From assembly GCF_001999965.1 (NCBI RefSeq), contig NZ_CP019646.1, positions 496,001-560,000 of the forward strand: a stretch of 64,000 bases of DNA, in the 5' to 3' direction. The notes beneath the pieces were generated by a model. That model did not search any database. It was not told the DNA's origin and saw only the letters and a program-made list of their open reading frames with translations. Below are positions 1 through 64,000 of this stretch, piece by piece (within the stretch, counting starts at the first letter, position 1; the number at the start of each line of letters is the position of its first letter). The position numbers were made by a program, and so were the translations under genes. Origin of the DNA: Limihaloglobus sulfuriphilus (lineage in GTDB: Bacteria; Planctomycetota; Phycisphaerae; Sedimentisphaerales; Sedimentisphaeraceae).

Positions 1-906
1 AATACAGTTGTGATTTTCATGACCGATAACGGACCGTGCCCGTCCTCAATTGAAGATGACAGATACATGGCAGGTCTTCGCGGCAGGAAAGGCACTGTCT
101 ATGAGAATGGCATCAGGGTGCCGTTCTTTATTCGCCGGCCGGGGGAAAACGATGCCGGCAGAAAAGTTGAGTGGCCCTCGGCTCACATCGATGTCCTGCC
201 GACACTGCTTGAGATGTGCGGCGCAGACAAGGCCAAAAACATTGACGGCGTGAGCCTGATGCCGCTGCTGAATAACGAGAAAAAATCCCTGGGCCAGAGG
301 AATCTTTATTTCCAATGGCACCGCGGAGATGAACCAGAGCTTTACAGGGCATTTGCCGTTCGCGGCAGCCGCTATAAACTCGTGCAGGCAAACGGCGTAG
401 AGGAAGATGCGGATTTTGAGCATAAATTTGAGCTGTTTGATATTGTAAAAGACCCCGGCGAAAAACATGACATCTCCGCCGCACACCCGGAAATAGTGAA
501 ACGTATGAAAGATGAATATAGACAATGGTTTAGCGATGTTTCATCTAAAGGGTATGAGCCGCCGCTTATAATAATAGGAACAAAGCACGAAAACCCCGTT
601 ACCCTTACCCGTCAGGACTGGAGGGACACGAAAGGCTGGCAGGATGAACATATCGGCAGGTGGTATGTTGAAAACGCGGCTGACAGGAAATATCAGATTA
701 AACTCAGATTCCCAGCTTCATACGATAACACCGGCAGGGCATATCTGGTTATTAACAGCCAAAGATATTCGCTATCCGTTCCCGCGGGTTTAGACGAGAT
801 AATTTTCACAGATATTCAAATCAGCAAAGGGCCGGCAACGGTCAAAGGTTGGATTCAGGCCGGCAGTGTAACTAACGGTGTAAAATTTATCGATATATCT
901 TTCTAA
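1..906 (+). CDS. Sulfatase, C-terminal part (5' end outside window)
   Basis: The reading frame is open from the first base of the window, so only the C-terminal half of a type I (formylglycine) sulfatase is seen. The segment VVIFMTDNGP is the conserved block that supplies metal-binding Asp and Asn, followed by the usual GLRGRKGTVYENGIRVPF block. The nucleophile motif C-x-P-x-R lies upstream, outside the window. After the sulfatase fold the last ~120 residues form a beta-rich tail found in many arylsulfatase-A-like enzymes. The likely role is removal of sulfate esters from algal or other sulfated glycans, in the periplasm or outside the cell. It is followed 23 bases later by a secreted esterase-like gene on the same strand, so the two may be cotranscribed. 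The substrate cannot be told from sequence. Confidence 0.93.
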   Translation, partial: NTVVIFMTDNGPCPSSIEDDRYMAGLRGRKGTVYENGIRVPFFIRRPGENDAGRKVEWPSAHIDVLPTLLEMCGADKAKNIDGVSLMPLLNNEKKSLGQRNLYFQWHRGDEPELYRAFAVRGSRYKLVQANGVEEDADFEHKFELFDIVKDPGEKHDISAAHPEIVKRMKDEYRQWFSDVSSKGYEPPLIIIGTKHENPVTLTRQDWRDTKGWQDEHIGRWYVENAADRKYQIKLRFPASYDNTGRAYLVINSQRYSLSVPAGLDEIIFTDIQISKGPATVKGWIQAGSVTNGVKFIDISF

Positions 907-929
907 CAGCAAAGAGCAGCGATAATCAA

Positions 930-2195
930 TTGAAGTCAAAACACATGTCAAATAGCAGTTTATATGCTTTTGCGGTTTTATTTCTTGTTGGGTCGGTATG
1001 CGTGTTCGGTCAGGGGCGAGTGCCGGCATCCGGCGGCGGGCTTGAGACGGGTCTGGTCTGGGATGTTGATAATTTAAAATCTCAGCCCGTGCGAACCTGG
1101 CCTGATACTGACTGGCAGGTTGACGGCGTGAAGTCTTTATACTATTGCGGTCTTGACTACAAAGGCAGGCCGACACGGGTCTTTGCGTATCTGGGAGTGC
1201 CGAAGGGGGCTTCTGTTGAGAAACCAGTTCCCGGCGTTGTCTGCGTACATGGCGGCGGCGGTACGGCGTTCGCTGAATGGGTCAAGATATGGAACCAGCG
1301 CGGCTACGCGGCGATATCAATGGATGTTGAAGGGCAGGTTCCTGATAAACAGGATGACAGGCACAGGCGGCCCCAGCACAATTGGCACGGCCCGAGGAGG
1401 GCGGGGATATTCGATGATATTAGAGAAAATATTGAGGATCAGTGGATGTTTCACGCTGTTGCCGATGTTATCCTGGCTAATACGCTGCTTGGCAGTATGC
1501 CGGAGGTTGACGGCGAGAGAGTGGGGCTTACCGGTATATCCTGGGGAGGCGTTATATCCAGTATAGTTGTCGGCGTGGATGACAGGTTTGCTTTCGCGGC
1601 GATCGTGTACGGCTGCGGTTATCTCTTTGAGGCTCAAAATCACTATACTACAGCTTATGAGGGCATGGGGCAGCAGTTAGCCCCAAAGTGCCGAAATCTC
1701 TGGGATGGTTCGAGCTATCTGGTGAATGCCGATATGCCGATATTATGGCTCAACGGTGTCAACGACAATCACTTTCCACCGCCCATATTCAACAAGTGTT
1801 ATCTCGATACAAAGGACAGCGCAGTAATGTCCATGCAGCTTGACCTGAAGCACAGCCACCAGCACGGCTGGGCTCCGGAAGAAATTTACGCTTTCGCAGA
1901 CAGCATCGCCAAAAACGGCAAACCGCTGCCCAGAGTGATTGAGACTGGCAAAAACGGCGAAGTATGGGTGAGATTCAGCGGTGAGAATCCGCCGGTTAAA
2001 GCAGAGCTGATATATACCTGTGATGAAGAAAACAGCTGGCCGCAGAAACAATGGATTTCGAAGGAGTGCCGCATGTCAAAAAACAAGGCTTCGATTAAAC
2101 TGCCCGATGGCGTTGTTTCGTACTATTTCAACCTGACAGACCGCGATGGGCATATAGTAAGTTCAGAAATAAAATTTCAAATGGATCGTAATTGA
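930..2195 (+). CDS. Secreted alpha/beta hydrolase (acetylxylan esterase/dienelactone hydrolase-like)
   Basis: A 421-residue protein with a hydrophobic N-terminal signal segment (about residues 7-27) followed by an alpha/beta-hydrolase core. HGGGG at 107-111 is the oxyanion region and GISWGG centres on Ser204, the nucleophile in a G-x-S-x-G motif. The later GVNDNHF and SHQHGW segments supply plausible Asp and His of the triad. The family contains acetyl esterases and related hydrolases of decorated polysaccharides. The first start is TTG at 930; an ATG at 945 is an alternative, and neither has a strong ribosome-binding site. It lies downstream of a sulfatase and convergent with the fucosidase operon, which suggests glycan deacylation. 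The exact substrate is unknown. Confidence 0.85.
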   Translation: MKSKHMSNSSLYAFAVLFLVGSVCVFGQGRVPASGGGLETGLVWDVDNLKSQPVRTWPDTDWQVDGVKSLYYCGLDYKGRPTRVFAYLGVPKGASVEKPVPGVVCVHGGGGTAFAEWVKIWNQRGYAAISMDVEGQVPDKQDDRHRRPQHNWHGPRRAGIFDDIRENIEDQWMFHAVADVILANTLLGSMPEVDGERVGLTGISWGGVISSIVVGVDDRFAFAAIVYGCGYLFEAQNHYTTAYEGMGQQLAPKCRNLWDGSSYLVNADMPILWLNGVNDNHFPPPIFNKCYLDTKDSAVMSMQLDLKHSHQHGWAPEEIYAFADSIAKNGKPLPRVIETGKNGEVWVRFSGENPPVKAELIYTCDEENSWPQKQWISKECRMSKNKASIKLPDGVVSYYFNLTDRDGHIVSSEIKFQMDRN

Positions 2196-2222
2196 AAGTT
2201 CAATCCGGCCTTATTGAAAGTG

Positions 2223-3566
2223 TCACTCTCCGCAGGTGAGAATTATTACATTGCGATAGCGATTATTATTACTGTCCCATGTTATTTCAACGCATTCATC
2301 AGATTGATTAAAACGGGCACTGCCGTGCTTGAACATTTCGGCTGACACGATTTTTCGCTCAAGCGGCTCGAGCGTAAGCCTGCATTCAGGTGCGTCTTTC
2401 ACATGCAGATATATTCTGTTTCCTGATTGAGTGCTGCCGCCCCAGTCGCCGGGCTTGAAAGGGCCGGCTTTGGTATTGTACAGCGTTTCACCGTATTTTT
2501 CCAGCCGGCTGCCAATTTCTCTGAGTCTCTGGGCCTGGCGGGGTTCTATTTGCCCTGTAGGCATCGGCCCAACATTCAGCAGCAGATTTCCTCCGCCGCA
2601 TACGCAGCTTACAAGCATGTCTATGCATTGGGGCAGAGACAGCATCTCCGCATCGGGTTTCCATGACCACTGGTGGCCGGCAAGAGTTATACAGGATTCC
2701 CACGCGCGCTCGGGCTGGTATTTTCCGATTCTCTGCTCTGGTGTATCAAAATCTCCCCAGTATTTACGCGGCCCCTTGTTGTATCCGGCAAGAACCGCCA
2801 GCCTGTTGTTGACCAGGATTCCGGGTTGAAGTCTGCGTATCATGGATATAAGCTCCGGAATATGCCAGTCTTTCCCGAGATCGCTTTCCCCGAAGCTGTC
2901 GAACCATATTATATCTATCCTGCCGTAGCTGCTCAGCAGCTCACGTATCTGATTAAACATGAATTCTTCATATTCGCTGTTATCACCTCGCAGGTACGCA
3001 GGGTGATACCAGTCGCGCTGCGAGTAATAGACACCGAATTTCAATTTGTGCCGCCGGCATGACTCGGCAAGTTCTTTAACAATATCACGTTTAAACGGTG
3101 TGTTGGCTATATTGTAATCAGAATACCTGGTGTGGAAATTCGAGAACCCATCGTGATGTTTGGCGGTGAATACCATGTATTTCATGCCCGCATCTTTTGC
3201 CAGAGCAGCCCATTCGTCCGCATCGAACTTAACGGGATTAAACTGCTTGTAAAGATTGTCGTATTTCTCTTTGTCTGTTAGAGTCCTGTTCCAATCTAAT
3301 TCAGACGGCGGCTTGCCATCATGAATGTCAAAAGGCCTTTTGGCGTCTCTTGACCAGCTGAGCTCTCCTCCTGTCAGGCTTACCGGCCCCCAGTGTATGA
3401 ACATCCCGAAGGCTGCATCTGTAAACCATTGAATATCCTGTTCAGAGCAGCGCCAGGGCAATCCCAGGTCTTCGTCAGCCCAGAGAAAATCACCCGGCGA
3501 TATTACAATAACTGTACAGACCAAGAGAAAGCTGAAAAGATTACATGTCTTTATTTTCTCTCGCAT
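2223..3566 (-). CDS. Secreted alpha-L-fucosidase, glycoside hydrolase family 29
   Basis: A 447-residue protein from the ATG at 3566 (MREKIK), chosen because a 30-residue signal peptide follows directly; the longer frame to 3617 would place residues ahead of the signal. The GH29 (beta/alpha)8 barrel is clear: FGMFIHWGP near 53-61, the KHHDGF block near 136-141, and IDIIWFDSFG with the expected nucleophile Asp223. A smaller beta-sandwich C-terminus follows. It would release terminal alpha-L-fucose from oligosaccharides outside the cytoplasm. The start codon lies inside the end of the upstream symporter gene (26-bp overlap), so the two are almost surely translated from one message, linking fucose release to sugar uptake. 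Position-specific linkage is not predictable. Confidence 0.93.
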   Translation of the reverse strand: MREKIKTCNLFSFLLVCTVIVISPGDFLWADEDLGLPWRCSEQDIQWFTDAAFGMFIHWGPVSLTGGELSWSRDAKRPFDIHDGKPPSELDWNRTLTDKEKYDNLYKQFNPVKFDADEWAALAKDAGMKYMVFTAKHHDGFSNFHTRYSDYNIANTPFKRDIVKELAESCRRHKLKFGVYYSQRDWYHPAYLRGDNSEYEEFMFNQIRELLSSYGRIDIIWFDSFGESDLGKDWHIPELISMIRRLQPGILVNNRLAVLAGYNKGPRKYWGDFDTPEQRIGKYQPERAWESCITLAGHQWSWKPDAEMLSLPQCIDMLVSCVCGGGNLLLNVGPMPTGQIEPRQAQRLREIGSRLEKYGETLYNTKAGPFKPGDWGGSTQSGNRIYLHVKDAPECRLTLEPLERKIVSAEMFKHGSARFNQSDECVEITWDSNNNRYRNVIILTCGE

Positions 3567-5361
3567 TTTTGTAATCCTGATCGATTCTAATGTAGGTAAT
3601 AATGAAAGTGACGGCAAATACTGCTAATAGAAATAAGCCCAGTTTCGGGCTGCCCAGCAGGAGTTTACCGATTCCGAAAATGAGCGAACCTACGCATAAT
3701 GTAGCTATTGTCCATGAAATGAGAGTTCTTATTACAGGCTCATCAGAGTGATATTCTTCGTCAAGCTCTCTGATGACCGGTTTCCAGAGAATTCCAAATG
3801 GCCGGGCTTTAAGCAGGAAACTTTTTAGAAGTTCCATGTCAGTGGGCTTTGTAAGCAATGACACGATAACAGCTGTAGCCGATACAACGATTATCGCAAA
3901 GCTCATTCTGGCTCCGAGCAGATTCGGGTCGCTGCCGAAATCTGCCGCCTCATTAAATCGCAGAAGCATTCTCGCCGGCGTATCCAGTACATCGGTAAAG
4001 AGTATCAGCGGCGTTACAGTCCATGATACGGCCGTAGCCGCTAAGTCGCCTATTGCGTTAAGCCTCCACCAGAACCACCTGAGCATGGCAATTACGGCAA
4101 ACGATGCGCCGATCACAAAGGAGATCGAGAGCAGCTGCTGTATATCTCTTGCGAGAAATGATATAAGCCCTCCGGCTGCCGCCATCAGTAATGTGCCGCC
4201 GCGAGCGATCCATACGTAATGGTTCTTCGATGCGTTTTTAACGAGAAAACGTTTGTACACATCGTTTACCAGATATGATGAGCCCCAGTTGAACATGGTG
4301 CTGATCGTAGATACAAACGCGGCGAGCATCGCTGCGATGACCATTCCCCTCAAGCCTGCCGGCAGGAGCAGTGTTATCATGCGGGGATATGCGTTGTCGT
4401 CAGATACTCCCTCGCCCAGTGAGGGAAATATTATTACAGAGCATAATGCCACTATAATCCAGGGCCAGCAGACAAGCCCGTAGTAGCAGATTGTATGCAT
4501 GTACATCGCCAGCGTGGAATGTCTCCAGTCTTTGCAAGCCAGAAGCCTCTGTGCCTGATAGCCGCCGGATACCGCCACTACAAGCCAGAGAACGCCGAAG
4601 TATCCAACCGCGTTCCATAGTGACATCTGTGTCGGGCCGGAGCCGATACTTGGGGCGATGTTGAGGTTTCGCCCGTTCCAGTCGCTCATTTGAGATAGTT
4701 TTTCCGTCATAGCCTCAAGTCCGCCGACGTGCCTTACGGCCAGAATCGCCAGAATCAGAGTCCCGATTGTTGCTATGACAAACTGGAGAAAATCGCTGTA
4801 AACCACGCCGTAGAGTCCCGATAGAGTGCAAAGAATAAGGGCGGTTGCCACGACTCCCGCTGTTGAGTACATTCTGTATTCTTCCGGTATTCCCATGGCT
4901 TCGCGGCTTATTGTCTCCATTGCCTTCGTGACCCAGCCGATTATCAGCGGACAGAAAAACGCCGCCAGCATCGTGCCGGAATAAAACCTCAGAACCTTTG
5001 CTGCTTTGCCGGAGTATCTCACCTCGAGAAATTCAATATCTGTCATTACGCCCAGCCGCCGCCAAAGCCTGGCGAAAAGAACCACGCACAGGGCTGCACC
5101 GATGAGCGGTGCCCAAAACTGCCAGATATAGTAAACCCCGTACTGCCGCACCAGCGATGTTATCCATAGAGGTGTATCCGCGGCAAAACTTGTAGCTATC
5201 AGTGAGCCGCCTGCGATATACCACGGCAGAGAGCGGTTTGAAATAAAATATGATTCAATATCCGCGCTTCCTTTGCGGGTAAAAAACGCACCAACGCCCA
5301 GCATCGAAAGGATAAAGATTATTATAACCGACCAGTCAATAAAATTCAGTGTTTCTGTCAT
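3541..5361 (-). CDS. Sodium/solute symporter (SSS family)
   Basis: A 606-residue integral membrane protein with about a dozen or more hydrophobic helices, beginning NFIDWSVIIIFILSMLGVGAFF. The SSS signature region is visible in the ESYFISNRSLPWY and GGSLIATSFAADTPLW blocks. It would couple sodium influx to import of a sugar or other small solute across the inner membrane. Its 3' end overlaps the GH29 fucosidase start by 26 bases on the same strand, so fucose or a fucosylated product is a sensible guess for the cargo; this is context inference only. The C-terminus carries extra helices beyond the basic core, as in many planctomycete members. Confidence 0.92.
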   Translation of the reverse strand: MTETLNFIDWSVIIIFILSMLGVGAFFTRKGSADIESYFISNRSLPWYIAGGSLIATSFAADTPLWITSLVRQYGVYYIWQFWAPLIGAALCVVLFARLWRRLGVMTDIEFLEVRYSGKAAKVLRFYSGTMLAAFFCPLIIGWVTKAMETISREAMGIPEEYRMYSTAGVVATALILCTLSGLYGVVYSDFLQFVIATIGTLILAILAVRHVGGLEAMTEKLSQMSDWNGRNLNIAPSIGSGPTQMSLWNAVGYFGVLWLVVAVSGGYQAQRLLACKDWRHSTLAMYMHTICYYGLVCWPWIIVALCSVIIFPSLGEGVSDDNAYPRMITLLLPAGLRGMVIAAMLAAFVSTISTMFNWGSSYLVNDVYKRFLVKNASKNHYVWIARGGTLLMAAAGGLISFLARDIQQLLSISFVIGASFAVIAMLRWFWWRLNAIGDLAATAVSWTVTPLILFTDVLDTPARMLLRFNEAADFGSDPNLLGARMSFAIIVVSATAVIVSLLTKPTDMELLKSFLLKARPFGILWKPVIRELDEEYHSDEPVIRTLISWTIATLCVGSLIFGIGKLLLGSPKLGLFLLAVFAVTFIITYIRIDQDYKNARENKDM

Positions 5362-5414
5362 GTTGTAAACCTAATATTTGTTATTAGAACGGGCGTATCT
5401 AAAACAGCAAAAAA

Positions 5415-5447
5415 CCGGCGGGTGTCCTGCTTAACAGCACCCGCCGG
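5415..5447 (-). terminator. Rho-independent terminator after the prepilin-like gene
   Basis: A perfect 10-bp inverted repeat (CCGGCGGGTG / CACCCGCCGG) with a 13-base loop. Read on the minus strand it is followed by a run of six T, 44 bases past the stop of the prepilin-like gene. It separates that gene from the symporter-fucosidase pair. Confidence 0.85.
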
Positions 5448-5490
5448 TAAAATCTCATCATTGTATCAGGAAATCAGAAAGTTTCATTGT

Positions 5491-6312
5491 TTAGTATTCT
5501 TTGTACTTTGACATCCATGGCGCCATAGCATTCCAGAGCCTGGCGGCGTTGCTTGGGTTGCCTCCGTTTCCTTTTATGGTAAACATTCCCTCTGTGTCAA
5601 ACGATTTGTGCCATTTGAGAGTCCAGAGCTCTTTTAGTCCGACTTTGCGGCCGGAGCCGTCCATAAACGAGACCTGAACATACCCATTGTGCCTGTCAAC
5701 GCAGAAACGGTTCATGCTTTTATTGTTGTCGCTGACAACCTCGCCGTTGAATGAGGGCGGCGGGTCATCGTCGTTAGGCAGTCCGCAGTACCACCATGAA
5801 TCGGCTAATATTGGGATGTTGTCAGCATTTTTATGCCCTGTTTTTCGCCAGAAATTCTCATTTCCAACGCCTTCAGCTCCGTGCAGGCCGGTTTCTCTGC
5901 TGCAAATATACCAGTTGACACCGTAGCTGCCGTAGTCGCCCTCAAGCGCATCAGTCCAGAAGTTTTTCTGCTGCTTGAAAGGGCCCCATACGCCGAAGGG
6001 GGCGCCGGTTTTTTGCGGGTTAGAAGCCTTGGGACAGGTGCGTATCTCAGGTGAATCGTAGTACGGCCGCATCGCTGCCGGCCAGAGGGCGCTTCCGTCT
6101 TGTGCGCTTATCCATCCGTAGTGGTACATTCCGTCATTGTCATTTGTGTACATCGCAAAGATAAGAGCCCACTGTCTCATATTTGAGCCGCATACGACAG
6201 TTTTGGCCGCTTCTCTGGCTTTTGTCAGAGAGGGCATCAAAATCGCCATTAGAAGAGCTATGATCGAAATCACAACGAGCAGCTCAATCAGTGTGAAAGC
6301 TTTTCTTTTCAT
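5491..6312 (-). CDS. Type IV prepilin-like secreted protein (N-methylation site)
   Basis: A 273-residue protein starting MKRKAFTLIELLVVISIIALLMAILMPSL, a textbook class III (prepilin) signal: basic leader, cleavage before Phe6, Glu5 of the mature protein, then a hydrophobic helix. The remainder resembles the abundant planctomycete pseudopilin-like proteins, with many Trp/Gly/Asp residues and a V-D-R-H-N-G-Y...F-M-D-G-S type C-terminal block. It should be inserted in the inner membrane and processed by a prepilin peptidase. It may be displayed on the cell surface or act as a pseudopilin of a type II secretion-like system. It sits alone between two terminators within the glycan locus. Its precise function is unknown. 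Confidence 0.85.
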   Translation of the reverse strand: MKRKAFTLIELLVVISIIALLMAILMPSLTKAREAAKTVVCGSNMRQWALIFAMYTNDNDGMYHYGWISAQDGSALWPAAMRPYYDSPEIRTCPKASNPQKTGAPFGVWGPFKQQKNFWTDALEGDYGSYGVNWYICSRETGLHGAEGVGNENFWRKTGHKNADNIPILADSWWYCGLPNDDDPPPSFNGEVVSDNNKSMNRFCVDRHNGYVQVSFMDGSGRKVGLKELWTLKWHKSFDTEGMFTIKGNGGNPSNAARLWNAMAPWMSKYKEY

Positions 6313-6356
6313 GATAGTTCACTTTCTAATAACATGATACTAAATACAGTATAAGA

Positions 6357-6376
6357 GCCCGGGCACTTACCCGGGC
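6357..6376 (-). terminator. GC-rich hairpin after the 799-residue secreted protein gene
   Basis: A perfect 7-bp inverted repeat (GCCCGGG / CCCGGGC) with a 6-base loop, 11 bases past the stop codon of the upstream minus-strand gene. The following minus-strand bases are only moderately T-rich (TCTTATAC), so this is a probable rather than a canonical terminator. Confidence 0.6.
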
Positions 6377-6386
6377 CCGTTGATAT

Positions 6387-8786
6387 TTAAAATTCAGGAG
6401 CAATGTACTCATCAAGCCATGCCGAGCCTATCAGAGAAAAATCAGCAAAGTCAACCGAATCGTCTCCGGTAAGATCGGTCATCGGCACAAGGCTAAGCTC
6501 GTATGTGAGCTGGTCGTAGTAACCGGTGCCCGGGCCATAGAGCGTTATCCCGTGATATGACGGTCCACCGCTTGCAAGCGGCGAGAATGAGACTCCGCTG
6601 CCGCTCTGAGTGGTTGTGCCGTCTGTGACTTCCCAGTCAAGCGTAACGGTGTTGGCGGCCTGATCTACGTGGTAGTAGGCTGATATGGTCAGCACGGCAT
6701 CTGCGGGGAAGTCATACACATACACTGCATCCTGGGCTCCTTGTGTTGCAAAAACACCCCAGTCCGGGACTCCCTTGAGGAACTCGACCACTTGTTTTGT
6801 CGGGTCAGAAGCGTCTTTCATGACCCTGATCCAGCTTACAAATCTCTGGTTTGTGTCCATCAGGAAATCCTGCCACAAAGCCACTCCTGCCTCATCGTCG
6901 GCTTTTGCCGCGAAGACGATATCGGCGTCGTCAACCATATAGTAAGCATCGACAGAGTCGAATATTGTCGGCTGGGTGAAGTGCAGCATTCCCGCCTCAT
7001 CTGTGAAATTGTATTCAGATGTGCCGGAACTCCTGTACGTAAAGTCTCCGCTTGCTATTACGTCAGAGCTGAAATCAAAATCATATACAACTTTTGGCCC
7101 TGCCTGCATAGTCCATTCAGGAATAATTGTTTCCATGTCCGACCAGTCAACGATACAGTCGCCGTTGAAGTCGTAGTCAGACCAGTCAAGAGGGCAGTCA
7201 AGCAGAGTTGCCGTAACAACAGTTTCACTCGTTCCGTCGTTGTCCCAGTCTGCCCATTCGGCATTGATCTTAGCCAGAGGGTTGCCGCCGTAGGCTATGA
7301 GGTGTCCCGATTCAAACCAGCTTTGAACATCAGCTCTTTTGTCGTAGGCTGATATTATCAGTGTTCCCTCGTGCAGATCTATTACGCCTTTGGAAGGGTC
7401 TTCGTTAAAGTAGATCAGAAATGTTTTTAAGACTCCGTCCCTTATAATTATTGAGCCGGAGCCTCCATTGTCAGTGTTGGCGGCGTCTATTCCTACACGC
7501 AGCCAATGCGCATCGATCCTGCCGCCCTGGTCGATCAATATGCCGGCATCGCCCCATGCTCCTACCGCGAAGCTGGCAGGGTTGAGTTGGCTGAGTCTCG
7601 AGCCTTCGCCGGTAACATTGATGAAGCCGGTTCCCCCGTTGCGCAATCTGGCTACATAGGCGTTGCGATTGACCTCAAGCACACCGCCGCCTTCAACGTA
7701 GAGCCCCGCGTTTGTTACATCAAACTGGCAGATATTCAGGTCGCGGCAGTCAACGTCCATACCCGTGGTAACGAGTATTGCAGTGTCCGATACATTTACG
7801 CCGGCATCGGTTTCCTCGCAGGGAACCTTGCCGCTCTGGTTCCAGTTAGCCGGATCCGTATATTCACCACGGTCTGGGCCGATGAACCAGGCAGTGCCGG
7901 CAGGGGCGCATTCGTAGCCGGGGCCTGTTGAATTTAAGCTGGCAGTTATGACGGTTTCCATATCGCCGTCGTCATTGCCGTCCCAGTCCATCCATTCAAT
8001 ATTTACCGTTGCTTCAGGGTCTCCGCCATAAAGAATGAACTGTCCGTTCTCCATCCAGCGGTCAACATCTCCAAAGTAATAATAGGCATCAATTACTATT
8101 GTTCCCTCATGCAGGTCGATAACTGCATCAGCAGGATCATTTTCGTTCATGTAAATATGAAATGCCTCAAGTACGCCGTCCATCACAGTAATATAGCCTG
8201 ATCCGCCCTGATCCGCATTAGCTCCGTCAAGACCAACCCTGAGGTATTTTGCCTTAACAGTACCGTCATTGATAATTAGATTTCCCGTGCCCTGGTTTCC
8301 TACGACAAAGTTTGTACCCGCAGACTGGTCTATGACCGAATCTGCACCGTCAACAGTGACCGTTCCAACCGCGGCGGCGTTTAACCTTCCCAGATAAACG
8401 CTTCGGCCGATAGCCAACGTTCCTCCGCCTTCGACATACAGCCTTGAATCTGTCGCGATGTCGGTCTGGCCTACTATAAGGTCCATACAGGACATGGCCA
8501 TGCCTGCAGATACGAGCGGGCCCTTTCCGGCAGTGTTGATGCCTGCTGTAGTCTGTTCGCAGGGTACCAACCCGCCCAGGTTCCAACTTGCGCCATCGTC
8601 CCAGCCGCCTCTGTCTCCGGCGGCTACATACCACGCCGTCACCTCGCCGGCGCATTCATAACCGGTTGAGGCTTTAATTGCTGTCACGGCTGCAAACGGT
8701 GTGATGCTCAAAGCCAGCAAAGGCATTGAAGATATCAGCATCAGGGCAACCGTAATTCTTGGAATGTTCATGCTTTTTGTAACCAT
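6387..8786 (-). CDS. Large secreted repeat protein with dockerin-like segments
   Basis: A 799-residue protein with an N-terminal signal peptide (hydrophobic stretch near 11-32). Residues about 40-290 and 291-530 are two copies of one ~245-residue module, recognisable by repeated blocks such as LYVEGGG, LRVG(L/I)D, GGSG and VIDLHEGT. The module looks like a right-handed parallel-beta or pectate-lyase-like repeat domain. Two calcium-loop segments of dockerin type follow: DFNGDCIVDWSDM near 545 and DLTGDDSVDFADF near 775, flanking a ~200-residue beta-rich region that could be a laminin-G/concanavalin-like domain. No catalytic motif was recognised. Likely a surface or extracellular structural or binding protein of the glycan locus. 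Confidence 0.8.
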   Translation of the reverse strand: MVTKSMNIPRITVALMLISSMPLLALSITPFAAVTAIKASTGYECAGEVTAWYVAAGDRGGWDDGASWNLGGLVPCEQTTAGINTAGKGPLVSAGMAMSCMDLIVGQTDIATDSRLYVEGGGTLAIGRSVYLGRLNAAAVGTVTVDGADSVIDQSAGTNFVVGNQGTGNLIINDGTVKAKYLRVGLDGANADQGGSGYITVMDGVLEAFHIYMNENDPADAVIDLHEGTIVIDAYYYFGDVDRWMENGQFILYGGDPEATVNIEWMDWDGNDDGDMETVITASLNSTGPGYECAPAGTAWFIGPDRGEYTDPANWNQSGKVPCEETDAGVNVSDTAILVTTGMDVDCRDLNICQFDVTNAGLYVEGGGVLEVNRNAYVARLRNGGTGFINVTGEGSRLSQLNPASFAVGAWGDAGILIDQGGRIDAHWLRVGIDAANTDNGGSGSIIIRDGVLKTFLIYFNEDPSKGVIDLHEGTLIISAYDKRADVQSWFESGHLIAYGGNPLAKINAEWADWDNDGTSETVVTATLLDCPLDWSDYDFNGDCIVDWSDMETIIPEWTMQAGPKVVYDFDFSSDVIASGDFTYRSSGTSEYNFTDEAGMLHFTQPTIFDSVDAYYMVDDADIVFAAKADDEAGVALWQDFLMDTNQRFVSWIRVMKDASDPTKQVVEFLKGVPDWGVFATQGAQDAVYVYDFPADAVLTISAYYHVDQAANTVTLDWEVTDGTTTQSGSGVSFSPLASGGPSYHGITLYGPGTGYYDQLTYELSLVPMTDLTGDDSVDFADFSLIGSAWLDEYIAPEF

Positions 8787-8967
8787 AGTTTACTCCACTC
8801 TAAATGTTAATAACTACTACCAAAATAGCGATATACGCATTTTCGTTTTCTATTAAAGTCTTAAAGAGTCATTCATAATAGTTATACACATTATAAATGA
8901 TTAAAAGTTAAATCAAATGCTATATTGCGTTATTATTTTATCATTTTACGACAGCTCTAAATGCGAC

Positions 8968-10398
8968 TTATTTGGGCCATGGGTAGTGGTAAGAACCTGC
9001 CGCTTCCGGCATTTGATCCGATAAAGGCACAGTCTTGTGCCAGGCAAGCAGTTTTTTGCTAAGTTTTCTTACCACAGCCGGCTGTTCGCTTGCTTTGTTG
9101 TCTGTTTCGCCGGGATTTTCTTTGAGGTCATACAGTTCTACGCGGCTGCCGTCTGGATTCATCAGGAGTTTCCATTTCCCCTCTCGAATCGCCAGCGATG
9201 GGCTTTTTTGTATGTGCCTGCCCCATGATGAGTAACGGTATTCCCACATTATCGGCTTTGATCTTTTCCGCCGCGAACCTGCCAGCGAATCTAACATATT
9301 TTCGCCTGAGATTTTCATTTCTGTTGGCAGTTTTGCACCCGCCGCGGCGCAGAATGTCGGCAAAAGGTCGGCAGTTGACAGCACAAGTTCATTATCAATC
9401 TTGCCGGCGGGTATTTTCCCCGGCCAGCTTGCGACAAAGGGTGTACGGATACCGCCTTCATAGATACTTGCTTTACAGCCTCTAAATGGCCCCGTGCTTC
9501 CGGCTCCGCTGTGGGAAGTGTTGGCTCCCCATATAGGAGAGGGGCCGTTGTCGCTGGAGAATACTACCAATGTGTTGTCACGGATACCGAGTTCATCGAG
9601 TTTGTTCATAAGCCGGCCGAATTCTTTGTCAATGTTTGATATAACGGCATAGTACACCTGCATTGTGCCCTTATAGCCGCCTTTTGCCGGGCCCCATTTT
9701 TTGTAAGGTTCCATCTGTTCTTCACTTGGCAGCAGGATAGCATGGGGCTCACTCAACCAGACATTTGCATAAAAAGGCCCGTTTTTGTTTTCTTCGATAA
9801 ACTTGATCGAATGGTTCACGATATGCATGCTCGATTCGTGCTCCGGGCTTTTGGGAGGGTAGCAGAAAGGGCCGTTGCTCAGGAATGTTGCACTTTTGTC
9901 AATTCCGTACTCCTCTGGCGGCGGGGCGGTTTTGTCCTGCGGCCCGCCCATGTGCCATTTGCCGAAGTGCCCTGTTGCATAACCGGCTTGCTTAAGAAGC
10001 CGCGGCAGTGCAGGGAGTTCTGGATTCAGATAATTGGGCATTCCCCGTTCTTTGTTAAGTTCCACCGCCGCAAGAGCATAGAAAAACCGAAGCTCTGCCG
10101 GAAAACGGCCTGTCATTACTGATGCCCTGGTTGGTGAGCATACCGGAGAATTGACATAAAAATTTGTGAGGAGTGTGCCTTCTTTGGCGAATTTATCAAT
10201 GTTTGGTGTTTTAATACGGTCGTTGCCGTAACAGCCTAAATCTCCCCAGCCCATATCATCGCAGAAGAAAAACACGATATTTGGTTGTTTAGCGTCTGTT
10301 TCAGGTACGGATTTGACAGATGTCTCGGCATTTAACGCGCCGGCGAAGGCCGACAGCAAAGAGGCACCGGACAGCTTTAAAAAATCTCTTCTTTTCAT
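8968..10398 (-). CDS. Sulfatase with Tat-like signal (copy 1 of a tandem pair)
   Basis: A 476-residue arylsulfatase-A-type enzyme. The N-terminus MKRRDFLKLSGASLLSAFAGALNAE has a twin-arginine-like motif and a peptidase I type cleavage region. FFFCDDMGWGD (46-52) gives the metal-binding Asp pair. CSPTR at 87-91 has the Cys that is converted to formylglycine and the flanking Pro and Arg. GHFGKWHMGG and SSDNGPSP supply further active-site residues. It should hydrolyse sulfate esters of a polysaccharide in the periplasm. It lies downstream of a paralogue of identical length and near-identical sequence on the same strand with a 54-base gap, a recent tandem duplication. Sulfatase subfamily and linkage cannot be assigned here. 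Confidence 0.95.
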   Translation of the reverse strand: MKRRDFLKLSGASLLSAFAGALNAETSVKSVPETDAKQPNIVFFFCDDMGWGDLGCYGNDRIKTPNIDKFAKEGTLLTNFYVNSPVCSPTRASVMTGRFPAELRFFYALAAVELNKERGMPNYLNPELPALPRLLKQAGYATGHFGKWHMGGPQDKTAPPPEEYGIDKSATFLSNGPFCYPPKSPEHESSMHIVNHSIKFIEENKNGPFYANVWLSEPHAILLPSEEQMEPYKKWGPAKGGYKGTMQVYYAVISNIDKEFGRLMNKLDELGIRDNTLVVFSSDNGPSPIWGANTSHSGAGSTGPFRGCKASIYEGGIRTPFVASWPGKIPAGKIDNELVLSTADLLPTFCAAAGAKLPTEMKISGENMLDSLAGSRRKRSKPIMWEYRYSSWGRHIQKSPSLAIREGKWKLLMNPDGSRVELYDLKENPGETDNKASEQPAVVRKLSKKLLAWHKTVPLSDQMPEAAGSYHYPWPK

Positions 10399-10452
10399 TT
10401 TGCAAATCCTTTTAAAAAGGCTTCGAGTTGTAAGTCCTATGACAACAATAAT

Positions 10453-11883
10453 TTACTTGGGCCAGGGATAGTGAAACGAACCTGCCGCATCAGGAAGCTC
10501 ATCAGATAAAGGTATAGTTTTGTGCCAGGCGAGCAATTTTTTTCTAAGTTTTTTTACCACAATCGGCTGCTCGCTTGCTTTGTTATCTGTTTCGCTGGGA
10601 TTTTCTTTGAGGTCATACAGTTCTACGCGGCTGCCGTCAGGATTCATCAAAAGTTTCCATTTGCCTTCTCTGATCGCCAGCGCCGGACTTTTTTGTATAT
10701 GCCTGCCCCATGCCAGGTAGCGGTATTCCCACAAGATTGGTTTTGACCTTTGCCGCCGCGAACCTGCCAGCGAATCTAACATATTTTCGCCGGAGATTTT
10801 CATCTCCGCCGGCAGCTTTGCGTCTGCCGCGGCGCAGAATGTCGGCAAAAGGTCAGCGGTTGAGAGTACAAGCTCGTTATCAACCTTGTTTTCGGGTATC
10901 ACTTTTGGCCATCTCGTTATAAAGGGTGCGCGGATGCCGCCTTCGTAAAGGCTTGCTTTGCAGCCCCTGAATGGGCCGGTACTCCCGGCGCCGCTGTGGG
11001 ATGTATCCCAGCCCCAGATAGGTGATGGGCCGTTATCGCTTGAGAAGACAACAAGCGTGTTGTCACGGATAGCGAGTTCATCAAGTTTGTCCATCAGGCG
11101 GCCGAATTCCCTGTCAATGTTCGATATGACTGCGTAGTAAACCTGCATTGCGCCGCGGTATCCGCCTTTGGTTGGTCCCCATTTCTTATAAGGTTCCATC
11201 TGCTCATCACTTGGAACGAGAATAGAATGCGGCTCGCTGAGCGATACATTGGCAAAGAACGGCTTGTTCCCGTTCTGCTCAATAAATTTTATTGCATGAT
11301 TTACTATGTGTTTGCTTGATTCATGTTGGGGGCTGTTGGGCGGATAACAGCCGGGACCGTTGCTCAGGAACGTGGCACTTTGGTCGATGCCGTATTCTGC
11401 CGGCGGCGGGGCGGTTTTGTCCTGCGGGCCTCCCATATGCCATTTGCCGAAATGACCGGTAGTGTAGCCGGCAGTTTTCAGCAGCCGAGGCAGCATCGGA
11501 AGCTCTGGATCCAGGTAATTGGGCATTCCACGTTCTTTGTTCTGTTCTACCGCCGCAAGTGCGTAGAAAAACCTGAGCTCCGCCGGAAAACGGCCGGTCA
11601 TCACGGATGCCCTGGTTGGTGAGCATACCGGAGAATTGACATAAAAATTGGTGAGCAGTGTGCCTTCTTTGGCGAATTTATCAATGTTTGGTGTTTTGAT
11701 ACGGTCGTTGCCGTAACAGCCTAAATCGCCCCAGCCCATGTCATCACAGAAGAAAAAAACGATATTAGGTCTTTTCGCGGCTGGAGAGGATGCCGCATGA
11801 AACATGTTATTGTTTTTTAGACATCCCGCAAAGGAGCTGAATACCGAGACTGCCGAAAGTTTGAGAAAATCTCTTCTTTTCAT
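10453..11883 (-). CDS. Sulfatase, possible lipoprotein (copy 2 of a tandem pair)
   Basis: A 476-residue sulfatase colinear with the neighbouring copy and nearly the same through the catalytic core: FFFCDDMGWGD, CSPTR with Cys87 as formylglycine precursor, HFGKWHMGG and SSDNGPSP. The signal region differs: this copy reads SSFAGCLKNNN where the neighbour has SAFAGALNAE, so Cys21 sits in a lipobox-like context and the enzyme may be lipid-anchored instead of released. It starts with the same MKRRDFLKLS twin-arginine-like motif. It is the first gene of the pair on the minus strand and the two are likely cotranscribed. Role as for its partner: desulfation of a glycan. Confidence 0.95.
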   Translation of the reverse strand: MKRRDFLKLSAVSVFSSFAGCLKNNNMFHAASSPAAKRPNIVFFFCDDMGWGDLGCYGNDRIKTPNIDKFAKEGTLLTNFYVNSPVCSPTRASVMTGRFPAELRFFYALAAVEQNKERGMPNYLDPELPMLPRLLKTAGYTTGHFGKWHMGGPQDKTAPPPAEYGIDQSATFLSNGPGCYPPNSPQHESSKHIVNHAIKFIEQNGNKPFFANVSLSEPHSILVPSDEQMEPYKKWGPTKGGYRGAMQVYYAVISNIDREFGRLMDKLDELAIRDNTLVVFSSDNGPSPIWGWDTSHSGAGSTGPFRGCKASLYEGGIRAPFITRWPKVIPENKVDNELVLSTADLLPTFCAAADAKLPAEMKISGENMLDSLAGSRRQRSKPILWEYRYLAWGRHIQKSPALAIREGKWKLLMNPDGSRVELYDLKENPSETDNKASEQPIVVKKLRKKLLAWHKTIPLSDELPDAAGSFHYPWPK

Positions 11884-12221
11884 GTCGTAATTCCTTTTTA
11901 AATGGCACTTTGCAGTTTAAAGCAGTTTTATTCTGCATTAGATTCACTTAAATACTACATATTCGCCAGTCAAATTAAATGCCTTATTGCGTTCTTGTTT
12001 TATCGTTTTGCGACGTTTTTGTGATAGGTACGCAAGTGTTTTGTTTGCATTACGCATAAGAATCAAATTCGGCTTCAGTCGCGATTTAAAAACCACCTCT
12101 TGAGACTGAAGCATTATAACAGCTTAGTTACTAAACCGAAACATCTATATATTAAAAAAGGGCGGCAAAAAATGCCGCCCTTTGGTATAAATCTTTGTCA
12201 GTAGTCTATCAAAGTGTCAAT
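11884..12221. other. 338-bp intergenic region upstream of the sulfatase pair
   Basis: No open frame of note. It should hold the promoter for the leftward sulfatase pair (AT-rich stretch near 11,900-12,000) and, at its right end, the terminator of the corrinoid protein gene. No riboswitch fold was recognised. Confidence 0.6.
12157..12183 (-). terminator. Rho-independent terminator of the corrinoid protein gene
   Basis: A perfect 11-bp inverted repeat (AAAGGGCGGCA / TGCCGCCCTTT) with a 5-base loop, followed on the minus strand by further T, 39 bases past the stop codon. Confidence 0.88.
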
Positions 12222-12845
12222 CTATATAAGGCTGTTTGCAAGGTCAACCGCTGATGCAGCATCGCTTGAATAGCCGTCTGCGCCAATCTTGTCTGCATAA
12301 CCCTGTGTTACAGGTGCTCCGCCGATCATTGTTTTTACTGCCAGACCGGCCTCTTTGATGGCCTGGATGACTTTTTCCATGGCCGGCATCGTCGTGGTCA
12401 GAAGGGCGCTCATGCAAACGATCTTGGCGTTCTTCTCCTGTGCGGCCTGGATAAATTTCTCGGCTGTGCAGTCAACGCCGATATCTATCACATTATAGCC
12501 GGAACCTTTGAGCATCATTGCTACAAGGTTCTTGCCGATATCATGGAGGTCGCCCTGGACTGTTCCGATGACCACGTTTGCCTTGGGCTCAATTCCTGCT
12601 TCAGCGAGTTTCGGCTCGAGAATTTCCATAGATGATTTCATCGCACGTGCGGCAATGAGTACCTCAGGAATGTAGATTTCGTTCTTTTTGAAACGGGCGC
12701 CGACAACGTCCATACCGGCTACAAGGCCGTTATTGAGAACGTCTTCCGGAGCGGTACCTTCATCGAGTGCCTGTGTGGTTATACTTACCGCTGTGTTCTG
12801 ATCACCTTTGATGATAGCTTCTGCAAGCGCATTAAGATCTGCCAT
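12222..12845 (-). CDS. Corrinoid protein of a methyltransferase system (MtaC/MtbC-like)
   Basis: A 207-residue two-domain protein of standard length: an N-terminal helical cap (residues 1-85) and a C-terminal B12-binding Rossmann domain. The base-off/His-on signature D-x-H-x-x-G is present as Asp99-Leu-His101-Asp-Ile-Gly104, where His is the lower axial cobalt ligand; further B12-binding segments are MSALLTTTM and GGAPVT. Proteins like this carry a methyl group between a substrate-specific methyltransferase and an acceptor methyltransferase. No methyltransferase gene is adjacent. A URO-D-family protein, the fold used by MtaA-type partners, is encoded far away near 53.3-54.4 kb. A hydantoinase-like ASKHA protein is encoded divergently. 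Confidence 0.93.
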   Translation of the reverse strand: MADLNALAEAIIKGDQNTAVSITTQALDEGTAPEDVLNNGLVAGMDVVGARFKKNEIYIPEVLIAARAMKSSMEILEPKLAEAGIEPKANVVIGTVQGDLHDIGKNLVAMMLKGSGYNVIDIGVDCTAEKFIQAAQEKNAKIVCMSALLTTTMPAMEKVIQAIKEAGLAVKTMIGGAPVTQGYADKIGADGYSSDAASAVDLANSLI

Positions 12846-13173
12846 AATTACTTATCCTTATTACTCTACCATATTTTTACTTTACTCTGCCTTCAAAAAC
12901 ACTTGAAAGCACTTTACCTACGTTATAGTTTATAAATTATGTTGGTCATGATAAGTTTTTTTTTTGAAAACTGATAAATAAGGAAAATTGTGACAATAAT
13001 TAAGGCAAAATGTAATTATTGTGCTGAATTTTTTCAAAAACTATTGTCTGATAGGTCTTTATATCGCGTTTAAATTTGAGATAACACAAAATTTTACTAT
13101 CGTATAATGACTAAGATTGATAAGATTCCCATCTGAGGTCAGTTTACAGAAAGAAACTTTACGGGCAGATTAT
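12846..13173. other. Divergent intergenic region, AT-rich, with palindrome
   Basis: A 328-bp AT-rich region between the corrinoid gene and the rightward hydantoinase-family gene. The one conspicuous element is a 10-bp inverted repeat at 12993-13022. No cobalamin riboswitch (no recognisable B12-box) was seen. Confidence 0.6.
12993..13022. promoter_or_regulatory. Candidate operator: 10-bp inverted repeat in divergent promoter region
   Basis: ACAATAATTA and TAATTATTGT are exact reverse complements separated by 10 bases (half-site centres 20 bp apart, about two helical turns). It is AT-only apart from the outer C/G and lies between two divergently transcribed genes, which fits a dimeric regulator site; no T-tract makes it a terminator. 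The regulator is unknown. Confidence 0.4.
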
Positions 13174-15180
13174 ATGAATAAAACAATTCAAAGCTATGAA
13201 AGTCAAACCGCTGCGGGTCTCGGCATCGATGCGGGGGGAACCTACACCGATATAGTCGTTTTCAGTTTCAGAGAAAATCGAATCCTTGCCAAATCCAAAG
13301 CCTTAACTACCAAATGGGACTTTACAGAGGGTATCGAGGCGGCTTTGGACAAGATAGATTCCGGGCTTCTCTGCGATGTGGGGCTTGTAAGCGTATCAAC
13401 CACACTGGCAACAAACGCTATTGTCGAAGGGCACGGGCAGAAGGTCGGTCTTCTGCTGATGCCGGCATACAGCAGGTTTGATGATTTAGAGCTGTTCAAC
13501 AGGCCCGCTGCAGTTGTTAAAGGCCAGATGGAGATTGACGGCAGTGTTGTCGAGCCTGTGGATCCCGACGAGATAGCCAGGACGGCGGAAGATATGATAA
13601 AGACTCACGATGTTAAGGCCTTTGCCGTTTCAGGCTTTGGCGCAACGATAAATCCTTCTCACGAAATAGAGGTTATGAAAATCCTCCGCAGCCGCACAGG
13701 CCTTGGCGTAACCTGCGGGCATGAGCTCTCACAGATGCTGAACTTTAAGACACGTGCGGCGACAGCGGTTCTCAACGCCAGGATAATACCCTATGTCGAG
13801 AATCTCTTCGCTAATCTGGAGTCGGCACTCGCCGGCAGAAACATAAATGCGCCGATAATGGTTGTCAAGGGTGACGGCAGCCTGATGAGCGTAGAAATGG
13901 CCAAAGAGAGGTCGGTTGAGACGGTTTTCTCCGGCCCGGCGGCCAGTGTTGCCGGCGCTAAAAAGCTCACAGGCCTGAAAGATGCCCTTGTCGTAGATAT
14001 CGGCGGAACTACAACCGATACCGCCGCGATAAAAGACGGCAAGATCGAAGTCTGTGATGAGGGAAACATAGTAGCCAATGTCCACACGCACGTAAAGGCT
14101 CTTAATATGCGGACAAAGGGGCTTGGCGGCGACAGCGCGATTAACATATTGGAGCGTAAGATAGCAATAGGACCGATGCGGGCAACACCTGTATCATTTC
14201 TCGCGGCAAGAACCCCGGAAGTCTCCCGGGCTTTGGATTATATTTTCAGACAGAAAGAGCTCTATTCAAATGACACAAGAGCAATGCAGATTCTGTTCCT
14301 GACAAGTCACCGAGAAGATATCGCACTGAGCGATCTTGAAAAGAATATCATTGAGCTGCTCAAAAACAGGCCCCATTGCCTGGATGAATTAGCGGCTAAA
14401 CTTGACCGGAAGCACTGGAGCTTTATCCCTTACAGAAACCTCTTCATGCACAATATTGTCAGTGTTGCCGCGCTTACCCCTACGGATATTCTCCACGTTC
14501 AGGGCAAAATCAGGTTATGGGATTCTCATACAGCAGATATCCTGTGCCGGTTTTATGCGGATATGATGAACCTTACATGCAGTGAATTTTGTGATTCAGT
14601 TCTGGGGTCCTTCACCAGCAGCATTGCCGTCGAGCTGTTGAAAAAGCTGATGGATAACACTCTTGAGCCGGATTCGATTGATACATCCGGAGCGGCGCAG
14701 GCTATTATTGGCAAATGGCTCGCAGGGGCTGAATCAGAACTCTCGATTAACATGAACCTCTCATCTCCGATAGTTGGCATTGGAGCTCCGACGGGCCGGC
14801 TTTTGCCTGATGCGGCAAAGTTGTTCAACACAGACTGCATAATACCGCCAGATGCTGATGTTGCAAATGCTCTCGGAGCGATTACGAGCTCCGTTTCAGT
14901 TTCAAAGACGGTAAAGATAACCGCCAGGGAAGATGTTTTTTATATTGAGGGTATTCCCGATTGTCCGGGCTTTGAAGACTACGCCGAGGCCAGAAAACAC
15001 GCATTAGAGAAGCTGGTTGAGATAGTTAACGAGCTTGCACATAAGTCTGGTACGCTCAATCCGGAAGTTGAAACCAGCGAGATTGAGAAAACGGCCAAAA
15101 ATAAATACGGCACGGATGTGTATCTCGGCACACTGATAACCGCAACTGTCACAGGCCGGCCGGCGGTTATGCAGGCTTAG
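13174..15180 (+). CDS. Hydantoinase/oxoprolinase-family protein (ASKHA fold)
   Basis: A 668-residue protein from ATG 13174; an in-frame TTG at 13117 would add 19 residues but has no ribosome-binding site. GLGIDAGGTYTDIVVF near the N-terminus is the phosphate-1 loop of the HyuA N-terminal domain. Later blocks VSTTLATNAIVEG, FSGPAASVAGA and VVDIGGTTTDTA are the hallmark HyuA/oxoprolinase motifs of the actin-like ATPase fold. Family members couple ATP hydrolysis to amide-ring opening, but the usual partner subunit (HyuB-like) is absent. The divergent neighbour is a corrinoid protein, and ASKHA proteins are also used to reactivate corrinoid proteins, so such a role is possible though unproven. 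Confidence 0.88.
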   Translation: MNKTIQSYESQTAAGLGIDAGGTYTDIVVFSFRENRILAKSKALTTKWDFTEGIEAALDKIDSGLLCDVGLVSVSTTLATNAIVEGHGQKVGLLLMPAYSRFDDLELFNRPAAVVKGQMEIDGSVVEPVDPDEIARTAEDMIKTHDVKAFAVSGFGATINPSHEIEVMKILRSRTGLGVTCGHELSQMLNFKTRAATAVLNARIIPYVENLFANLESALAGRNINAPIMVVKGDGSLMSVEMAKERSVETVFSGPAASVAGAKKLTGLKDALVVDIGGTTTDTAAIKDGKIEVCDEGNIVANVHTHVKALNMRTKGLGGDSAINILERKIAIGPMRATPVSFLAARTPEVSRALDYIFRQKELYSNDTRAMQILFLTSHREDIALSDLEKNIIELLKNRPHCLDELAAKLDRKHWSFIPYRNLFMHNIVSVAALTPTDILHVQGKIRLWDSHTADILCRFYADMMNLTCSEFCDSVLGSFTSSIAVELLKKLMDNTLEPDSIDTSGAAQAIIGKWLAGAESELSINMNLSSPIVGIGAPTGRLLPDAAKLFNTDCIIPPDADVANALGAITSSVSVSKTVKITAREDVFYIEGIPDCPGFEDYAEARKHALEKLVEIVNELAHKSGTLNPEVETSEIEKTAKNKYGTDVYLGTLITATVTGRPAVMQA

Positions 15181-15228
15181 AATTGTATTTTTATAATATT
15201 TGAACTTTTTAAATCGCGGCGCATAGTG

Positions 15229-15234
15229 TATAAT
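15229..15234 (+). promoter_or_regulatory. -10 box for tmRNA gene
   Basis: A perfect TATAAT 38 bases before the mature tmRNA 5' end. A good -35 box is not visible at 17 bp, so only the -10 element is called. Transcription from it would give a short leader removed by RNase P. Confidence 0.55.
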
Positions 15235-15271
15235 AACATTTATTAAGATTTAACTGCTCTTTAACAAAAGA

Positions 15272-15628
15272 GGGGGCGACTGGTATCGACCGGATAGGTA
15301 GATAGTCAGGCGGCATGCCCAGGATGACAGTAGGCCTGGATAATCATCTGTCAACTAAACTTTTAATTGGCGCAAATAACTACGCCATGGCTGCCTAATA
15401 AATTGCAGCCCGTCTTATTACCGTCTCTTCCCGCGGATGGTTTTAAGACGTCGATTAGCGGGATAAGCGCTTTTCCTGCCTTGTGTTAAGCGACGAAAAC
15501 TTAAAGGCTGGTTCTCAAAGCAGTCTGTCTCTGGACGGTTTTGAGGATGAGATCAAATCATGAGACTAAGCATGTAGAAACCTGTCTTGAAATATCACGG
15601 GACGGGGGTTCGAATCCCCCCGCCTCCA
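15272..15628 (+). ncRNA. ssrA: Transfer-messenger RNA (tmRNA)
   Basis: The 5' end GGGGGCGA pairs with the 3' end CGCCTCC A as a tRNA-like acceptor stem (seven pairs, one G-U). The T arm GGGGGTTCGAATCCCCC precedes it at the 3' end; CCA is not encoded. The tag reading frame starts at the resume codon GGC (15369) and reads G-A-N-N-Y-A-M-A-A before two TAA stops at 15396 and 15399, giving a tag AGANNYAMAA with the charged Ala. It rescues stalled ribosomes and marks the product for proteolysis. The penultimate residues are M-A-A instead of the common L-A-A. A one-piece tmRNA; no circular permutation. Confidence 0.96.
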
Positions 15629-15955
15629 GTAGGGAAAGCCTGTTTTGTTGAAATGTCAAAGATTTTAAACTGCTGTGGGTTTATTGGTATATAACAGTTT
15701 TCCGGTTGTATTTCCGGGTAACTGTCGGTTAGTGGTGTCAAGGAGGTTGAAAGTCTTTTTTTCTGCTGAATTTTCGTTGTAACTTTATCCTGTATTTGTG
15801 ATAATATATTTATCGGGCGTTGCTGCGCGGATTGGAATCCTCGCTGCCGGGTGAGTTATTTGTTGTATTGGAATGAGTTTACAATCAATAAATGACAGAA
15901 TTAAACGTCTGTTTGATACCTTTAAATATGAGTTTTCCTATTTAAGGAACCTGAA
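15629..15955. other. 327-bp gene-free region downstream of tmRNA
   Basis: No credible gene. It carries a candidate promoter at 15777-15805 for the downstream GNAT/ATP-grasp gene. No strong terminator hairpin for tmRNA was recognised. Confidence 0.6.
15777..15805 (+). promoter_or_regulatory. Candidate sigma-70 type promoter for the GNAT/ATP-grasp gene
   Basis: TTGTAA at 15777-15782 and GATAAT at 15800-15805 with a 17-base spacer, each five of six matches to the sigma-70 consensus hexamers. This would give a ~145-base leader to the TTG start at 15956. Confidence 0.45.
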
Positions 15956-17914
15956 TTGAATAAATATTTTATCAGGGAAGCCATACAGGACGACCTTGAA
16001 TTTATTGAGGAACTTGAAAACAGCTGTTTTCCCGCAAGCCGACGCAGCACCAGGCGGTCTCTAAAGCAGAGCATAGAAAGCGAGAGTCAGGTAGTCTGGA
16101 TTATACAGGATTCCTCACTGCGGTTCTGTCCTGTGGGCAGCGCTTCAGTTATATGCTACAAGCATTCGCTGCGGATATATTCCATCGCCGTAGCCGCACA
16201 GCACAGGGGCAGAGGCATCGGGGAGTTTCTTTTAAATTACATTGTCGATTTTGCCGCATCTATGGGCTTTGAGAAGATAACTTTAGAGGCGGACAGTGCC
16301 TCGCAGAATCTCGTTGACTGGTACCGGAAATTTTCATTTGAAATCAAGGCTCTGCTAAACGATTATTACGGTCCGGGCGAGCACGCATACCGCATGGAAA
16401 AACCGCTTGAGTACCCCAGCGGGAGTTTTTGTGATTCGGGTAATGTTATTGTTGTGGACGATTCCGCTCTTAAATCCTTTTGTATAGAGGGTATAGAAAC
16501 AGTTCCGGCAAGCGAGTACCTCTCTAAGGATCGGTTCAAAAACAGTGACAGGTGCAGGGTTCTCAACCTGTGCGGCTCGTATAGAACGCACTCATTGGGG
16601 TACTATGTCTCGCTTCTTGCCGCGGCTAGAAACCATAAGATCGTGCCTTCAGTTATGACTCTCAAAGATATTTCCAGCATCCCCATAGCCCAGAGCGTGC
16701 TTGAGGATGAGCGGGATTTTTTTGCCAGGCAACTGGAAAAGGTCAAATCGAACAGGATCGAAGTTACTGTGATTTTAGGCAAGTCGATTCAGCGTAGAAA
16801 TTCTGAAATAGCAAAAAAACTTTTCTCTCTGTTTGAAATCCCTTTTTTCAGAATAACATTTGCAAAACATAAAGAATGGCGTATTGAGAAGATAAAAATC
16901 CTCAGTTTTGACGATTTGCAGAGGGAGATTCCCGAGTTGCTCGATGCAGCTGTTATAAACTTCTTCCAGAAAAAACGTTACAGCCGCACACGCCTCAAGA
17001 ATTATAAATATGACCTGGCGATTCTGGTCAACCCTGATGAAAAGACACCGCCTTCGTGCCCTCAGGCCCTAAAGAGATTCAAAATGGCCGCGGCAGAAGT
17101 TGGTTTTTATGCAGAGTTTGTAACCAAATCTGATTACCGGCGGATTTGTGAGTTTGATGCTCTTTTTATCAGAGAAACCACATCAATCGAAAACCATACA
17201 TATCAATTTGCCAGAAACGCCTATACAGAAGGGCTGATTGTTATTGACGATCCATGGTCAATCATGAGGTGCGCAAATAAGATATATCTCTACGAAAGGC
17301 TCAACAAGGCAAATATCAGACAGCCGAAATCCTGGCTCATAGCGAAAAATAAACTTAACGGTTCATTTTTCAATCAGCTCAAGTTTCCGCTTGTTCTGAA
17401 GCTGCCGGAGAGTTCTTTCTCACTGGGTGTATATCTGGTAAAAGATGAAAAAGAGCTTGAGTTCAGACTCGAAAAGATGCTGAAGAAAAATGACCTGGTT
17501 ATTGCTCAGGAATTCCTCACGTCTGATTTTGACTGGCGTATCGGCATTCTTGGCAACAGCCCGCTTTTTGCCTGCAAATATTTCATGGCGCACGGCCACT
17601 GGCAGATATACAACTGGCAGAACGACGACAGCTCTGATTTTACGGGGCTCTCTGAATGTGTGCCTTTTGATAATGTGCCGGCCGGCGTTCTCAAGACAGC
17701 CCTGCGGGCGGCGTCTTTGATAGGTGACGGTCTTTACGGCGTTGATGTCAAAGAAATCAAAGGCCTGCCTTATGTGATTGAAATAAACGATAACCCCAAT
17801 ATCGACCATAATATTGAAGACCAGCTGCTCAAGGATGGCCTGTACGTGAAAATCATGAAGTCTTTTTATGACCGTATTGAGAAGGAACGCAATGAAACCC
17901 GCTACCTCATCTAA
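15956..17914 (+). CDS. GNAT acetyltransferase fused to RimK-type ATP-grasp ligase (RLAN domain)
   Basis: A 652-residue fusion. The start is TTG at 15956, supported by AAGGA seven bases upstream. Residues 1-150 are a GNAT N-acetyltransferase: VAAQHRGRGIGEFLL (79-93) is the acetyl-CoA pyrophosphate loop. About 160-320 matches the RimK-like ATP-grasp N-terminal (RLAN) region (LNLCGSYRTHSLGYYVSL at 203-220). About 350-640 is an ATP-grasp domain ending in VIEINDNPNIDHNIED, the metal-binding Glu/Asn block. Such proteins ligate amino acids to carboxylates, here perhaps with N-acetylation of substrate or product. A SET-domain gene follows 36 bases later, so they probably act in one peptide- or protein-modifying pathway. 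Substrate unknown. Confidence 0.88.
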   Translation: MNKYFIREAIQDDLEFIEELENSCFPASRRSTRRSLKQSIESESQVVWIIQDSSLRFCPVGSASVICYKHSLRIYSIAVAAQHRGRGIGEFLLNYIVDFAASMGFEKITLEADSASQNLVDWYRKFSFEIKALLNDYYGPGEHAYRMEKPLEYPSGSFCDSGNVIVVDDSALKSFCIEGIETVPASEYLSKDRFKNSDRCRVLNLCGSYRTHSLGYYVSLLAAARNHKIVPSVMTLKDISSIPIAQSVLEDERDFFARQLEKVKSNRIEVTVILGKSIQRRNSEIAKKLFSLFEIPFFRITFAKHKEWRIEKIKILSFDDLQREIPELLDAAVINFFQKKRYSRTRLKNYKYDLAILVNPDEKTPPSCPQALKRFKMAAAEVGFYAEFVTKSDYRRICEFDALFIRETTSIENHTYQFARNAYTEGLIVIDDPWSIMRCANKIYLYERLNKANIRQPKSWLIAKNKLNGSFFNQLKFPLVLKLPESSFSLGVYLVKDEKELEFRLEKMLKKNDLVIAQEFLTSDFDWRIGILGNSPLFACKYFMAHGHWQIYNWQNDDSSDFTGLSECVPFDNVPAGVLKTALRAASLIGDGLYGVDVKEIKGLPYVIEINDNPNIDHNIEDQLLKDGLYVKIMKSFYDRIEKERNETRYLI

Positions 17915-17954
17915 TTCAGAAACCGGAGACGTTTACAGCAGGTGCCAGGGATGA
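17892..17954 (+). CDS. Possible 20-codon micro-ORF linking two genes
   Basis: An ATG at 17892 with AAGGA five bases upstream opens a 20-codon frame. It starts inside the end of the ATP-grasp gene and stops with TGA overlapping the ATG of the SET gene (ATGA at 17951). The arrangement would let ribosomes re-initiate on the SET gene, which has little ribosome-binding site of its own. The peptide has no recognised motif, and it may be a coupling device or chance. Confidence 0.25.
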   Translation: MKPATSSNSETGDVYSRCQG

Positions 17955-18562
17955 TTCACCCCCAAACCACTATAAGATATATCTGCCCTGAGGTAGGGAT
18001 TGGTGTTTTCGCCCTGGCCGATATTCCCCGCGGGACAATAGTTGTTGTAAGGGACAGCTGTGATCTGTGTATAACTGAGCAGCAGTTTGGCCGAATGCCT
18101 CAGCCGCTGAAAAGTTTTACTGAAACGTATATGTATCATGACAAAGACGGTAATCTTATACTAAGCTGGGATCATGCTAAATACATGAATCACAGCTGTT
18201 TAAGCAATACTATGATGACAGGCTGCAATTTTGAAATCGCGGTCAGGGATATTTCCGCCGGCGAAGAAATAACCACTGAATACGGATTGCTCAATATCCA
18301 GCAGCCGTATTCGATCGATTGCGGCGCTCCTGACTGCCGAAAGATTGTCAAGGCCGATGACATAGATACTTATGGAGATATCTGGGATCAGCTGATAAAA
18401 GAGAGTATGCTTTTGATAAATAAAGTTCCTCAGCCGCTCTGGCCGCTGGTTGAGACTTCAACGAAAGAGAGCATAAAATCGATGCTTGCAAATCCGGATG
18501 ATTACATTTCGGTAAAAACTATTAAATGGCCTGTCAATGAGACAGATGCCGCCGCCGGCTAA
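17951..18562 (+). CDS. SET domain-containing protein (putative lysine methyltransferase)
   Basis: A ~203-residue SET protein. YICPEVGIGVFALADIPRGT is the N-SET strand-turn region, NHSCLSN supplies the S-adenosylmethionine-binding Asn-His, and GEEITTEYG carries the catalytic Tyr. A C-x(4)-C pair just after (DCGAPDC) resembles a reduced post-SET element. The preferred start is ATG 17951; a GTG at 17942 would add three residues. It lies just behind a GNAT/ATP-grasp fusion on the same strand. Bacterial SET proteins methylate lysines of proteins or accompany peptide-modifying enzymes; the target is not predictable. Confidence 0.88.
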   Translation: MIHPQTTIRYICPEVGIGVFALADIPRGTIVVVRDSCDLCITEQQFGRMPQPLKSFTETYMYHDKDGNLILSWDHAKYMNHSCLSNTMMTGCNFEIAVRDISAGEEITTEYGLLNIQQPYSIDCGAPDCRKIVKADDIDTYGDIWDQLIKESMLLINKVPQPLWPLVETSTKESIKSMLANPDDYISVKTIKWPVNETDAAAG

Positions 18563-18569
18563 AGGCGCT

Positions 18570-19181
18570 TTATTTGCCGGTAAATTCTGTGAAATCATCT
18601 ACAAAATCTGCGAGAATCCGGCTCAGACAGACATTGAAGGCCTCTACCACAGCTTCAGGCGTTTTTTCCTGAGCCGTTTGCTGGTAAAAGTAATGTTTTG
18701 TTCCCACCGGTTTATGGTCAGAATTGGATCTTGTTACTATGTTCAGGTCGATAACAGATTTGGGGGCGTCAGGATCTCTGAAATCCACATAAAAAGCGTT
18801 CAGGCTTCCGTAAACAGAATAATCCGACAGCCCTGGTATGACATTAAAGCCGTTGAGAAGCAGGATTCTCGAAAAATTCGAGGTAATCATCTCCGAAGGC
18901 GAAGCCATGAATTCATTGTAAAAATCAGTTTCGTACTTTGTCTCGGAGCGGCGGTATATGAAACTGTTGCGTTTCATTGCGCTTGAGATCTGAAACTGAG
19001 AAACATTGACAGTTACGGCATTTAGTGGGGCGTGAATGTGCCCGCTTTCTTTTTGGGTTTCACCGTATTCTATGCCGTTTATCATATAATAATTTTTTTT
19101 AACAGTACTGCGCCCCAGCATACATCCGGAAAGAGAGAAAACCGCAAAGGATATCAGTAACGTCACAAGTGATTTCTTCAT
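18570..19181 (-). CDS. PqiC-like ABC-transport auxiliary lipoprotein
   Basis: A 203-residue protein with a lipoprotein signal ending LSGC (Cys20) and a YYMING...-type start of the ABC_trans_aux fold, as in PqiC/YmbA. It would sit on the periplasmic face of the outer membrane and dock with an MCE-ring protein to move phospholipids. It overlaps the upstream MlaD-like gene by 4 bp (ATGA), indicating translational coupling. The ATPase and permease of the system are not in the adjacent sequence. Confidence 0.85.
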   Translation of the reverse strand: MKKSLVTLLISFAVFSLSGCMLGRSTVKKNYYMINGIEYGETQKESGHIHAPLNAVTVNVSQFQISSAMKRNSFIYRRSETKYETDFYNEFMASPSEMITSNFSRILLLNGFNVIPGLSDYSVYGSLNAFYVDFRDPDAPKSVIDLNIVTRSNSDHKPVGTKHYFYQQTAQEKTPEAVVEAFNVCLSRILADFVDDFTEFTGK

Positions 19182-20302
19182 TCATAAACCTCCGTTTTTC
19201 CGGGCTGATTTGAGTACAGCAGCTGACCGGGATTACTTTTTAATTCTGCAATAAAACTGTTTATGTTGTTAAGAGTGTGCTGCATTGATTCAAGAAGTGC
19301 GGTGATATCCGGGCCGCCCTGGTAAATGGCCGAATCTAAACTTGCGAGAATTTTGTCAAGTCTGTTCGATATATCGTAAATATTTTTCTTTTCAGAGCCC
19401 TCGCTTATCTGGAAAAAATCATCTATATTTTTGCTCACCAGAATCAGGTTATCATTTAGCTGCGTAAATCGTTGAACGGCGGTTTCAGAGTCCTGCATCA
19501 GAGAGAGAAGATGCTCATTTATTTGCTCTGTGTCGATCTTTTGCGTCTTTGAATTAAGAACCGCCAGCAGCTCATTAGTTTGGGTTGAAACTTCCGTTAC
19601 AGCAGTATCCGCATTCTCAAGCAGCCTTATCAGTTTTGTGTTTATGGCGGCTGTGTCAACAGCGGAAGACTTCGCCGTCAGCTCTGTTATCAGGTTATTG
19701 ATATTACTCTCCAATGCCGCTATATTAATTTCGCTTAATTTGTGGAGAAGTTTCTGGAAATCATCTGTTACATTGCCCAGAAGGCTTTTTGACGCTGGTA
19801 TATAAGGATGATCCGGCTCCCACAATATATCCGGAACAGGCCCCGGCGAAGACGGATAGTCCAGCTCAAGCCTGGCAACACCGGTAAGTGTCTGTCTGGC
19901 GAGTGTGAGGCGAAGCCCTTCTTGTATCAGGTTGTCAAGATTGAATAGCTTGCGATTGAAGTTTTTGACCTTTTGCGGATTGGCGGACATCACAACCAGG
20001 ACATAAGTAGAGAATTTAGAAGACGTTATATTCGTATAGTCAAGGTCATATACCGCCGGAACAAAAGTTATTTTCTCAACCTGGCCGATTTGAACTCCCC
20101 GATAGTTAACAGGAGATCCTACAGAAAGCCCCTCCACAGATTCATCGATATATGTCTCAAAATAGAGCGATTCTTTTCCCCACGTTCCCGCCCCATACAT
20201 GATAAGTGTGGCTGTTAGTATTATTATCGCTGTTAGGCTGAAGACGCCTAATTTAAAATAATTTGCTTTCGAAGAAGCCATCTTCCTGAACCTGTTTAAC
20301 AA
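19178..20302 (-). CDS. MlaD-family (MCE domain) lipid-transport protein
   Basis: A 374-residue protein with one N-terminal transmembrane helix (about 18-40), then an MCE domain with the typical YFETYIDESVEGLSVGSPVNYRGVQIGQV block, followed by a long helical, coiled-coil-like tail rich in Ser/Thr/Asn/Leu. MCE proteins form hexameric rings that shuttle lipids between inner and outer membrane. This one forms a two-gene unit with the PqiC-like lipoprotein downstream. It is longer than E. coli MlaD, mainly because of the tail. The permease (MlaE) and ATPase (MlaF) are not next to it. Confidence 0.9.
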   Translation of the reverse strand: MLNRFRKMASSKANYFKLGVFSLTAIIILTATLIMYGAGTWGKESLYFETYIDESVEGLSVGSPVNYRGVQIGQVEKITFVPAVYDLDYTNITSSKFSTYVLVVMSANPQKVKNFNRKLFNLDNLIQEGLRLTLARQTLTGVARLELDYPSSPGPVPDILWEPDHPYIPASKSLLGNVTDDFQKLLHKLSEINIAALESNINNLITELTAKSSAVDTAAINTKLIRLLENADTAVTEVSTQTNELLAVLNSKTQKIDTEQINEHLLSLMQDSETAVQRFTQLNDNLILVSKNIDDFFQISEGSEKKNIYDISNRLDKILASLDSAIYQGGPDITALLESMQHTLNNINSFIAELKSNPGQLLYSNQPGKTEVYE

Positions 20303-20419
20303 TGATTATGCACGTTTAATCTTGATACCTGATATAGTTTGGAATTATATAACATTAGCCGGCATTATGCAAAACATCTTTTTAAAACACTTTATGCCAA
20401 TATTTTGCAAATTAACAGA

Positions 20420-20443
20420 AAAGGGCACCTTTCGGCGCCCTTT
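20420..20443 (-). terminator. Terminator after argG
   Basis: Hairpin AAAGGGC / GCCCTTT with an extra CC/GG pairing around a TTTC loop and one internal mismatch, followed on the minus strand by TTCTGTTAATTT. It lies about 25 bases past the argG stop. Confidence 0.7.
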
Positions 20444-20466
20444 GATATTTGAATAATACAAAAATG

Positions 20467-21735
20467 TTACTTTGTTTTTTTTGCGGCTGTCTTGCGTTTG
20501 GTTTTTCCCGCGGTTTTCTTTTTAGATGTTTTACGGTTAACAATTCCGTTGACCTTCATCGGCAGACCAAAGAGCCTGATAAAGCCGATCGCGTCCATCT
20601 GGTCATACTCTGCACCCATTTCAAAGCTGGCGATTTCTTCCGAGTAGAGGCTGTAGGGGCTTTTAACTCCCGCGGCCGTTGCCCTGCCCTTGAACAGTTT
20701 GACCCGTACTGTGCCGGTTACTGTCTTCTGGGTGCTGTCAATAAATGCATCCAGGGCCTCGCGAATCGGGCAGAACCATTGTCCGTTATACACGATTTGA
20801 GCGTACTTAAGAGCGATTTGCTTCTTGTAATGATAGGTTTCCCTGTCTAAGCAGAGCGTCTCGAGCGCTTCATGAGCGGTCATAAGAATTGTGCCGCCGG
20901 GTGTTTCATATACGCCGCGGCTTTTCATGCCGACAAGCCTGTTTTCAACAAGATCTACCTGTCCCACGCCGTGCAGGCCGCCGATTTCGTTGAGTGTTTC
21001 AATGATTTTCACACCGTCCATAGCCTTGCCGTTGAGCTTGACCGGGATTCCCTGCTCAAAATCAATTTCAACATAGTCCGGTTTTGCCGGCGCTTTTGAG
21101 ACCGGCCGGGACATGACAAAGAGGTTATCCTGCGGCTCGTTCCACGGATTCTCAAGATCAGCCCCTTCATGGCTGATGTGCCAGAGATTTCTGTCGCGTG
21201 AGTATATCTTTTTCTTTGTCTGTTCGATCGGTATTTTGTGCTTTTTAGCGTAATCTATTGCCGCTTCACGGCTTGTGAGTTTAAAGTTTGGATCTTTCCA
21301 CGGTGCTATAATCTTCAGTGATGGATCAAGAGACATGAATGTCAGCTCAAACCGCACCTGATCATTGCCCTTGCCGGTCGCTCCGTGAGCAACGGCGACG
21401 GCGCCTTCCTTTTGAGCGATTTCAACCTGTTTCTGGGCGATAAGAGGCCTCGCAATGCTGGTGCCCAGCAGATAGCCGTTTTCATAAACCGCGCCGCTCT
21501 TTACCAGAGGCCACACGAAATTCTCTACAAATTCCTGTCTCAGGTCATCTACATAGCACGATACTGCGCCGGTAGCCATTGCTTTTTTCTGAATGCCCTT
21601 GAGCTCGTCGCCCTGTCCAAGCTCTGCCGCGTAGCAGACCACGTCGTAGCCGTAAGTCTCTTTGAGCCATGGGAGTATGACACTTGTATCAAGTCCGCCG
21701 CTGTATGCCAGTACGATTTTTTCCGCCTTAGCCAT
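20467..21735 (-). CDS. argG: Argininosuccinate synthase with lysine-rich tail
   Basis: A 422-residue enzyme condensing citrulline and aspartate with ATP to argininosuccinate, the penultimate arginine-biosynthesis step, in the cytosol. [10 protein letters not shown] near residue 10 is the PP-loop ATP motif; [14 protein letters not shown] is the substrate block typical of the family. The first ~397 residues match the family's usual length. The final ~25 residues are a Lys/Thr/Ala tail ([21 protein letters not shown] type) not needed for the fold. AGAGGT precedes the start. It stands alone with its own terminator, downstream of the defence-like operon on the same strand. Confidence 0.97.
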
Positions 21736-21822
21736 TTTATACCTCTAAATGATTATGGTTTAGTTAATTATACACAAAACAGAATTATATACTCCGCATG
21801 GCCGTTTTCCAGCTAAAAATCA

Positions 21823-24800
21823 TCATATTACTCGCTCAAGGCTGTTATTTCCTGTATTCTCATCAGACTTTTGTAAAATTGCCTGTAAGTCTATGAAATG
21901 CTGCTGCACAAACCTCAATTTTTTCTCTTCATTATTTAACTGTACGGGGAATTCCAGCAGTTCTTCATCAGTATTCCTTTCCATTTCAAGGATAGCCTTC
22001 TTGAGCTTATCGAGTTGATTAGCATCTTTTTTTACTAATTCCGTATATTTAGCCGAACAAAGAGGACAAAGCAGCAGTTTGTTAGCTTCATCTTCTTTTG
22101 GTAGATTTTTAAACATTTCTACAGCTTCAAAGTAGTACCCGCCGTCCTTTTTTTCAAAACTCACGCTCCTGTCGTCAAGACCTTCCTGGCAAAGCTGGCA
22201 AACCAGAACGCCATCAATATTTTTGTAGTTTTCCTGCAGATAGTATCGAGGGTCTAAGTTTGTTTTGCTCGTTCGAACATTACGCTCTCTTTTCTCACGT
22301 GTTACATCTTGCAGGTTTGAGTATTGCTTAGCTTTTCTCTCTGCACGTCTATCCGGGCTACTTGATGGTCTGGAAGGATATTCTGGCATACTTTCATTTT
22401 CGATATTATTTTGTAGTCTATGGTTTTCTGTTATTTGTACCGCCATCACCTGATCAGTTTTGTCTTTATGCATGGACGGCTTCTCTATGGATGTTTCTGT
22501 TCCATTTAATATAACTACTTGATGGTCGGTTTTTCTGGTGTTAATTATGGGATCATCTTCAGTTTTGAGGGGACAATATTGTTCTAACTGTAATGGCTTA
22601 TCATCAATCAGATACTTAACTTCGTCTGGAATTCGCCAACTATTTTGCTTGATTCTAAATTCAGAGTTATCTGACCCAAGTACTAATTCTATCCAGACAG
22701 CCAAATCTCTATACGCACGGTTTGACATTAATGCACGAGCTAACACATGAGCAATCGGGTTCTTTACAAAGTCAAATTTACCTTTTAAAATAAACAGTAT
22801 CTTTTTGTCTTTATCCCAGAAAGAATCCGCCGAAATTGTCTCTATGAAATTGTTTAGTTGATAATTTACCTGGAGAGATGAAACTATGACTTCATTTGTA
22901 TCACAAAGTACATTGACAATCTTATTATCGAGCAATCTCTGATAATCGATCTCACTTTTTTCCTTTATCCATGTCAGAATAAGTATCTTAGCAGATTTAG
23001 TGAGAAATTTAGGTTTTTCTATGACATTATCTTCTTTGTATTCTGCTATATTAGCAATTACTGAATCTGATAAAAAAGGTAAATGAAAAGTTTTGTAAAC
23101 TATCGACCAGTAGTTGAACGAATCTTTTTGAGGACGCCATGCAAAAGAAATATTCTTGTTTTTTTTAAATATCTCTCTTAGATTACCATCATCAGGGACA
23201 TATACTTGCGAGGGTTTCTCAAATGATTTGTCCTGTGTCCATATTTTTGCTTTAGATAAGAAACTTTTCCACCAATCTGGGCGATCCTCTTCGTTCATCT
23301 GGCAGATAGTTCTTATTTCACGATAGATGGCATTTAGTTTATTTTCGATTTGTTCTTTATTATTGCCAGGTTTTTCCTGCAGTTTTAACCAATAATTTGC
23401 ATAGACTTCATTGTCGACATCCTCTTTTACTTTTAGTTTTTTTACAAAAAAGTCTTTAAGGTCAGGGTATAAGCTTTCAAGATAAACAAAATCATTACCC
23501 AATATATTACTGCGGTCTTCCCATATAACTTCAGCAGGTGTTGCCCATTTAGATTCTGAATCCGATGGTATAAAAATAATATTATTATTACAGAGACGAT
23601 CTATTACATCAGACTCCAATTCTCGCGAATCAAGAGTTCGATATATTCGACAGGCAAGGTCTTTAGAACCAGACTTGTTTAATGTACTTTGCTCAAGTAC
23701 TGATATAAGCTCTTCTACGGTAGTCTCAGTTCTAATACCTAACTGTCTGACAGCATCTTCGGAAAGCTCCCCTTCGAAATATGGAACTGAATCACCGAGA
23801 ATTTCTTTGATTTCGGCACGGAAAATAAAAGTCTCAGAAGGTTTACAAAAACCTTTAGTTGTGCACAACCAAGGCTTGTTTTTCAATGTCACTAGTAATT
23901 CGGAACAAAATAGTTCCGATTTCCAGCTGTAGAAAAAATAACTAACCTTAGTCCATGCCCAAGACTTTATAGGGGTTTGGTTAATCCATTTAACTAAACT
24001 AAACGATATCTTATTTTTCTCTTCTTTAGAGTAATCGTTAAAAGAGCTTATAACGGAAAAAGGACGATAGTTCTTAATCTTGCGACTATAATTTGAACGG
24101 TGAGTTTTCTTAAAACAAACCTCCTCATAATGGTTTAAGGAGCTGTCATTCCCATGACCTTCAAATATCACAGGTGGTGGATAAGCCCTGACACCTAACT
24201 TTTCCCATAATTTCTGAAGTTTTTTTATAGTTTCAGTTTTGTTCAATTCAATATAGGCTCCTGAAAGCCACACTAGGTGCTTTCTATCTTCATATGAAAC
24301 AAAAATGTTCTGCCATCCTGTTTCATGGTCAAGGTTGATGGGGGTTGCTACGGCCTTTATTTGAGGTTCGATATTGTCCGTACTAAACAGGCTATTTTCA
24401 TCGTTAAGTTTATAAGATAATCTGCAGCTGCCATCTGAAAGTAAAACAGGTATGTCTTTGAATTTATCATACATGTCTTGAAATTGTGAAAGGAAGACAG
24501 TTGCGTAAACAAGATCAGACTCACTGATATGCTCGTAATTATCCCTTAGCCAATTCGATACATCAATAGCATAATTGTCTTTCGAAAAATTGTAAACATT
24601 AAGTGTTTTGGTCATCCATTTCCGGAGCTCAGAATCATCCACTATTCTTTCTAAGAAATCTTGTTTCAGGAATGCCAATGGCACACGAACGAACTCGGGG
24701 ACACTTGCAAGAATCTGTTTAATATTATCATCACATTCAAAATAAATAGGTTGTTCATTGTCACATGACCATCGAAGTTTCCCCTCAACAACAACCGGGA

Positions 24801-25089
24801 CTACCGGACAACCAGTCAAGTCATTATCATTGTCATATGATCTAAGATATTGATAGCATTCGAGTAGCCAATCGTAATCATGCTTATCAATCCATTCAAT
24901 ATCTTTAAAACTTTCTATGACATAATCAAAAGGTAGCTTTCTAACGCCCACTGCTTTCAACTCTTCTTCAAAATGAGCAATCTCTTTTTTTACAAGTCTT
25001 TGTTCGAGAAAGATTAGAGGGAAAACATCATTTTCCAAAAGTCCTCTAAATTTGCGGTGTGGCTTATAAGTTTTTTCAGGTTTACACAA
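21823..25089 (-). pseudogene. C-terminal part of a split giant sacsin-type ATPase protein
   Basis: A 1088-residue open frame whose first available start is a TTG at 25089 without a ribosome-binding site. The same frame is open further upstream to a TGA at 25231-25233, encoding residues such as KYAIYATIPTKTN that continue naturally from the ATPase encoded just upstream. It is therefore best read as the second part of one ~1480-residue protein interrupted by a one-base shift. Most of it has no recognised domain (helical and beta, rich in Lys/Glu/Asp/Trp). Near the C-terminus CQLC (964-967) and CPLC (1008-1011) form a zinc-binding, treble-clef-like pair. Base composition is visibly AT-rich against its neighbours, suggesting transfer. 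Confidence 0.75.
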
Positions 25090-25160
25090 TAAATTATCTG
25101 GTTCTGTAAGGATTATCTCATGATTCTTGAGTTCATTCTGAACACCTTCAACTACTGCAT

Positions 25161-25233
25161 TTAAAAAAGAATAGTTAGTCTTTGTGGGTATAGTGGCATA
25201 TATGGCATATTTTGATCTATTGACACCAAATCA
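25161..25233 (-). other. Probable frameshift site joining the two ATPase fragments
   Basis: The ATPase frame stops at 25161-25163 while the downstream frame is open back to 25231. Adding one base to the T3 run of GATTTGG (minus strand, 25228-25230) would join ...CLQSD to FGVNRSKYAIYATIPTKTN and on into the 1088-residue frame. The shift must lie within this 73-base overlap. Confidence 0.75.
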
Positions 25234-26276
25234 CTTTGCAAGCAAGATAAAACACCTTCTCTATAGACTATTGAGATGCAATCCCGGAGCCACTCATTCC
25301 ACGATTCTTCTTCGTGAATACCTTCACGAGAACTAACAAGTAGAAAATCCGCGTTTATTAAAAATGGGATACCTGTTTCTTCCCATACAGGTAAATAAGC
25401 AAACAACTTTTGCTGCGAAGACTTTTTATTTAAGGGCAAGGCTACAGAAACTACGCGTTTTTGTGTTTTAGGTCTTTTGTCCGAATAAGCGTATTCAGGT
25501 TTGTCAAATTCTTCTGAATTTATCCAGTACACTGCTGTCCTGAATCCTTCAGCGTTTTTACAATGAATCAATTTAACAAGAGGGTAAGATTCATCTTTTT
25601 TCTCAATGACAATCTTGTAATTGTCTTTTGGCGTATCAACTACTATTTCTATTTTTTTTATTCTTTTTAGAAATAGAATTGTTTCCGGTTCTATTTCTTC
25701 TAAATACTTAAGGAGATTATTCACTGCATCATTTTCTTTGTTTAATGGTAATATTATGGTAGTCCAGTCCCGGTTAATCTCATTTGGAATAATGTCGATC
25801 CATTTGGGAACTATGTAGCCCAATTTAGTTTCTTCATCGTTTTCTGGAAGAGAAAATTGGAAACCATTCGAAAATATAGATGGTGAATTTGTTATCTTGA
25901 AAACAGACTTAAAGCCTATTCCTTTTTCTCCAATATATCCTTGAGATTTGTCTTTTGTTGATTTTCCAATTTTACAAATAGCATCAACATGGCTTTCTTC
26001 AAAACCAGTTTCATTGTTTTCAATGATCAGCGAAATTTCCTTTTTGCGTTGCAAATTGATCTCAGCTATTTTAAAGCGAAGCGTTGGACTAACATCATCA
26101 GCATAATTATTATCCTCTGCATTCTGGATAAGTTCGAATATAAAATGAGTGTCCTTTGAGTATAAGTCCTCTGCAAGCGTTTTAATACTGCTCGAATAGC
26201 CTTCCAATGTACGCTGTGTGTTTTTATTGGGACTGTAATCATCCCTTATCTTATTAATAAACTCTTTTTTATCCAT
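25161..26276 (-). pseudogene. Sacsin-type HSP90-like ATPase domain (N-terminal part of split gene)
   Basis: The first 371 codons of the split protein. FIFELIQNAEDNNY is the GHKL/HSP90 N-box with the Mg-binding Asn and the sacsin-type variant L-I-Q-N-A-E-D. IENNETGFEESHVDAICKIGKSTK matches the G1 region and GYIGEKGIGFKSVFKITN the G2 region with the ATP lid. FLINADFLLVSSREGI is a typical sacsin-family block following the ATPase. HSP90-like ATPases of this type occur in bacterial conflict operons and in eukaryotic sacsin. The gene begins five bases after the stop of the HEPN-SNF2 helicase gene on the same strand, so both are in one operon. The frame ends prematurely at 25161 by frameshift. Confidence 0.85.
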
Positions 26277-26281
26277 GTTGG

Positions 26282-29200
26282 CTAATGCCCTATCTTAATT
26301 ATTCCATAAGCAACAGGTTCTGTATGTATATCGGCTTTTTCCTTAGCCTCTTCGATTTTTGATTTCCGCCGCTGGTAAGCAGCCTCTGTATTTTCAAGCT
26401 GGCTTTGTTTCATTCGTCTTATCTTTTCGTTATCAGCAGAATCCAGTTGGCTTTGCAGAACAGCTGATTTTGCGTTATGACTTGTTCTAAGGCTGTCTAG
26501 TTTAATATTGCAAACTTCTATAGTTTTTTGTTTATGCTCTTTGTTTGCATTCTTCCATAGTGTGTAGTGTCTCTTTTCTACATCTGAATAATCGTCCTTC
26601 GAGACCGTGCCGCTGTATTCATAATCCACAGTCTCCTGCAGCAAAGCGAATAAATTCTCTTCTAAATCAGGATCTTCGCAAACAGCTATAAGCTCCATAT
26701 CTTGAACAAAGCCCTGTTTTGCCCAGGTAAATATCATGAATCTGTACTCACCCGGTTGGGTAATATCTGTTGATACCCTGACCGTTAAGCATGACATTTT
26801 CTTTGTATCAACAATCATGACAGCCTGTTTTACCAGCGGATGAAGCGGCATTATAAATTGAGCTTCTCTGTTGTCAGAAGCGCATTCACCGTCAAAGGTT
26901 AACCTGCAAACCTGGTCCGCACCTTCGAGCCATCGCTGCCACTGCCTGTTTAACCTTGACTTATCTAAAGATAGCGACTTGAAATCCGCCAGAAGTCTCT
27001 GCCGGGCTTCCTTAGACAGGCGAAGGGTCTTCAATGGCTGCCGGCCGAGTATATATTCCCCTTCGCCGCACCTGCTGAGAAGATATGTCTCCACCAGAAG
27101 CCTTATTGCCTGCGGGCTGAGCCAGTAACTCTCGCCGGACTCCAGTTTTTGCTGAGCATTATTTGTTGGCACCTGAAGCCCGAAAAACTGGTGCTGGTGA
27201 TCCTCAAGCTCTCTTTGTTTTTCAATCTGGAGTACCTCATTGTCAGCAAGCTGTTTTAGCTTTTCCTGTCTCTGCTGGTCTGTAAGTTCCAGGTTGGTAG
27301 CAATGTCGCGAAGTTTTTCGGTTATTTCGCCCAGTATTTCTTCACAATCGCCTATGCTTTCTTTGAAAACTCCTATTCGCAACAGACAGCGGGAATAGAT
27401 ATCAGCGTCAATAGTACCCTTCACAATCAGGTTGTATATTGCCACAGCCTCGCTCTTCTGACCCCGTCTGTCAATACGGCCTATTCTCTGCTCAATTCGC
27501 ATTGGATTCCACGGCAGGTCATAATTAACCATTGCATCGCAGAATTGATAATCCAACCCCTCACATCCGACTTCTGAGAACAGCAGAACATCTATGGCAT
27601 CCTCATCAGTTTTATCTTTCTCGAATCTGTTCCGAAGTGTCACCCGTACCTCATCAGGTATGTCGCCATGTATCAAACCAATCCTTATGCCTGCGCCTTT
27701 TAGTTTGCCGGCGAGATAGTTCAGAGTATGCCTGAAAGAGCTGAAAATCATCAATTTGTTGTTCGGCATAGAAATTTTCTGATCAACTATTTTTTTCAAA
27801 GCATCATATTTTGGATCCTGTTCTGGAAGTTTGTGCAGACATTCTTCTATCTCGGCGGATAAACTTCGTAGATATTCAATATCCTCACCTGTCAAATCAA
27901 TTTCATCATCAGATATGCTGCAGTTGGCTATCGCTGATAGCTTTTTGTCGGTAATTTCTTTGATGAATGGTGTCAGACCATATACACAGCTTGATAGCTG
28001 TCGGCGAATAGTAGAGGTCATCCACTTAATGTTTATTCCGCCGTGACTGCGGCCTAAGCGTTCAATTTCAAATTGAAGTATTGCATCATAGAAGATTCGC
28101 TGTTCATTGGTGAAATCAACCTCAACTGTCTCGACATTACGTACACAAAAATCAGCAATGTCTCTGCGGCGTGTACGATTTATTATTGAAGCGAAACTGT
28201 GAAAACCTTCTATTGCAGATATGGCAGAGACTCTCGCTTTAGAATCCAGAGTATCCTTATTGAGCTTTTTGGTCAAATTTTGGAATTCTGTGTTCTTATA
28301 GGCGGTTTGACCATATCGGGTACATTCCGCTTTCTGCAGGGCATTTAAAGCTTTTATCTGCCAGTCATGGCCGCCGATCCTTGCAAAAGATAAGGCTTTA
28401 TTGATATGCGGATTTGGCTCTACCAGATACTTAAAGCTGTCCAGATCGACTATAAGATCAGGGCGTAGAAGATTCAGCAGAGTGTAAAGGTCACTGTTTC
28501 CCATTTGTACAGGCGTAGCGGTAAGAAAAACCACAGATTCGGCGTTGCGGCAAAAACACTCTACAGCTCTATAACCATATGTATTACTGTTTCTTATGTG
28601 ATGTGCCTCATCTACTATCACCATATCAAATTTTATGTCATCGGCTAAATCTTCTATACCTTTTAAATGGCGTTTCCTGTCTCCTTCAACTGTTATTTCG
28701 CTGAATAATGAATATGTTAGAATTGTTTTATTATGCTGTTGAGGCCAGCACTCTTTGTATGTCTCGTCTAAACAGTACTTTAAGCTCTTACCGTCAAGTT
28801 CAGTAAAATCCTCATCAAACCGCTTCATTTCGCTGAACCACTTTTTCTCAGTAACAAGCGGTTTGGGACAGATAACCAAGACGGATTCTACTTCCTTGCG
28901 GGCTTGAAGCTCGCGCATTATCAATCCGGCCTCTATAGTTTTACCTACTCCAACACCGTCAGCTATCAAAATTCGCGGCTGTTCCGATTTGATAATCTTC
29001 ATTACCGGCATAAATTGATAAGGGACAATATCAATTCTGGCGGCGTTAAGAGAGTATAGTTTATCTACAGACGGGTTTTTCAATTGTAATGCGGTTAATT
29101 TGCGGTGCAGTTGGTCTATTGTGGATTTAGATTGTTTGCTGGTTTCTGCCGGCTCGATCTGTGATTCATAGAAAATTTTATTATCACCATCTATGAATAC

Positions 29201-29812
29201 GGTTATTATAGCTTCAGTGTCTGTTAGTTTTATTCCAGTAACAGCTCCTTTTTTGTTCTTATCACTCTTAAGGCATATGATATTGCCGATTTCTAAGCCT
29301 GTAGCGGTTTTTTTCATGGTTTCTGTTGTTAAATTAGACTTTTCACTGGGAGTTGACGGTACCTCTTTTAAAAGATTTTTTTTCAATTGTCCGGCAGCTT
29401 CCTGCACCAATTTGTTTTCGTCCCAGCTTTCTGCAAATCGCTGAATTGTGTCAAGATCACGGTTAACATCTTTTGCGTTTATACCCTCACTGGAAACATG
29501 TGCCCATCGGTTCCTCACAATTTTCATTTCGTGCAGGTAACATTTGTTTTCAGGAGTTAGGCTCGGCTCTTTATCACTTAAGTTATACCAGTTTTTTTCA
29601 AATATTCGCAGTAAGGCAGCTAGGTCAAGCCTTGCTAAAGATTTGATATTACTGCGTTTAACCATTTCATTCTGCTGATAAGATAAGTTTGGAATTACAT
29701 ACTCTTTCCACCATTTTCCCGACATTTTTAACAATCTGCTCTCCAGCCACTTGCAAAGCCCCTCGCTTATAAGCTGTTGAAGTGCTACCATTTTCGGCGT
29801 TACATCGTTCAT
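26282..29812 (-). CDS. SNF2-family helicase with N-terminal Swt1-type HEPN domain
   Basis: An 1176-residue protein. The first ~130 residues fit the Swt1-family HEPN domain, with RNRWAH at 100-105 matching the R-N-x-x-x-H catalytic motif of HEPN ribonucleases. A small beta region (~175-220) follows, then an SNF2/RapA-like helicase: GVGVGKT (motif I, Lys291), DEAH at 401-404, FLTATPVQMG (motif III), and RIEQRIGRIDRRGQ (motif VI). The C-terminal ~300 residues are helical with a long coiled-coil. It should be a nucleic-acid translocase coupled to a possible RNase. It is the first gene of an operon with a sacsin-type HSP90-like ATPase, a combination suggesting antiphage or other conflict function. 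No restriction methylase is adjacent. Confidence 0.9.
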   Translation of the reverse strand: MNDVTPKMVALQQLISEGLCKWLESRLLKMSGKWWKEYVIPNLSYQQNEMVKRSNIKSLARLDLAALLRIFEKNWYNLSDKEPSLTPENKCYLHEMKIVRNRWAHVSSEGINAKDVNRDLDTIQRFAESWDENKLVQEAAGQLKKNLLKEVPSTPSEKSNLTTETMKKTATGLEIGNIICLKSDKNKKGAVTGIKLTDTEAIITVFIDGDNKIFYESQIEPAETSKQSKSTIDQLHRKLTALQLKNPSVDKLYSLNAARIDIVPYQFMPVMKIIKSEQPRILIADGVGVGKTIEAGLIMRELQARKEVESVLVICPKPLVTEKKWFSEMKRFDEDFTELDGKSLKYCLDETYKECWPQQHNKTILTYSLFSEITVEGDRKRHLKGIEDLADDIKFDMVIVDEAHHIRNSNTYGYRAVECFCRNAESVVFLTATPVQMGNSDLYTLLNLLRPDLIVDLDSFKYLVEPNPHINKALSFARIGGHDWQIKALNALQKAECTRYGQTAYKNTEFQNLTKKLNKDTLDSKARVSAISAIEGFHSFASIINRTRRRDIADFCVRNVETVEVDFTNEQRIFYDAILQFEIERLGRSHGGINIKWMTSTIRRQLSSCVYGLTPFIKEITDKKLSAIANCSISDDEIDLTGEDIEYLRSLSAEIEECLHKLPEQDPKYDALKKIVDQKISMPNNKLMIFSSFRHTLNYLAGKLKGAGIRIGLIHGDIPDEVRVTLRNRFEKDKTDEDAIDVLLFSEVGCEGLDYQFCDAMVNYDLPWNPMRIEQRIGRIDRRGQKSEAVAIYNLIVKGTIDADIYSRCLLRIGVFKESIGDCEEILGEITEKLRDIATNLELTDQQRQEKLKQLADNEVLQIEKQRELEDHQHQFFGLQVPTNNAQQKLESGESYWLSPQAIRLLVETYLLSRCGEGEYILGRQPLKTLRLSKEARQRLLADFKSLSLDKSRLNRQWQRWLEGADQVCRLTFDGECASDNREAQFIMPLHPLVKQAVMIVDTKKMSCLTVRVSTDITQPGEYRFMIFTWAKQGFVQDMELIAVCEDPDLEENLFALLQETVDYEYSGTVSKDDYSDVEKRHYTLWKNANKEHKQKTIEVCNIKLDSLRTSHNAKSAVLQSQLDSADNEKIRRMKQSQLENTEAAYQRRKSKIEEAKEKADIHTEPVAYGIIKIGH

Positions 29813-29854
29813 AAATAAACCCCATATATTTATTATAACTGTACTTATTACCTG

Positions 29855-29885
29855 TGTATAATAATTTAATATAAGAGAATGTCAA
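29855..29885 (-). promoter_or_regulatory. Candidate promoter of the HEPN-SNF2/sacsin operon
   Basis: On the minus strand a perfect TTGACA (-35, 29880-29885) and TATACA (29855-29860) separated by 19 bases, about 43 bases upstream of the helicase ATG. The spacer is longer than ideal, so activity may be weak or regulated. Confidence 0.4.
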
Positions 29886-29980
29886 CTTCACTTTCTGAGA
29901 TAGTGGATTTATAGGTGATTTTGTCTTTAAATAAATGGCATGGTGGAAGTTATGAGTTTTATGTGTGTAACAATAAAACG

Positions 29981-30008
29981 GGCTCCGGCCGCCAGAACGG
30001 CCGGAGCC
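29981..30008 (-). terminator. Strong hairpin, probable terminator for leftward transcription
   Basis: A perfect 11-bp inverted repeat GGCTCCGGCCG / CGGCCGGAGCC with a 6-base loop; on the minus strand it is followed by CGTTTTATTGTT. It would end transcripts running left from larE, although it lies ~345 bases past the larE stop. It may also insulate the helicase operon promoter. Confidence 0.65.
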
Positions 30009-30353
30009 GTTGCATTCAGACGGATTTATATTCTTGTCTGCAAACCACCGAACTCCTCCCTGTCCGGTTCTGTCTTCGAGTTTACAGGCGAGTAAGGGCG
30101 TATCCGCCTGAATATCGTCAGTTCGACTGAAAATTATTGCGGCATATCAAGTATGAAAGGTCTCAGGTGCGGGTTCAGGTATGCAAAAACGGTTTTATTA
30201 TAAGCCGGGGTGCCTTACTCCATTAGCAAGCCGTAAATAAAAATACGGCAACCGTTCAATCTCCGAATTTTCAATAATGAATTTTAGAATAAATAAAAAC
30301 TAAATTCAAGCAAAATCGTTAAAACGTTTACAGGCATAGGTATAGAAGAAACC

Positions 30354-31160
30354 TTATTTACCCAGTCCCCGATTCATTGAGCCGCTTTGGTATCCGTCAA
30401 GGTCCAGCGAGATGTAATTGAATCCCGATTTTCTCAGCTCAGAGCATATACGGTCTCTGATATTTTTTTCCAGTATGCGGCTCATCTGGCTCTGGGGCAG
30501 CTCAATTCTCGCTGTGTCGCCGCAGAATCTGATACGGAAGCCGCTGAAGCCAAGCTCATAAAGCACCTGCTCAGACTTTTCAATCTGTTTAAGAATCTCA
30601 GGTGTGATTTCTGTATCATAGGGCAGTCTGGTCGCCAGGCATGTAGTGGTGGGCATATCAGCCTGTGGCAGTTTCATCCGCCGTGCATAATTTCGTATGT
30701 CATCCTTTGACATACCCGCATCATCGAGCGGGCAAAGAACGCCAAGCTCCTCTACTGCTTTGTTACCGGGGCGGTAATCGCTGTAATCGTCAGTGTTTGT
30801 CCCGCAGGCAACGTGTTCAAAGCCCATTTGGCGGGCTTGCTGCTGAATTCGTGCAAACAGATGTTTTTTGCAGTAATAACACCTCATTGTGGAATTACAT
30901 GTAAACTCCCCGATACTCATGACATCGGCATCAGCCCTGATAATTTTTAAACCCAGATTCGCGGCGGTTTTTTCTGCATCTCTGATCTGATTTTCAGGGA
31001 TTATAGGCCCCTGCGCCATAAAAAGCAGCACATTTTCCCTGCCAAGCGTTTCCGCGGCTGCGGCGGCGAGGAATGTACTGTCCAGCCCGCCGGAGAAGGC
31101 GATTGCAAGTTTCTGGTAACCTTTAAGGGTGTTTTTTAGATTTGAGAGTTTATCTGCCAT
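30354..31160 (-). CDS. larE: ATP-dependent sacrificial sulfur transferase LarE
   Basis: A 268-residue PP-loop enzyme: AFSGGLDST (21-29) is the ATP pyrophosphatase loop. The family donates sulfur during synthesis of the nickel-pincer nucleotide cofactor of lactate racemase and related enzymes. TTTCLATRLPYDTEIT places Cys174 where the sacrificial Cys of LarE lies. Cys88, Cys94 and Cys97 (C-x5-C-x2-C) are additional. LarB and LarC, the partner enzymes, are not in the window. The ATG is only three bases after the 3' end of tRNA-Thr on the same strand, so the message has no room for a ribosome-binding site once the tRNA is cut out. No alternative in-frame start fits better. Confidence 0.88.
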   Translation of the reverse strand: MADKLSNLKNTLKGYQKLAIAFSGGLDSTFLAAAAAETLGRENVLLFMAQGPIIPENQIRDAEKTAANLGLKIIRADADVMSIGEFTCNSTMRCYYCKKHLFARIQQQARQMGFEHVACGTNTDDYSDYRPGNKAVEELGVLCPLDDAGMSKDDIRNYARRMKLPQADMPTTTCLATRLPYDTEITPEILKQIEKSEQVLYELGFSGFRIRFCGDTARIELPQSQMSRILEKNIRDRICSELRKSGFNYISLDLDGYQSGSMNRGLGK

Positions 31161-31163
31161 AAA

Positions 31164-31236
31164 TGCCGATGGTGAGATTCGAACTCACGACCCCAGCTTT
31201 ACGAAAGCTGTGCTCTGCCAACTGAGCTACATCGGC
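31164..31236 (-). tRNA. tRNA-Thr (anticodon CGT)
   Basis: A 73-base cloverleaf on the minus strand: acceptor GCCGATG / CATCGGC with discriminator A, D arm GCTCAGTTGGCAGAGC, anticodon stem CAGCT/AGCTG around loop TTCGTAA (anticodon CGT, reading ACG), T arm GTGAGTTCGAATCTCAC. CCA is not encoded. larE begins three bases downstream. Confidence 0.96.
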
Positions 31237-31249
31237 TAGAAGTGGGGCT

Positions 31250-31277
31250 ATTATATAGATTTCGATTTGGTTGTAAA
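31250..31277 (-). promoter_or_regulatory. Promoter of the tRNA-Thr/larE transcript
   Basis: On the minus strand TTTACA (31272-31277) and a perfect TATAAT (31250-31255) are 16 bases apart; the predicted start is about seven bases before the tRNA 5' end. Confidence 0.65.
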
Positions 31278-31288
31278 TATACTATTCT

Positions 31289-31316
31289 TTGCGAACCTGA
31301 TTAAAATTCCTATAAT
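31289..31316 (+). promoter_or_regulatory. Candidate promoter for rtcB
   Basis: TTGCGA (31289-31294) and a perfect TATAAT (31311-31316), 16-base spacer. The -10 box ends only 12 bases before the rtcB ATG, so the message would have a very short leader without a ribosome-binding site. Confidence 0.5.
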
Positions 31317-31328
31317 ATATAAATCAGT

Positions 31329-32528
31329 ATGAAAAAAAGAAAACGAAACACCCATATTACCGCGGCTTTTACGCCGCGAAAAGCTCCCGCGCCATACAGG
31401 CAGTGGGGAGAAGATATCGAGCCGGAGGCTATCAGGCAGATGGACAACGCCTGTATGCTGCCGGTTTCAGTTCGCGGCGCTCTTATGCCGGACGCCCATA
31501 CAGGCTACGGCCTGCCTATCGGCGGGGTTTTGGCAACTGAAAATGCTGTTATACCGTATGCGGTCGGCGTAGATATTGCCTGCCGTATGAAGATGACAGT
31601 GCTGGATTTACCCGTCTCGGCGATTGAAAATGAGCCTCAGCGGCTCAAAGATTCCCTGTGCAGTGAGACGGCGTTCGGGGTTGGTGCGGAGTTTCGAGCT
31701 AAACGAAATCATGCAGTTATGGACGAGGACTGGAGTTTCAGCCCCGTACTGCGTAAGAACAAGGACAAGGCGTGGAGTCAGCTTGGAACCAGCGGCGCAG
31801 GAAACCATTTTGTCGAATACGGAGTTTTGACTTTTGAAAAGGCAGGTCTCGGTCTTGCCGCCGGCCGGTATCTGGCGCTCTTAAGCCATAGCGGCAGCCG
31901 CGGAACCGGCAACTCGGCGGCGAGTTACTACAGCCGGCTGGCGATGGATAAGCATCCTGAGCTTCCAAAAGAACTTACGCATCTGGCCTGGCTGGACATG
32001 AAAAGCAATGACGGCATTGAGTATTGGCTCGCGATGGAGCTGATGGGCCGGTATGCCGCCGCCAACCACGAGCTGATTCACCGCTCTATTGCCCGGAGCC
32101 TCGGCGTTGGAGTACTCCTTGATATCGAAAACCATCATAATTTCGCCTGGAAAGAACACCACGGCGGCAAAGATGTTATCGTCCACCGCAAAGGAGCGAC
32201 ACCGGCCGCGAAAGGTGATATAGGGATAATACCCGGATCCATGGCAACGCCGGCATATATAGTCCGCGGCATGGGCTGCGGAGCATCTTTGAATTCCGCC
32301 TCGCACGGCGCCGGCAGAAAAATGAGCAGGAGGCAGGCCAAAGATACGTTCAGCTGGTCTGAGCTGAAGAAATATCTGGCAGAGAAAAATGTTGAGCTTA
32401 TCTCCGCCGGACTGGACGAAGTCCCGATGGCATATAAAGATATCGATCAGGTGATGGCGGCGCAGGCAGAGCTTGTCGAGAAGCTGGCAATTTTCGAACC
32501 CCGCATAGTCAAAATGGCACACAGTTGA
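31329..32528 (+). CDS. rtcB: RtcB-family RNA ligase
   Basis: A 399-residue RtcB protein, which joins 2',3'-cyclic-phosphate or 3'-phosphate RNA ends to 5'-OH ends using GTP and manganese. MPDAHTGYGLPIGGV, AVGVDIACRM (Cys85 as a metal ligand), GTSGAGNHFVEYG, SHSGSRG and NSASHGAGRKMSR are the family's active-site blocks, the last with the His that is guanylylated. Length fits the shorter RtcB class. It is divergent from tRNA-Thr/larE. Bacterial roles include RNA repair after ribotoxin cleavage; no archease or RtcR regulator gene lies beside it. Confidence 0.94.
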   Translation: MKKRKRNTHITAAFTPRKAPAPYRQWGEDIEPEAIRQMDNACMLPVSVRGALMPDAHTGYGLPIGGVLATENAVIPYAVGVDIACRMKMTVLDLPVSAIENEPQRLKDSLCSETAFGVGAEFRAKRNHAVMDEDWSFSPVLRKNKDKAWSQLGTSGAGNHFVEYGVLTFEKAGLGLAAGRYLALLSHSGSRGTGNSAASYYSRLAMDKHPELPKELTHLAWLDMKSNDGIEYWLAMELMGRYAAANHELIHRSIARSLGVGVLLDIENHHNFAWKEHHGGKDVIVHRKGATPAAKGDIGIIPGSMATPAYIVRGMGCGASLNSASHGAGRKMSRRQAKDTFSWSELKKYLAEKNVELISAGLDEVPMAYKDIDQVMAAQAELVEKLAIFEPRIVKMAHS

Positions 32529-32607
32529 GCGGCGGGTCGGGAATAATTACAAACTTTGAAATGTTCGTACTTCTCTTTTTGCGTTAATTGAGTATCATTA
32601 AACCGGT

Positions 32608-33888
32608 ATGAGATATTTTTTAAACATATTTTACTCTATTGCTTTGGTTTTGTATCTTCCCAAGGTATTGTACCGCAGGTATGTTCACGGCAGGTACAAA
32701 GACGGATTGGCCCACCGTTTCGCACGGTTTGGAACTCTTCCCCATCGCCGCGGTTCGGTAATCTGGATACATGCGGTCAGTGTCGGCGAGGTCAACGCGA
32801 CACGCAGCCTTATAAAAGAGCTCAGAGCCATGGATGCGGGCCTCGAGTTTGTTATAACTTCAACGACTGATACGGGTTATGCCAGAGCTAAAGCTGTTTA
32901 TAAGGATGATGTTGACATATTTTATTTTCCGTTTGATTTTTCCTGGATAATGCGGCGGGCATTTGCGAGTATCAAGCCGACAGTTTGTGTACTCATGGAG
33001 CTTGAGGTCTGGCCGAATTTTATATATACCGCCGGCAAAAATAAAGTTCCTGTGATAGTTGCAAATGGTCGCATAAGTGACAATAGCTACCCGACTTACA
33101 GGAAACTGCGATGGTTTGTGAAGCGGATTTTCAGCAATATAACAATTTTTTGTGCCCAGACAGAGGTTTATGCCCGGAGGTATCTAAGCCTGGGCGGCAG
33201 AGACGGCACGGTTGTTGTAACCAGTTCGCTTAAATATGATACCGTTGAAACCGATCCGCTTCGTGTTCCGGGCCGTAATGAATTGACCAATGAAATTTCT
33301 TACACGCCTGAGAGGCCGTTTCTGGTTGCAGGCGGCAGCGGCCCCGGCGAGGAACAGATGCTGCTTGATGTTTATGAGAGTCTCTATAAAATCAATAAGA
33401 AGTTAAGGTTAGCGGTTGTGCCGCGTAAACCGGAGCGTTTTGATGAGGTGGCGGCTTTGATCGAAAAATCGCCGCACAGCTCCATGCGTTATTCGGCGTT
33501 GAAAAACGGCAAGGGCTCAAGCGGGGCAGATATAATTCTGGTGGATACCATGGGCGATCTGCGAAAGTTTTACTCAATCGCTCATCTGGTTTTTGTCGGC
33601 CGTTCGCTGGTGCCGATGGGCGGTTCTGACATGCTCGAAGCAGCTGCCCTCAAAGTATTTACAACATTCGGCCCGCACACATTTAATTTTAGACAAACAG
33701 TTGAAGTTTTGACCGCCGGCCAGGGTGCAGTAGAGGCGGCTGATTCACATGAGCTTAAAGCTGTCCTGGCAAAGGCCTTGCAGGACGATGCTTACAGAAA
33801 TGATACTGCCCGGCGAGGCCAGGAAATAATAATCAGCAATCAGGGAGCCTCCGCCAAAACAGCCGGGATAATTCTGGATATGCTGTAA
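32608..33888 (+). CDS. waaA: 3-deoxy-D-manno-octulosonic acid (Kdo) transferase
   Basis: A 426-residue GT30 glycosyltransferase that adds Kdo to lipid A precursor. An N-terminal hydrophobic anchor is followed by the GSVIWIHAVSVGEVNATRSLI block, diagnostic for WaaA, and by the C-terminal donor-binding region FVGRSLVPMGGSDMLEAAAL. It acts at the cytoplasmic face of the inner membrane and shows that this bacterium makes LPS-type lipid A-Kdo. It follows rtcB on the same strand with an 80-base gap; no other lipid A gene is adjacent. Confidence 0.94.
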   Translation: MRYFLNIFYSIALVLYLPKVLYRRYVHGRYKDGLAHRFARFGTLPHRRGSVIWIHAVSVGEVNATRSLIKELRAMDAGLEFVITSTTDTGYARAKAVYKDDVDIFYFPFDFSWIMRRAFASIKPTVCVLMELEVWPNFIYTAGKNKVPVIVANGRISDNSYPTYRKLRWFVKRIFSNITIFCAQTEVYARRYLSLGGRDGTVVVTSSLKYDTVETDPLRVPGRNELTNEISYTPERPFLVAGGSGPGEEQMLLDVYESLYKINKKLRLAVVPRKPERFDEVAALIEKSPHSSMRYSALKNGKGSSGADIILVDTMGDLRKFYSIAHLVFVGRSLVPMGGSDMLEAAALKVFTTFGPHTFNFRQTVEVLTAGQGAVEAADSHELKAVLAKALQDDAYRNDTARRGQEIIISNQGASAKTAGIILDML

Positions 33889-34017
33889 AGCGGACATATA
33901 GCCGACGACGGTGTCGGATCTTGCATTGACTGGGTCGAAATATTCTCAACCTGCTGGAAGTCCAGTTCAAAGACTCTGTATAGTTCTCTGTGTGTTGCAA
34001 ATCTTTTTTCTTCTGGT

Positions 34018-34764
34018 ATGATGAACAATATGCAGTCAATAAGTCCGGAAAAGTGCGCTGAGTTTATACGAGAGGGCGGTGTTGCCGCGTTCACCGGAGC
34101 GGGCATATCAACCGCGGCGGGGATTCCCGATTTCCGAGGCAAGGGCGGCTTTTATTCTACAGGCAGATACAACCCCGACACAGTATTCGAGATTGAATAC
34201 TTTAAAACAAATCCAAAGCCTTTCTATGATTTTTCCCGCGATATGCTGGAAATAGTTGACAGAATAACGCCTACTTTTACACATTTTTTTCTTGCACAGC
34301 TTGAAGAAATGGGGCTTCTAAGCTCACTTTCTACCCAGAACATAGATCCGCTGCACCAGATGGCCGGCTCGAAAAATGTTATCTGCATCCACGGCAGTTA
34401 TTCATCGATGAATTGTCTGCGGTGCGGCAAATACTACGGCCTTGATGCGTCTCTTGAGTATATCAGGTCTCAGGATGTTCCCAGGTGCGGCGAGTGCGGG
34501 GGGCTTCTCAAACCGGATGTTGTTTTCTTCGGCGAGCAGGTGCACGGCATGAATGAAGCTATGCAGGAGATAGCCGAGTCTAAAACGCTGCTTGTTCTTG
34601 GTTCGTCTCTGGTGGTTTACCCCGCGGCGATACTGCCGCAATGGGCAAAAAGGGCAGTTGTCGTAAACAGGACAGGAGTCTCTATTCCAACAGTACCCGA
34701 ACAATATATGGTTGAGAGAGAGCTCGATGATTTCTTCAGGCAGGTTGCGGAATATGTCTTTTAG
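34018..34764 (+). CDS. NAD-dependent protein deacylase, Sir2 family
   Basis: A 248-residue sirtuin. FTGAGISTAAGIPDFRG (26-41) binds NAD, TQNIDPLHQMAG is the ribose-binding block, and IHGSY has the catalytic His. CLRC...CGEC supplies the four zinc-binding Cys. VVFFGEQV and LGSSLVVYPAA complete the fold. It would remove acyl groups from protein lysines in the cytosol, making nicotinamide. Two ATGs occur in tandem at 34018 and 34021. It is probably monocistronic, convergent with the GH2 gene. Confidence 0.94.
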   Translation: MMNNMQSISPEKCAEFIREGGVAAFTGAGISTAAGIPDFRGKGGFYSTGRYNPDTVFEIEYFKTNPKPFYDFSRDMLEIVDRITPTFTHFFLAQLEEMGLLSSLSTQNIDPLHQMAGSKNVICIHGSYSSMNCLRCGKYYGLDASLEYIRSQDVPRCGECGGLLKPDVVFFGEQVHGMNEAMQEIAESKTLLVLGSSLVVYPAAILPQWAKRAVVVNRTGVSIPTVPEQYMVERELDDFFRQVAEYVF

Positions 34765-34832
34765 ATTATCCTTGATTGTTTAGGCTCTCTTTGGCGGTCT
34801 GATTGCTGTCTCGAATCACTCAGAATCGTCGT

Positions 34833-36659
34833 TCACTCTGGCGGATTTTGATATAATTTCAGGTGGTGCGGCCGGACTTTGTCAGCATCCAGCTTGAGCA
34901 CTTTACGGTCGTAGGTCATCAGCCCGTTTACCTCGCCCTCAACGTCTGTGGTCTGGGTATAGATTGCCGCGGCGAGACCCTTACTGATAAGCTGAGGAAG
35001 TTTTGTTATAAGGTTTATATAAGCATCGTTGAGCTCTTCTCTGGTTTTAAAACTTCTGTATCCCCAGTTTCTTTTGTCCCACCACAGGTGCCCCTTTAGC
35101 GGAAGGCCCAGTCCTCCGAACTCACCAAGTACCGAGACTCGGGATTCTTCTACAGGGAACATGCCGGGCCCGGGATAGTTGTGCATGTCGTACATGTCGC
35201 CGCCGCCGCGGTCAGTCCAGCCGCTTGGACCGTCCACCAGACGCGTTGGGTCGAGCTGTTTTGTCCATTCAAGGATCTCATTTGTCTTGAACTGCCCCCA
35301 GCCCTCGTTAAACGGACACCAGATAGCTATAGACACGTTGTTATATAGCATGTTAACAATTGCTTTCCACTCAGCGCGAAAGTTTGTCTCGGATTCTGCC
35401 GTGCGGGTAATATCAGGATCGCTCTCGCTGATATGTTTGTCCCCGTTGGGCATATCCTGCCAGACTATCATGCCCAGCCTGTCGCAGTGGTAATAGTATC
35501 GCAGAGGTTCAACCTTGACATGCTTGCGGATGCAGTTCATTCCCAATTCTTTGAGCACCTCGATATCGTAACGCATCGCCTCATCACTTGGCGGCGTATA
35601 AAGTCCGCCGGGCCACCAGCCCTGATCAAGAGTCCCGAAAAGAAATATCGGTTTGCCGTTGATATATATACGGTTTATGCCGGACTCATCCTTCTTTACA
35701 TGGAATTTGCGCATAGCAAAATAACTGGTTACTTCGTCGAGCGGCTCGTCATCACGGGTAAGTGTTACTTTGAGGTCATAGAGGAATGGATTATCCGGTG
35801 ACCAGAGTTCTGCGTCTGGTATTTCCAACTCCAAAACATCGCCGAAACAATTTCCGGCAGCTCTTGTTATCGTCTTGTTGTCGGATATCGCGGCAAGATG
35901 GAGGAAATACTTATCGGCGATGCGGCTTTCGCGGTCAATACCGGCGGTCTCAACCTCGACACGCACCTTGCCGTTGTCAACATCAGGTGTTATCTTGAGT
36001 GAGTTTATGTGTGCCTGGGGAACCGCCTCCATCCATACTGTCTGCCAGATACCGGTAACGGAGGTGTACCAGATCCCCTGCGGTTCATTGACCTGTTTGC
36101 CGCGAGGCTGGTAGCCGTCGTCGGTTGGATCCCAGACCGATATCACGATGTCTGCTTCGAGCTTTGCGGTTACGGCATCGGTAATGTCAAAGCTGAAAGC
36201 GTCGCAGCCGCCAGAATGTTTGCCAATCTGTTTCCCATTTATCCAGAGGGTCATTCTCCAGTCAACCGCCCCGAAATGCAGGATTAACCGCTGTCCTTGC
36301 CATTCTTCAGGAATAGTTACCTTACGCCGGTACCAGAGGGCATTTTCCCCGCCTACGGATTTCTTTACGCCTGAAAGCGCCGATTCGACCGGGAATGGCA
36401 CAAGTATCTTGCCGTCCCATTCTGCGGGGATCTCAGCATCTTTCTTTGTGATCGCATAATCCCACAGTCCGTTTAGATTCAGCCAGTTATGCCGGCGCAT
36501 CTGCGGGCGGGGATAATCTCTCCATACATTCTCCGGTGTTACACCGGCAGCCCAGCGGCTCATTATTGTATTTTGGGCAGGTTTCCATTCCTTAGCATGA
36601 GTTGTCATTACTGAGGCCATAATTATTATCCAGAAAAAATTTTTTAAGTATATGATCAC
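34833..36659 (-). CDS. Exported glycoside hydrolase family 2 enzyme
   Basis: A 608-residue GH2 protein with an N-terminal signal segment (residues 1-22), then the jelly-roll sugar-binding domain (NLNGLWDYAI, WYRRKVTIPEEW), an Ig-like domain and a TIM barrel. FNEGWGQ gives acid/base Glu452 and VLGEFGG nucleophile Glu513. The family covers beta-galactosidases, beta-glucuronidases and related enzymes; the specificity is not clear. It is the last gene of the rhamnose operon on the minus strand (68 bases after rhaA), so it probably trims rhamnose-containing oligosaccharides before uptake. It is shorter than E. coli LacZ, lacking its C-terminal domains. Confidence 0.9.
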   Translation of the reverse strand: MIIYLKNFFWIIIMASVMTTHAKEWKPAQNTIMSRWAAGVTPENVWRDYPRPQMRRHNWLNLNGLWDYAITKKDAEIPAEWDGKILVPFPVESALSGVKKSVGGENALWYRRKVTIPEEWQGQRLILHFGAVDWRMTLWINGKQIGKHSGGCDAFSFDITDAVTAKLEADIVISVWDPTDDGYQPRGKQVNEPQGIWYTSVTGIWQTVWMEAVPQAHINSLKITPDVDNGKVRVEVETAGIDRESRIADKYFLHLAAISDNKTITRAAGNCFGDVLELEIPDAELWSPDNPFLYDLKVTLTRDDEPLDEVTSYFAMRKFHVKKDESGINRIYINGKPIFLFGTLDQGWWPGGLYTPPSDEAMRYDIEVLKELGMNCIRKHVKVEPLRYYYHCDRLGMIVWQDMPNGDKHISESDPDITRTAESETNFRAEWKAIVNMLYNNVSIAIWCPFNEGWGQFKTNEILEWTKQLDPTRLVDGPSGWTDRGGGDMYDMHNYPGPGMFPVEESRVSVLGEFGGLGLPLKGHLWWDKRNWGYRSFKTREELNDAYINLITKLPQLISKGLAAAIYTQTTDVEGEVNGLMTYDRKVLKLDADKVRPHHLKLYQNPPE

Positions 36660-36727
36660 TTTGCAGTACCATTCGTGTTTTTCGAATTCTGCATCTTATT
36701 TTCTGTTCCTGTCCATTAGCCGCTGTC

Positions 36728-37984
36728 TTAGCGTTTTGAGAGAACTGCGTTTTCGTAATCTTTTACCTCTGCGAGCCAGTCCGCGCCGGCGGGAGTACCG
36801 CTTTTGAGGCAATAGTAATCCCATACAGCGCCGAACGGCATGGACTTTAGCTCTTCGAGCATGGCGAGGCGTTTTGTAAAATCGCCGGCTTCTTCGGCTT
36901 CTTTGAGCATTTGCGACGGCTCAAGCAGCGCCGTCAGCAGGGCTTTGATCATTGCACGTGTGCCGATAACCCAGGCTGCGATGCGGTTTATACTCGCGTC
37001 GAAGAAGTCCAGCCCGATGTGTACGCGTGACTGGAAGTTGTTGCGTATAACTTCCTGTGCGATATACTGCAGCTCTTCGTTGAAAATAACCACGTGGTCG
37101 CTGTCCCAGCGAACCGGGCGGCTTACATGCAGCAGGAGCCGGTCAATGTAGAGCAGACAGCTTGAGAGCTTGTCGCTGATGACCTCGGTCGGGTGGAAGT
37201 GTCCCGCGTCAAGGCAGAGCAGCTTATTGTTTTTCATAGCATAGCCCATGTAGAACTCGTGTGAGCCGATAGTGCAGCTTTCAGAGCCGATTCCGAAGAG
37301 TTTGCACTCTACAGCGTCGAGGTTGTGTTCGGGGCTGATATCCTCAGCGAACATCTCGTCAAGTGATTTTTCTAATATCGCCCTGTGTCCGGAGCGGTCG
37401 ATCGGGATATCCTTATATCCGTCCGGAACCCAGACATTGGTTACGCACGGCTTGCCCAGCTCTTTGCCGAAATACTCTCCGACTTTGCGGCAGGACTTGC
37501 CGTGGTCAATCCAGAAGCTGCGGATGTCTTTGTCTTTGCTGGAAAGAGTAAAACCGCTGTCTGCCATAGGATGCGAGAAGAATGTGCCGTTGAAGTCCAG
37601 CCCGAGCCCCTTATCCTTTGCCCACTGTGCCCAGCCCTTGAAGCTGTCTATGCTTACGTGGCGGCGGTCGGGTTTGCCGTCAAACTCGCCGTAGATGGCG
37701 TGCAGGTTTACTCTGTGTGTGCCGGGGATCAGGCTCAGGGCCTTGTCCAGGTCCTGGCGGAGCTGGCAGGCATTGGTCGCTTTGCCCGGGTAGTTGCCGG
37801 TAGCCTGTATGCCGCCTGATAGGTCACAGTCGCTCTCGAAACCGCCCACGTCGTCGCCCTGCCAGCAGTGCAGCGATACGGGTATCTTTTTCAATGCCTC
37901 TATGGCGGCATCTGTGTCAACGCCCAAAGCGGCATAGGCTTCTTTGGCTGAATCGTAATTTTTGTTTACGTATTGTTCATTCAT
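36728..37984 (-). CDS. rhaA: L-rhamnose isomerase
   Basis: A 418-residue isomerase that turns L-rhamnose into L-rhamnulose. The family start [13 protein letters not shown] and the metal-binding blocks ([41 protein letters not shown]) are all present. The start at 37984 (MNEQYV) is chosen because AGGAGA precedes it at good spacing; the longer frame would overlap the upstream aldolase gene. It is next to the rhamnulose-1-phosphate aldolase gene and downstream of rhaB on the same strand. The closest relatives are the RhaA type of Firmicutes and planctomycetes rather than RhaI of Pseudomonas (judged by motif, not alignment). Confidence 0.95.
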
Positions 37985-38049
37985 GGTTTTTCTCTCCTTA
38001 TCAGAGCGGCAGGCAAATACGTTCATTTGTCTGCTTGAGTTTGTTTTGT

Positions 38050-40011
38050 TTATCTTACAAATACCTGTCCGGCATCGGTTACTATTGTCTGGCCTGTGAT
38101 CATACGCGCGTTGTCGCTGCACAGGAACACAACCGAATCGGCGATGTCCTGGCCTTTGATTTCTTTATTCAAGACACTCTTGCTGATATAGTATGGTATC
38201 ACCTCTTCGGGCTTGATGCCGTATTTCTTCGCGCATTGTTTGATATACTCGGGGTTCCATATTTTCGAGCCTTCGAAGACATTGCCCGGGCATACACAGT
38301 TTACGCGGATTCCATACTGTCCCAGTTCTAACGCCCAGCCGCGTGCCAGGTGCAGCTCACCGGCCTTGGTCGCGTTGTAAGCGGAATTGTTCTTGCTGGC
38401 CTCTATGCCGGATTTAGAGCTGAGATTGACGATACTGCCGCCGATTGCCTGTTCTATCATTATACGTGCGGCGTATTTTGCCATCAGGAAATAGCCTGTA
38501 AGGTTTACTTCAAGGGCAAACCGCCACTTGTCAACGGGCATATCAACCAGCGGGAACGCCGGAGCGACACCCGCGGCATTTACGACCATATCCAGCCCGC
38601 CCCACGCATCCATCACGGCCTGGTAACCCGCCATGACGCTCTCTTCGCCGGCAACATTGCAGCTCAGCACCATTGCAAGCGAGCTAAGGCCCTCTGCGGC
38701 TATCATGTTGGCCGTTTCCTGCGCGGCATCAGTGTCGATGTCGGCGATTGCGACATTGGCGCCGGCCCGTGCCATACCAATTGCGATGCTTCTGCCCAGG
38801 CCGCTTCCGCCGCCGGTAACAACAGCTATGCGGTCTTTGAGCGATCCGCCTGCCTCGCCTGTTACAGCGCGTTTGCGGAAGGCCTCGACCTCCCAGTTAT
38901 TGATGAAGTCCCGCTGTTTTTTTGTCAGCACGTAGATTCCGCCGAGCTTGTCGGCGTTGTAGCGAATATAAAGCGAGCTCATGACTACATCGAAGATAGA
39001 GCCCGCAAGTTTGGGCACTGCCGCGACAAACAGCCCGTGGCCCCTGACCAGAAATGCACTGGAAGGTTTTTCGCCTTTGGACATCTGTTTTGTAAGTTTT
39101 TTCTCGAGTTTGTCTGCATCGACCTTTTCCAGGCACATTGCCGGCCCGTTGCAGTAAACCTGCTCATCGGGCGTAAGTGCGGCAGGGCCGAGCAGACGCG
39201 ATATGTTCTGCAAAGCCATATATCCGGCAAGATCATCAGTCATGAAGTGTGCTACTGTGCTGTATCTGCCGGTAGCGTTAAAAACGGCCTTGCGAACAGC
39301 GAGTTTTATGCTGTTTATTTCCTGGGGCTGCGAATCCTTGAATTTACGCGGCTTGGGAGCGGTCAGTTTGGACAGGCACGTCTTAATAACATCTTTTACG
39401 ATTTTAACCGCTTTGGTTGGCGTGGAAGAAGATACAAACAGTCCATGCCGCTCGAGAAACAGTATTTCCGGCAGTGCGCCGTGCTGTGACTGGTATTTTT
39501 CGACTTCCCTTTTTACCTTGTTTGCAAGTGTGAATCCCGGATCAACATACGGTATCCACAAAACAGGCTTATCCTGCGAGGCAAACATATCCATTACGAT
39601 TTCTTTGCCCTTTTTACAGTTGACAAGTGCCCCGACCGAGCTGGGGTGCAGGTGAATAACGACCTTGTCGAGTATCGCGTGCAGGTTCGCCTCTACGGAA
39701 GGGCGGGATCCGTCCGAGACATCGTCGCGGCAGGAAAGAAGAAGTCTGTTGACCACTTCGACCTCACGGGTGCTGACATCATATCCGGCGATATCAGGGT
39801 CATTTGTAACTGCGTTAACAGCGTCTATGCCGAGCCTGCGCCAGCCGCGGTTTTCGGTCATATCCTTCAGCGCTGTGCCGCTGGCCTTGATATACATGTA
39901 TTTTCCATCGTCTGTTTTTACAGAAGTGTTTCCGCCGCCGCCCTGTACAAGAGCGGTGTCGCTTCCGGTTTGCACTGAAATGTCAATAAGTTCTTTTAAT
40001 GCTTTGTCCAT
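38050..40011 (-). CDS. Bifunctional rhamnulose-1-phosphate aldolase/short-chain dehydrogenase
   Basis: A 653-residue fusion. Residues 1-~390 are a class II (zinc) aldolase: [10 protein letters not shown] near 24-33, [11 protein letters not shown] with two zinc-binding His, and two HGLF blocks. Residues ~400-653 are a short-chain dehydrogenase: [12 protein letters not shown] binds NAD(P), NAAGVAP, and Y-N-A-T-K is the catalytic Tyr/Lys pair. The aldolase splits L-rhamnulose-1-phosphate to dihydroxyacetone phosphate and L-lactaldehyde; the dehydrogenase half probably oxidises or reduces lactaldehyde. This RhaEW-type fusion replaces separate RhaD and fucO/aldA genes. It lies between rhaA and the long MDR gene in the operon. 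Confidence 0.94.
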
Positions 40012-40043
40012 ATCGTATTTAACCAGTTTAAGTTACTAATTGT

Positions 40044-41684
40044 TTATTTATTCAGCAATTTGTTTTCGGCTGCCTTTGTCCATACGCCGTTGTCAAGTTC
40101 GGCGGTGGTTTCCGGCTTAATCGATGCGAGTTTGTCCAGTGTTGTCAGTCCAAGGTCCTCGCAGTCGGGGTAAACCAGAATCTTGCCGGGGATAGAGTGG
40201 TTTTCTACAGCCCGGATCCCCTCGACCGCGGCCTCAAGGCCGGAAACAGCCGCTACCGAGATGTTTGTGTCGAGCTTTCCGGTGAGCACCTTTTCAAGCA
40301 CCACAAGCATGTCGTCAAGTGTTGAGCCGCTTGTTCCGATGAAATACATGCCGTTTTCGATGTAGCGGTTCATGTCTATCGGGCCCTTGACAGTGGCTGG
40401 GATTCCGGCAAATATGTTTACAATGCCGTTTTTAGAGCCATTTTTTACGCACGCCGCGGCAAGTGCCGGAACAGGTGCCATAAGGGCGGAGTAGTCAACG
40501 TTTTTGGGGCCTTCGTCTTTTTTCGGGTTGTAACTCTTGTACCCGACGCCTCTTTCCTTTGCCATGGGCTCGGCGAACCTGCTCATAGCAGCGAGCCTGT
40601 CATCGTCTAGGTCGCCGGCATAAACCGTGACTCCCTCAACGCCCTGGCAGATGTTGCGTACTACGTGCATAACGCCCATCGGGCCGCCGGCACCAATCAC
40701 GTTTATGACGTCTCCCTTGCGTATTTCGCCGGTTGCGGGAATGGTCTTCATAGCTTCGGCGGGGTCGCTGCCGGTTGTGCCGATTATGCGGATACCGCCG
40801 TAATGAACTCTGCCAACAGCAGTCTGCGGCTCTGTTTCGAATCTGCCGCCGCAAAGGGCGATTATGACCAGCCCGCGGTTTGCCGTCTTGTCAAATAACT
40901 TTTCGAGTGTCGCGGCATCAGAGCCGAAGTAAACGAGGTCATCATACGCAAAATCCGCAAGAGAATCAACATTATCTGCCTTTTCTGCGTTGTCGATCTC
41001 GTCTGTCCCAATCGCGGTTATTGAGCCGGGCTCACCGTATTTTTTTACAAATGCGTCAAAAGCCGCTTTGTCAAAGTCGGCCTCCGCCACAACAAGCATT
41101 TTTCCGCCTTTGGTGAGAGTCTGCCTTTCTTTTACGACATAAGCGTCCTCAACACATGCCCATGGTTCGACCAGAGCTACTGCTGAGGCGCTGCATTCGT
41201 CCGAAACCTCAATCAGCATGAACTCGCCGTCGGGCGAGAGACTAACGCGTTCATCAAAAAGCATGTACTGCTGGAGGCCGCCCTCGATGTTATAGCCTAT
41301 CGCTCCGTTTGAGTTTTGAGTTTTAAGCCAGCGGTGGTCTGCCTGTACCAGATACCTGCCGCCGACTTTTGTTTTCGTGACTTTTTCACCCTGTTCTATA
41401 ACGCTGACGACAATCTCGTGTCCAGGGACAGTGGGTTCCTCGTCAACCTTGTACGCAGGGTACTCCGCCAGAACTGCGGGGTCAACGCCATCGACTATTT
41501 TTCCCTTGCGGACGTGGCTGTCGAACTGTTTGAGGAGTTTCAGGTCGGAGAAGCACAGGCCGACAACTTCGACTTTGCATAGAATCTGCCATTGATTCGG
41601 TCTGTAAACGGATTTTTCAGGGTTAAATTTGAGCTTATCAGGCCCGACCAGCTGGACGGCCTTTTGTGTTTGTGGTGTTGTCAT
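40044..41684 (-). CDS. Long zinc-type alcohol dehydrogenase-like protein with duplicated Rossmann half
   Basis: A 546-residue MDR-superfamily protein, about 200 longer than usual. The start at 41684 (MTTPQ) has ACAGGAT seven bases upstream. Residues 1-190 are the GroES-like catalytic domain, with Cys44 and GHE (88-90) as expected zinc residues and CSASAVALVEPWAC. Residues 193-315 and 324-470 look like two copies of the nucleotide-binding half: the second has GAGGPMG (331-337), the first has lost the glycine motif. Matching blocks are RGLVIIALCGG...GGIRIIGTTGS and NGIVNIFAGIP...NGMYFIGTSGS. Placed in the rha operon, it may act on lactaldehyde or a rhamnose-derived aldehyde or alcohol. No exact function assigned. 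Confidence 0.87.
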   Translation of the reverse strand: MTTPQTQKAVQLVGPDKLKFNPEKSVYRPNQWQILCKVEVVGLCFSDLKLLKQFDSHVRKGKIVDGVDPAVLAEYPAYKVDEEPTVPGHEIVVSVIEQGEKVTKTKVGGRYLVQADHRWLKTQNSNGAIGYNIEGGLQQYMLFDERVSLSPDGEFMLIEVSDECSASAVALVEPWACVEDAYVVKERQTLTKGGKMLVVAEADFDKAAFDAFVKKYGEPGSITAIGTDEIDNAEKADNVDSLADFAYDDLVYFGSDAATLEKLFDKTANRGLVIIALCGGRFETEPQTAVGRVHYGGIRIIGTTGSDPAEAMKTIPATGEIRKGDVINVIGAGGPMGVMHVVRNICQGVEGVTVYAGDLDDDRLAAMSRFAEPMAKERGVGYKSYNPKKDEGPKNVDYSALMAPVPALAAACVKNGSKNGIVNIFAGIPATVKGPIDMNRYIENGMYFIGTSGSTLDDMLVVLEKVLTGKLDTNISVAAVSGLEAAVEGIRAVENHSIPGKILVYPDCEDLGLTTLDKLASIKPETTAELDNGVWTKAAENKLLNK

Positions 41685-41808
41685 TTTGTATCCTGTAATA
41701 AATAAGTTATTTTTAAAGCTAAAAACCGGTATTAACAACGGTCATTTGTGCTTAATCAAGCAAAAGCTGCTATTCTCAAGTAGGGCGATGACGGTTATTG
41801 ATTTTGTA

Positions 41809-43146
41809 TTATTTCTTCAGCTTTTTGAGAATTTTCTCCGGTTCTGCCGAAAAATCAAAATTTTTGAGTTTTTTCTCGTAAGTCGCCGGGTCAGCGAGTT
41901 TGCCTACTTCGAGGAAAAATTTATTCTTATCCGCACGGTTATCAAAGTGGTGGTCTGCCCAGCCGCCGGTATAGCCGATTCCGATTGTGTGAATCAGTAC
42001 GCAGTGGCCGTAGATTGTCATTGCCCCGTCATAGAACGACGGCACAAGTGAAGCAAGTTCATTTGAGCCGAAATCGTCAACAAATTTTTGTCCAGGGCTG
42101 TTCATTTCCGTGCCGACGAGAATCGGCAGGTCGAGTTTGTTGGCAAGGCCTACAAACTCATAAAGTTTGCGGCATTTCTCATTGTCCAGCCATTCTCCGG
42201 GGGTGAAGTTTCTGTCGGGAATTATGTTCACGGCCTCTACCCCTGTCGCCATGGCGATCTCAAGCAGCTCTTCTATGTCCTGTTCACCTTCGCTTGTGCC
42301 GTCGAGCCAGGTGAAAACCGGAATCCCGCCGGAAGCAAGAATAAACTCATTCACGTCTGCCATGTTTGGAAATGAGTCCGGATCCGGCTGAACATAGCCA
42401 ACACCGCCGCGTTTCATCGTTTTTTTGCGTATTGCGTTTGCCAGCTGCGGGCTGTTTGGCAGGTTTAACTCATCTGCACTTACTCCGAGTTTTTCACTCC
42501 AGAATTCGGCAAGCTCTTGGTGTGTGTCGAAATGGAGCTCGGCTTTAGTCATATATGCTGAACAAATGTGTCTTTCGGTGGGGTTGCCAGAGGGGGAAAG
42601 CACCATGACATCATTTTCATAATCCAGCTCAATGGGCGAGAGATAGCTGTTAACTTTCTCCAGCAGGTTCATGTTGCGGTTCTGGGCGGTTGTCTTAAGC
42701 CCCTGGAGCAGTTTTGAGCTTTCGCCGGTTAAATCCGAAGATGCAAACCCGACGCCCATGTGATATGCTATCCCAGGTTCTCCCGGAGAGTTGATTACTC
42801 TCTTTGCAAACTCGGGTACAAACACCCGCGTCTCAAAACCGGAAACAGTTTTCAAACCAAGCTTTGTCCCTGCTTCGCGAAATTCTTCCAGAGCTTCAAG
42901 CGTGTCAAAATCAACGCTGCCGGCCGCAGCCAGGCCCATTTTCCGTGCCTTCCAGGCAATTTTGACAGGAGAATATCCCGCGCCGTTAAACGAATAAAAC
43001 GTATGGCAATGCATATTTACAAAATAACCAGGTTCGGGCAGTTTTATTTTGCCCTGCTCTGTCATCTCAATCAGCACTTCCAAAGCGTCTCTGCGTTCTT
43101 TTGGATCAAAGCTGTCTAATTGTTTTTCGTAGGTCTCAACACCCAT
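41809..43146 (-). CDS. PHP-domain metal-dependent phosphoesterase-like protein
   Basis: A 445-residue protein with a PHP fold: FVNMHCHTFYSFNGAGYSP (about 42-60) is motif I with two metal-binding His, then GSVDFDTLEALEEF and later conserved Glu/His/Asp segments; GHCVLIHTIGIG near 390 lies toward the C-terminus. PHP proteins hydrolyse phosphoesters using several metals. It lies between rhaB and the long MDR gene in the rha operon, and its role there is unclear: it might act on a rhamnose-derived phosphate, a signalling molecule or a damaged metabolite. It is longer than most stand-alone PHP proteins. Confidence 0.82.
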   Translation of the reverse strand: MGVETYEKQLDSFDPKERRDALEVLIEMTEQGKIKLPEPGYFVNMHCHTFYSFNGAGYSPVKIAWKARKMGLAAAGSVDFDTLEALEEFREAGTKLGLKTVSGFETRVFVPEFAKRVINSPGEPGIAYHMGVGFASSDLTGESSKLLQGLKTTAQNRNMNLLEKVNSYLSPIELDYENDVMVLSPSGNPTERHICSAYMTKAELHFDTHQELAEFWSEKLGVSADELNLPNSPQLANAIRKKTMKRGGVGYVQPDPDSFPNMADVNEFILASGGIPVFTWLDGTSEGEQDIEELLEIAMATGVEAVNIIPDRNFTPGEWLDNEKCRKLYEFVGLANKLDLPILVGTEMNSPGQKFVDDFGSNELASLVPSFYDGAMTIYGHCVLIHTIGIGYTGGWADHHFDNRADKNKFFLEVGKLADPATYEKKLKNFDFSAEPEKILKKLKK

Positions 43147-43240
43147 TTATCGCACCTGCCTTTTATTAAGAATTTATGTTCAAGATTATTAAGTCCTGAG
43201 AAGTTTATCACATTCACTCAGGGTCAGTCTTTGCTTTATG

Positions 43241-44713
43241 CTAAAAAGGTACCGACTTGTAGAACGCATCCCACTTGTCAGTGTCCTTTGGTTCGTAAAT
43301 TTTTACTTCAAACGAATTTGCTACCATTTCACGGGCCTCTTCCAGCGATTCTACCTGTCCTGAGGCGATTGCCTGTACGAGAACGTTACCGCTGGCGGTA
43401 GCCTCTACCGGTCCTGCCGCGACCTTGCGGCCGAGAATGTTGGCAGCGCACTGGCAGAGCAGCAAATGTTTTGTTCCGCCGCCGACGATATGGAGTACAT
43501 TGGTCTTTTTGCCGGTGAGGGCTTCCAGGCGTTCAAGGCATTTTCTGTATGCTACAGCGAGGCTGTCCACAATAACGCGGCTGATTTTAGCCGGCTCATC
43601 GGTGCATTCGTATCCGAGTTTCTCCAGACAGCGGTTTATCTTGGCGGGCATGTCTCCGGGCATCATGAACTCATGGTATTGTGTGTCAACAACACCCTGG
43701 AACGGCTCTGTCTTCTCAGCCATGTCTTCGAGCTCGGGGTAGCTGTACTCTTTGCCGTTCTCCAGCCAGTATCTTCGCGATTCCTGTATAAGCCAGAGTC
43801 CCATGATATTTTTGAGCAGTCTAATCGTGCCGTAAACACCGCCTTCATTGGTGAACTGTTCGCTGAAAGTTTCATCGTTTATTATCGGCTCGTCAACTTC
43901 CAGCCCCAGCAGACTCCAGGTGCCGCTGGAAAGATATGCCCATTGTGAATCTTTTTCTGCCGGCACAGCCGCGACTGCGCAGGCAGTGTCATGTGAGCCG
44001 CAGGCAACTACCGCAAGCTCCGTGCAGCCAAGCTCTTTTGCTGCTTCGGGGCTGATTTTGCCGACAACTGTTCCTGGTTTGACGATTTCAGGGAGCATGT
44101 CTTTATCGATATCAAAGGTTTTGAGAAGTTTGCTGTTCCACTGACCGGTTCGCATATCAACCATCTGGCCGGTACTTGCAAGGGTGTACTCACTGAATGC
44201 CCTGCCGCATAGCATATAGGCGAACAGGTCTGCCATCATGATTATTTTATCGGTCATTTCCAGGATTTCAGGGCGGCTCTTCTTCAGGCTTAACAGTTGG
44301 AAAAGTGTATTGAACTGCAAGAACTGTATGCCGGTGTTTTCGTATATCTCACGCTTTGATAGAATCTTAGATGCCTCGTCGATCATTCCCAGGTTGCGCT
44401 CATCCCTGTAATGGAAGGGCTCTTCGAGGAGTTTGCCGTCTTTGCCGATGAGCCCGAAATCCACTCCCCAGCTGTCGAAAGCAATCGAAACTGCCGAGTC
44501 GCCGGTTTTTTTGGCGGCTGCCGCGATTCCGGTTTTGATCTCACCGAATATCCTCTCAACATCCCAGCGGATTGAATCGCCCCGCGGCGTCGCTCCCGTT
44601 TCAAAGCGATGCATCTCTTCGAGTGTCAGTTTCTTATCAGAGATTGTCCCGAGCATTACACGGCCGCTTTCGGCCCCGAGGTCCACTGCTATATAGCTCT
44701 TTTGATTACTCAT
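43241..44713 (-). CDS. rhaB: Rhamnulokinase
   Basis: A 490-residue FGGY-family sugar kinase that phosphorylates L-rhamnulose at O1 with ATP. YIAVDLGAESGRVMLG is the N-terminal phosphate-binding loop typical of rhamnulokinases, SIAFDSWGVDFGLIG carries the sugar-binding Trp-Gly-Val-Asp-Phe and catalytic Asp, and LHIVGGGTKHLLLCQ is the adenosine motif. It is the first gene of the rha operon, separated by 94 bases from the PHP gene. About 200 bases divide it from the regulator gene upstream on the same strand. Confidence 0.95.
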   Translation of the reverse strand: MSNQKSYIAVDLGAESGRVMLGTISDKKLTLEEMHRFETGATPRGDSIRWDVERIFGEIKTGIAAAAKKTGDSAVSIAFDSWGVDFGLIGKDGKLLEEPFHYRDERNLGMIDEASKILSKREIYENTGIQFLQFNTLFQLLSLKKSRPEILEMTDKIIMMADLFAYMLCGRAFSEYTLASTGQMVDMRTGQWNSKLLKTFDIDKDMLPEIVKPGTVVGKISPEAAKELGCTELAVVACGSHDTACAVAAVPAEKDSQWAYLSSGTWSLLGLEVDEPIINDETFSEQFTNEGGVYGTIRLLKNIMGLWLIQESRRYWLENGKEYSYPELEDMAEKTEPFQGVVDTQYHEFMMPGDMPAKINRCLEKLGYECTDEPAKISRVIVDSLAVAYRKCLERLEALTGKKTNVLHIVGGGTKHLLLCQCAANILGRKVAAGPVEATASGNVLVQAIASGQVESLEEAREMVANSFEVKIYEPKDTDKWDAFYKSVPF

Positions 44714-44913
44714 GCTAATACCGTCAATTAAAATAATTCCTTTTTTTCCTTATTATATAAATATAGCTATATTTAAGTCTCTGTCAAACGCTCAAAAGCA
44801 ATTTACACAGCAAATAACAACAAACAAACAGAAGTGAAACAAAATAATACATAAACAATCAATTGCTTTTAGCCTGCCGCGACTCATTTAAGTAACATAT
44901 CCGGGGTTCAGGG

Positions 44914-45795
44914 TTAAATGTATTGCTGTTGTTTTCTGTAAAGGGCAGGAGGTAAGCCGGTAATTTTCTTGAATATTCTCGAAAAATAAAACACATCATC
45001 AAATCCCGCTGCATAGGCAATTTCATCAAGCGTTTTGGTTGTAGAAAGCAAAAGCCTCTGAGCATTCTCAACCTTTTTAGTATTAACATAGCGTATGGGT
45101 GATATGCCCATATGCTTTGTAAACAGTGACGAGAAGTATGAAGGGTTAAGGTTCGCCAGGCGGGCGAGTTCTTTGAGGCTGAAAGGTTGAGATATATTTT
45201 CATTGATATATTTTATAACTTTCTCAAATCTGTTAATTCCTGTACGCGGATTTAAGCTCTCATTACCTGCAATTCTAATGAAAGGAGCTATGAGTAACCG
45301 CATCAAGGCATTTGTTTCAATGATGCTGCGGGCGGTTTTGTCCCTGTTCAACATTTCGTGTCTTTCCAGCAGAGAGCGGTAAATCGGCTTATTAGCATCC
45401 CTTTCTATCAGCTCCATCCCGGGGTTGAGCTGTATAAGCCTTTCAAATATGTTTTTCTCTATGCCCTGCTCAGAGGCGTTCAATTTGGTGGAATAATCAA
45501 AGATAGAGAAGAGGTTATGCCCGTCCGGCAGTTCGGTTGTAAAATGGATGTAGTAATGAGTAAAAGACTTAGGGCAGAACAGGTCAACCCGGGTGAAGGC
45601 GGGTAATAGATACATAAAGCCCGGTTCTATTAAATATCTGGTCTTGTTTTGAGTGATAAAGCCCTGGCCTTTGGTTATATAGTACAATCTGGAATAAGGG
45701 CTTATGACGTTGGTATGCCTCCATTCAGTGCCGACAGTGTACAACTCTACGTTTAATACATTTATTTCAAGCTGATCAAGAAGTTTCTTTATCAT
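44914..45795 (-). CDS. AraC-family transcriptional regulator, probable rhamnose regulator
   Basis: A 293-residue regulator. Residues ~1-180 are a cupin-like effector-binding domain (YYITKGQGFITQNKTRYLIEPG). Residues ~190-290 hold two helix-turn-helix motifs of the AraC/XylS type (FSLKELARLANLNPSYFSSLFTKHMGISPIRYV; LDEIAYAAGFDDVFYFSRIFKKITGLPP). It is encoded just upstream of the rha operon and divergent from an aldo-keto reductase gene. A 21-bp-period direct repeat in the divergent region, 22-57 bases from its start, is a likely binding site. L-rhamnose is the expected inducer by context. Confidence 0.92.
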   Translation of the reverse strand: MIKKLLDQLEINVLNVELYTVGTEWRHTNVISPYSRLYYITKGQGFITQNKTRYLIEPGFMYLLPAFTRVDLFCPKSFTHYYIHFTTELPDGHNLFSIFDYSTKLNASEQGIEKNIFERLIQLNPGMELIERDANKPIYRSLLERHEMLNRDKTARSIIETNALMRLLIAPFIRIAGNESLNPRTGINRFEKVIKYINENISQPFSLKELARLANLNPSYFSSLFTKHMGISPIRYVNTKKVENAQRLLLSTTKTLDEIAYAAGFDDVFYFSRIFKKITGLPPALYRKQQQYI

Positions 45796-45816
45796 AGTAA
45801 TATTATACAGTTAAAT

Positions 45817-45852
45817 CTAAAAATAGTCCATAAAAAACTAAAAATATTCCAT
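45817..45852. promoter_or_regulatory. Direct-repeat operator for an AraC-type regulator
   Basis: CTAAAAATAGTCCAT (45817-45831) and CTAAAAATATTCCAT (45838-45852) differ at one base and start 21 bp apart, two helical turns. This is the standard arrangement for a dimeric AraC-family protein. They lie between the divergent regulator and aldo-keto reductase genes. No second copy was found upstream of rhaB. Confidence 0.65.
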
Positions 45853-45923
45853 TGAAAAGGCTATCCGTCCAAAGATAATATACATTTGTCTTGAATTGAT
45901 AATGTTCTTAATGGAGATTTTAA

Positions 45924-46952
45924 ATGAGTGGTTTTAATGTTTCAGCGGACGCTGTAGATCCAGAGGCCGTGCCAAAGAAGAAGTTATACACAGGAGCCGA
46001 AATCCCCGGCATAGGTCTGGGCACTTTTGGTTCTGACAGGTTCACCCACAACGAGGTCGCAGATTCGGTAAGAGGGGCTTTGTCGGTTGGTTACAGGCAC
46101 ATAGACTGCGCTTCTGTTTACGGCAATGAAGACAGAATCGGCCAGGTATTCAAAGATATTCTTGCCGGCGGGCTGATAAAGAGAGACGAGCTCTGGATAA
46201 ACTCTAAAGTCTGGAACGATATGCACGAGAGGGTGGAAGAATCGTGCAGGCAGTCTCTAAAAGACCTTCAGCTGGATTATCTGGACCTGTATCTCGTTCA
46301 CTGGCCTTTTCCAAACTATCATGCGCCCGGCTGTGATATAACATCACGAAGCCCGGATGCAAAGCCGTATAGGCGTGAAAATTTTATGGATACATGGCGG
46401 CAAATGGAGAGCCTTGTAGATGCCGGGCTTGTCAGACATATTGGAACATCAAACATGACAATTCCCAAAATGCAGCTTCTTTTAAGAGACTGCCGCATCA
46501 GGCCGGCATGTAATGAGATGGAACTGCATCCGCATTTTCAACAGCCGGAATTTTTCGCTTATTGTATTGATAATGAGATTCAGCCGATTGGTTTCTGCCC
46601 GATTGGCTCTCCCACGCGGCCCGACAGAGATAAAGCCCAGAGTGATACTGTTGACATACAGGATCCGGTAATTGTGAGAATAGCTCAAAGGCTGAATGTT
46701 CACCCCGCGGTGGTTTGTATAAAGTGGGCAGTGCAGCGGGGACAGATACCAATTCCGTTTTCTGTGTACCCCAATGAGTATTTAAGCAACCTGCGAAGTA
46801 CCGTAACAGAGCCTTTAACCGATGAGGAGATGAGAGAGATATCGAAAGCGGACAAAAATTGCCGGCTCATAAAAGGCGATGTATTCCTGTGGAAAGATAA
46901 TCAGAGCTGGGAAGACTTATGGGATGTGGACGGTCATATAACGCCGGCATAA
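45924..46952 (+). CDS. Aldo/keto reductase
   Basis: A 342-residue AKR with the (beta/alpha)8 fold: GLGTFGSDRF, HIDCASVYGNE (catalytic Asp and Tyr), INSKVW (catalytic Lys) and YLVHWPFP (catalytic His). ATGGAGAT precedes the ATG. It would reduce a carbonyl of a sugar or aldehyde with NADPH, or oxidise in reverse. A dehydrogenase gene starts 38 bases downstream, so the pair may interconvert a sugar and its alditol or lactone. The promoter is shared with the AraC-type gene through the direct-repeat site. Confidence 0.93.
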   Translation: MSGFNVSADAVDPEAVPKKKLYTGAEIPGIGLGTFGSDRFTHNEVADSVRGALSVGYRHIDCASVYGNEDRIGQVFKDILAGGLIKRDELWINSKVWNDMHERVEESCRQSLKDLQLDYLDLYLVHWPFPNYHAPGCDITSRSPDAKPYRRENFMDTWRQMESLVDAGLVRHIGTSNMTIPKMQLLLRDCRIRPACNEMELHPHFQQPEFFAYCIDNEIQPIGFCPIGSPTRPDRDKAQSDTVDIQDPVIVRIAQRLNVHPAVVCIKWAVQRGQIPIPFSVYPNEYLSNLRSTVTEPLTDEEMREISKADKNCRLIKGDVFLWKDNQSWEDLWDVDGHITPA

Positions 46953-46989
46953 CAGAATTCAACCTCAATAATATATGAAAGGTAAAAAA

Positions 46990-48057
46990 ATGAGCAGAAA
47001 AATGAAATGCGCTATACTTCCCGGAAACGGTACGGTAGAACTCAAAGAGTTTGATATTCCCGTGCCCGGACACGGAGAGGTTCTTATAAAAATCAAATCT
47101 TCAACCATTTGCGGCTCTGACATTCGCTGCATATACCACGAGCATTTAGGCAAAGGCCCCGAAGGATATCAGCCGGGACTGATCGCCGGCCATGAGCCGT
47201 GCGGCCAGATAGCCGAGACAGGCCTCGGGTGCAGAAGATTCAAGAAAAATGACAGGGTAATCATATACCATATTTCAGGCTGCGGTCTCTGTAACGACTG
47301 CCGCAGGGGGTATATGATCTCCTGTACAAGCGAAAAATACCGCCGCGCATACGGCTGGCAGAGGGATGGGGGAATGGCTGAATTTATGCTCGCTGAAGAA
47401 AAGGATCTTGTGCTGCTGCCCGATGAGCTGAGTTACTCTGACGGCGCTCAGGTGGCATGCGGTTTCGGAACCGTTTACGAAGGTCTCGAAAAGATCGGCA
47501 TCTGCGGCAATGATGCGGTTCTGATAACCGGACTTGGCCCGGTCGGCCTGGCTTCTGCCATGCTGTGCAAAGCCATGGGTGCGCAGAAAATCATAGGCAC
47601 AGAGGCCATTGATGAAAGGATAAAGATTGCCGAGGAAACAGCTCTTTTCGATTCGGTATTAAAAGCCGGCCCCGATAATGTTGAACAGGTCAGAGCACTT
47701 ACAGGCGGCATGGGTGTTGAAAGGGCAGTTGACTGCTCGGCCAACAATAAAGCGCGTCTTACCTGTATTCAGGCAGCACGCAAGTGGGGAAAAATAGTTT
47801 TCCTTGGAGAGGGCGGCACATGCGATTTTCAGCCGTCCCCGGATATTATTCACGACCAGAAGACAATTTACGGTTCCTGGGTAACAAATATATGGCGTAT
47901 GGAAGAGCTTGTTGAGCGTCTTGCCCGATGGGGGATTCATCCCGAGCGGCTGATAACACACAGATTTACTCTCGACAAGGCCGGCGAAGCCTACGCATTG
48001 ATGGCGAGCGGAAAATGCGGTAAAGTCGCTGTTGTCTTCGACGAAGAAATAAAATAG
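46990..48057 (+). CDS. Zinc-dependent alcohol dehydrogenase (MDR family)
   Basis: A 355-residue dehydrogenase; the start at 46990 (MSRKMKC) has AAAGGT upstream, while the ATG at 46975 would overlap that site. CGSD and GHEPCG give the catalytic zinc ligands, and CGLCNDCRRGYMISC holds the four structural-zinc Cys. ITGLGPVGLASAM is the NAD(P)-binding motif. Likely oxidises a polyol or sugar alcohol, similar to sorbitol/threonine dehydrogenases. Cotranscribed with the aldo/keto reductase gene; 40 bases before the convergent rhamnosidase gene. Confidence 0.92.
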   Translation: MSRKMKCAILPGNGTVELKEFDIPVPGHGEVLIKIKSSTICGSDIRCIYHEHLGKGPEGYQPGLIAGHEPCGQIAETGLGCRRFKKNDRVIIYHISGCGLCNDCRRGYMISCTSEKYRRAYGWQRDGGMAEFMLAEEKDLVLLPDELSYSDGAQVACGFGTVYEGLEKIGICGNDAVLITGLGPVGLASAMLCKAMGAQKIIGTEAIDERIKIAEETALFDSVLKAGPDNVEQVRALTGGMGVERAVDCSANNKARLTCIQAARKWGKIVFLGEGGTCDFQPSPDIIHDQKTIYGSWVTNIWRMEELVERLARWGIHPERLITHRFTLDKAGEAYALMASGKCGKVAVVFDEEIK

Positions 48058-48097
48058 CAGAAAACGGAATCTATTTCTCGTTAAAAGCAAAATGCTG

Positions 48098-50980
48098 CTA
48101 ATCGATCATGATCTGTACCGGGCCCAGCAAACCGGCTTTCTGCAGTTTCCAGTCATCACGGATTTTGATGTTGGTTTTTGTGAAACGCCGGTTCTGGGGT
48201 TTTCCGCGGTCACCGATCAGCCTGTTCATCCAGCTGTTTACCACTGTGATATTGAGATCGTTTTGGCCGGCCTTGAGCGTGTCTGTTATCTCTATGCGGA
48301 ACGGCTTTGTCCAAAGCGTGCCCAGGTCTTTGCCGTTTAGTTTCACCGAGGCAATGCCGACATCTCTGAGGTCATTAAGCTGCAGCCAGTAACGTTTTTC
48401 AAATTCTTTAAGCGGTAGATCAAAATTGTTATCATATTCAGCCTCGCCAGAGTAATATCTTATACCTTCAGCGGGGTGTTCTGACCAGTCGCACAGAGTT
48501 TCAAATCTAACACGAGCCGGCCCGCCCCATTCCGGGTCAAAAGACACCAGCCATGGGCCATCTATCTCATCGAGCAGATGCAAATCGGGATAGTTGGATT
48601 TGCCCGTTCCCTGTTTGTCCTGCGGAATCGCATCACCGAATACAACCAGGCACGAGCCGTAAGGAGCGAATTGCAGAGGAACGGTTGTCCTGCCGCCGGA
48701 CTGGCTGAAAGCTGACGCAGTTTTTATATTTCCGGTGACCGGGTTCCATATTGCCGGCTGCCGGCCTGAAATGCGGAACGTGCAGTCTGCTTTGCGGCTG
48801 TTTTCAGTCTGGTTTGATACAAAATAAACATCGCAGCCCTCAACCGTATAATGGATGTAGTCAAATGAACCTTCTTGTGGATTTTCGCTCGTCTCAAAGT
48901 CTGGTAATACGCTGCGGCTGTTTAGAAATTCTCGCGTGCTCATGCCCCAGGCCAGTATGCCGCTGTTAACACTTTTAACGCCAGCCATTTGCGGATTCTG
49001 CCCCCAGAGTTTATCAGCGATCTTGTGGAATTTTATCTGTGCCTGCCTGCCGCCTTTGAGGCTGACAAGACGCTCAGGTTTTGCACCGATTACAGACGCA
49101 CCCTTGCTGAGCAGAAATTCGACCTTTTCAATTGCGGCAAGCGAAAGCACCCTGTGGTCAGGCAGTACCAGAACCCTGTAGTGAATGCCGCCCGGCACAA
49201 CAACACGTCCCTGTGAGACTTCCAGCCGAAGCAGTACATCTTCGTTTGTTACATCATAATCATAACCGGCCAGGGCACCCGCGGGGTCTGATTCTTTGAG
49301 CCGGGCGATGTTCGGCACATGGTCTCCATAATAATATAGAACATCCGCGTTAAATTTGCCTTTCTGAAAGATATACTGAAGCCGGGCGATATAATCAAAG
49401 AATTCATCCGAGTAGTCCCACCAGGTAACATTTGGGTTAAAGTGCGTGCCGGCGAAGTATTCCTGTCCCGGGATTCCCATTTCTTTTGGAGAGGCTGTAA
49501 AAGTGTGCAGGAAAATCATATTCAGCCCAGAGCAGAACTCATGATCCATTGCCGGCTTGAGCTCCTGCCAGAGAACATCCTGCCAGTGCGGCTTTCTAAG
49601 CGATGTGAAGGATTCGGCGGCGACGAGTTTTTTGCCGTATATATGCGCCGCCGATGAAGCCTGTTTGACAAAAAAGCGGTTTTGGGGCCCGGGCCTGTGA
49701 GGGCATTCAATCCAGAATTCACTCATAACGATATCACTGTGCGAATAGTTCGTAATACCGTCAACCGGAGCGGCGTGCGGTCCTGCAGATTCAGGCTGGA
49801 TCCCGAGATTATGCTCTGCGGCTCTTTGAGCAAAAACCCTGTAGTGATTATCAGAGACACATGCGGCGATAGTTTTTCTCAGGTCTGCCAGAAAGGCGTT
49901 GCTAACCTCGCGGCTTTCGACAATTTTACCCGCAGCAACGGCCAGATACGGCGTAATGTCATATCCACAGCGATGCTTAAATTCGCGGCCAAAATTCTCG
50001 CTCCAGTTCATGCCGCCGCATTCCCAACTGTCTGTCTCGAGCTGCTTTAACACTGTGCCTGCAAGCGGGCCTGCCTTTTTAAGCAGCGGATCAACCACCT
50101 GATCCCAATAGTTGTTGAAAGCGTCTTCGCTGAGATAATCCAGCACATGGCCTTTCCAGTTATCGCTCGATGTGGCGACGTGGGCTTTAGTCGGTGTGTA
50201 TCCGATTCGCAGTATAATCCACTCACCTTTCGGGACTTGCCACCGCAGGATACCCTCAGTGCCGAGTTTACCGCTGATAACGAGTATATCTTCGAGCAGG
50301 GTGTCTTGCTCACCTTTTTCCGCCGGCACATCATTGAGCAGGAACCGGCAGTCAGGCGCTGAGCCGCCAAGCTCTTTTGATCCTGTTTTGGCGCTGAGGT
50401 CTTTGATTGGACGGCGTTCTTTATTATCCGGTTTTGGGTATGCAAGTACGCATATGTCTCGATAAAAGCCGTAATTACATTGCGGCAGGGGTAATTCCCC
50501 CTCGAAGTTCCGCCGACCGCTGATTGAAATCTCCGAGAAGGTTAACTGTTTGGCGGCGTTTTCCAGTGTTACGCCGGGGCCGCCGAGGTTCCAGCCGCTC
50601 TGGATCGAGAGGCCAAGCTCCAGCGAGAGGCGTTCTGCTTCATGCAGGGCGTGCAGGAAAAGCTCTGTCCATTCAGGTCCGGAGAACATCGGCCCGTTGG
50701 GTACGGGGTTGTCCGGGCCCCAACGCAGTTCTGTGCCGGCGTCAAATATCATCGCACCGCTGAATCCCTTCTCATGCATTGCTTCAAGATCCTGTGTTAT
50801 CGACTCCTTTGTAACGTTGCTGTTAAGCCACCACCACCAGCATCTTACCCCGGTATCACGCGGCGGGTCTTGAAAATCAGCTACCAGCCCAGAAGCACAA
50901 GAGAGCGATACAAAGGCAAATGCAGCAAAAAGGAATATTGATACTTTAGAAATATTTTTGAAATCATTGATTGTTTTCAT
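48098..50980 (-). CDS. Exported alpha-L-rhamnosidase-like enzyme, GH106 family
   Basis: A 960-residue protein with a signal peptide (hydrophobic 12-30). VRCWWWWLNSNVTKESITQDLEAMHEKGFSGAMIFDAG near 45-80 is the characteristic start of GH106 enzymes; SWECGGMNWSENFGREF and the HTFTASPKEMGIPG region lie in the catalytic barrel. The C-terminal ~150 residues form a galactose-binding-like beta-sandwich (YWLQLNDLRDVGIASVKLNGKDLGTLW). GH106 members remove terminal alpha-L-rhamnose, matching the rhamnose catabolic genes nearby and suggesting periplasmic action on imported oligosaccharides. It is transcribed convergent with the dehydrogenase pair. Confidence 0.9.
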   Translation of the reverse strand: MKTINDFKNISKVSIFLFAAFAFVSLSCASGLVADFQDPPRDTGVRCWWWWLNSNVTKESITQDLEAMHEKGFSGAMIFDAGTELRWGPDNPVPNGPMFSGPEWTELFLHALHEAERLSLELGLSIQSGWNLGGPGVTLENAAKQLTFSEISISGRRNFEGELPLPQCNYGFYRDICVLAYPKPDNKERRPIKDLSAKTGSKELGGSAPDCRFLLNDVPAEKGEQDTLLEDILVISGKLGTEGILRWQVPKGEWIILRIGYTPTKAHVATSSDNWKGHVLDYLSEDAFNNYWDQVVDPLLKKAGPLAGTVLKQLETDSWECGGMNWSENFGREFKHRCGYDITPYLAVAAGKIVESREVSNAFLADLRKTIAACVSDNHYRVFAQRAAEHNLGIQPESAGPHAAPVDGITNYSHSDIVMSEFWIECPHRPGPQNRFFVKQASSAAHIYGKKLVAAESFTSLRKPHWQDVLWQELKPAMDHEFCSGLNMIFLHTFTASPKEMGIPGQEYFAGTHFNPNVTWWDYSDEFFDYIARLQYIFQKGKFNADVLYYYGDHVPNIARLKESDPAGALAGYDYDVTNEDVLLRLEVSQGRVVVPGGIHYRVLVLPDHRVLSLAAIEKVEFLLSKGASVIGAKPERLVSLKGGRQAQIKFHKIADKLWGQNPQMAGVKSVNSGILAWGMSTREFLNSRSVLPDFETSENPQEGSFDYIHYTVEGCDVYFVSNQTENSRKADCTFRISGRQPAIWNPVTGNIKTASAFSQSGGRTTVPLQFAPYGSCLVVFGDAIPQDKQGTGKSNYPDLHLLDEIDGPWLVSFDPEWGGPARVRFETLCDWSEHPAEGIRYYSGEAEYDNNFDLPLKEFEKRYWLQLNDLRDVGIASVKLNGKDLGTLWTKPFRIEITDTLKAGQNDLNITVVNSWMNRLIGDRGKPQNRRFTKTNIKIRDDWKLQKAGLLGPVQIMID

Positions 50981-51505
50981 TAATACTTTATTATACTTAT
51001 ATTATGTAGAATATGTCTAAAGAAATTACAGTTTTTTTAAGAAAAGTTTCTGATTTTCACTAATAGTGATTTTAATGGTGAGTTGTGATTTTTCAACATT
51101 ATTTGCAATTTATGGCGGCAAATGTAAATTGATGAGGCTGATATATACTTAAAAAACTTTTCTTAGTGCCGGGTTTATAAGCATCACGTTTGAAATTTAT
51201 TTTTCAGAATTGTTTCTCTCAACAAAAATAATTTTGTAAACCTTTACTGCAAATGTGTTTAGATTTTTTTCTTTGATGTCGGCGATTCTGTTCTTATAAT
51301 ATAGGAAATTTCAAGAGTTGTTTTAAAAAATGAAAAGTATTTTCGCTCATTCTGGACACGGGGAATGTTAAGCATCTTTGCAGTTTTCTCTTCTTTGTAT
51401 TTCATCAGTTGAGATAGATGTCCGGATTTTAACTTTTACAGCATGATTTTCCGTCTTTGGGTGAATGAAAATTTAAACAATGTTTAATTTAAAGGAGGTT
51501 CAGAA
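50981..51505. other. 525-bp AT-rich divergent intergenic region
   Basis: No gene seen. It must hold the promoters of the leftward GH106 gene and of the rightward secreted-protein gene. A 12-bp inverted repeat with widely spaced arms (51038-51049 and 51154-51165) is the main structure. A strong AAAGGAGGT ribosome-binding site ends it at the right. Confidence 0.55.
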
Positions 51506-53176
51506 ATGGACAAATTGTACAAAATTTTAATTTCAGCCGGTCTTGTGCTGTTCGTTTCAGCAGGAGTCTATGCAGGACCCTATTTTTCGGCAAGCAGCTA
51601 CCAGGAATGGCAGATGCTTCTTGATCCGATGCCTGACGCGAATTTCATCAGGCCCTCTGACCCGGTCATGTGGCAGGAATTCGAGATTCAACGAGCTGAA
51701 TTCATGGTCGAGGGTGAGCCCATACCCAAGGCTGAGTTTCTGGATCCGGATCTGTTTGTGTTTGAGGGTGACCCTTTAAATCCCGAATATCCGGATGAAC
51801 CGGGGCTTATAATGGCATGGGGCGAACAGGATATGCCCGAAGGCGATTACAGTTCAGGCTATCACGTTGTTTACGGAGTTGACCCTGACCTTAGCAGCAG
51901 TATTATCAGTCTTGCTGTACATCCCCCCGCAGCGATAACAATGGTTGCTTTCGGCCTGACCGACGCGGCTGGTAATCAGTGCAGCTGGACATGGTATGTT
52001 CCGGCAAATATCCCATCAACACCTCCGGGATCGCCAACCACCATTACTATTAATACTAACGATATACCAGGGATGGGTATCAATTCCTCATCACCGGCCT
52101 GTACGACCTTCTCCTGCCATCCCAGCTTCGATATAACCCAGGTCGTATCACTGTTTATCAACGAGACTTTCCATAATACTCCCGGTGTTTTTCCGCCTCC
52201 GCCTCCTGGACAGACGACTAAATTCTATTGGAACGCATGGGATTCTGTGTCGGTACAGCCATACACGCCGCCCCAATCGGCTTATAAAGGCTACCACGTC
52301 AAATACAGCCAGAAGCCGTATGAGATGGAGCCCGGAATGATCTACGGCTGGGATCAGGCATCGCAGTTCTACTATGACCCTGAGGGGCAGGCACTGGTTT
52401 TCATGGCGGCAGATGACTGGGTCTGCTCTGACCCCAGGCCGGTAACGGATTTCCACTGGTGGGGCTCGTTCAAAGGCTGGACAGAAGATGTACCACCGAC
52501 AATAGTTCCGGATTACTTCCTGATTGGAATCTGGCGGGATGTACCTTCCAATCCGGACATGCCCTTTAGCCATCCAAGAGAGCTGTTATGGGTTCATCAC
52601 TGCGACAAGTGGGTATGGAACTACGCCGGCATAGACATTGACCCAAAATGCGAATACGAGCCTGATTTAATTGATCCGGATTACTTTGCTAAAATTGGCC
52701 AGTATTTCCTTGAGTTCCCGCCGTGCGAGATCGATGAAACTTGTTTCCAATTTAATCAGCTTCTGAGCGAAGACGAGTACTTTAAACAGGAAGAAGGCGA
52801 AAACATCTACTGGCTTAGTATCGCCGCTGTTTATAAGGATATCCCTGACCCGCGTCAGATACCGCATCCGTGGGGCTGGAAAACCAAACCTTACGACCCG
52901 GACAAGGCACCTGATGTCGCGGTTATCATCAATGATATCGACAAATGGCCGCCGCAGCCGGGCATTACTAATGTAACGGGTTTTAAACCGATCCTTCTCC
53001 CAAGCGAAAAAGAGCTTCGGCCAGAGCCATTCGATCTATGCTTTGAGCTGACGACAAACCAGAAAGAGCCGGGAACCTGTTACGATATCGAAGGAGATAT
53101 CAACCACGATTGTATTGTCGATGTTGCAGATTTCAGGGTTCTTGCCGGGGACTGGCTGACGACAAGTACACCGTAA
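51506..53176 (+). CDS. Secreted protein of unknown function with dockerin-like C-terminus
   Basis: A 556-residue protein with a signal peptide (hydrophobic 8-23, cleavage near AGVYAG) and a strong AAAGGAGGT ribosome-binding site. The main body is rich in Pro, Asp and Trp (for example YYDPEGQALVFMAADDWVCSD, DFHWWGSF) and is probably all-beta; no catalytic motif was recognised. The last ~30 residues, DIEGDINHDCIVDVADFRVLAGDWL, form one dockerin-type calcium-loop repeat. Likely an extracellular or surface protein. The terminator just downstream indicates a single-gene transcript. Function unknown. Confidence 0.8.
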   Translation: MDKLYKILISAGLVLFVSAGVYAGPYFSASSYQEWQMLLDPMPDANFIRPSDPVMWQEFEIQRAEFMVEGEPIPKAEFLDPDLFVFEGDPLNPEYPDEPGLIMAWGEQDMPEGDYSSGYHVVYGVDPDLSSSIISLAVHPPAAITMVAFGLTDAAGNQCSWTWYVPANIPSTPPGSPTTITINTNDIPGMGINSSSPACTTFSCHPSFDITQVVSLFINETFHNTPGVFPPPPPGQTTKFYWNAWDSVSVQPYTPPQSAYKGYHVKYSQKPYEMEPGMIYGWDQASQFYYDPEGQALVFMAADDWVCSDPRPVTDFHWWGSFKGWTEDVPPTIVPDYFLIGIWRDVPSNPDMPFSHPRELLWVHHCDKWVWNYAGIDIDPKCEYEPDLIDPDYFAKIGQYFLEFPPCEIDETCFQFNQLLSEDEYFKQEEGENIYWLSIAAVYKDIPDPRQIPHPWGWKTKPYDPDKAPDVAVIINDIDKWPPQPGITNVTGFKPILLPSEKELRPEPFDLCFELTTNQKEPGTCYDIEGDINHDCIVDVADFRVLAGDWLTTSTP

Positions 53177-53205
53177 CCAGATACTCAACAGGAGTTTAAT
53201 GAAAG

Positions 53206-53227
53206 CCGGGCACGTATAAGTGCCCGG
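53206..53227. terminator. Bidirectional terminator between convergent genes
   Basis: A perfect 8-bp inverted repeat CCGGGCAC / GTGCCCGG with loop GTATAA and TTATT after it, between the dockerin-tailed gene and the convergent URO-D gene. Confidence 0.75.
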
Positions 53228-53256
53228 TTATTCAAAATTTGTGAGATTACTTTTGT

Positions 53257-54402
53257 TTAGAAGGTTTCTCTCATTTTTTCGCAGTAGTATTTTACGTTGT
53301 CCCACTCTGCGTCTGGTGCAAGACGGTGGTCAGGGCAGGGGATATAGCCGCCGAGTTCAACAAGCGGTCTGAGCCGTTCGATTTCGGCGTCGATAGCCGC
53401 GCGGTCTCTGGCGAATACAGTTTTGTTCATGCCGCCCACGCCGCGGAGTTCTTTGCCGTACTGCTGCCGCCATGGAGCTATACTGGCGTTCCAGGTGCCT
53501 ACTTCTATGGGGAACATAGTGTTTACGCCGTTTTCCAGCCAGATTGGCACCAAAGCGTCAATCATGCCGTCGCAGTCGAGCGAGACTATGTTTATGCCGT
53601 GGTCATTGAGCATCGAGGTTGTTTTCTTGTAATACGGGCCGACCTTTTCTTCAAAGAATGACGGCGTAACTAGCGGGCCATTTTTGAAGCATATGTCCTC
53701 CCAGTAGTGGCCGAAATCGAATTTACATCCTTTCTTCAGCGTGTATTCGACACATTTATACGCCAGATTCGCGACGGTTTCTATAATCTCATCGAGCAGC
53801 TCCGGATCGTCCATCATCATATAACTGGCACCGACAACTCCCAGCCAGTTGCGTATGGTGCCGAACATGCTGCCGCAATGTATGCCCGAGAGCGTGTCTG
53901 GGTTTTGCAGGTATTCAAGGCCGCCCTGGTCAAACCGTTTGTATTGCTTTCCAGTGTTGACCAGCGATTTTTCGATGCGGTCGGGGCTGAATTGTAGTTT
54001 TGGCAGGTAGTACTGCTCCCAGCTGCGGCGGTCTTTGAGGGTGTGGTCTATTTCAGCGGGTATTGAGCCGGCACCTTCTTTGTGCAGAACAACCGTTCCG
54101 TCACCCTGAAGCAGCTCTTCCGAGCCGTCGGGGTGAACCTTGAGCACCTTGCTTTCAAAAAGCGGTATCAGACCGACATTAGGGGAGTACGCCGCCCCCC
54201 AGTTCAGGTCGAAGCCGAGAATTTCGGCAAGCTCGGTATCCTCCGGTGAGCCGTCCGCCCAGTTTCTGGCGATCTCCTTTGAAATATGTCCCTGGCCGGC
54301 CCATTTATCCAGCGTGTCATACCAGTAACCGAAATGGACAACCGGAACGCGGTCTGCTTGCTCATAATTCAAGATAGCCATTACTCTCTGACGGTCGTTC
54401 AT
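53257..54402 (-). CDS. Uroporphyrinogen decarboxylase-family protein (methyltransferase-like)
   Basis: A 381-residue URO-D fold protein; the start at 54402 (MNDRQRVMAIL) has GGAG six bases upstream. NYEQADRVPVVHFGYW is the usual N-terminus. SLDCDG and IPCPDHRLAPDAEWDN at the C-terminus give Cys and His residues expected of the zinc-binding MtaA/CmuA-type subgroup, not true HemE. Such proteins move methyl groups between corrinoid proteins and thiols, or act as sugar-related enzymes in planctomycete glycan loci. It is divergent from an AraC-type regulator. A corrinoid protein gene exists in the window but 41 kb away. Confidence 0.88.
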   Translation of the reverse strand: MNDRQRVMAILNYEQADRVPVVHFGYWYDTLDKWAGQGHISKEIARNWADGSPEDTELAEILGFDLNWGAAYSPNVGLIPLFESKVLKVHPDGSEELLQGDGTVVLHKEGAGSIPAEIDHTLKDRRSWEQYYLPKLQFSPDRIEKSLVNTGKQYKRFDQGGLEYLQNPDTLSGIHCGSMFGTIRNWLGVVGASYMMMDDPELLDEIIETVANLAYKCVEYTLKKGCKFDFGHYWEDICFKNGPLVTPSFFEEKVGPYYKKTTSMLNDHGINIVSLDCDGMIDALVPIWLENGVNTMFPIEVGTWNASIAPWRQQYGKELRGVGGMNKTVFARDRAAIDAEIERLRPLVELGGYIPCPDHRLAPDAEWDNVKYYCEKMRETF

Positions 54403-54429
54403 CATAAACTCCATGTAAAATAATAATAT

Positions 54430-54483
54430 TTTTAAGATTAAATGCCTGGTCAAAAACCTTGTTAAGTTTTATGTTTTAAGATT
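54430..54483. promoter_or_regulatory. Possible direct-repeat site between URO-D and AraC genes
   Basis: TTTTAAGATT occurs at 54430-54439 and 54474-54483, 44 bp apart, in the divergent promoter region. It could be a regulator site, but the repeat is short and AT-rich and may be chance. Confidence 0.25.
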
Positions 54484-54551
54484 GTAAGGGCATTTTTCAT
54501 TATTACAATGTATGTGAATAAAAAATAAATGTATATAAATAAGGTTTCTGC

Positions 54552-55358
54552 GTGGATACAGGAAGTTTTACAATATCATCGTTCGTTCATTTCGCCAACT
54601 GGATAGATGTGGCGGGTTCCTGCCAATGGGGCCCGCGGCTGCTGCAGGACTACGAACTTATCTGTATTATTGAGGGGCAATTCACGTTTTCAGATGCAGG
54701 GCACAGCTATTCACTGGCACCTAATGATATCCTTTGCATTCCTCCGGGCTTAGAACATGTTTTTCGCTCTGAGACTGCCGGCGTAATAAGCTGTGTGCAT
54801 TTTGATCCTCCGACAGAAACCAAATTAAAGGAATCTGCCCATCGGACAAAGTTGAGCGTAACACCGGAGTTTGTTACAAAACCTGACAGACCCGATTTTT
54901 ACGTTAACATCTTCAAGGAAATTGCTTCTGACTTTTCCAGCCACGGCCCCTCAAACTATCGCAACTGCTGTTTGCTATTCAGCAGTCTGTGGGCCAAACT
55001 TGCCGGCTACTGGGGAAAATCCGAAGGCGATCCTGTTTCTGCCAAGGTGCGTGCAATGACCGACTACATCAAACGGAATCTGCTTCGCGGCGTTGACAGG
55101 AATAGCCTGGCGGAAAATTTCGGGTACACGCCGGAGTATGTTAACTATCTTTTTAAAAAGGAATTATCGCTTACACCCAGCCGATTCATAATGCGTGAAA
55201 AGATTTTTATCGCATTCAATATGATCCAGAACGAGGCCGGCACTCTTGCCGAGATAGCCGAACATCTTGGTTTCTATGACCAATACCACTTCTCAAAACA
55301 GTTTAAGAACATTTTCAAACGCCCGCCGAGCAGCTTTAAGCCGCAGAAACCGGATTGA
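54552..55358 (+). CDS. AraC-family transcriptional regulator
   Basis: A 268-residue regulator starting at GTG 54552 with AAGG seven bases upstream. An N-terminal cupin-like domain (LICIIEGQFTFSDAGHSYSLAPNDILCIPPGLEHVF) would sense a ligand. The C-terminal ~100 residues carry two helix-turn-helix motifs (VDRNSLAENFGYTPEYVNYLFKKELSLTPSRF; LAEIAEHLGFYDQYHFSKQFKNIFKRPPSSF). Divergent from the URO-D gene, which it probably controls. An FAD oxidoreductase gene follows 33 bases later on the same strand. Confidence 0.92.
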   Translation: MDTGSFTISSFVHFANWIDVAGSCQWGPRLLQDYELICIIEGQFTFSDAGHSYSLAPNDILCIPPGLEHVFRSETAGVISCVHFDPPTETKLKESAHRTKLSVTPEFVTKPDRPDFYVNIFKEIASDFSSHGPSNYRNCCLLFSSLWAKLAGYWGKSEGDPVSAKVRAMTDYIKRNLLRGVDRNSLAENFGYTPEYVNYLFKKELSLTPSRFIMREKIFIAFNMIQNEAGTLAEIAEHLGFYDQYHFSKQFKNIFKRPPSSFKPQKPD

Positions 55359-55391
55359 AATATTTGATAAATATTTTTTTGAAAGAAACTT

Positions 55392-56984
55392 ATGATAAGA
55401 ATCAGGGATATTATCCTGCCTTTTGACCACCAGCCAGATCATTTACAAAAGCTCATTCTCCAGCGTCTTGGAATCAGCCGTGACCAGCTCAATGGTTTTA
55501 CGGTGGTTTCAAGAGCTATAGATGCCAGACGAAAACACAGAATCACAGCCGTCTATGCCGTTGACGCGGATGTTGTGAACGAAAGCGAAGTTTTGAGCCG
55601 GTTTGCCGGAGATAATCATATAAAGCCTTCTCCGAATTCGAGATATATCATTTCTCCCTCATCGAAATACTCAGGTGTTCGTCCCGTAGTTGTCGGCAGC
55701 GGCCCCAGCGGTATGTTTGCCGCGTTGATTCTCGCTCAGCAGGGCTGGAGACCTGTGCTGATAGAAAGGGGTAAAAGGGTCGGCGCCCGGATACGGGATG
55801 TCCGCAGATTCTGGCGCGGCGGTGAGCTCGATCCTGAATCAAACGTTCAGTTCGGCGAGGGAGGCGCCGGCACTTTTTCGGACGGCAAACTTACCACCCA
55901 GATAAAAGACCGGCAAAACCGCTCAAGAAAAGTACTTGAGGAGTTTGTAAACGCCGGCGCTGGGCCGGAAATACTTTATCAGGCTAAGCCGCACATAGGA
56001 ACGGAGAATCTGGTTAAAATTGTCAGAAATATCCGTAAAACTATAATATCTCTCGGCGGCGATGTTATGTTCGAGAAAAAACTTACAGGCATAGAGGTAA
56101 AAGACGGCCGCGTATCTTCAGCAATAATCAACGGTTCGGAAAAGATCGATACCGGCATTATTGTCTTGGCTCCTGGGCATAGTGCCAGGGATACATTTGA
56201 AATGCTTGCGGCTTTAGGTATCCCCATCGAAGCCAAACCGTTTTCGATCGGGGTTCGTATAGAGCACCCGCAGTCTCTCATAGATTCTTCTCAATACGGT
56301 GTTTACGCATCTTCTCCCGGGCTTGGCAGGGCAGAGTACAAACTCGTTGCACACTGCGGCAACGGACGAAGTGCATACTCATTCTGCATGTGTCCCGGCG
56401 GCGAGGTGATCTCTTCCTGTTCTGAGCCGGGCTGCCTGGTAACCAACGGGATGAGCTATTTTTTGCGAAACCGCCACAATGCCAACAGTGCATTGCTTGT
56501 TGGTGTTGCGCCGGCGGATTTTGCCGGTTCGGGACCGCTTGCAGGTGTTGAGTTTCAGAGAAAATGGGAGCGGAGAGCCTTCGAGCTGGGAGGTTCAAAC
56601 TACTTTGCCCCGGTACAGCTGGTTGGTGATTTTCTCGGCAAAAGGGCTTCTGTATCAATGGGTTCCGTGCTGCCAAGCTACACTCCCGGCGTAACACCTT
56701 GCAGCCTTGATGATTGCCTTCCTGATTTTGTCACCCGGACGCTCAGAATGGCTTTGCCTCTGATGGATCAAAAACTTAAAGGTTTTGCGATGCCAGAGGC
56801 AGTGATGACAGCCCTCGAATCACGGAGTTCGTCACCTATACGCATCGTAAGAAACGACTTACTGCAAAGTCCCGCACTTGCCGGCTTATATCCTGCCGGA
56901 GAAGGGGCGGGCTATGCCGGGGGCATAATGTCAGCCGCGATAGACGGCATAAAAATAGCTGAAGCTGTGATTAACGCGGTCTAA
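55392..56984 (+). CDS. FAD-dependent oxidoreductase (COG2509-like)
   Basis: A 530-residue flavoprotein. An N-terminal ~95-residue alpha/beta domain (MIRIRDIILPFDH...) typical of this family precedes the dinucleotide-binding motif VVVGSGPSGMFAAL. The blocks ERGKRVGARIRDVRRFW and QFGEGGAGTFSDGKLTTQ follow, and a C-terminal LYPAGEGAGYAGGIMSAAIDGIKIAEAV closes the FAD site. It is a cytosolic enzyme whose substrate is unknown. It may be cotranscribed with the AraC-type regulator. Confidence 0.92.
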   Translation: MIRIRDIILPFDHQPDHLQKLILQRLGISRDQLNGFTVVSRAIDARRKHRITAVYAVDADVVNESEVLSRFAGDNHIKPSPNSRYIISPSSKYSGVRPVVVGSGPSGMFAALILAQQGWRPVLIERGKRVGARIRDVRRFWRGGELDPESNVQFGEGGAGTFSDGKLTTQIKDRQNRSRKVLEEFVNAGAGPEILYQAKPHIGTENLVKIVRNIRKTIISLGGDVMFEKKLTGIEVKDGRVSSAIINGSEKIDTGIIVLAPGHSARDTFEMLAALGIPIEAKPFSIGVRIEHPQSLIDSSQYGVYASSPGLGRAEYKLVAHCGNGRSAYSFCMCPGGEVISSCSEPGCLVTNGMSYFLRNRHNANSALLVGVAPADFAGSGPLAGVEFQRKWERRAFELGGSNYFAPVQLVGDFLGKRASVSMGSVLPSYTPGVTPCSLDDCLPDFVTRTLRMALPLMDQKLKGFAMPEAVMTALESRSSSPIRIVRNDLLQSPALAGLYPAGEGAGYAGGIMSAAIDGIKIAEAVINAV

Positions 56985-57040
56985 AGAAAGTCTTTGGCAG
57001 CCAGACCTGTTTTTGTTGCTTTTAAGGGTGATTTAAAGGC

Positions 57041-57079
57041 AATGCCGGCGAAGGGACTTGAGCCCCCAACCTCTGGTTT
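57041..57079 (-). repeat. Partial tRNA-Thr 3' end, probable distal attachment site
   Basis: Matches the last 39 bases (anticodon stem 3' strand, T arm, acceptor 3' strand) of the tRNA-Thr at 58118-58190 with four mismatches, in the same orientation. The upstream half of a tRNA is missing. Together with 58116-58154 it brackets the hicAB island, as expected for an element inserted in the tRNA 3' end. Confidence 0.6.
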
Positions 57080-57248
57080 TGAATCTTTACCACACCCCCG
57101 GGCCCTTTTTGTTTTTACTATAATACTTAGCCCCCTGCCGGGATAAAGTGTTTTTCTGTATGCACATACATAGCAGCAAACGTGAGAAGAGTTCAGGGGT
57201 AACCTGAAAATTTCTTGACATGACAACTAATAATGGTACTATATTCTT

Positions 57249-57500
57249 GTGTCAAGTGTTGAAACAGTTTTAAAAAAGATGCGTAGTAATCCTGCTAACG
57301 TCCGCTTTTCTGAGTTGTGTAAGGTTTGTGAGCGATATTTTGGCAATCCACGACAATCGGGAAGCAGCCACAGGGTTTATAAAATGCCGTGGCAGGGCGA
57401 TCCGCGTGTAAATATCCAAAACGACAAGGGCAAGGCAAAGGCGTATCAGGTAAGACAGGTATTAAAAGCAATTGAAAGGTTAAACGATGAAAGCCGATAA
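57249..57500 (+). CDS. hicA: HicA-like toxin (mRNA interferase)
   Basis: An 83-residue protein of the HicA double-stranded RNA-binding-like fold: RFSELCKVCERYFGNPRQSGSSHRVYKMP contains the catalytic His in the G-S-S-H context, and NIQNDKGKAKAYQVRQVLKAIE is the conserved C-terminal half. Start GTG at 57249; upstream ribosome-binding sequence is weak. It overlaps the antitoxin gene by 14 bp, toxin first, as is typical. It would cleave mRNA when unopposed. It lies in a small island at a tRNA-Thr gene. Confidence 0.88.
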   Translation: MSSVETVLKKMRSNPANVRFSELCKVCERYFGNPRQSGSSHRVYKMPWQGDPRVNIQNDKGKAKAYQVRQVLKAIERLNDESR

Positions 57501-57816
57501 ATATACATACAAAGTCACATGGGTACAGGAAGACGGTGAGTACGCGGGGCTGTGTGTAGAGTTTCCAAGCCTCAGTTGGCTGGCAAAGACACCGGAAGCG
57601 GCACTGCGTGGTGTCCGTAAGGTTGTGAGCGGGGCTGTTGCAGATATGCGGGCTAACGGTGAAGACATACCAGAACCATTGGCAACCCACAAGTTTAGCG
57701 GTAAGTTTCAGGTGCGTATCCCGCCTGATGTTCATCGCAACTTAGTCATAGAAGCCGCAGAGGAACATATCAGCTTAAACCGTCTTGTTAGTGCGAAATT
57801 AACAAAGCAGGGTTAA
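57487..57816 (+). CDS. hicB: HicB-like antitoxin
   Basis: A 109-residue protein. TYKVTWVQEDGEYAGLCVEFPSLSWLAKTPEAALRGV is the HicB partial RNase H fold that blocks HicA. The C-terminal KFQVRIPPDVHRNLVIEAAEEHISLNRLVSAKL is a ribbon-helix-helix DNA-binding motif, which would repress the operon. It overlaps hicA by 14 bp on the same strand. Confidence 0.92.
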   Translation: MKADKYTYKVTWVQEDGEYAGLCVEFPSLSWLAKTPEAALRGVRKVVSGAVADMRANGEDIPEPLATHKFSGKFQVRIPPDVHRNLVIEAAEEHISLNRLVSAKLTKQG

Positions 57817-57922
57817 TAACAATCGCCGCCCTCAGTCGAGAGTGTAAAGGGTCTGTTCATTTAACTGTGTAAAAGGTCTTTTATCCCTGATATGAACGCG
57901 TCAAATAACAGCCAAAAAATGA

Positions 57923-58075
57923 CCGGTACAGATGATAAAATTACCGCTGAAAAAACTTGCACCCCAGCTTGCACCTTTTCCAGAAAATCAGGGGATTTTT
58001 ACGCCATATCACGGCATAATACAAGAGGCAAAACAGGCGTTTCAATGCAAAGCCAAAACCCGCTTAATGCACTAA
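57923..58075 (+). pseudogene. Possible remnant of a tyrosine integrase C-terminus
   Basis: An open stretch of ~50 codons after a TGA encodes KKLAPQLAPFPENQGIF...QAKTRLMH-like sequence before its stop. The L-A-P-x-L-A-P tail resembles C-terminal tails of phage-type integrases whose genes abut tRNA attachment sites. No catalytic residues remain, so the call rests on a short tail and on position beside the tRNA-Thr duplication. Confidence 0.3.
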
Positions 58076-58080
58076 AAAAC

Positions 58081-58104
58081 CCCGTTTTCGATAGTGAAAA
58101 CGAG
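58081..58104 (-). terminator. Terminator of tRNA-Thr (TGT)
   Basis: A hairpin CGTTTTC / GAAAACG (58083-58089 and 58096-58102), followed on the minus strand by GGGGTTTTTT, about 15 bases beyond the tRNA 3' end. Confidence 0.7.
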
Positions 58105-58117
58105 GCTTCAGGTGTAA

Positions 58118-58190
58118 TGCCGGCGAAGAGACTTGAACTCCCAACCCCTGGTTTACAAAACCAGTGCTCTACCAATTGAGCTACACCGGC
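58118..58190 (-). tRNA. tRNA-Thr (anticodon TGT)
   Basis: A 73-base cloverleaf on the minus strand: acceptor GCCGGTG / CGCCGGC with discriminator A, D arm GCTCAATTGGTAGAGC, anticodon stem CTGGT/ACCAG around loop TTTGTAA (anticodon TGT, reading ACA and others), T arm GGGAGTTCAAGTCTC. CCA is not encoded. Its 3' end is the insertion target of the hicAB island. Confidence 0.95.
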
Positions 58191-58268
58191 TGACTAAGAA
58201 TCAGAGCGGCAATTATATTTTTAGAGAATACTTTATCAAGTGAAAAAATATTTTTTTGGAGTCTTGGG

Positions 58269-58667
58269 CTACTTTTCTAACGGCTTGATCCGGAACTTTT
58301 TCTCAAAAACATCTTCAAAGTCGAACACATCAACAAAGTCCTGTATGGTGTCGCCAGGCTGAGAGCTCATAAGTTTATTGTCTATCATTAGATAGACAAT
58401 CTCGCCAAAGTCAAGCGTTTCTTCTACTCCCCAGCGTTTTAGCACAATACGGGTCATGTATCCCCAGCGGTCCAATGCAAGTTCAGCTATCGAACTTGAG
58501 AGCTCTTTACCGGAAATATGACGGTCAGCCGGATATTTTACATTTTTTCTGAGTTTTGTTACGGCATGTTCAAGGCCGTCGCAAACTAAAAAGAATGCAT
58601 CAGGGTGATACCTGCTGTCAGTTTTTGCCAGCTTTCTTATTTCTGTTCTTTTGTCTTTGCCGTTCAT
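58269..58667 (-). CDS. Minf_1886-family conserved protein
   Basis: A 132-residue protein matching the small family conserved in Planctomycetes and Verrucomicrobia: DSRYHPDAFFLVCDGLEHAV, RHISGKELSSSIAELALDRWGYM, VLKRWGVEETLDFGEIVYLMI and a C-terminal FVDVFDFEDVFEKKF block. Function is unknown. Cytosolic by sequence. It starts 13 bases after the metG stop on the same strand, so it is likely the last gene of the holB/PSP1/metG unit. Confidence 0.85.
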   Translation of the reverse strand: MNGKDKRTEIRKLAKTDSRYHPDAFFLVCDGLEHAVTKLRKNVKYPADRHISGKELSSSIAELALDRWGYMTRIVLKRWGVEETLDFGEIVYLMIDNKLMSSQPGDTIQDFVDVFDFEDVFEKKFRIKPLEK

Positions 58668-58680
58668 TTTTGCTTGCTTT

Positions 58681-60672
58681 TTAATGGACTCTTTGCCCCG
58701 GCACAGCTCCCTTATCGGGGCTTAGCATGAAGACATTCTCTCCGCCCGGCCCGGATGCAAGTATCATACCCTCTGAAACGCCAAATCGCATTTTCCGCGG
58801 CTTGAGGTTCGCCACACAGACTACAAGCCTGCCAACGATATCTTCCGGCTTGTACGCCTTTGATATGCCGGCGAAAACGTTTTTCTCTATTCCGCCTATA
58901 TCAAGGGTTATCTGGAGCAGTTTGTCCGCTCCCTCAACGTGTTTGGCGTCTGCGATTCGCGCAACACGCAAATCAACCTTCATGAATTCATCAATTGTGC
59001 ACTCATCGGCAATAGGTTCATCAAGGGTTATTTCTTTTTCGGGTAAATTTTCAGACTTTGATTCTTCTGTCATAGCTTCAATGTTTTCCATGTCAATTCT
59101 CTTTGTAAGGTGTTTAAAATCATTGATTTCGTGATCGGAGAGTATGTTTTCAAGATTGCTGAAACTGAGAGGTTCGATATTGAGAAACTCTTCAACTTTC
59201 GCAGCGAAACCCGGTATTACCGGTTTTAGATAGCCGGCAATTATCCTGACGGCATTAAGTACTGTGCTGAGCGTCCTGCGGGTTGTTTCCGTATCGGTCT
59301 TGACCGTAACCCAGGGCTGAAGGTCGTCAATGTATTTGTTTACATCATCTGCGAGCCTGTTAATCAGCCTGACCGCGGCACTAAATCGGCGGTTTTCGTA
59401 TTCCAGGGCTATCTGGTCTTTCATATTTAGAAGGGCGGCTATCAGCTCGCTGCCGCGTTCGTCAGACTTGCCGATAATTCCGCCGAGTTTCTTTTTCAGC
59501 ATTGGAGCACTTCGGCTTGCCAGGTTGGCTAATTTTCCAACCAGCTCTGAATTTACACGGTTGGCGAAATCCTGATAATTCAAATCAATATCGTCAAGAC
59601 CGTCAGAGAGCTTCGCCGCGTAATAATAGCGAAGATGTTCGGGGTTGAGATGCTTGAGGTAAGTTGACGCCTTTATGAAGGTGCCCTTGCTTTTGCTCAT
59701 TTTCTGGCCGTTTACTGTTAAGAATCCGTGCACACAGAGTTTTTGGGGAAGTTTAAACCCAGAACTCATCAGCATTGCCGGCCAGAACAATCCATGAAAA
59801 GTGATAATATCTTTGCCGATAAAATGGTATATTTCTGAATTATTCCATTCTTCTCTAAAATTTTTGCACCGGCCGTCAAAAAAGTTTTTTATAGAGGCCA
59901 GATATCCAATTGGGGCATCCATCCAGACATAAAAGTACTTATTGTCTTCGCCGGGGATCTTGAACCCAAAATAGGGCCCGTCCCGGGAGATGTCCCAGTT
60001 GCGGAGGCCCTCCGCCATCCACTCCTGCAGTTTCGAGGCGACCGGCTTGCTGGCATATTCGTTAAGATGCTTTTGCAGTCTGTCCTGGTATTTATTCAGT
60101 GTGCAGAAGTAATGGAGGCTTTTCTTTCTTGTCGGAGTCTCTCCGCAGACCGAGCAATGAGGATCTTTAAGTTCGGTGCTTGAATACGCAGCGCCGCAGT
60201 TGTCGCATGAATCGCCATACTGATTATCAGCTCCGCATTTTGGACAGACCCCGCGTATAAACCTGTCAGGAAGAAACATACTGCATTTTTCACAGTATGC
60301 CTGCTCAATAGTTTTAGTGGCTATTGCGCCGTCCTCTTTCATGTGATTATAGATTTCGACGCTTAACTCGTGGTTCTCCTGCGAGTGGGTGGTGTAGTAA
60401 TTGTCAAACTCAATCTCAAATGCCGCAAAGTCCTTTTTATGTTCGTCCTGAACCTTTGCGATCATATCTTCAGGGGTTATGCCCTGTTTGGCAGCACTGA
60501 TCATAACAGGAGTTCCGTGCGTATCATCTGCACAGAAATAAAAGCATTCATTTCCCATCATTTTCTGGAACCGCACCCAGATGTCAGTTTGAATGTATTC
60601 TACCATATGACCAATGTGTATAGGGCCGTTAGCATATGGCAAAGCTGATGTTACGAGTATTTTGCGTGTCAT
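58681..60672 (-). CDS. metG: Methionyl-tRNA synthetase
   Basis: A 663-residue class I synthetase that charges tRNA-Met. PYANGPIHIGH has the HIGH motif at 19-22; the Cys-rich insertion (CEKC...CPKC...CDNC...CSVC) forms two zinc knuckles; KMSKSKGT is the KMSKS loop. An anticodon-binding helical domain follows, and residues ~555-663 (DEFMKVDLRVARI...) form a C-terminal EMAP-II/Trbp111-like tRNA-binding domain used for dimerisation. It overlaps the upstream PSP1 gene by four bases (ATGA). Confidence 0.97.
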   Translation of the reverse strand: MTRKILVTSALPYANGPIHIGHMVEYIQTDIWVRFQKMMGNECFYFCADDTHGTPVMISAAKQGITPEDMIAKVQDEHKKDFAAFEIEFDNYYTTHSQENHELSVEIYNHMKEDGAIATKTIEQAYCEKCSMFLPDRFIRGVCPKCGADNQYGDSCDNCGAAYSSTELKDPHCSVCGETPTRKKSLHYFCTLNKYQDRLQKHLNEYASKPVASKLQEWMAEGLRNWDISRDGPYFGFKIPGEDNKYFYVWMDAPIGYLASIKNFFDGRCKNFREEWNNSEIYHFIGKDIITFHGLFWPAMLMSSGFKLPQKLCVHGFLTVNGQKMSKSKGTFIKASTYLKHLNPEHLRYYYAAKLSDGLDDIDLNYQDFANRVNSELVGKLANLASRSAPMLKKKLGGIIGKSDERGSELIAALLNMKDQIALEYENRRFSAAVRLINRLADDVNKYIDDLQPWVTVKTDTETTRRTLSTVLNAVRIIAGYLKPVIPGFAAKVEEFLNIEPLSFSNLENILSDHEINDFKHLTKRIDMENIEAMTEESKSENLPEKEITLDEPIADECTIDEFMKVDLRVARIADAKHVEGADKLLQITLDIGGIEKNVFAGISKAYKPEDIVGRLVVCVANLKPRKMRFGVSEGMILASGPGGENVFMLSPDKGAVPGQRVH

Positions 60673-61805
60673 TTTTCTGCCTCTGGCTGTTCTTGCTGTT
60701 TTTTATCTATGGTCGTTTTGTCTTCGTTTTGCTTTTCCTGGTCACTTCGCGGCGGTTCTGGCTGCTCATCTGACCTTTCGTTTGGAACATCCTTGTTCTC
60801 GTTGCCGTTAGAGGCTCTCTTGCCCTTTCCTGAAGCCGAGCCTTTTGGTTCGGGGCTGTTGTTTTCAGAACGGTTGTTGCTGTTTCTGTCTTTTTGCCGA
60901 TAATTTTTCTGATCATCTCTGTCTGATTTCGGCAGTACTTCAATGTCTTCAACATTGAAAGCATTGACAGTGCCGTCTTCATGTCTGACCACAACAAGCT
61001 GAGTAATTATCTGAACGTCTGTTACCTGTCCTATCCCCAACGGAGTTTGTACGCGGGATGAACGATTTGGCAGCCGTCTCTTGAGTTGGGTGTATGTTTC
61101 GTCTTCGTACCTTAGACAGCACCGCAAGCGGCCGCAGTGACCTGAAATTTTTGACGGATCAAGAGTGGCCTTCTGCACCTTTGCCATTCGCATATTTACC
61201 GGCTTGAGGATTTTGAGAAACTGTCTGCAGCAGCAGGGCTGTCCGCAAGTCTCAATGTCGCTTATAAGCCTTGCTTCGTCGCGGGCGCCGATCTGTCTCA
61301 TTTCAATGCGTGTCTGGAATTCCCTTGCAAGCTGTTTTACAAGCTCTCGAAAATCAACGCGGCCGTCACTGAGGAAGTAGAAAATGACCCGCTCACCGCC
61401 GAAAATATGTTCACAGTCAACCACTTTCATTTGGAGGCCAAGTTCCCTGGCAAACTCCTGGCAGCGTTTCATTTCGTTTTTTGCGTTGTTATTTATGTGT
61501 TTTTCTTCAGAAAGATCCTGTTCGTTAGCTATCCGAACAAATTTACCGCCGCGTCCTAAAGGATATTCTCCCTGCTGGGTTTCATAATAATCTTCAAGAC
61601 TGCCGCAATTTAGACAGAAATTGCCTTTTTTGCTGTTGCAGGCGCCAATGAGAGTGCCCAGTTCCAGACCCCGTTCAGTTTTTATAACTACGCGGGTCGG
61701 CCTTGCAGGCAGCTCGGTAAGGTTATGTTCAAACAGACCGATGTAGCCTATGTTTCCGTATCTGACCAACATTCGGTTCTGTTTTGATTTATCGTTCTTT
61801 GCCAT
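60669..61805 (-). CDS. PSP1 domain-containing protein (RicT-like)
   Basis: A 378-residue protein, start at 61805 (MAKNDK) with AAGG seven bases upstream; a longer frame to 61841 lacks such a site. Residues ~15-270 hold the PSP1 domain with conserved Cys blocks (CGQPCCCRQFL, SGHCGRLRCCLRYE), which in RicT-type proteins bind an iron-sulfur cluster in an RNase Y accessory complex. The last ~100 residues are a disordered, Lys/Glu/Asn/Arg-rich tail. It lies between holB and metG, a common arrangement in bacteria. It overlaps metG by 4 bp. Confidence 0.9.
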   Translation of the reverse strand: MAKNDKSKQNRMLVRYGNIGYIGLFEHNLTELPARPTRVVIKTERGLELGTLIGACNSKKGNFCLNCGSLEDYYETQQGEYPLGRGGKFVRIANEQDLSEEKHINNNAKNEMKRCQEFARELGLQMKVVDCEHIFGGERVIFYFLSDGRVDFRELVKQLAREFQTRIEMRQIGARDEARLISDIETCGQPCCCRQFLKILKPVNMRMAKVQKATLDPSKISGHCGRLRCCLRYEDETYTQLKRRLPNRSSRVQTPLGIGQVTDVQIITQLVVVRHEDGTVNAFNVEDIEVLPKSDRDDQKNYRQKDRNSNNRSENNSPEPKGSASGKGKRASNGNENKDVPNERSDEQPEPPRSDQEKQNEDKTTIDKKQQEQPEAEK

Positions 61806-61912
61806 TTTTTTACCTTGATTATATTGAAAGACAAGAGGCAAAAGCCGCTAACCTGCGCAGGGTTAGCTTCTTATGCCTCCCGAGTATATTTTACATTCTA
61901 AATTCCTGATTT

Positions 61913-63034
61913 TCAGCGGATTATATCAGAACTTACATAAGTTAGCAATAGTTCCTCGAAATTTAGTTTTTCATTCACTGAACGGTCAACCCATCTCAGG
62001 TTTTCGTTGCATTTTTCCACGAATCTTGCTGCCGCTACAGGGTTTATGGTTTCTGTGTAACTGTTCAGCAGGTCTGACTGATCTGTATTGACAATGAAAT
62101 CAACGCCTGATGAAAGTCTTAGCAGGTCTGAAAAAGCGGAGATGATTATGTTTATCATCATTCTTTGAGCTCTGCGGGAGAGATCCGACTTGCTTGTCTC
62201 GCTGTAAAGCTGAGCCAGCAAAGCGGATACGTTTTTTACCTGCTGAGAGATCCAGTCTGCAAACTCGAGGGTTTCGGGCAGTTTAAGCTCAAAAACCATT
62301 TTAATCAGATTCTGTTTCATTTTAAAGCAGTCGAACTCCTGGTTTTTGAGTTTTGCCGCTTCTAACGATTCGCCGAGACTGCCCTGTGTAAAGCCGGCCC
62401 AGTAAAGAGCTTCTTGTTCCCGGCATCCCTGATCAACCAATCGGGATACTATCAGCCGGCGGTCAACCATACCGAACCGCACCTGTTGACAGCGTGAGTG
62501 TATTGTAGGCAGCAGTCTGTCGGGCTTGGAACACAGAAGTATTATTGTGCAGAAGGTCGGCGGCTCCTCGAGAGTTTTCAGGAGTGCGTTCTGACTGAAA
62601 GCATTCATCTTTTCCGATTCACTCACGACAAAAACTGTATGTTCAGACTTAACAGGCTTCATGTTTACTTTGTCGATAAGATATTCCTGTACAACATCTT
62701 TTGGCATATCAACCGGTGAAGTTCTTGAGCTGTAGCTCTTTGATGAAAACTTCACTAACTCCTTGTAAATATGATTGAAGTCTGGATGGCCATTGCCCTC
62801 AAACAGCAGGCATGAATCACATTTTCCGCATGAATCAAGAAATGGCCGGCTGTTTACTTCTGTTCGAAGGGGGTTGCGGCATAAAATAGTTTTTGCTAAT
62901 TCTCTTGCCGTTAGATACTTACCTATGCCTTCCGGTCCAGAAAAAATGTACGCCTGCGCCAAACGGTTGCTTGCGAGCGAGCGTTGCAGCCGCGAAATTG
63001 CTTTGTCTTGACATTTTATGTCTATTAAACTCAT
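61913..63034 (-). CDS. holB: DNA polymerase III delta-prime subunit
   Basis: A 373-residue clamp-loader AAA+ protein. GPEGIGKYLTA (about 34-44) is the Walker A region, CGKCDSC the zinc module, and NAFSQNALLKTLEEPP plus HSRCQQVRF the sensor 1 and arginine-finger (SRC) motifs. It opens and loads the beta clamp on primed DNA. It stands first in the holB-PSP1-metG-Minf_1886 group; a TATAAT-like -10 box lies at 63046-63051, close to the start codon. Confidence 0.93.
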   Translation of the reverse strand: MSLIDIKCQDKAISRLQRSLASNRLAQAYIFSGPEGIGKYLTARELAKTILCRNPLRTEVNSRPFLDSCGKCDSCLLFEGNGHPDFNHIYKELVKFSSKSYSSRTSPVDMPKDVVQEYLIDKVNMKPVKSEHTVFVVSESEKMNAFSQNALLKTLEEPPTFCTIILLCSKPDRLLPTIHSRCQQVRFGMVDRRLIVSRLVDQGCREQEALYWAGFTQGSLGESLEAAKLKNQEFDCFKMKQNLIKMVFELKLPETLEFADWISQQVKNVSALLAQLYSETSKSDLSRRAQRMMINIIISAFSDLLRLSSGVDFIVNTDQSDLLNSYTETINPVAAARFVEKCNENLRWVDRSVNEKLNFEELLLTYVSSDIIR

Positions 63035-63376
63035 AGGAATATGCTATTATAAATCAAAGTTATACGTGAGATTTCTGTAATTTATCAAGTGAGCCGGTCA
63101 AAATCTCTATTTCTGAGTCTTTATAAATCACAGAATAACAATTAAACCGGCTAAAAATAATATACAATATTAAACCAAAGATGCCAGATAATCCCAGCTT
63201 TTTATTGTTGAAATTACGCGGGGTTCTGGGTTTCTATTTGTGTGCCCAAAGTAAAGCTATATGCCGATGCTTTATATAATTTGAATATCGTTACCTTCAA
63301 AGCAACGGGCAAGGGATGCGACGGGCTTTGAGAGCAGCATTCAGTTTGTAATGTAACTTGTTGTAAAGCAAGATAT
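63035..63376. other. 342-bp intergenic region upstream of holB
   Basis: AT-rich, no gene and no strong hairpin seen. Its left end should carry the holB promoter (TATAAT at 63046-63051 on the minus strand). Confidence 0.5.
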
Positions 63377-64000
63377 TTATTTACTGAAACATTTTTCGAT
63401 GTGCTCTTTGTCCGAGGGTTTGGTAATTAATGTCAGAACTATGAAAACCAACAGGGACAGCGGCAGAGCGACAAAGCATGGATCGACGTTCGGCCAGTTG
63501 TGGTGTCCCTCAAGGATTGAGGTTTTTCCGTCCGTAACTATCTGGACCAGACCGATGGCAACAGCTTCCTTTGATTTTACCAGCAGCAGCCAGAATATGG
63601 TAACCGCAACACCCGTTAACATTGAGCCTATCGCCGCAATTTTTGTTACACCCTTGAAGTAAAGCCCGCCAATCAATGCAGGCAGGAAAGATGAAAGGCA
63701 GACACCAAAAAATATGGCTGTAGCACGGGCAACAATGTAGCCTCCCCGGGTAATAAGACTAAGCCATATAGCGATTAACATGCCAACCAGGATACTTATT
63801 CGGGTTACATTAACTGCGGAAGCCTTCTTGTTAGTCAGCATCACAAACACATCGTGCCCGAAACTGCTGCCAAGAGTGTGGAACTGGCTCGATAAAGTGC
63901 TCATTCCCGCAGCAAGAAGCGTCAAAAGCAGTAGAGTGCCAAACCATTTTGGCAGTGCCGAGCCGATAAATTCAGGAATTATACTGTCTGTGTTAAGCAT
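63377..64000 (-). CDS. Sodium/solute symporter, C-terminal part (5' end outside window)
   Basis: The last 207 codons of an SSS-family transporter; the frame is open to the window edge, so the true start lies beyond it. TLLAAGMSTLSSQFHTLGSSFGHD is the conserved helix with the sodium-binding Ser/Thr region, followed by RISILVGMLIAIWLSLI and further membrane helices, ending in a short charged tail. It would import a solute with sodium. Distinct from the symporter at 3.5-5.4 kb; the cargo is unknown. Confidence 0.9.
   Translation of the reverse strand: MLNTDSIIPEFIGSALPKWFGTLLLLTLLAAGMSTLSSQFHTLGSSFGHDVFVMLTNKKASAVNVTRISILVGMLIAIWLSLITRGGYIVARATAIFFGVCLSSFLPALIGGLYFKGVTKIAAIGSMLTGVAVTIFWLLLVKSKEAVAIGLVQIVTDGKTSILEGHHNWPNVDPCFVALPLSLLVFIVLTLITKPSDKEHIEKCFSK

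Follow-up and report, generated by a model that had tools for sequence, protein, structure and literature searches.

The window, a stretch of 64,000 nucleotides from Limihaloglobus sulfuriphilus (NZ_CP019646.1, positions 496,001 to 560,000), contains two adjacent minus-strand genes that encode an SNF2 helicase with an N-terminal HEPN domain and a large protein with a sacsin-type GHKL ATPase (Table 1). A reading made from the letters alone had described the first as a minus-strand SNF2 helicase with an N-terminal HEPN domain and R-N-x-x-x-H at residues 100-105, and both the open reading frame and the Pfam matches bear this out.

Table 1. Features of the helicase-sacsin locus (positions in the window).
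Feature	Position	Strand	Basis
HEPN-SNF2 helicase, DrmD/RapA-like	26282..29812	-	1176 aa; ORF, Pfam, PADLOC, solved-structure match
HEPN_Swt1 domain, residues 13-128	29429..29776	-	Pfam PF18731, 7.8e-15, 55.6 bits vs cutoff 27.5
HEPN catalytic motif R-N-R-W-A-H, residues 100-105	29498..29515	-	RNxxxH exact match
SNF2 ATPase lobe 1 (SNF2-rel_dom), residues 279-596	28025..28978	-	Pfam PF00176, 1.8e-21; Walker A GVGKT, DEAH box
Helicase_C lobe 2, residues 668-784	27461..27811	-	Pfam PF00271, 1.2e-18; motif VI QRIGRIDR
Sacsin/TmtA-type protein, N-terminal ORF	25161..26276	-	371 aa; last ~16-25 aa outside ancestral frame
GHKL (Bergerat-fold) ATPase core, residues 31-137	25866..26186	-	Best stretch of Pfam SACS; N-box ELIQNAEDN, lid GEKGIGFKSV
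Single-nucleotide frame break in sacsin-type gene	25203..25239	-	Alignment to L032, L029, L092, L045
Sacsin/TmtA-type protein, C-terminal open frame	21823..25230	-	Stop to stop; about 1115 aa
C-terminal degenerate HNH (McrA-like) zinc domain	21886..22263	-	Cys pairs retained, catalytic His missing
Promoter-like site TTGACA-N16-TATTAT	29858..29885	-	Consensus scan, 11/12 matches; about 45 bp upstream of helicase ATG
Terminator-like hairpin ending preceding unit	29981..30008	-	12-pair hairpin

The best PADLOC match of the helicase is the DrmD model PDLC02623 (7.1e-110), and its closest solved relative is RapA (4.9e-36). Across 84 aligned sequences, the G, K and T of SNF2 motif I, the D, E and H of motif II and all of motif VI (QRIGRIDR) are invariant. 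The RNxxxH motif of the HEPN domain is not a chance match, because it is near-invariant across 66 HEPN-bearing relatives (R in 65, N in 66, W in 64, A in 65 and H in 65). The HEPN_Swt1 domain thus looks active and is a predicted RNase. HEPN is fused to the helicase in 65 of 80 relatives and is the only conserved candidate nuclease of most copies. It is absent from about 13 of the 80, so it cannot be the sole effector. Searching viral contigs with the helicase gave zero matches.

The N-terminal ORF of the sacsin-type gene matches SACS (4e-18), P_loop_sacsin (2.1e-21, above the cutoff) and the TmtA models of PADLOC (1.5e-96), and it is 60% identical to its homologue at locus L032 across 358 amino acids. 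Residues E44, Q47, N48 and D51 of the GHKL core and the GxxGxGFK motif (numbered as in G002, a genome from the host's family) are invariant in 34 sacsin partners. The C-terminal frame, whose first common start codon is the TTG at 25089, also matches TmtA (1.6e-45) and is 39% identical to L092 across 1167 amino acids. The sequence-only reading took the gene to be unbroken, with a single product of ~1480 residues. Instead there are two ORFs in different frames, and alignment with four homologues (L032, L029, L092 and L045), which are uninterrupted at 1501-1523 amino acids, reveals the frameshift that it missed. All four match frame 1 until roughly residue 346-365 and pick up frame 2 at roughly its residue 5-10, which puts the break before the TAA at 25161. 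With its sensor gene shifted, this genome's copy of the system is probably inactive, although an assembly error might also account for the break. We give hardly any credence to the idea that the two ORFs yield one protein by programmed frameshifting, or two working subunits: the second frame is free of stops for about 3.3 kb past the break and has a possible start at its TTG, but the four homologues need no shift, frameshifting at T6-TAA is ruled out because they change frame before it, no recoding site was recognised at the switch point, and the split sacsin ORFs of L030, L050, L057 and L059 break at other positions and are all from metagenome bins.

We assign the C-terminal domain of the sacsin protein to the HNH fold because it has a profile match to EcoKMcrA (6ghc, 3.6e-8) and because every row of a VIA-align comparison was an HNH protein (the top one was 6ghc with a Z score of 5.3, which is weak alone). 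Foldseek with this domain alone gave no significant match. In nearly all of 58 sequences the catalytic and metal-binding histidines are gone and the zinc ligands are retained; at the two positions of the His-His site there is V or another residue and E or another residue, respectively, and A or S replaces the histidine of the helix. The rest of the protein appears to be exchanged between copies. In 45 of the 84 locus pairs whose helicases share at least 70% identity, the N-terminal and middle parts of the sacsin proteins are under 40% identical, and 30 of these 45 retain the C-terminal 175 amino acids at 50% identity or more. (These counts are approximate, as frameshifted ends in L061, which was excluded from the summary, and longer C termini in L077 depress some of the C-terminal comparisons.) The N-terminal and middle parts are probably an exchangeable recognition module; alternatively, they could have diverged rapidly by escape from phage inhibitors. 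The sacsin partner in L077 bears an Hfq-like domain.

The sacsin gene lies directly downstream of the helicase gene in 75 of the 77 genome loci with sufficient downstream DNA, with a median gap of about -4 bp. In Limihaloglobus the gap is 5 bp (26277-26281), as had been noted. The two genes had been read as two transcription units, but they probably form a single operon, given this gap, the promoter-like site before the helicase (a consensus match that is no proof of function by itself) and the terminator of the preceding unit. The pair is almost certainly a single functional unit. It is found patchily across many bacterial phyla and in one archaeal bin. In the host's own family it is present in two of five genomes, and the G002 pair is intact and adjacent. 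The two genes are also adjacent on plasmids from Ensifer, Rhizobium and archaea, and one of these plasmids is conjugative. In rhizobia a small gene precedes the helicase gene; we considered whether it might be a stand-alone HEPN, but neither Pfam nor its sequence fits; by eye it is sigma-factor-like, which Pfam does not support.

The GC content of the helicase-sacsin block is 34-45%, versus 44-52% in the flanks, which agrees with its description as AT-rich. The flanking genes of the window are housekeeping genes (argG, MlaD, SET, a LarE-like PP-loop protein, tRNA-Thr, RtcB, KDO transferase, Sir2 and RhaA), and as previously stated, there is no methylase, integrase or restriction nuclease among them. 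An empty insertion site could not be defined, as nine relatives carry argG and the LarE-like gene but never side by side. Some other copies lie beside defence genes, on raw observation of individual loci. In L087 the order is BrxC-PglX-PglZ-[HEPN-SNF2-sacsin]-PDC-S68; a similar PglZ gene is 1 bp upstream of the pair in L103, BrxL is upstream in L075, and in Lachnospiraceae the pair is within a BREX operon. L029 has a Type I HsdR near the pair, and genes like it occur in L034 and L072. RecB-like or Mrr nucleases adjoin several copies; in L034 an Mrr-type REase ends 1 bp before the pair, and L037 has a similar gene. A PDC-S68-type helicase gene (a PADLOC candidate) is nearby in nine loci. No methylase gene accompanies the pair consistently.

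We think it likely that the pair plays a role in defence. This was also the sequence-only reading, and the TmtA matches of the sacsin partners, the patchy spread across phyla, the BREX and restriction loci and the conjugative plasmid support it. That reading had named homologues that occur singly and never near defence genes as evidence against itself; in fact 75 of 77 are paired, and several lie in BREX or restriction loci. The window and G002 pairs have ordinary gene surroundings and do not lie in a defence island. The searches it suggested gave Pfam matches to HEPN_Swt1, SNF2-rel_dom, Helicase_C and SACS, and PADLOC matches to TmtA for the sacsin protein and DrmD for the helicase. Its statement that no named system matched therefore fails for the sacsin protein, which belongs with TmtA (Tiamat), and stands for the pairing, which is undescribed in the defence catalogue and the literature that we searched (where subscription papers are thinly covered). 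We judge the pair to be a helicase-coupled variant of Tiamat, very probably directed against phages, and as yet an uncatalogued two-part candidate system.

Taken whole, our model of a two-component system against phages (or mobile elements), in which Tiamat is coupled to a helicase, has in our view an even chance of being right. We would put the same weight on the division of labor within it, in which the sacsin protein senses and the HEPN-SNF2 protein executes, as suggested by the patterns of conservation. The sacsin/TmtA-type protein would be the exchangeable sensor, whose GHKL ATPase and long middle region would detect a cue of infection. ATP-driven changes of shape are established for the HSP90/MutL superfamily, and the sacsin protein would likewise change conformation with ATP. 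It might then signal through its conserved dead-HNH zinc domain, which would dock on the helicase or on DNA. The RapA/DrmD-like SNF2 protein would supply the motor. After engaging invader DNA or a transcribing polymerase, it would position or release the HEPN domain, which we infer cuts RNA because of its near-invariant RNxxxH motif, and so would halt the infection. Versions without HEPN would rely on other attached or neighboring modules. A bolder version, in which the pair is an immune system distinct from Tiamat, is speculative and we doubt it: an exchangeable sacsin/HSP90-like sensor would recombine at its conserved C-terminal docking domain, a RapA-like HEPN helicase would act at transcribing RNA polymerase and destroy nascent phage transcripts, and the sensor would have single-gene Tiamat among its relatives.

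A restriction-like system is possible but rather unlikely. The SNF2 motor and the sacsin ATPase would recognise and process invader DNA, as in DrmD- or McrA-type systems, and HEPN would be a back-up suicide effector. The DrmD models are nearest to the helicase, the sacsin C-terminal domain has the McrA/HNH fold, some relatives lack HEPN, and RecB-like or Mrr nucleases adjoin several copies. However, the catalytic histidine of the HNH domain is nearly always gone, there is no constant neighboring methylase, and HEPN is the sole conserved candidate nuclease in most copies. Less probable still is a housekeeping or stress role, in which a RapA-like motor bearing HEPN would work with a chaperone-like ATPase on stalled transcription or in RNA quality control. 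RapA is the closest solved helicase, one sacsin partner has the Hfq-like domain, and animal sacsin is described as a chaperone (PMC3710099). But the pair is missing from most genomes of the host's family, related copies occur in distant phyla, on plasmids and in BREX operons, and the sacsin part is exchanged between copies. It is very improbable that HEPN-SNF2 is a toxin which the sacsin protein keeps in check. Tight two-gene operons with a predicted HEPN RNase would suit this, and PMC3710099 describes HEPN toxins in toxin-antitoxin systems, but both proteins exceed 1000 amino acids and have full ATPase motors, and an intact HEPN-SNF2 beside a frameshifted sacsin gene would presumably be intolerable for a simple toxin-antitoxin pair.

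A large branch of the Tiamat family, spread horizontally, is coupled to an SNF2 motor that carries a predicted HEPN RNase. For a family whose mechanism is unexplained, the pairing supplies concrete effector and motor residues and a testable split between sensor and effector. Exchanged sacsin halves beside closely related helicases recall the way restriction systems swap their specificity subunits, and on this view HSP90-like ATPases would be one class of phage sensor that can be exchanged. In animal sacsin, the same ATPase and a HEPN domain share a single chain, so the bacterial pairing may inform its origin.

The helicase is, on its profile scores, a divergent relative of DrmD from DISARM, which is the closest helicase model (7e-110 in PADLOC; 300.8 bits for NCBIfam NF038317, below the equivalog cutoff of 610 bits), with an additional N-terminal HEPN domain. 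DrmA, DrmB, DrmC and the DISARM methylase were not found in the window flanks or in the leading families of 108 neighbor proteins. Together with the sub-cutoff score, this rules out membership in DISARM. The RapA-like SNF2 architecture is shared with BrxHII of BREX and with the BREX-related Hma/DUF499-type helicases; the core genes brxC, pglX and pglZ are around L087 and not beside the window pair. In BREX-related systems the DUF499 ATPase, and not the helicase, carries the fused HEPN (PMC12839542, whose text mentions neither sacsin nor HSP90). A fusion of a Swt1-type HEPN to a SWI2/SNF2 ATPase, WQE_15321, is marked as active in a HEPN census, whose entry, in the available text, gives the fusion only and mentions no sacsin partner (PMC3710099). 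VcSduA is a Shedu protein with an N-terminal GHKL ATPase that is proposed to control the defence effector (PMC12137116), but in that case a PD-(D/E)xK nuclease on the same polypeptide acts as effector, and there is no helicase partner. EcoKMcrA probably shares its fold with the C-terminal domain of the sacsin protein, which has lost the catalytic and metal-binding histidines and keeps only the zinc ligands.

Tiamat, a catalogued anti-phage family, has been placed among the systems of unknown mechanism (PMC10482375). Its TmtA models (PDLC03964-03972 in PADLOC) match all 34 of the sacsin partners tested and both halves of the window gene, and TmtA likewise has an N-terminal sacsin-type GHKL ATPase in a protein of over 1000 amino acids. 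Tiamat is known as a single-gene system. In contrast to an intact, stand-alone tmtA, the Limihaloglobus gene is broken at about 25203-25239, and the helicase is immediately upstream in 75 of 77 loci, so what sets the pair apart from Tiamat is an obligate SNF2 helicase neighbor, usually with HEPN.

The helicase in the window has HEPN_Swt1 (residues 13-128), SNF2-rel_dom (279-596), and Helicase_C (668-784) domains, all above the Pfam cutoffs, which confirms the sequence-only reading of an SNF2 helicase with an N-terminal HEPN domain. Its closest solved relative is RapA. The active sites are nearly invariant: R100 and H105 are kept in 65 of 66 HEPN-bearing helicases and N101 in all 66, and SNF2 motifs I, II, and VI show no variation in their core residues (n = 84 helicases).

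Using this helicase aligned with three relatives as the query, we scanned 84,980 species genomes and retained 80 loci (41-49% identical; L-numbers below denote these and other loci), 77 of them with at least 300 bases downstream. In 75 of these 77, a same-strand sacsin ORF lies downstream, mostly overlapping the helicase gene or a few bases away, so the suspected co-occurrence was borne out. In one of the two exceptions (L039), the sequence stops 681 bases past the helicase; its near twin L059 has the sacsin gene beyond an extra gene that is common to both. Related-looking genes of about 205-215 amino acids intervene in L039, L059, and L056 (the one in L059 has no Pfam match), as does a transposase-like gene in L046. 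The two genes are adjacent on plasmids of Ensifer, Rhizobium, and Methanomethylovorans, and one of the four other family members that we searched, G002, has an intact pair. Profile searches found no sacsin ORF alongside the distant DrmD-like helicases of L019, L024, L025, and L026, so the association is particular to the window's branch of helicases. A human faecal "Bacteriophage sp." scaffold (L108, MT835838) contains both genes, but phage carriage is only putative because this record is unverified and unannotated.

Coordinates of features in the window and at related loci
Locus	Feature	Coordinates	Strand	Remarks
Window	HEPN-SNF2 helicase	26282..29812	-	ORF, 1176 aa
Window	Sacsin-type N-terminal ORF	25161..26276	-	371 aa; sacsin GHKL ATPase
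Window	Sacsin-type remainder (second frame)	21823..25230	-	Different frame, stop to stop
Window	tmRNA gene	15272..15628	+	Tag peptide GANNYAMAA
Window	SET-domain protein	17942..18562	+	3.3e-12; near MlaD gene and argG
L039	Intervening gene	13525..14172
L059	Intervening gene	3935..4582
L056	Intervening gene	8901..9509
L046	Transposase-like gene	3748..4971	-
L020	Small gene overlapping helicase start	9286..9840
L021	Small gene overlapping helicase start	9294..9824
L022	Small gene overlapping helicase start	9291..9821
L027	NERD protein, sacsin-type DUF3883 protein, qatABCD (consecutive)	7228..15763		Sulfuricurvum plasmid NC_014754
L077	Sacsin partner with C-terminal Hfq-like domain	13107..16841		Poribacterial; 5.3e-7

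The sacsin-type gene starts 5 bases 3' of the helicase. It had been read as encoding a single protein of ~1480 residues, which does not hold for the window, where it is two ORFs in different frames. Four homologues of this long type are single ORFs (L032, 1501 amino acids; L029 and L045, 1519 each; L092, 1523). In pairwise alignments, all four match the first frame up to roughly residue 346-365 and the second starting at roughly residue 5-10 of that frame, which places the frame break at ~25203-25239; the TAA at 25161 is merely the first stop reached past it. The break may be a real mutation or a local assembly error. As rpoC and the housekeeping flanks are uninterrupted, there is no sign of a generally error-ridden assembly. 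Split helicase or sacsin ORFs in L030, L041, L050, L057, L059, L061, and L107, all from assembled bins, may likewise be assembly errors or real inactivation. The window also contains a tmRNA gene and a SET-domain protein, which is uncommon in bacteria.

The N-box (E44, Q47, N48, and D51, G002 numbering) and the GxxGxGFK lid are invariant in 34/34 sacsin partners, and the structure predicted for the G002 protein (mean pLDDT 81.6) matches those of Hsp90 and sacsin SR1. The last ~170 amino acids match the HNH domain of EcoKMcrA (3.6e-8). For a model of this domain from the window (pLDDT 89.6), Foldseek gave nothing significant; the matches listed by VIA-align were HNH-containing proteins (best EcoKMcrA, Z 5.3). 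The zinc ligand pairs are retained. All 57 sequences covering position 1111 of the second frame, near the C terminus, have a lone histidine there. The Hfq-like domain of the L077 partner hints at RNA binding.

Parts of the sacsin protein have been exchanged. In 84 pairs of loci, the helicases share at least 70% identity; the sacsin protein without its C-terminal 175 amino acids is under 40% identical in 45 of these pairs, and in 30 of these 45 the C-terminal 175 are still at least 50% identical. For example, the L074 and L097 helicases are 72-98% identical over their whole length; identity between their sacsin proteins is 21-42% up to roughly residue 900 and 64-78% beyond. L034 and L031 show the opposite, with the N part retained and a differing C part. 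Helicase and sacsin distances are still correlated overall (Spearman 0.55; shuffles at most 0.23). The nearest sacsin relatives of the window's long form (L092, L032, and L029) are scattered over the helicase tree.

HEPN is fused to the helicase in 65 of 80 loci, a separate gene in L107, and absent in about 13, a distribution that requires at least 7 changes on the helicase tree. HEPN-less copies have modules of other kinds: in L074, for example, the helicase carries DUF4926 and a DUF6883 gene lies upstream. The small gene at the start of HEPN-less rhizobial helicases resembles a sigma factor, although it has no match in Pfam.

At least 15 of the 75 loci have a defence gene nearby (a raw count; on many contigs the flanks are too short to tell). 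L087 (Butyrivibrio) has BrxC, PglX, PglZ, HEPN-SNF2, sacsin, and a PDC-S68-type helicase in that order; L103 has a similar PglZ gene 1 bp upstream, and L075 has BrxL upstream. Other neighbours are type I HsdR (L029; L034 and L072 have similar genes), an Mrr-type nuclease (in L034, 1 bp upstream; L037 has a similar gene), and a type III methylase (L096). A PDC-S68-type helicase gene adjoins 9 copies, in several directly downstream. A location near defence genes is seen in a subset of loci but not for the window and G002 copies, whose neighbours are ordinary genes. In L027, a sacsin relative lies in a defence cluster without an SNF2 helicase.

We infer that the pair functions in defence, with the sacsin protein as the putative sensor and HEPN-SNF2 as the putative executor. 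The variable sacsin part would recognize a cue, and the GHKL ATPase would close; the closed ATPase, via the dead HNH domain, might then license the SNF2 motor and the HEPN RNase. This model draws on known biology: ATP drives closure of GHKL ATPases, HEPN domains cleave RNA, and RapA works on RNA polymerase.

We found no description of this pairing in the literature that we searched. DrmD of DISARM gives the top PADLOC models for the window helicase (7.1e-110), yet against NCBIfam's DrmD equivalog it scores 300.8, half of the cutoff of 610. The C-terminal domain resembles the HNH domain of EcoKMcrA but has lost the catalytic and metal histidines. All 34 sacsin partners match PADLOC's models for TmtA, the Tiamat protein, and we file the pair as a helicase-coupled Tiamat.
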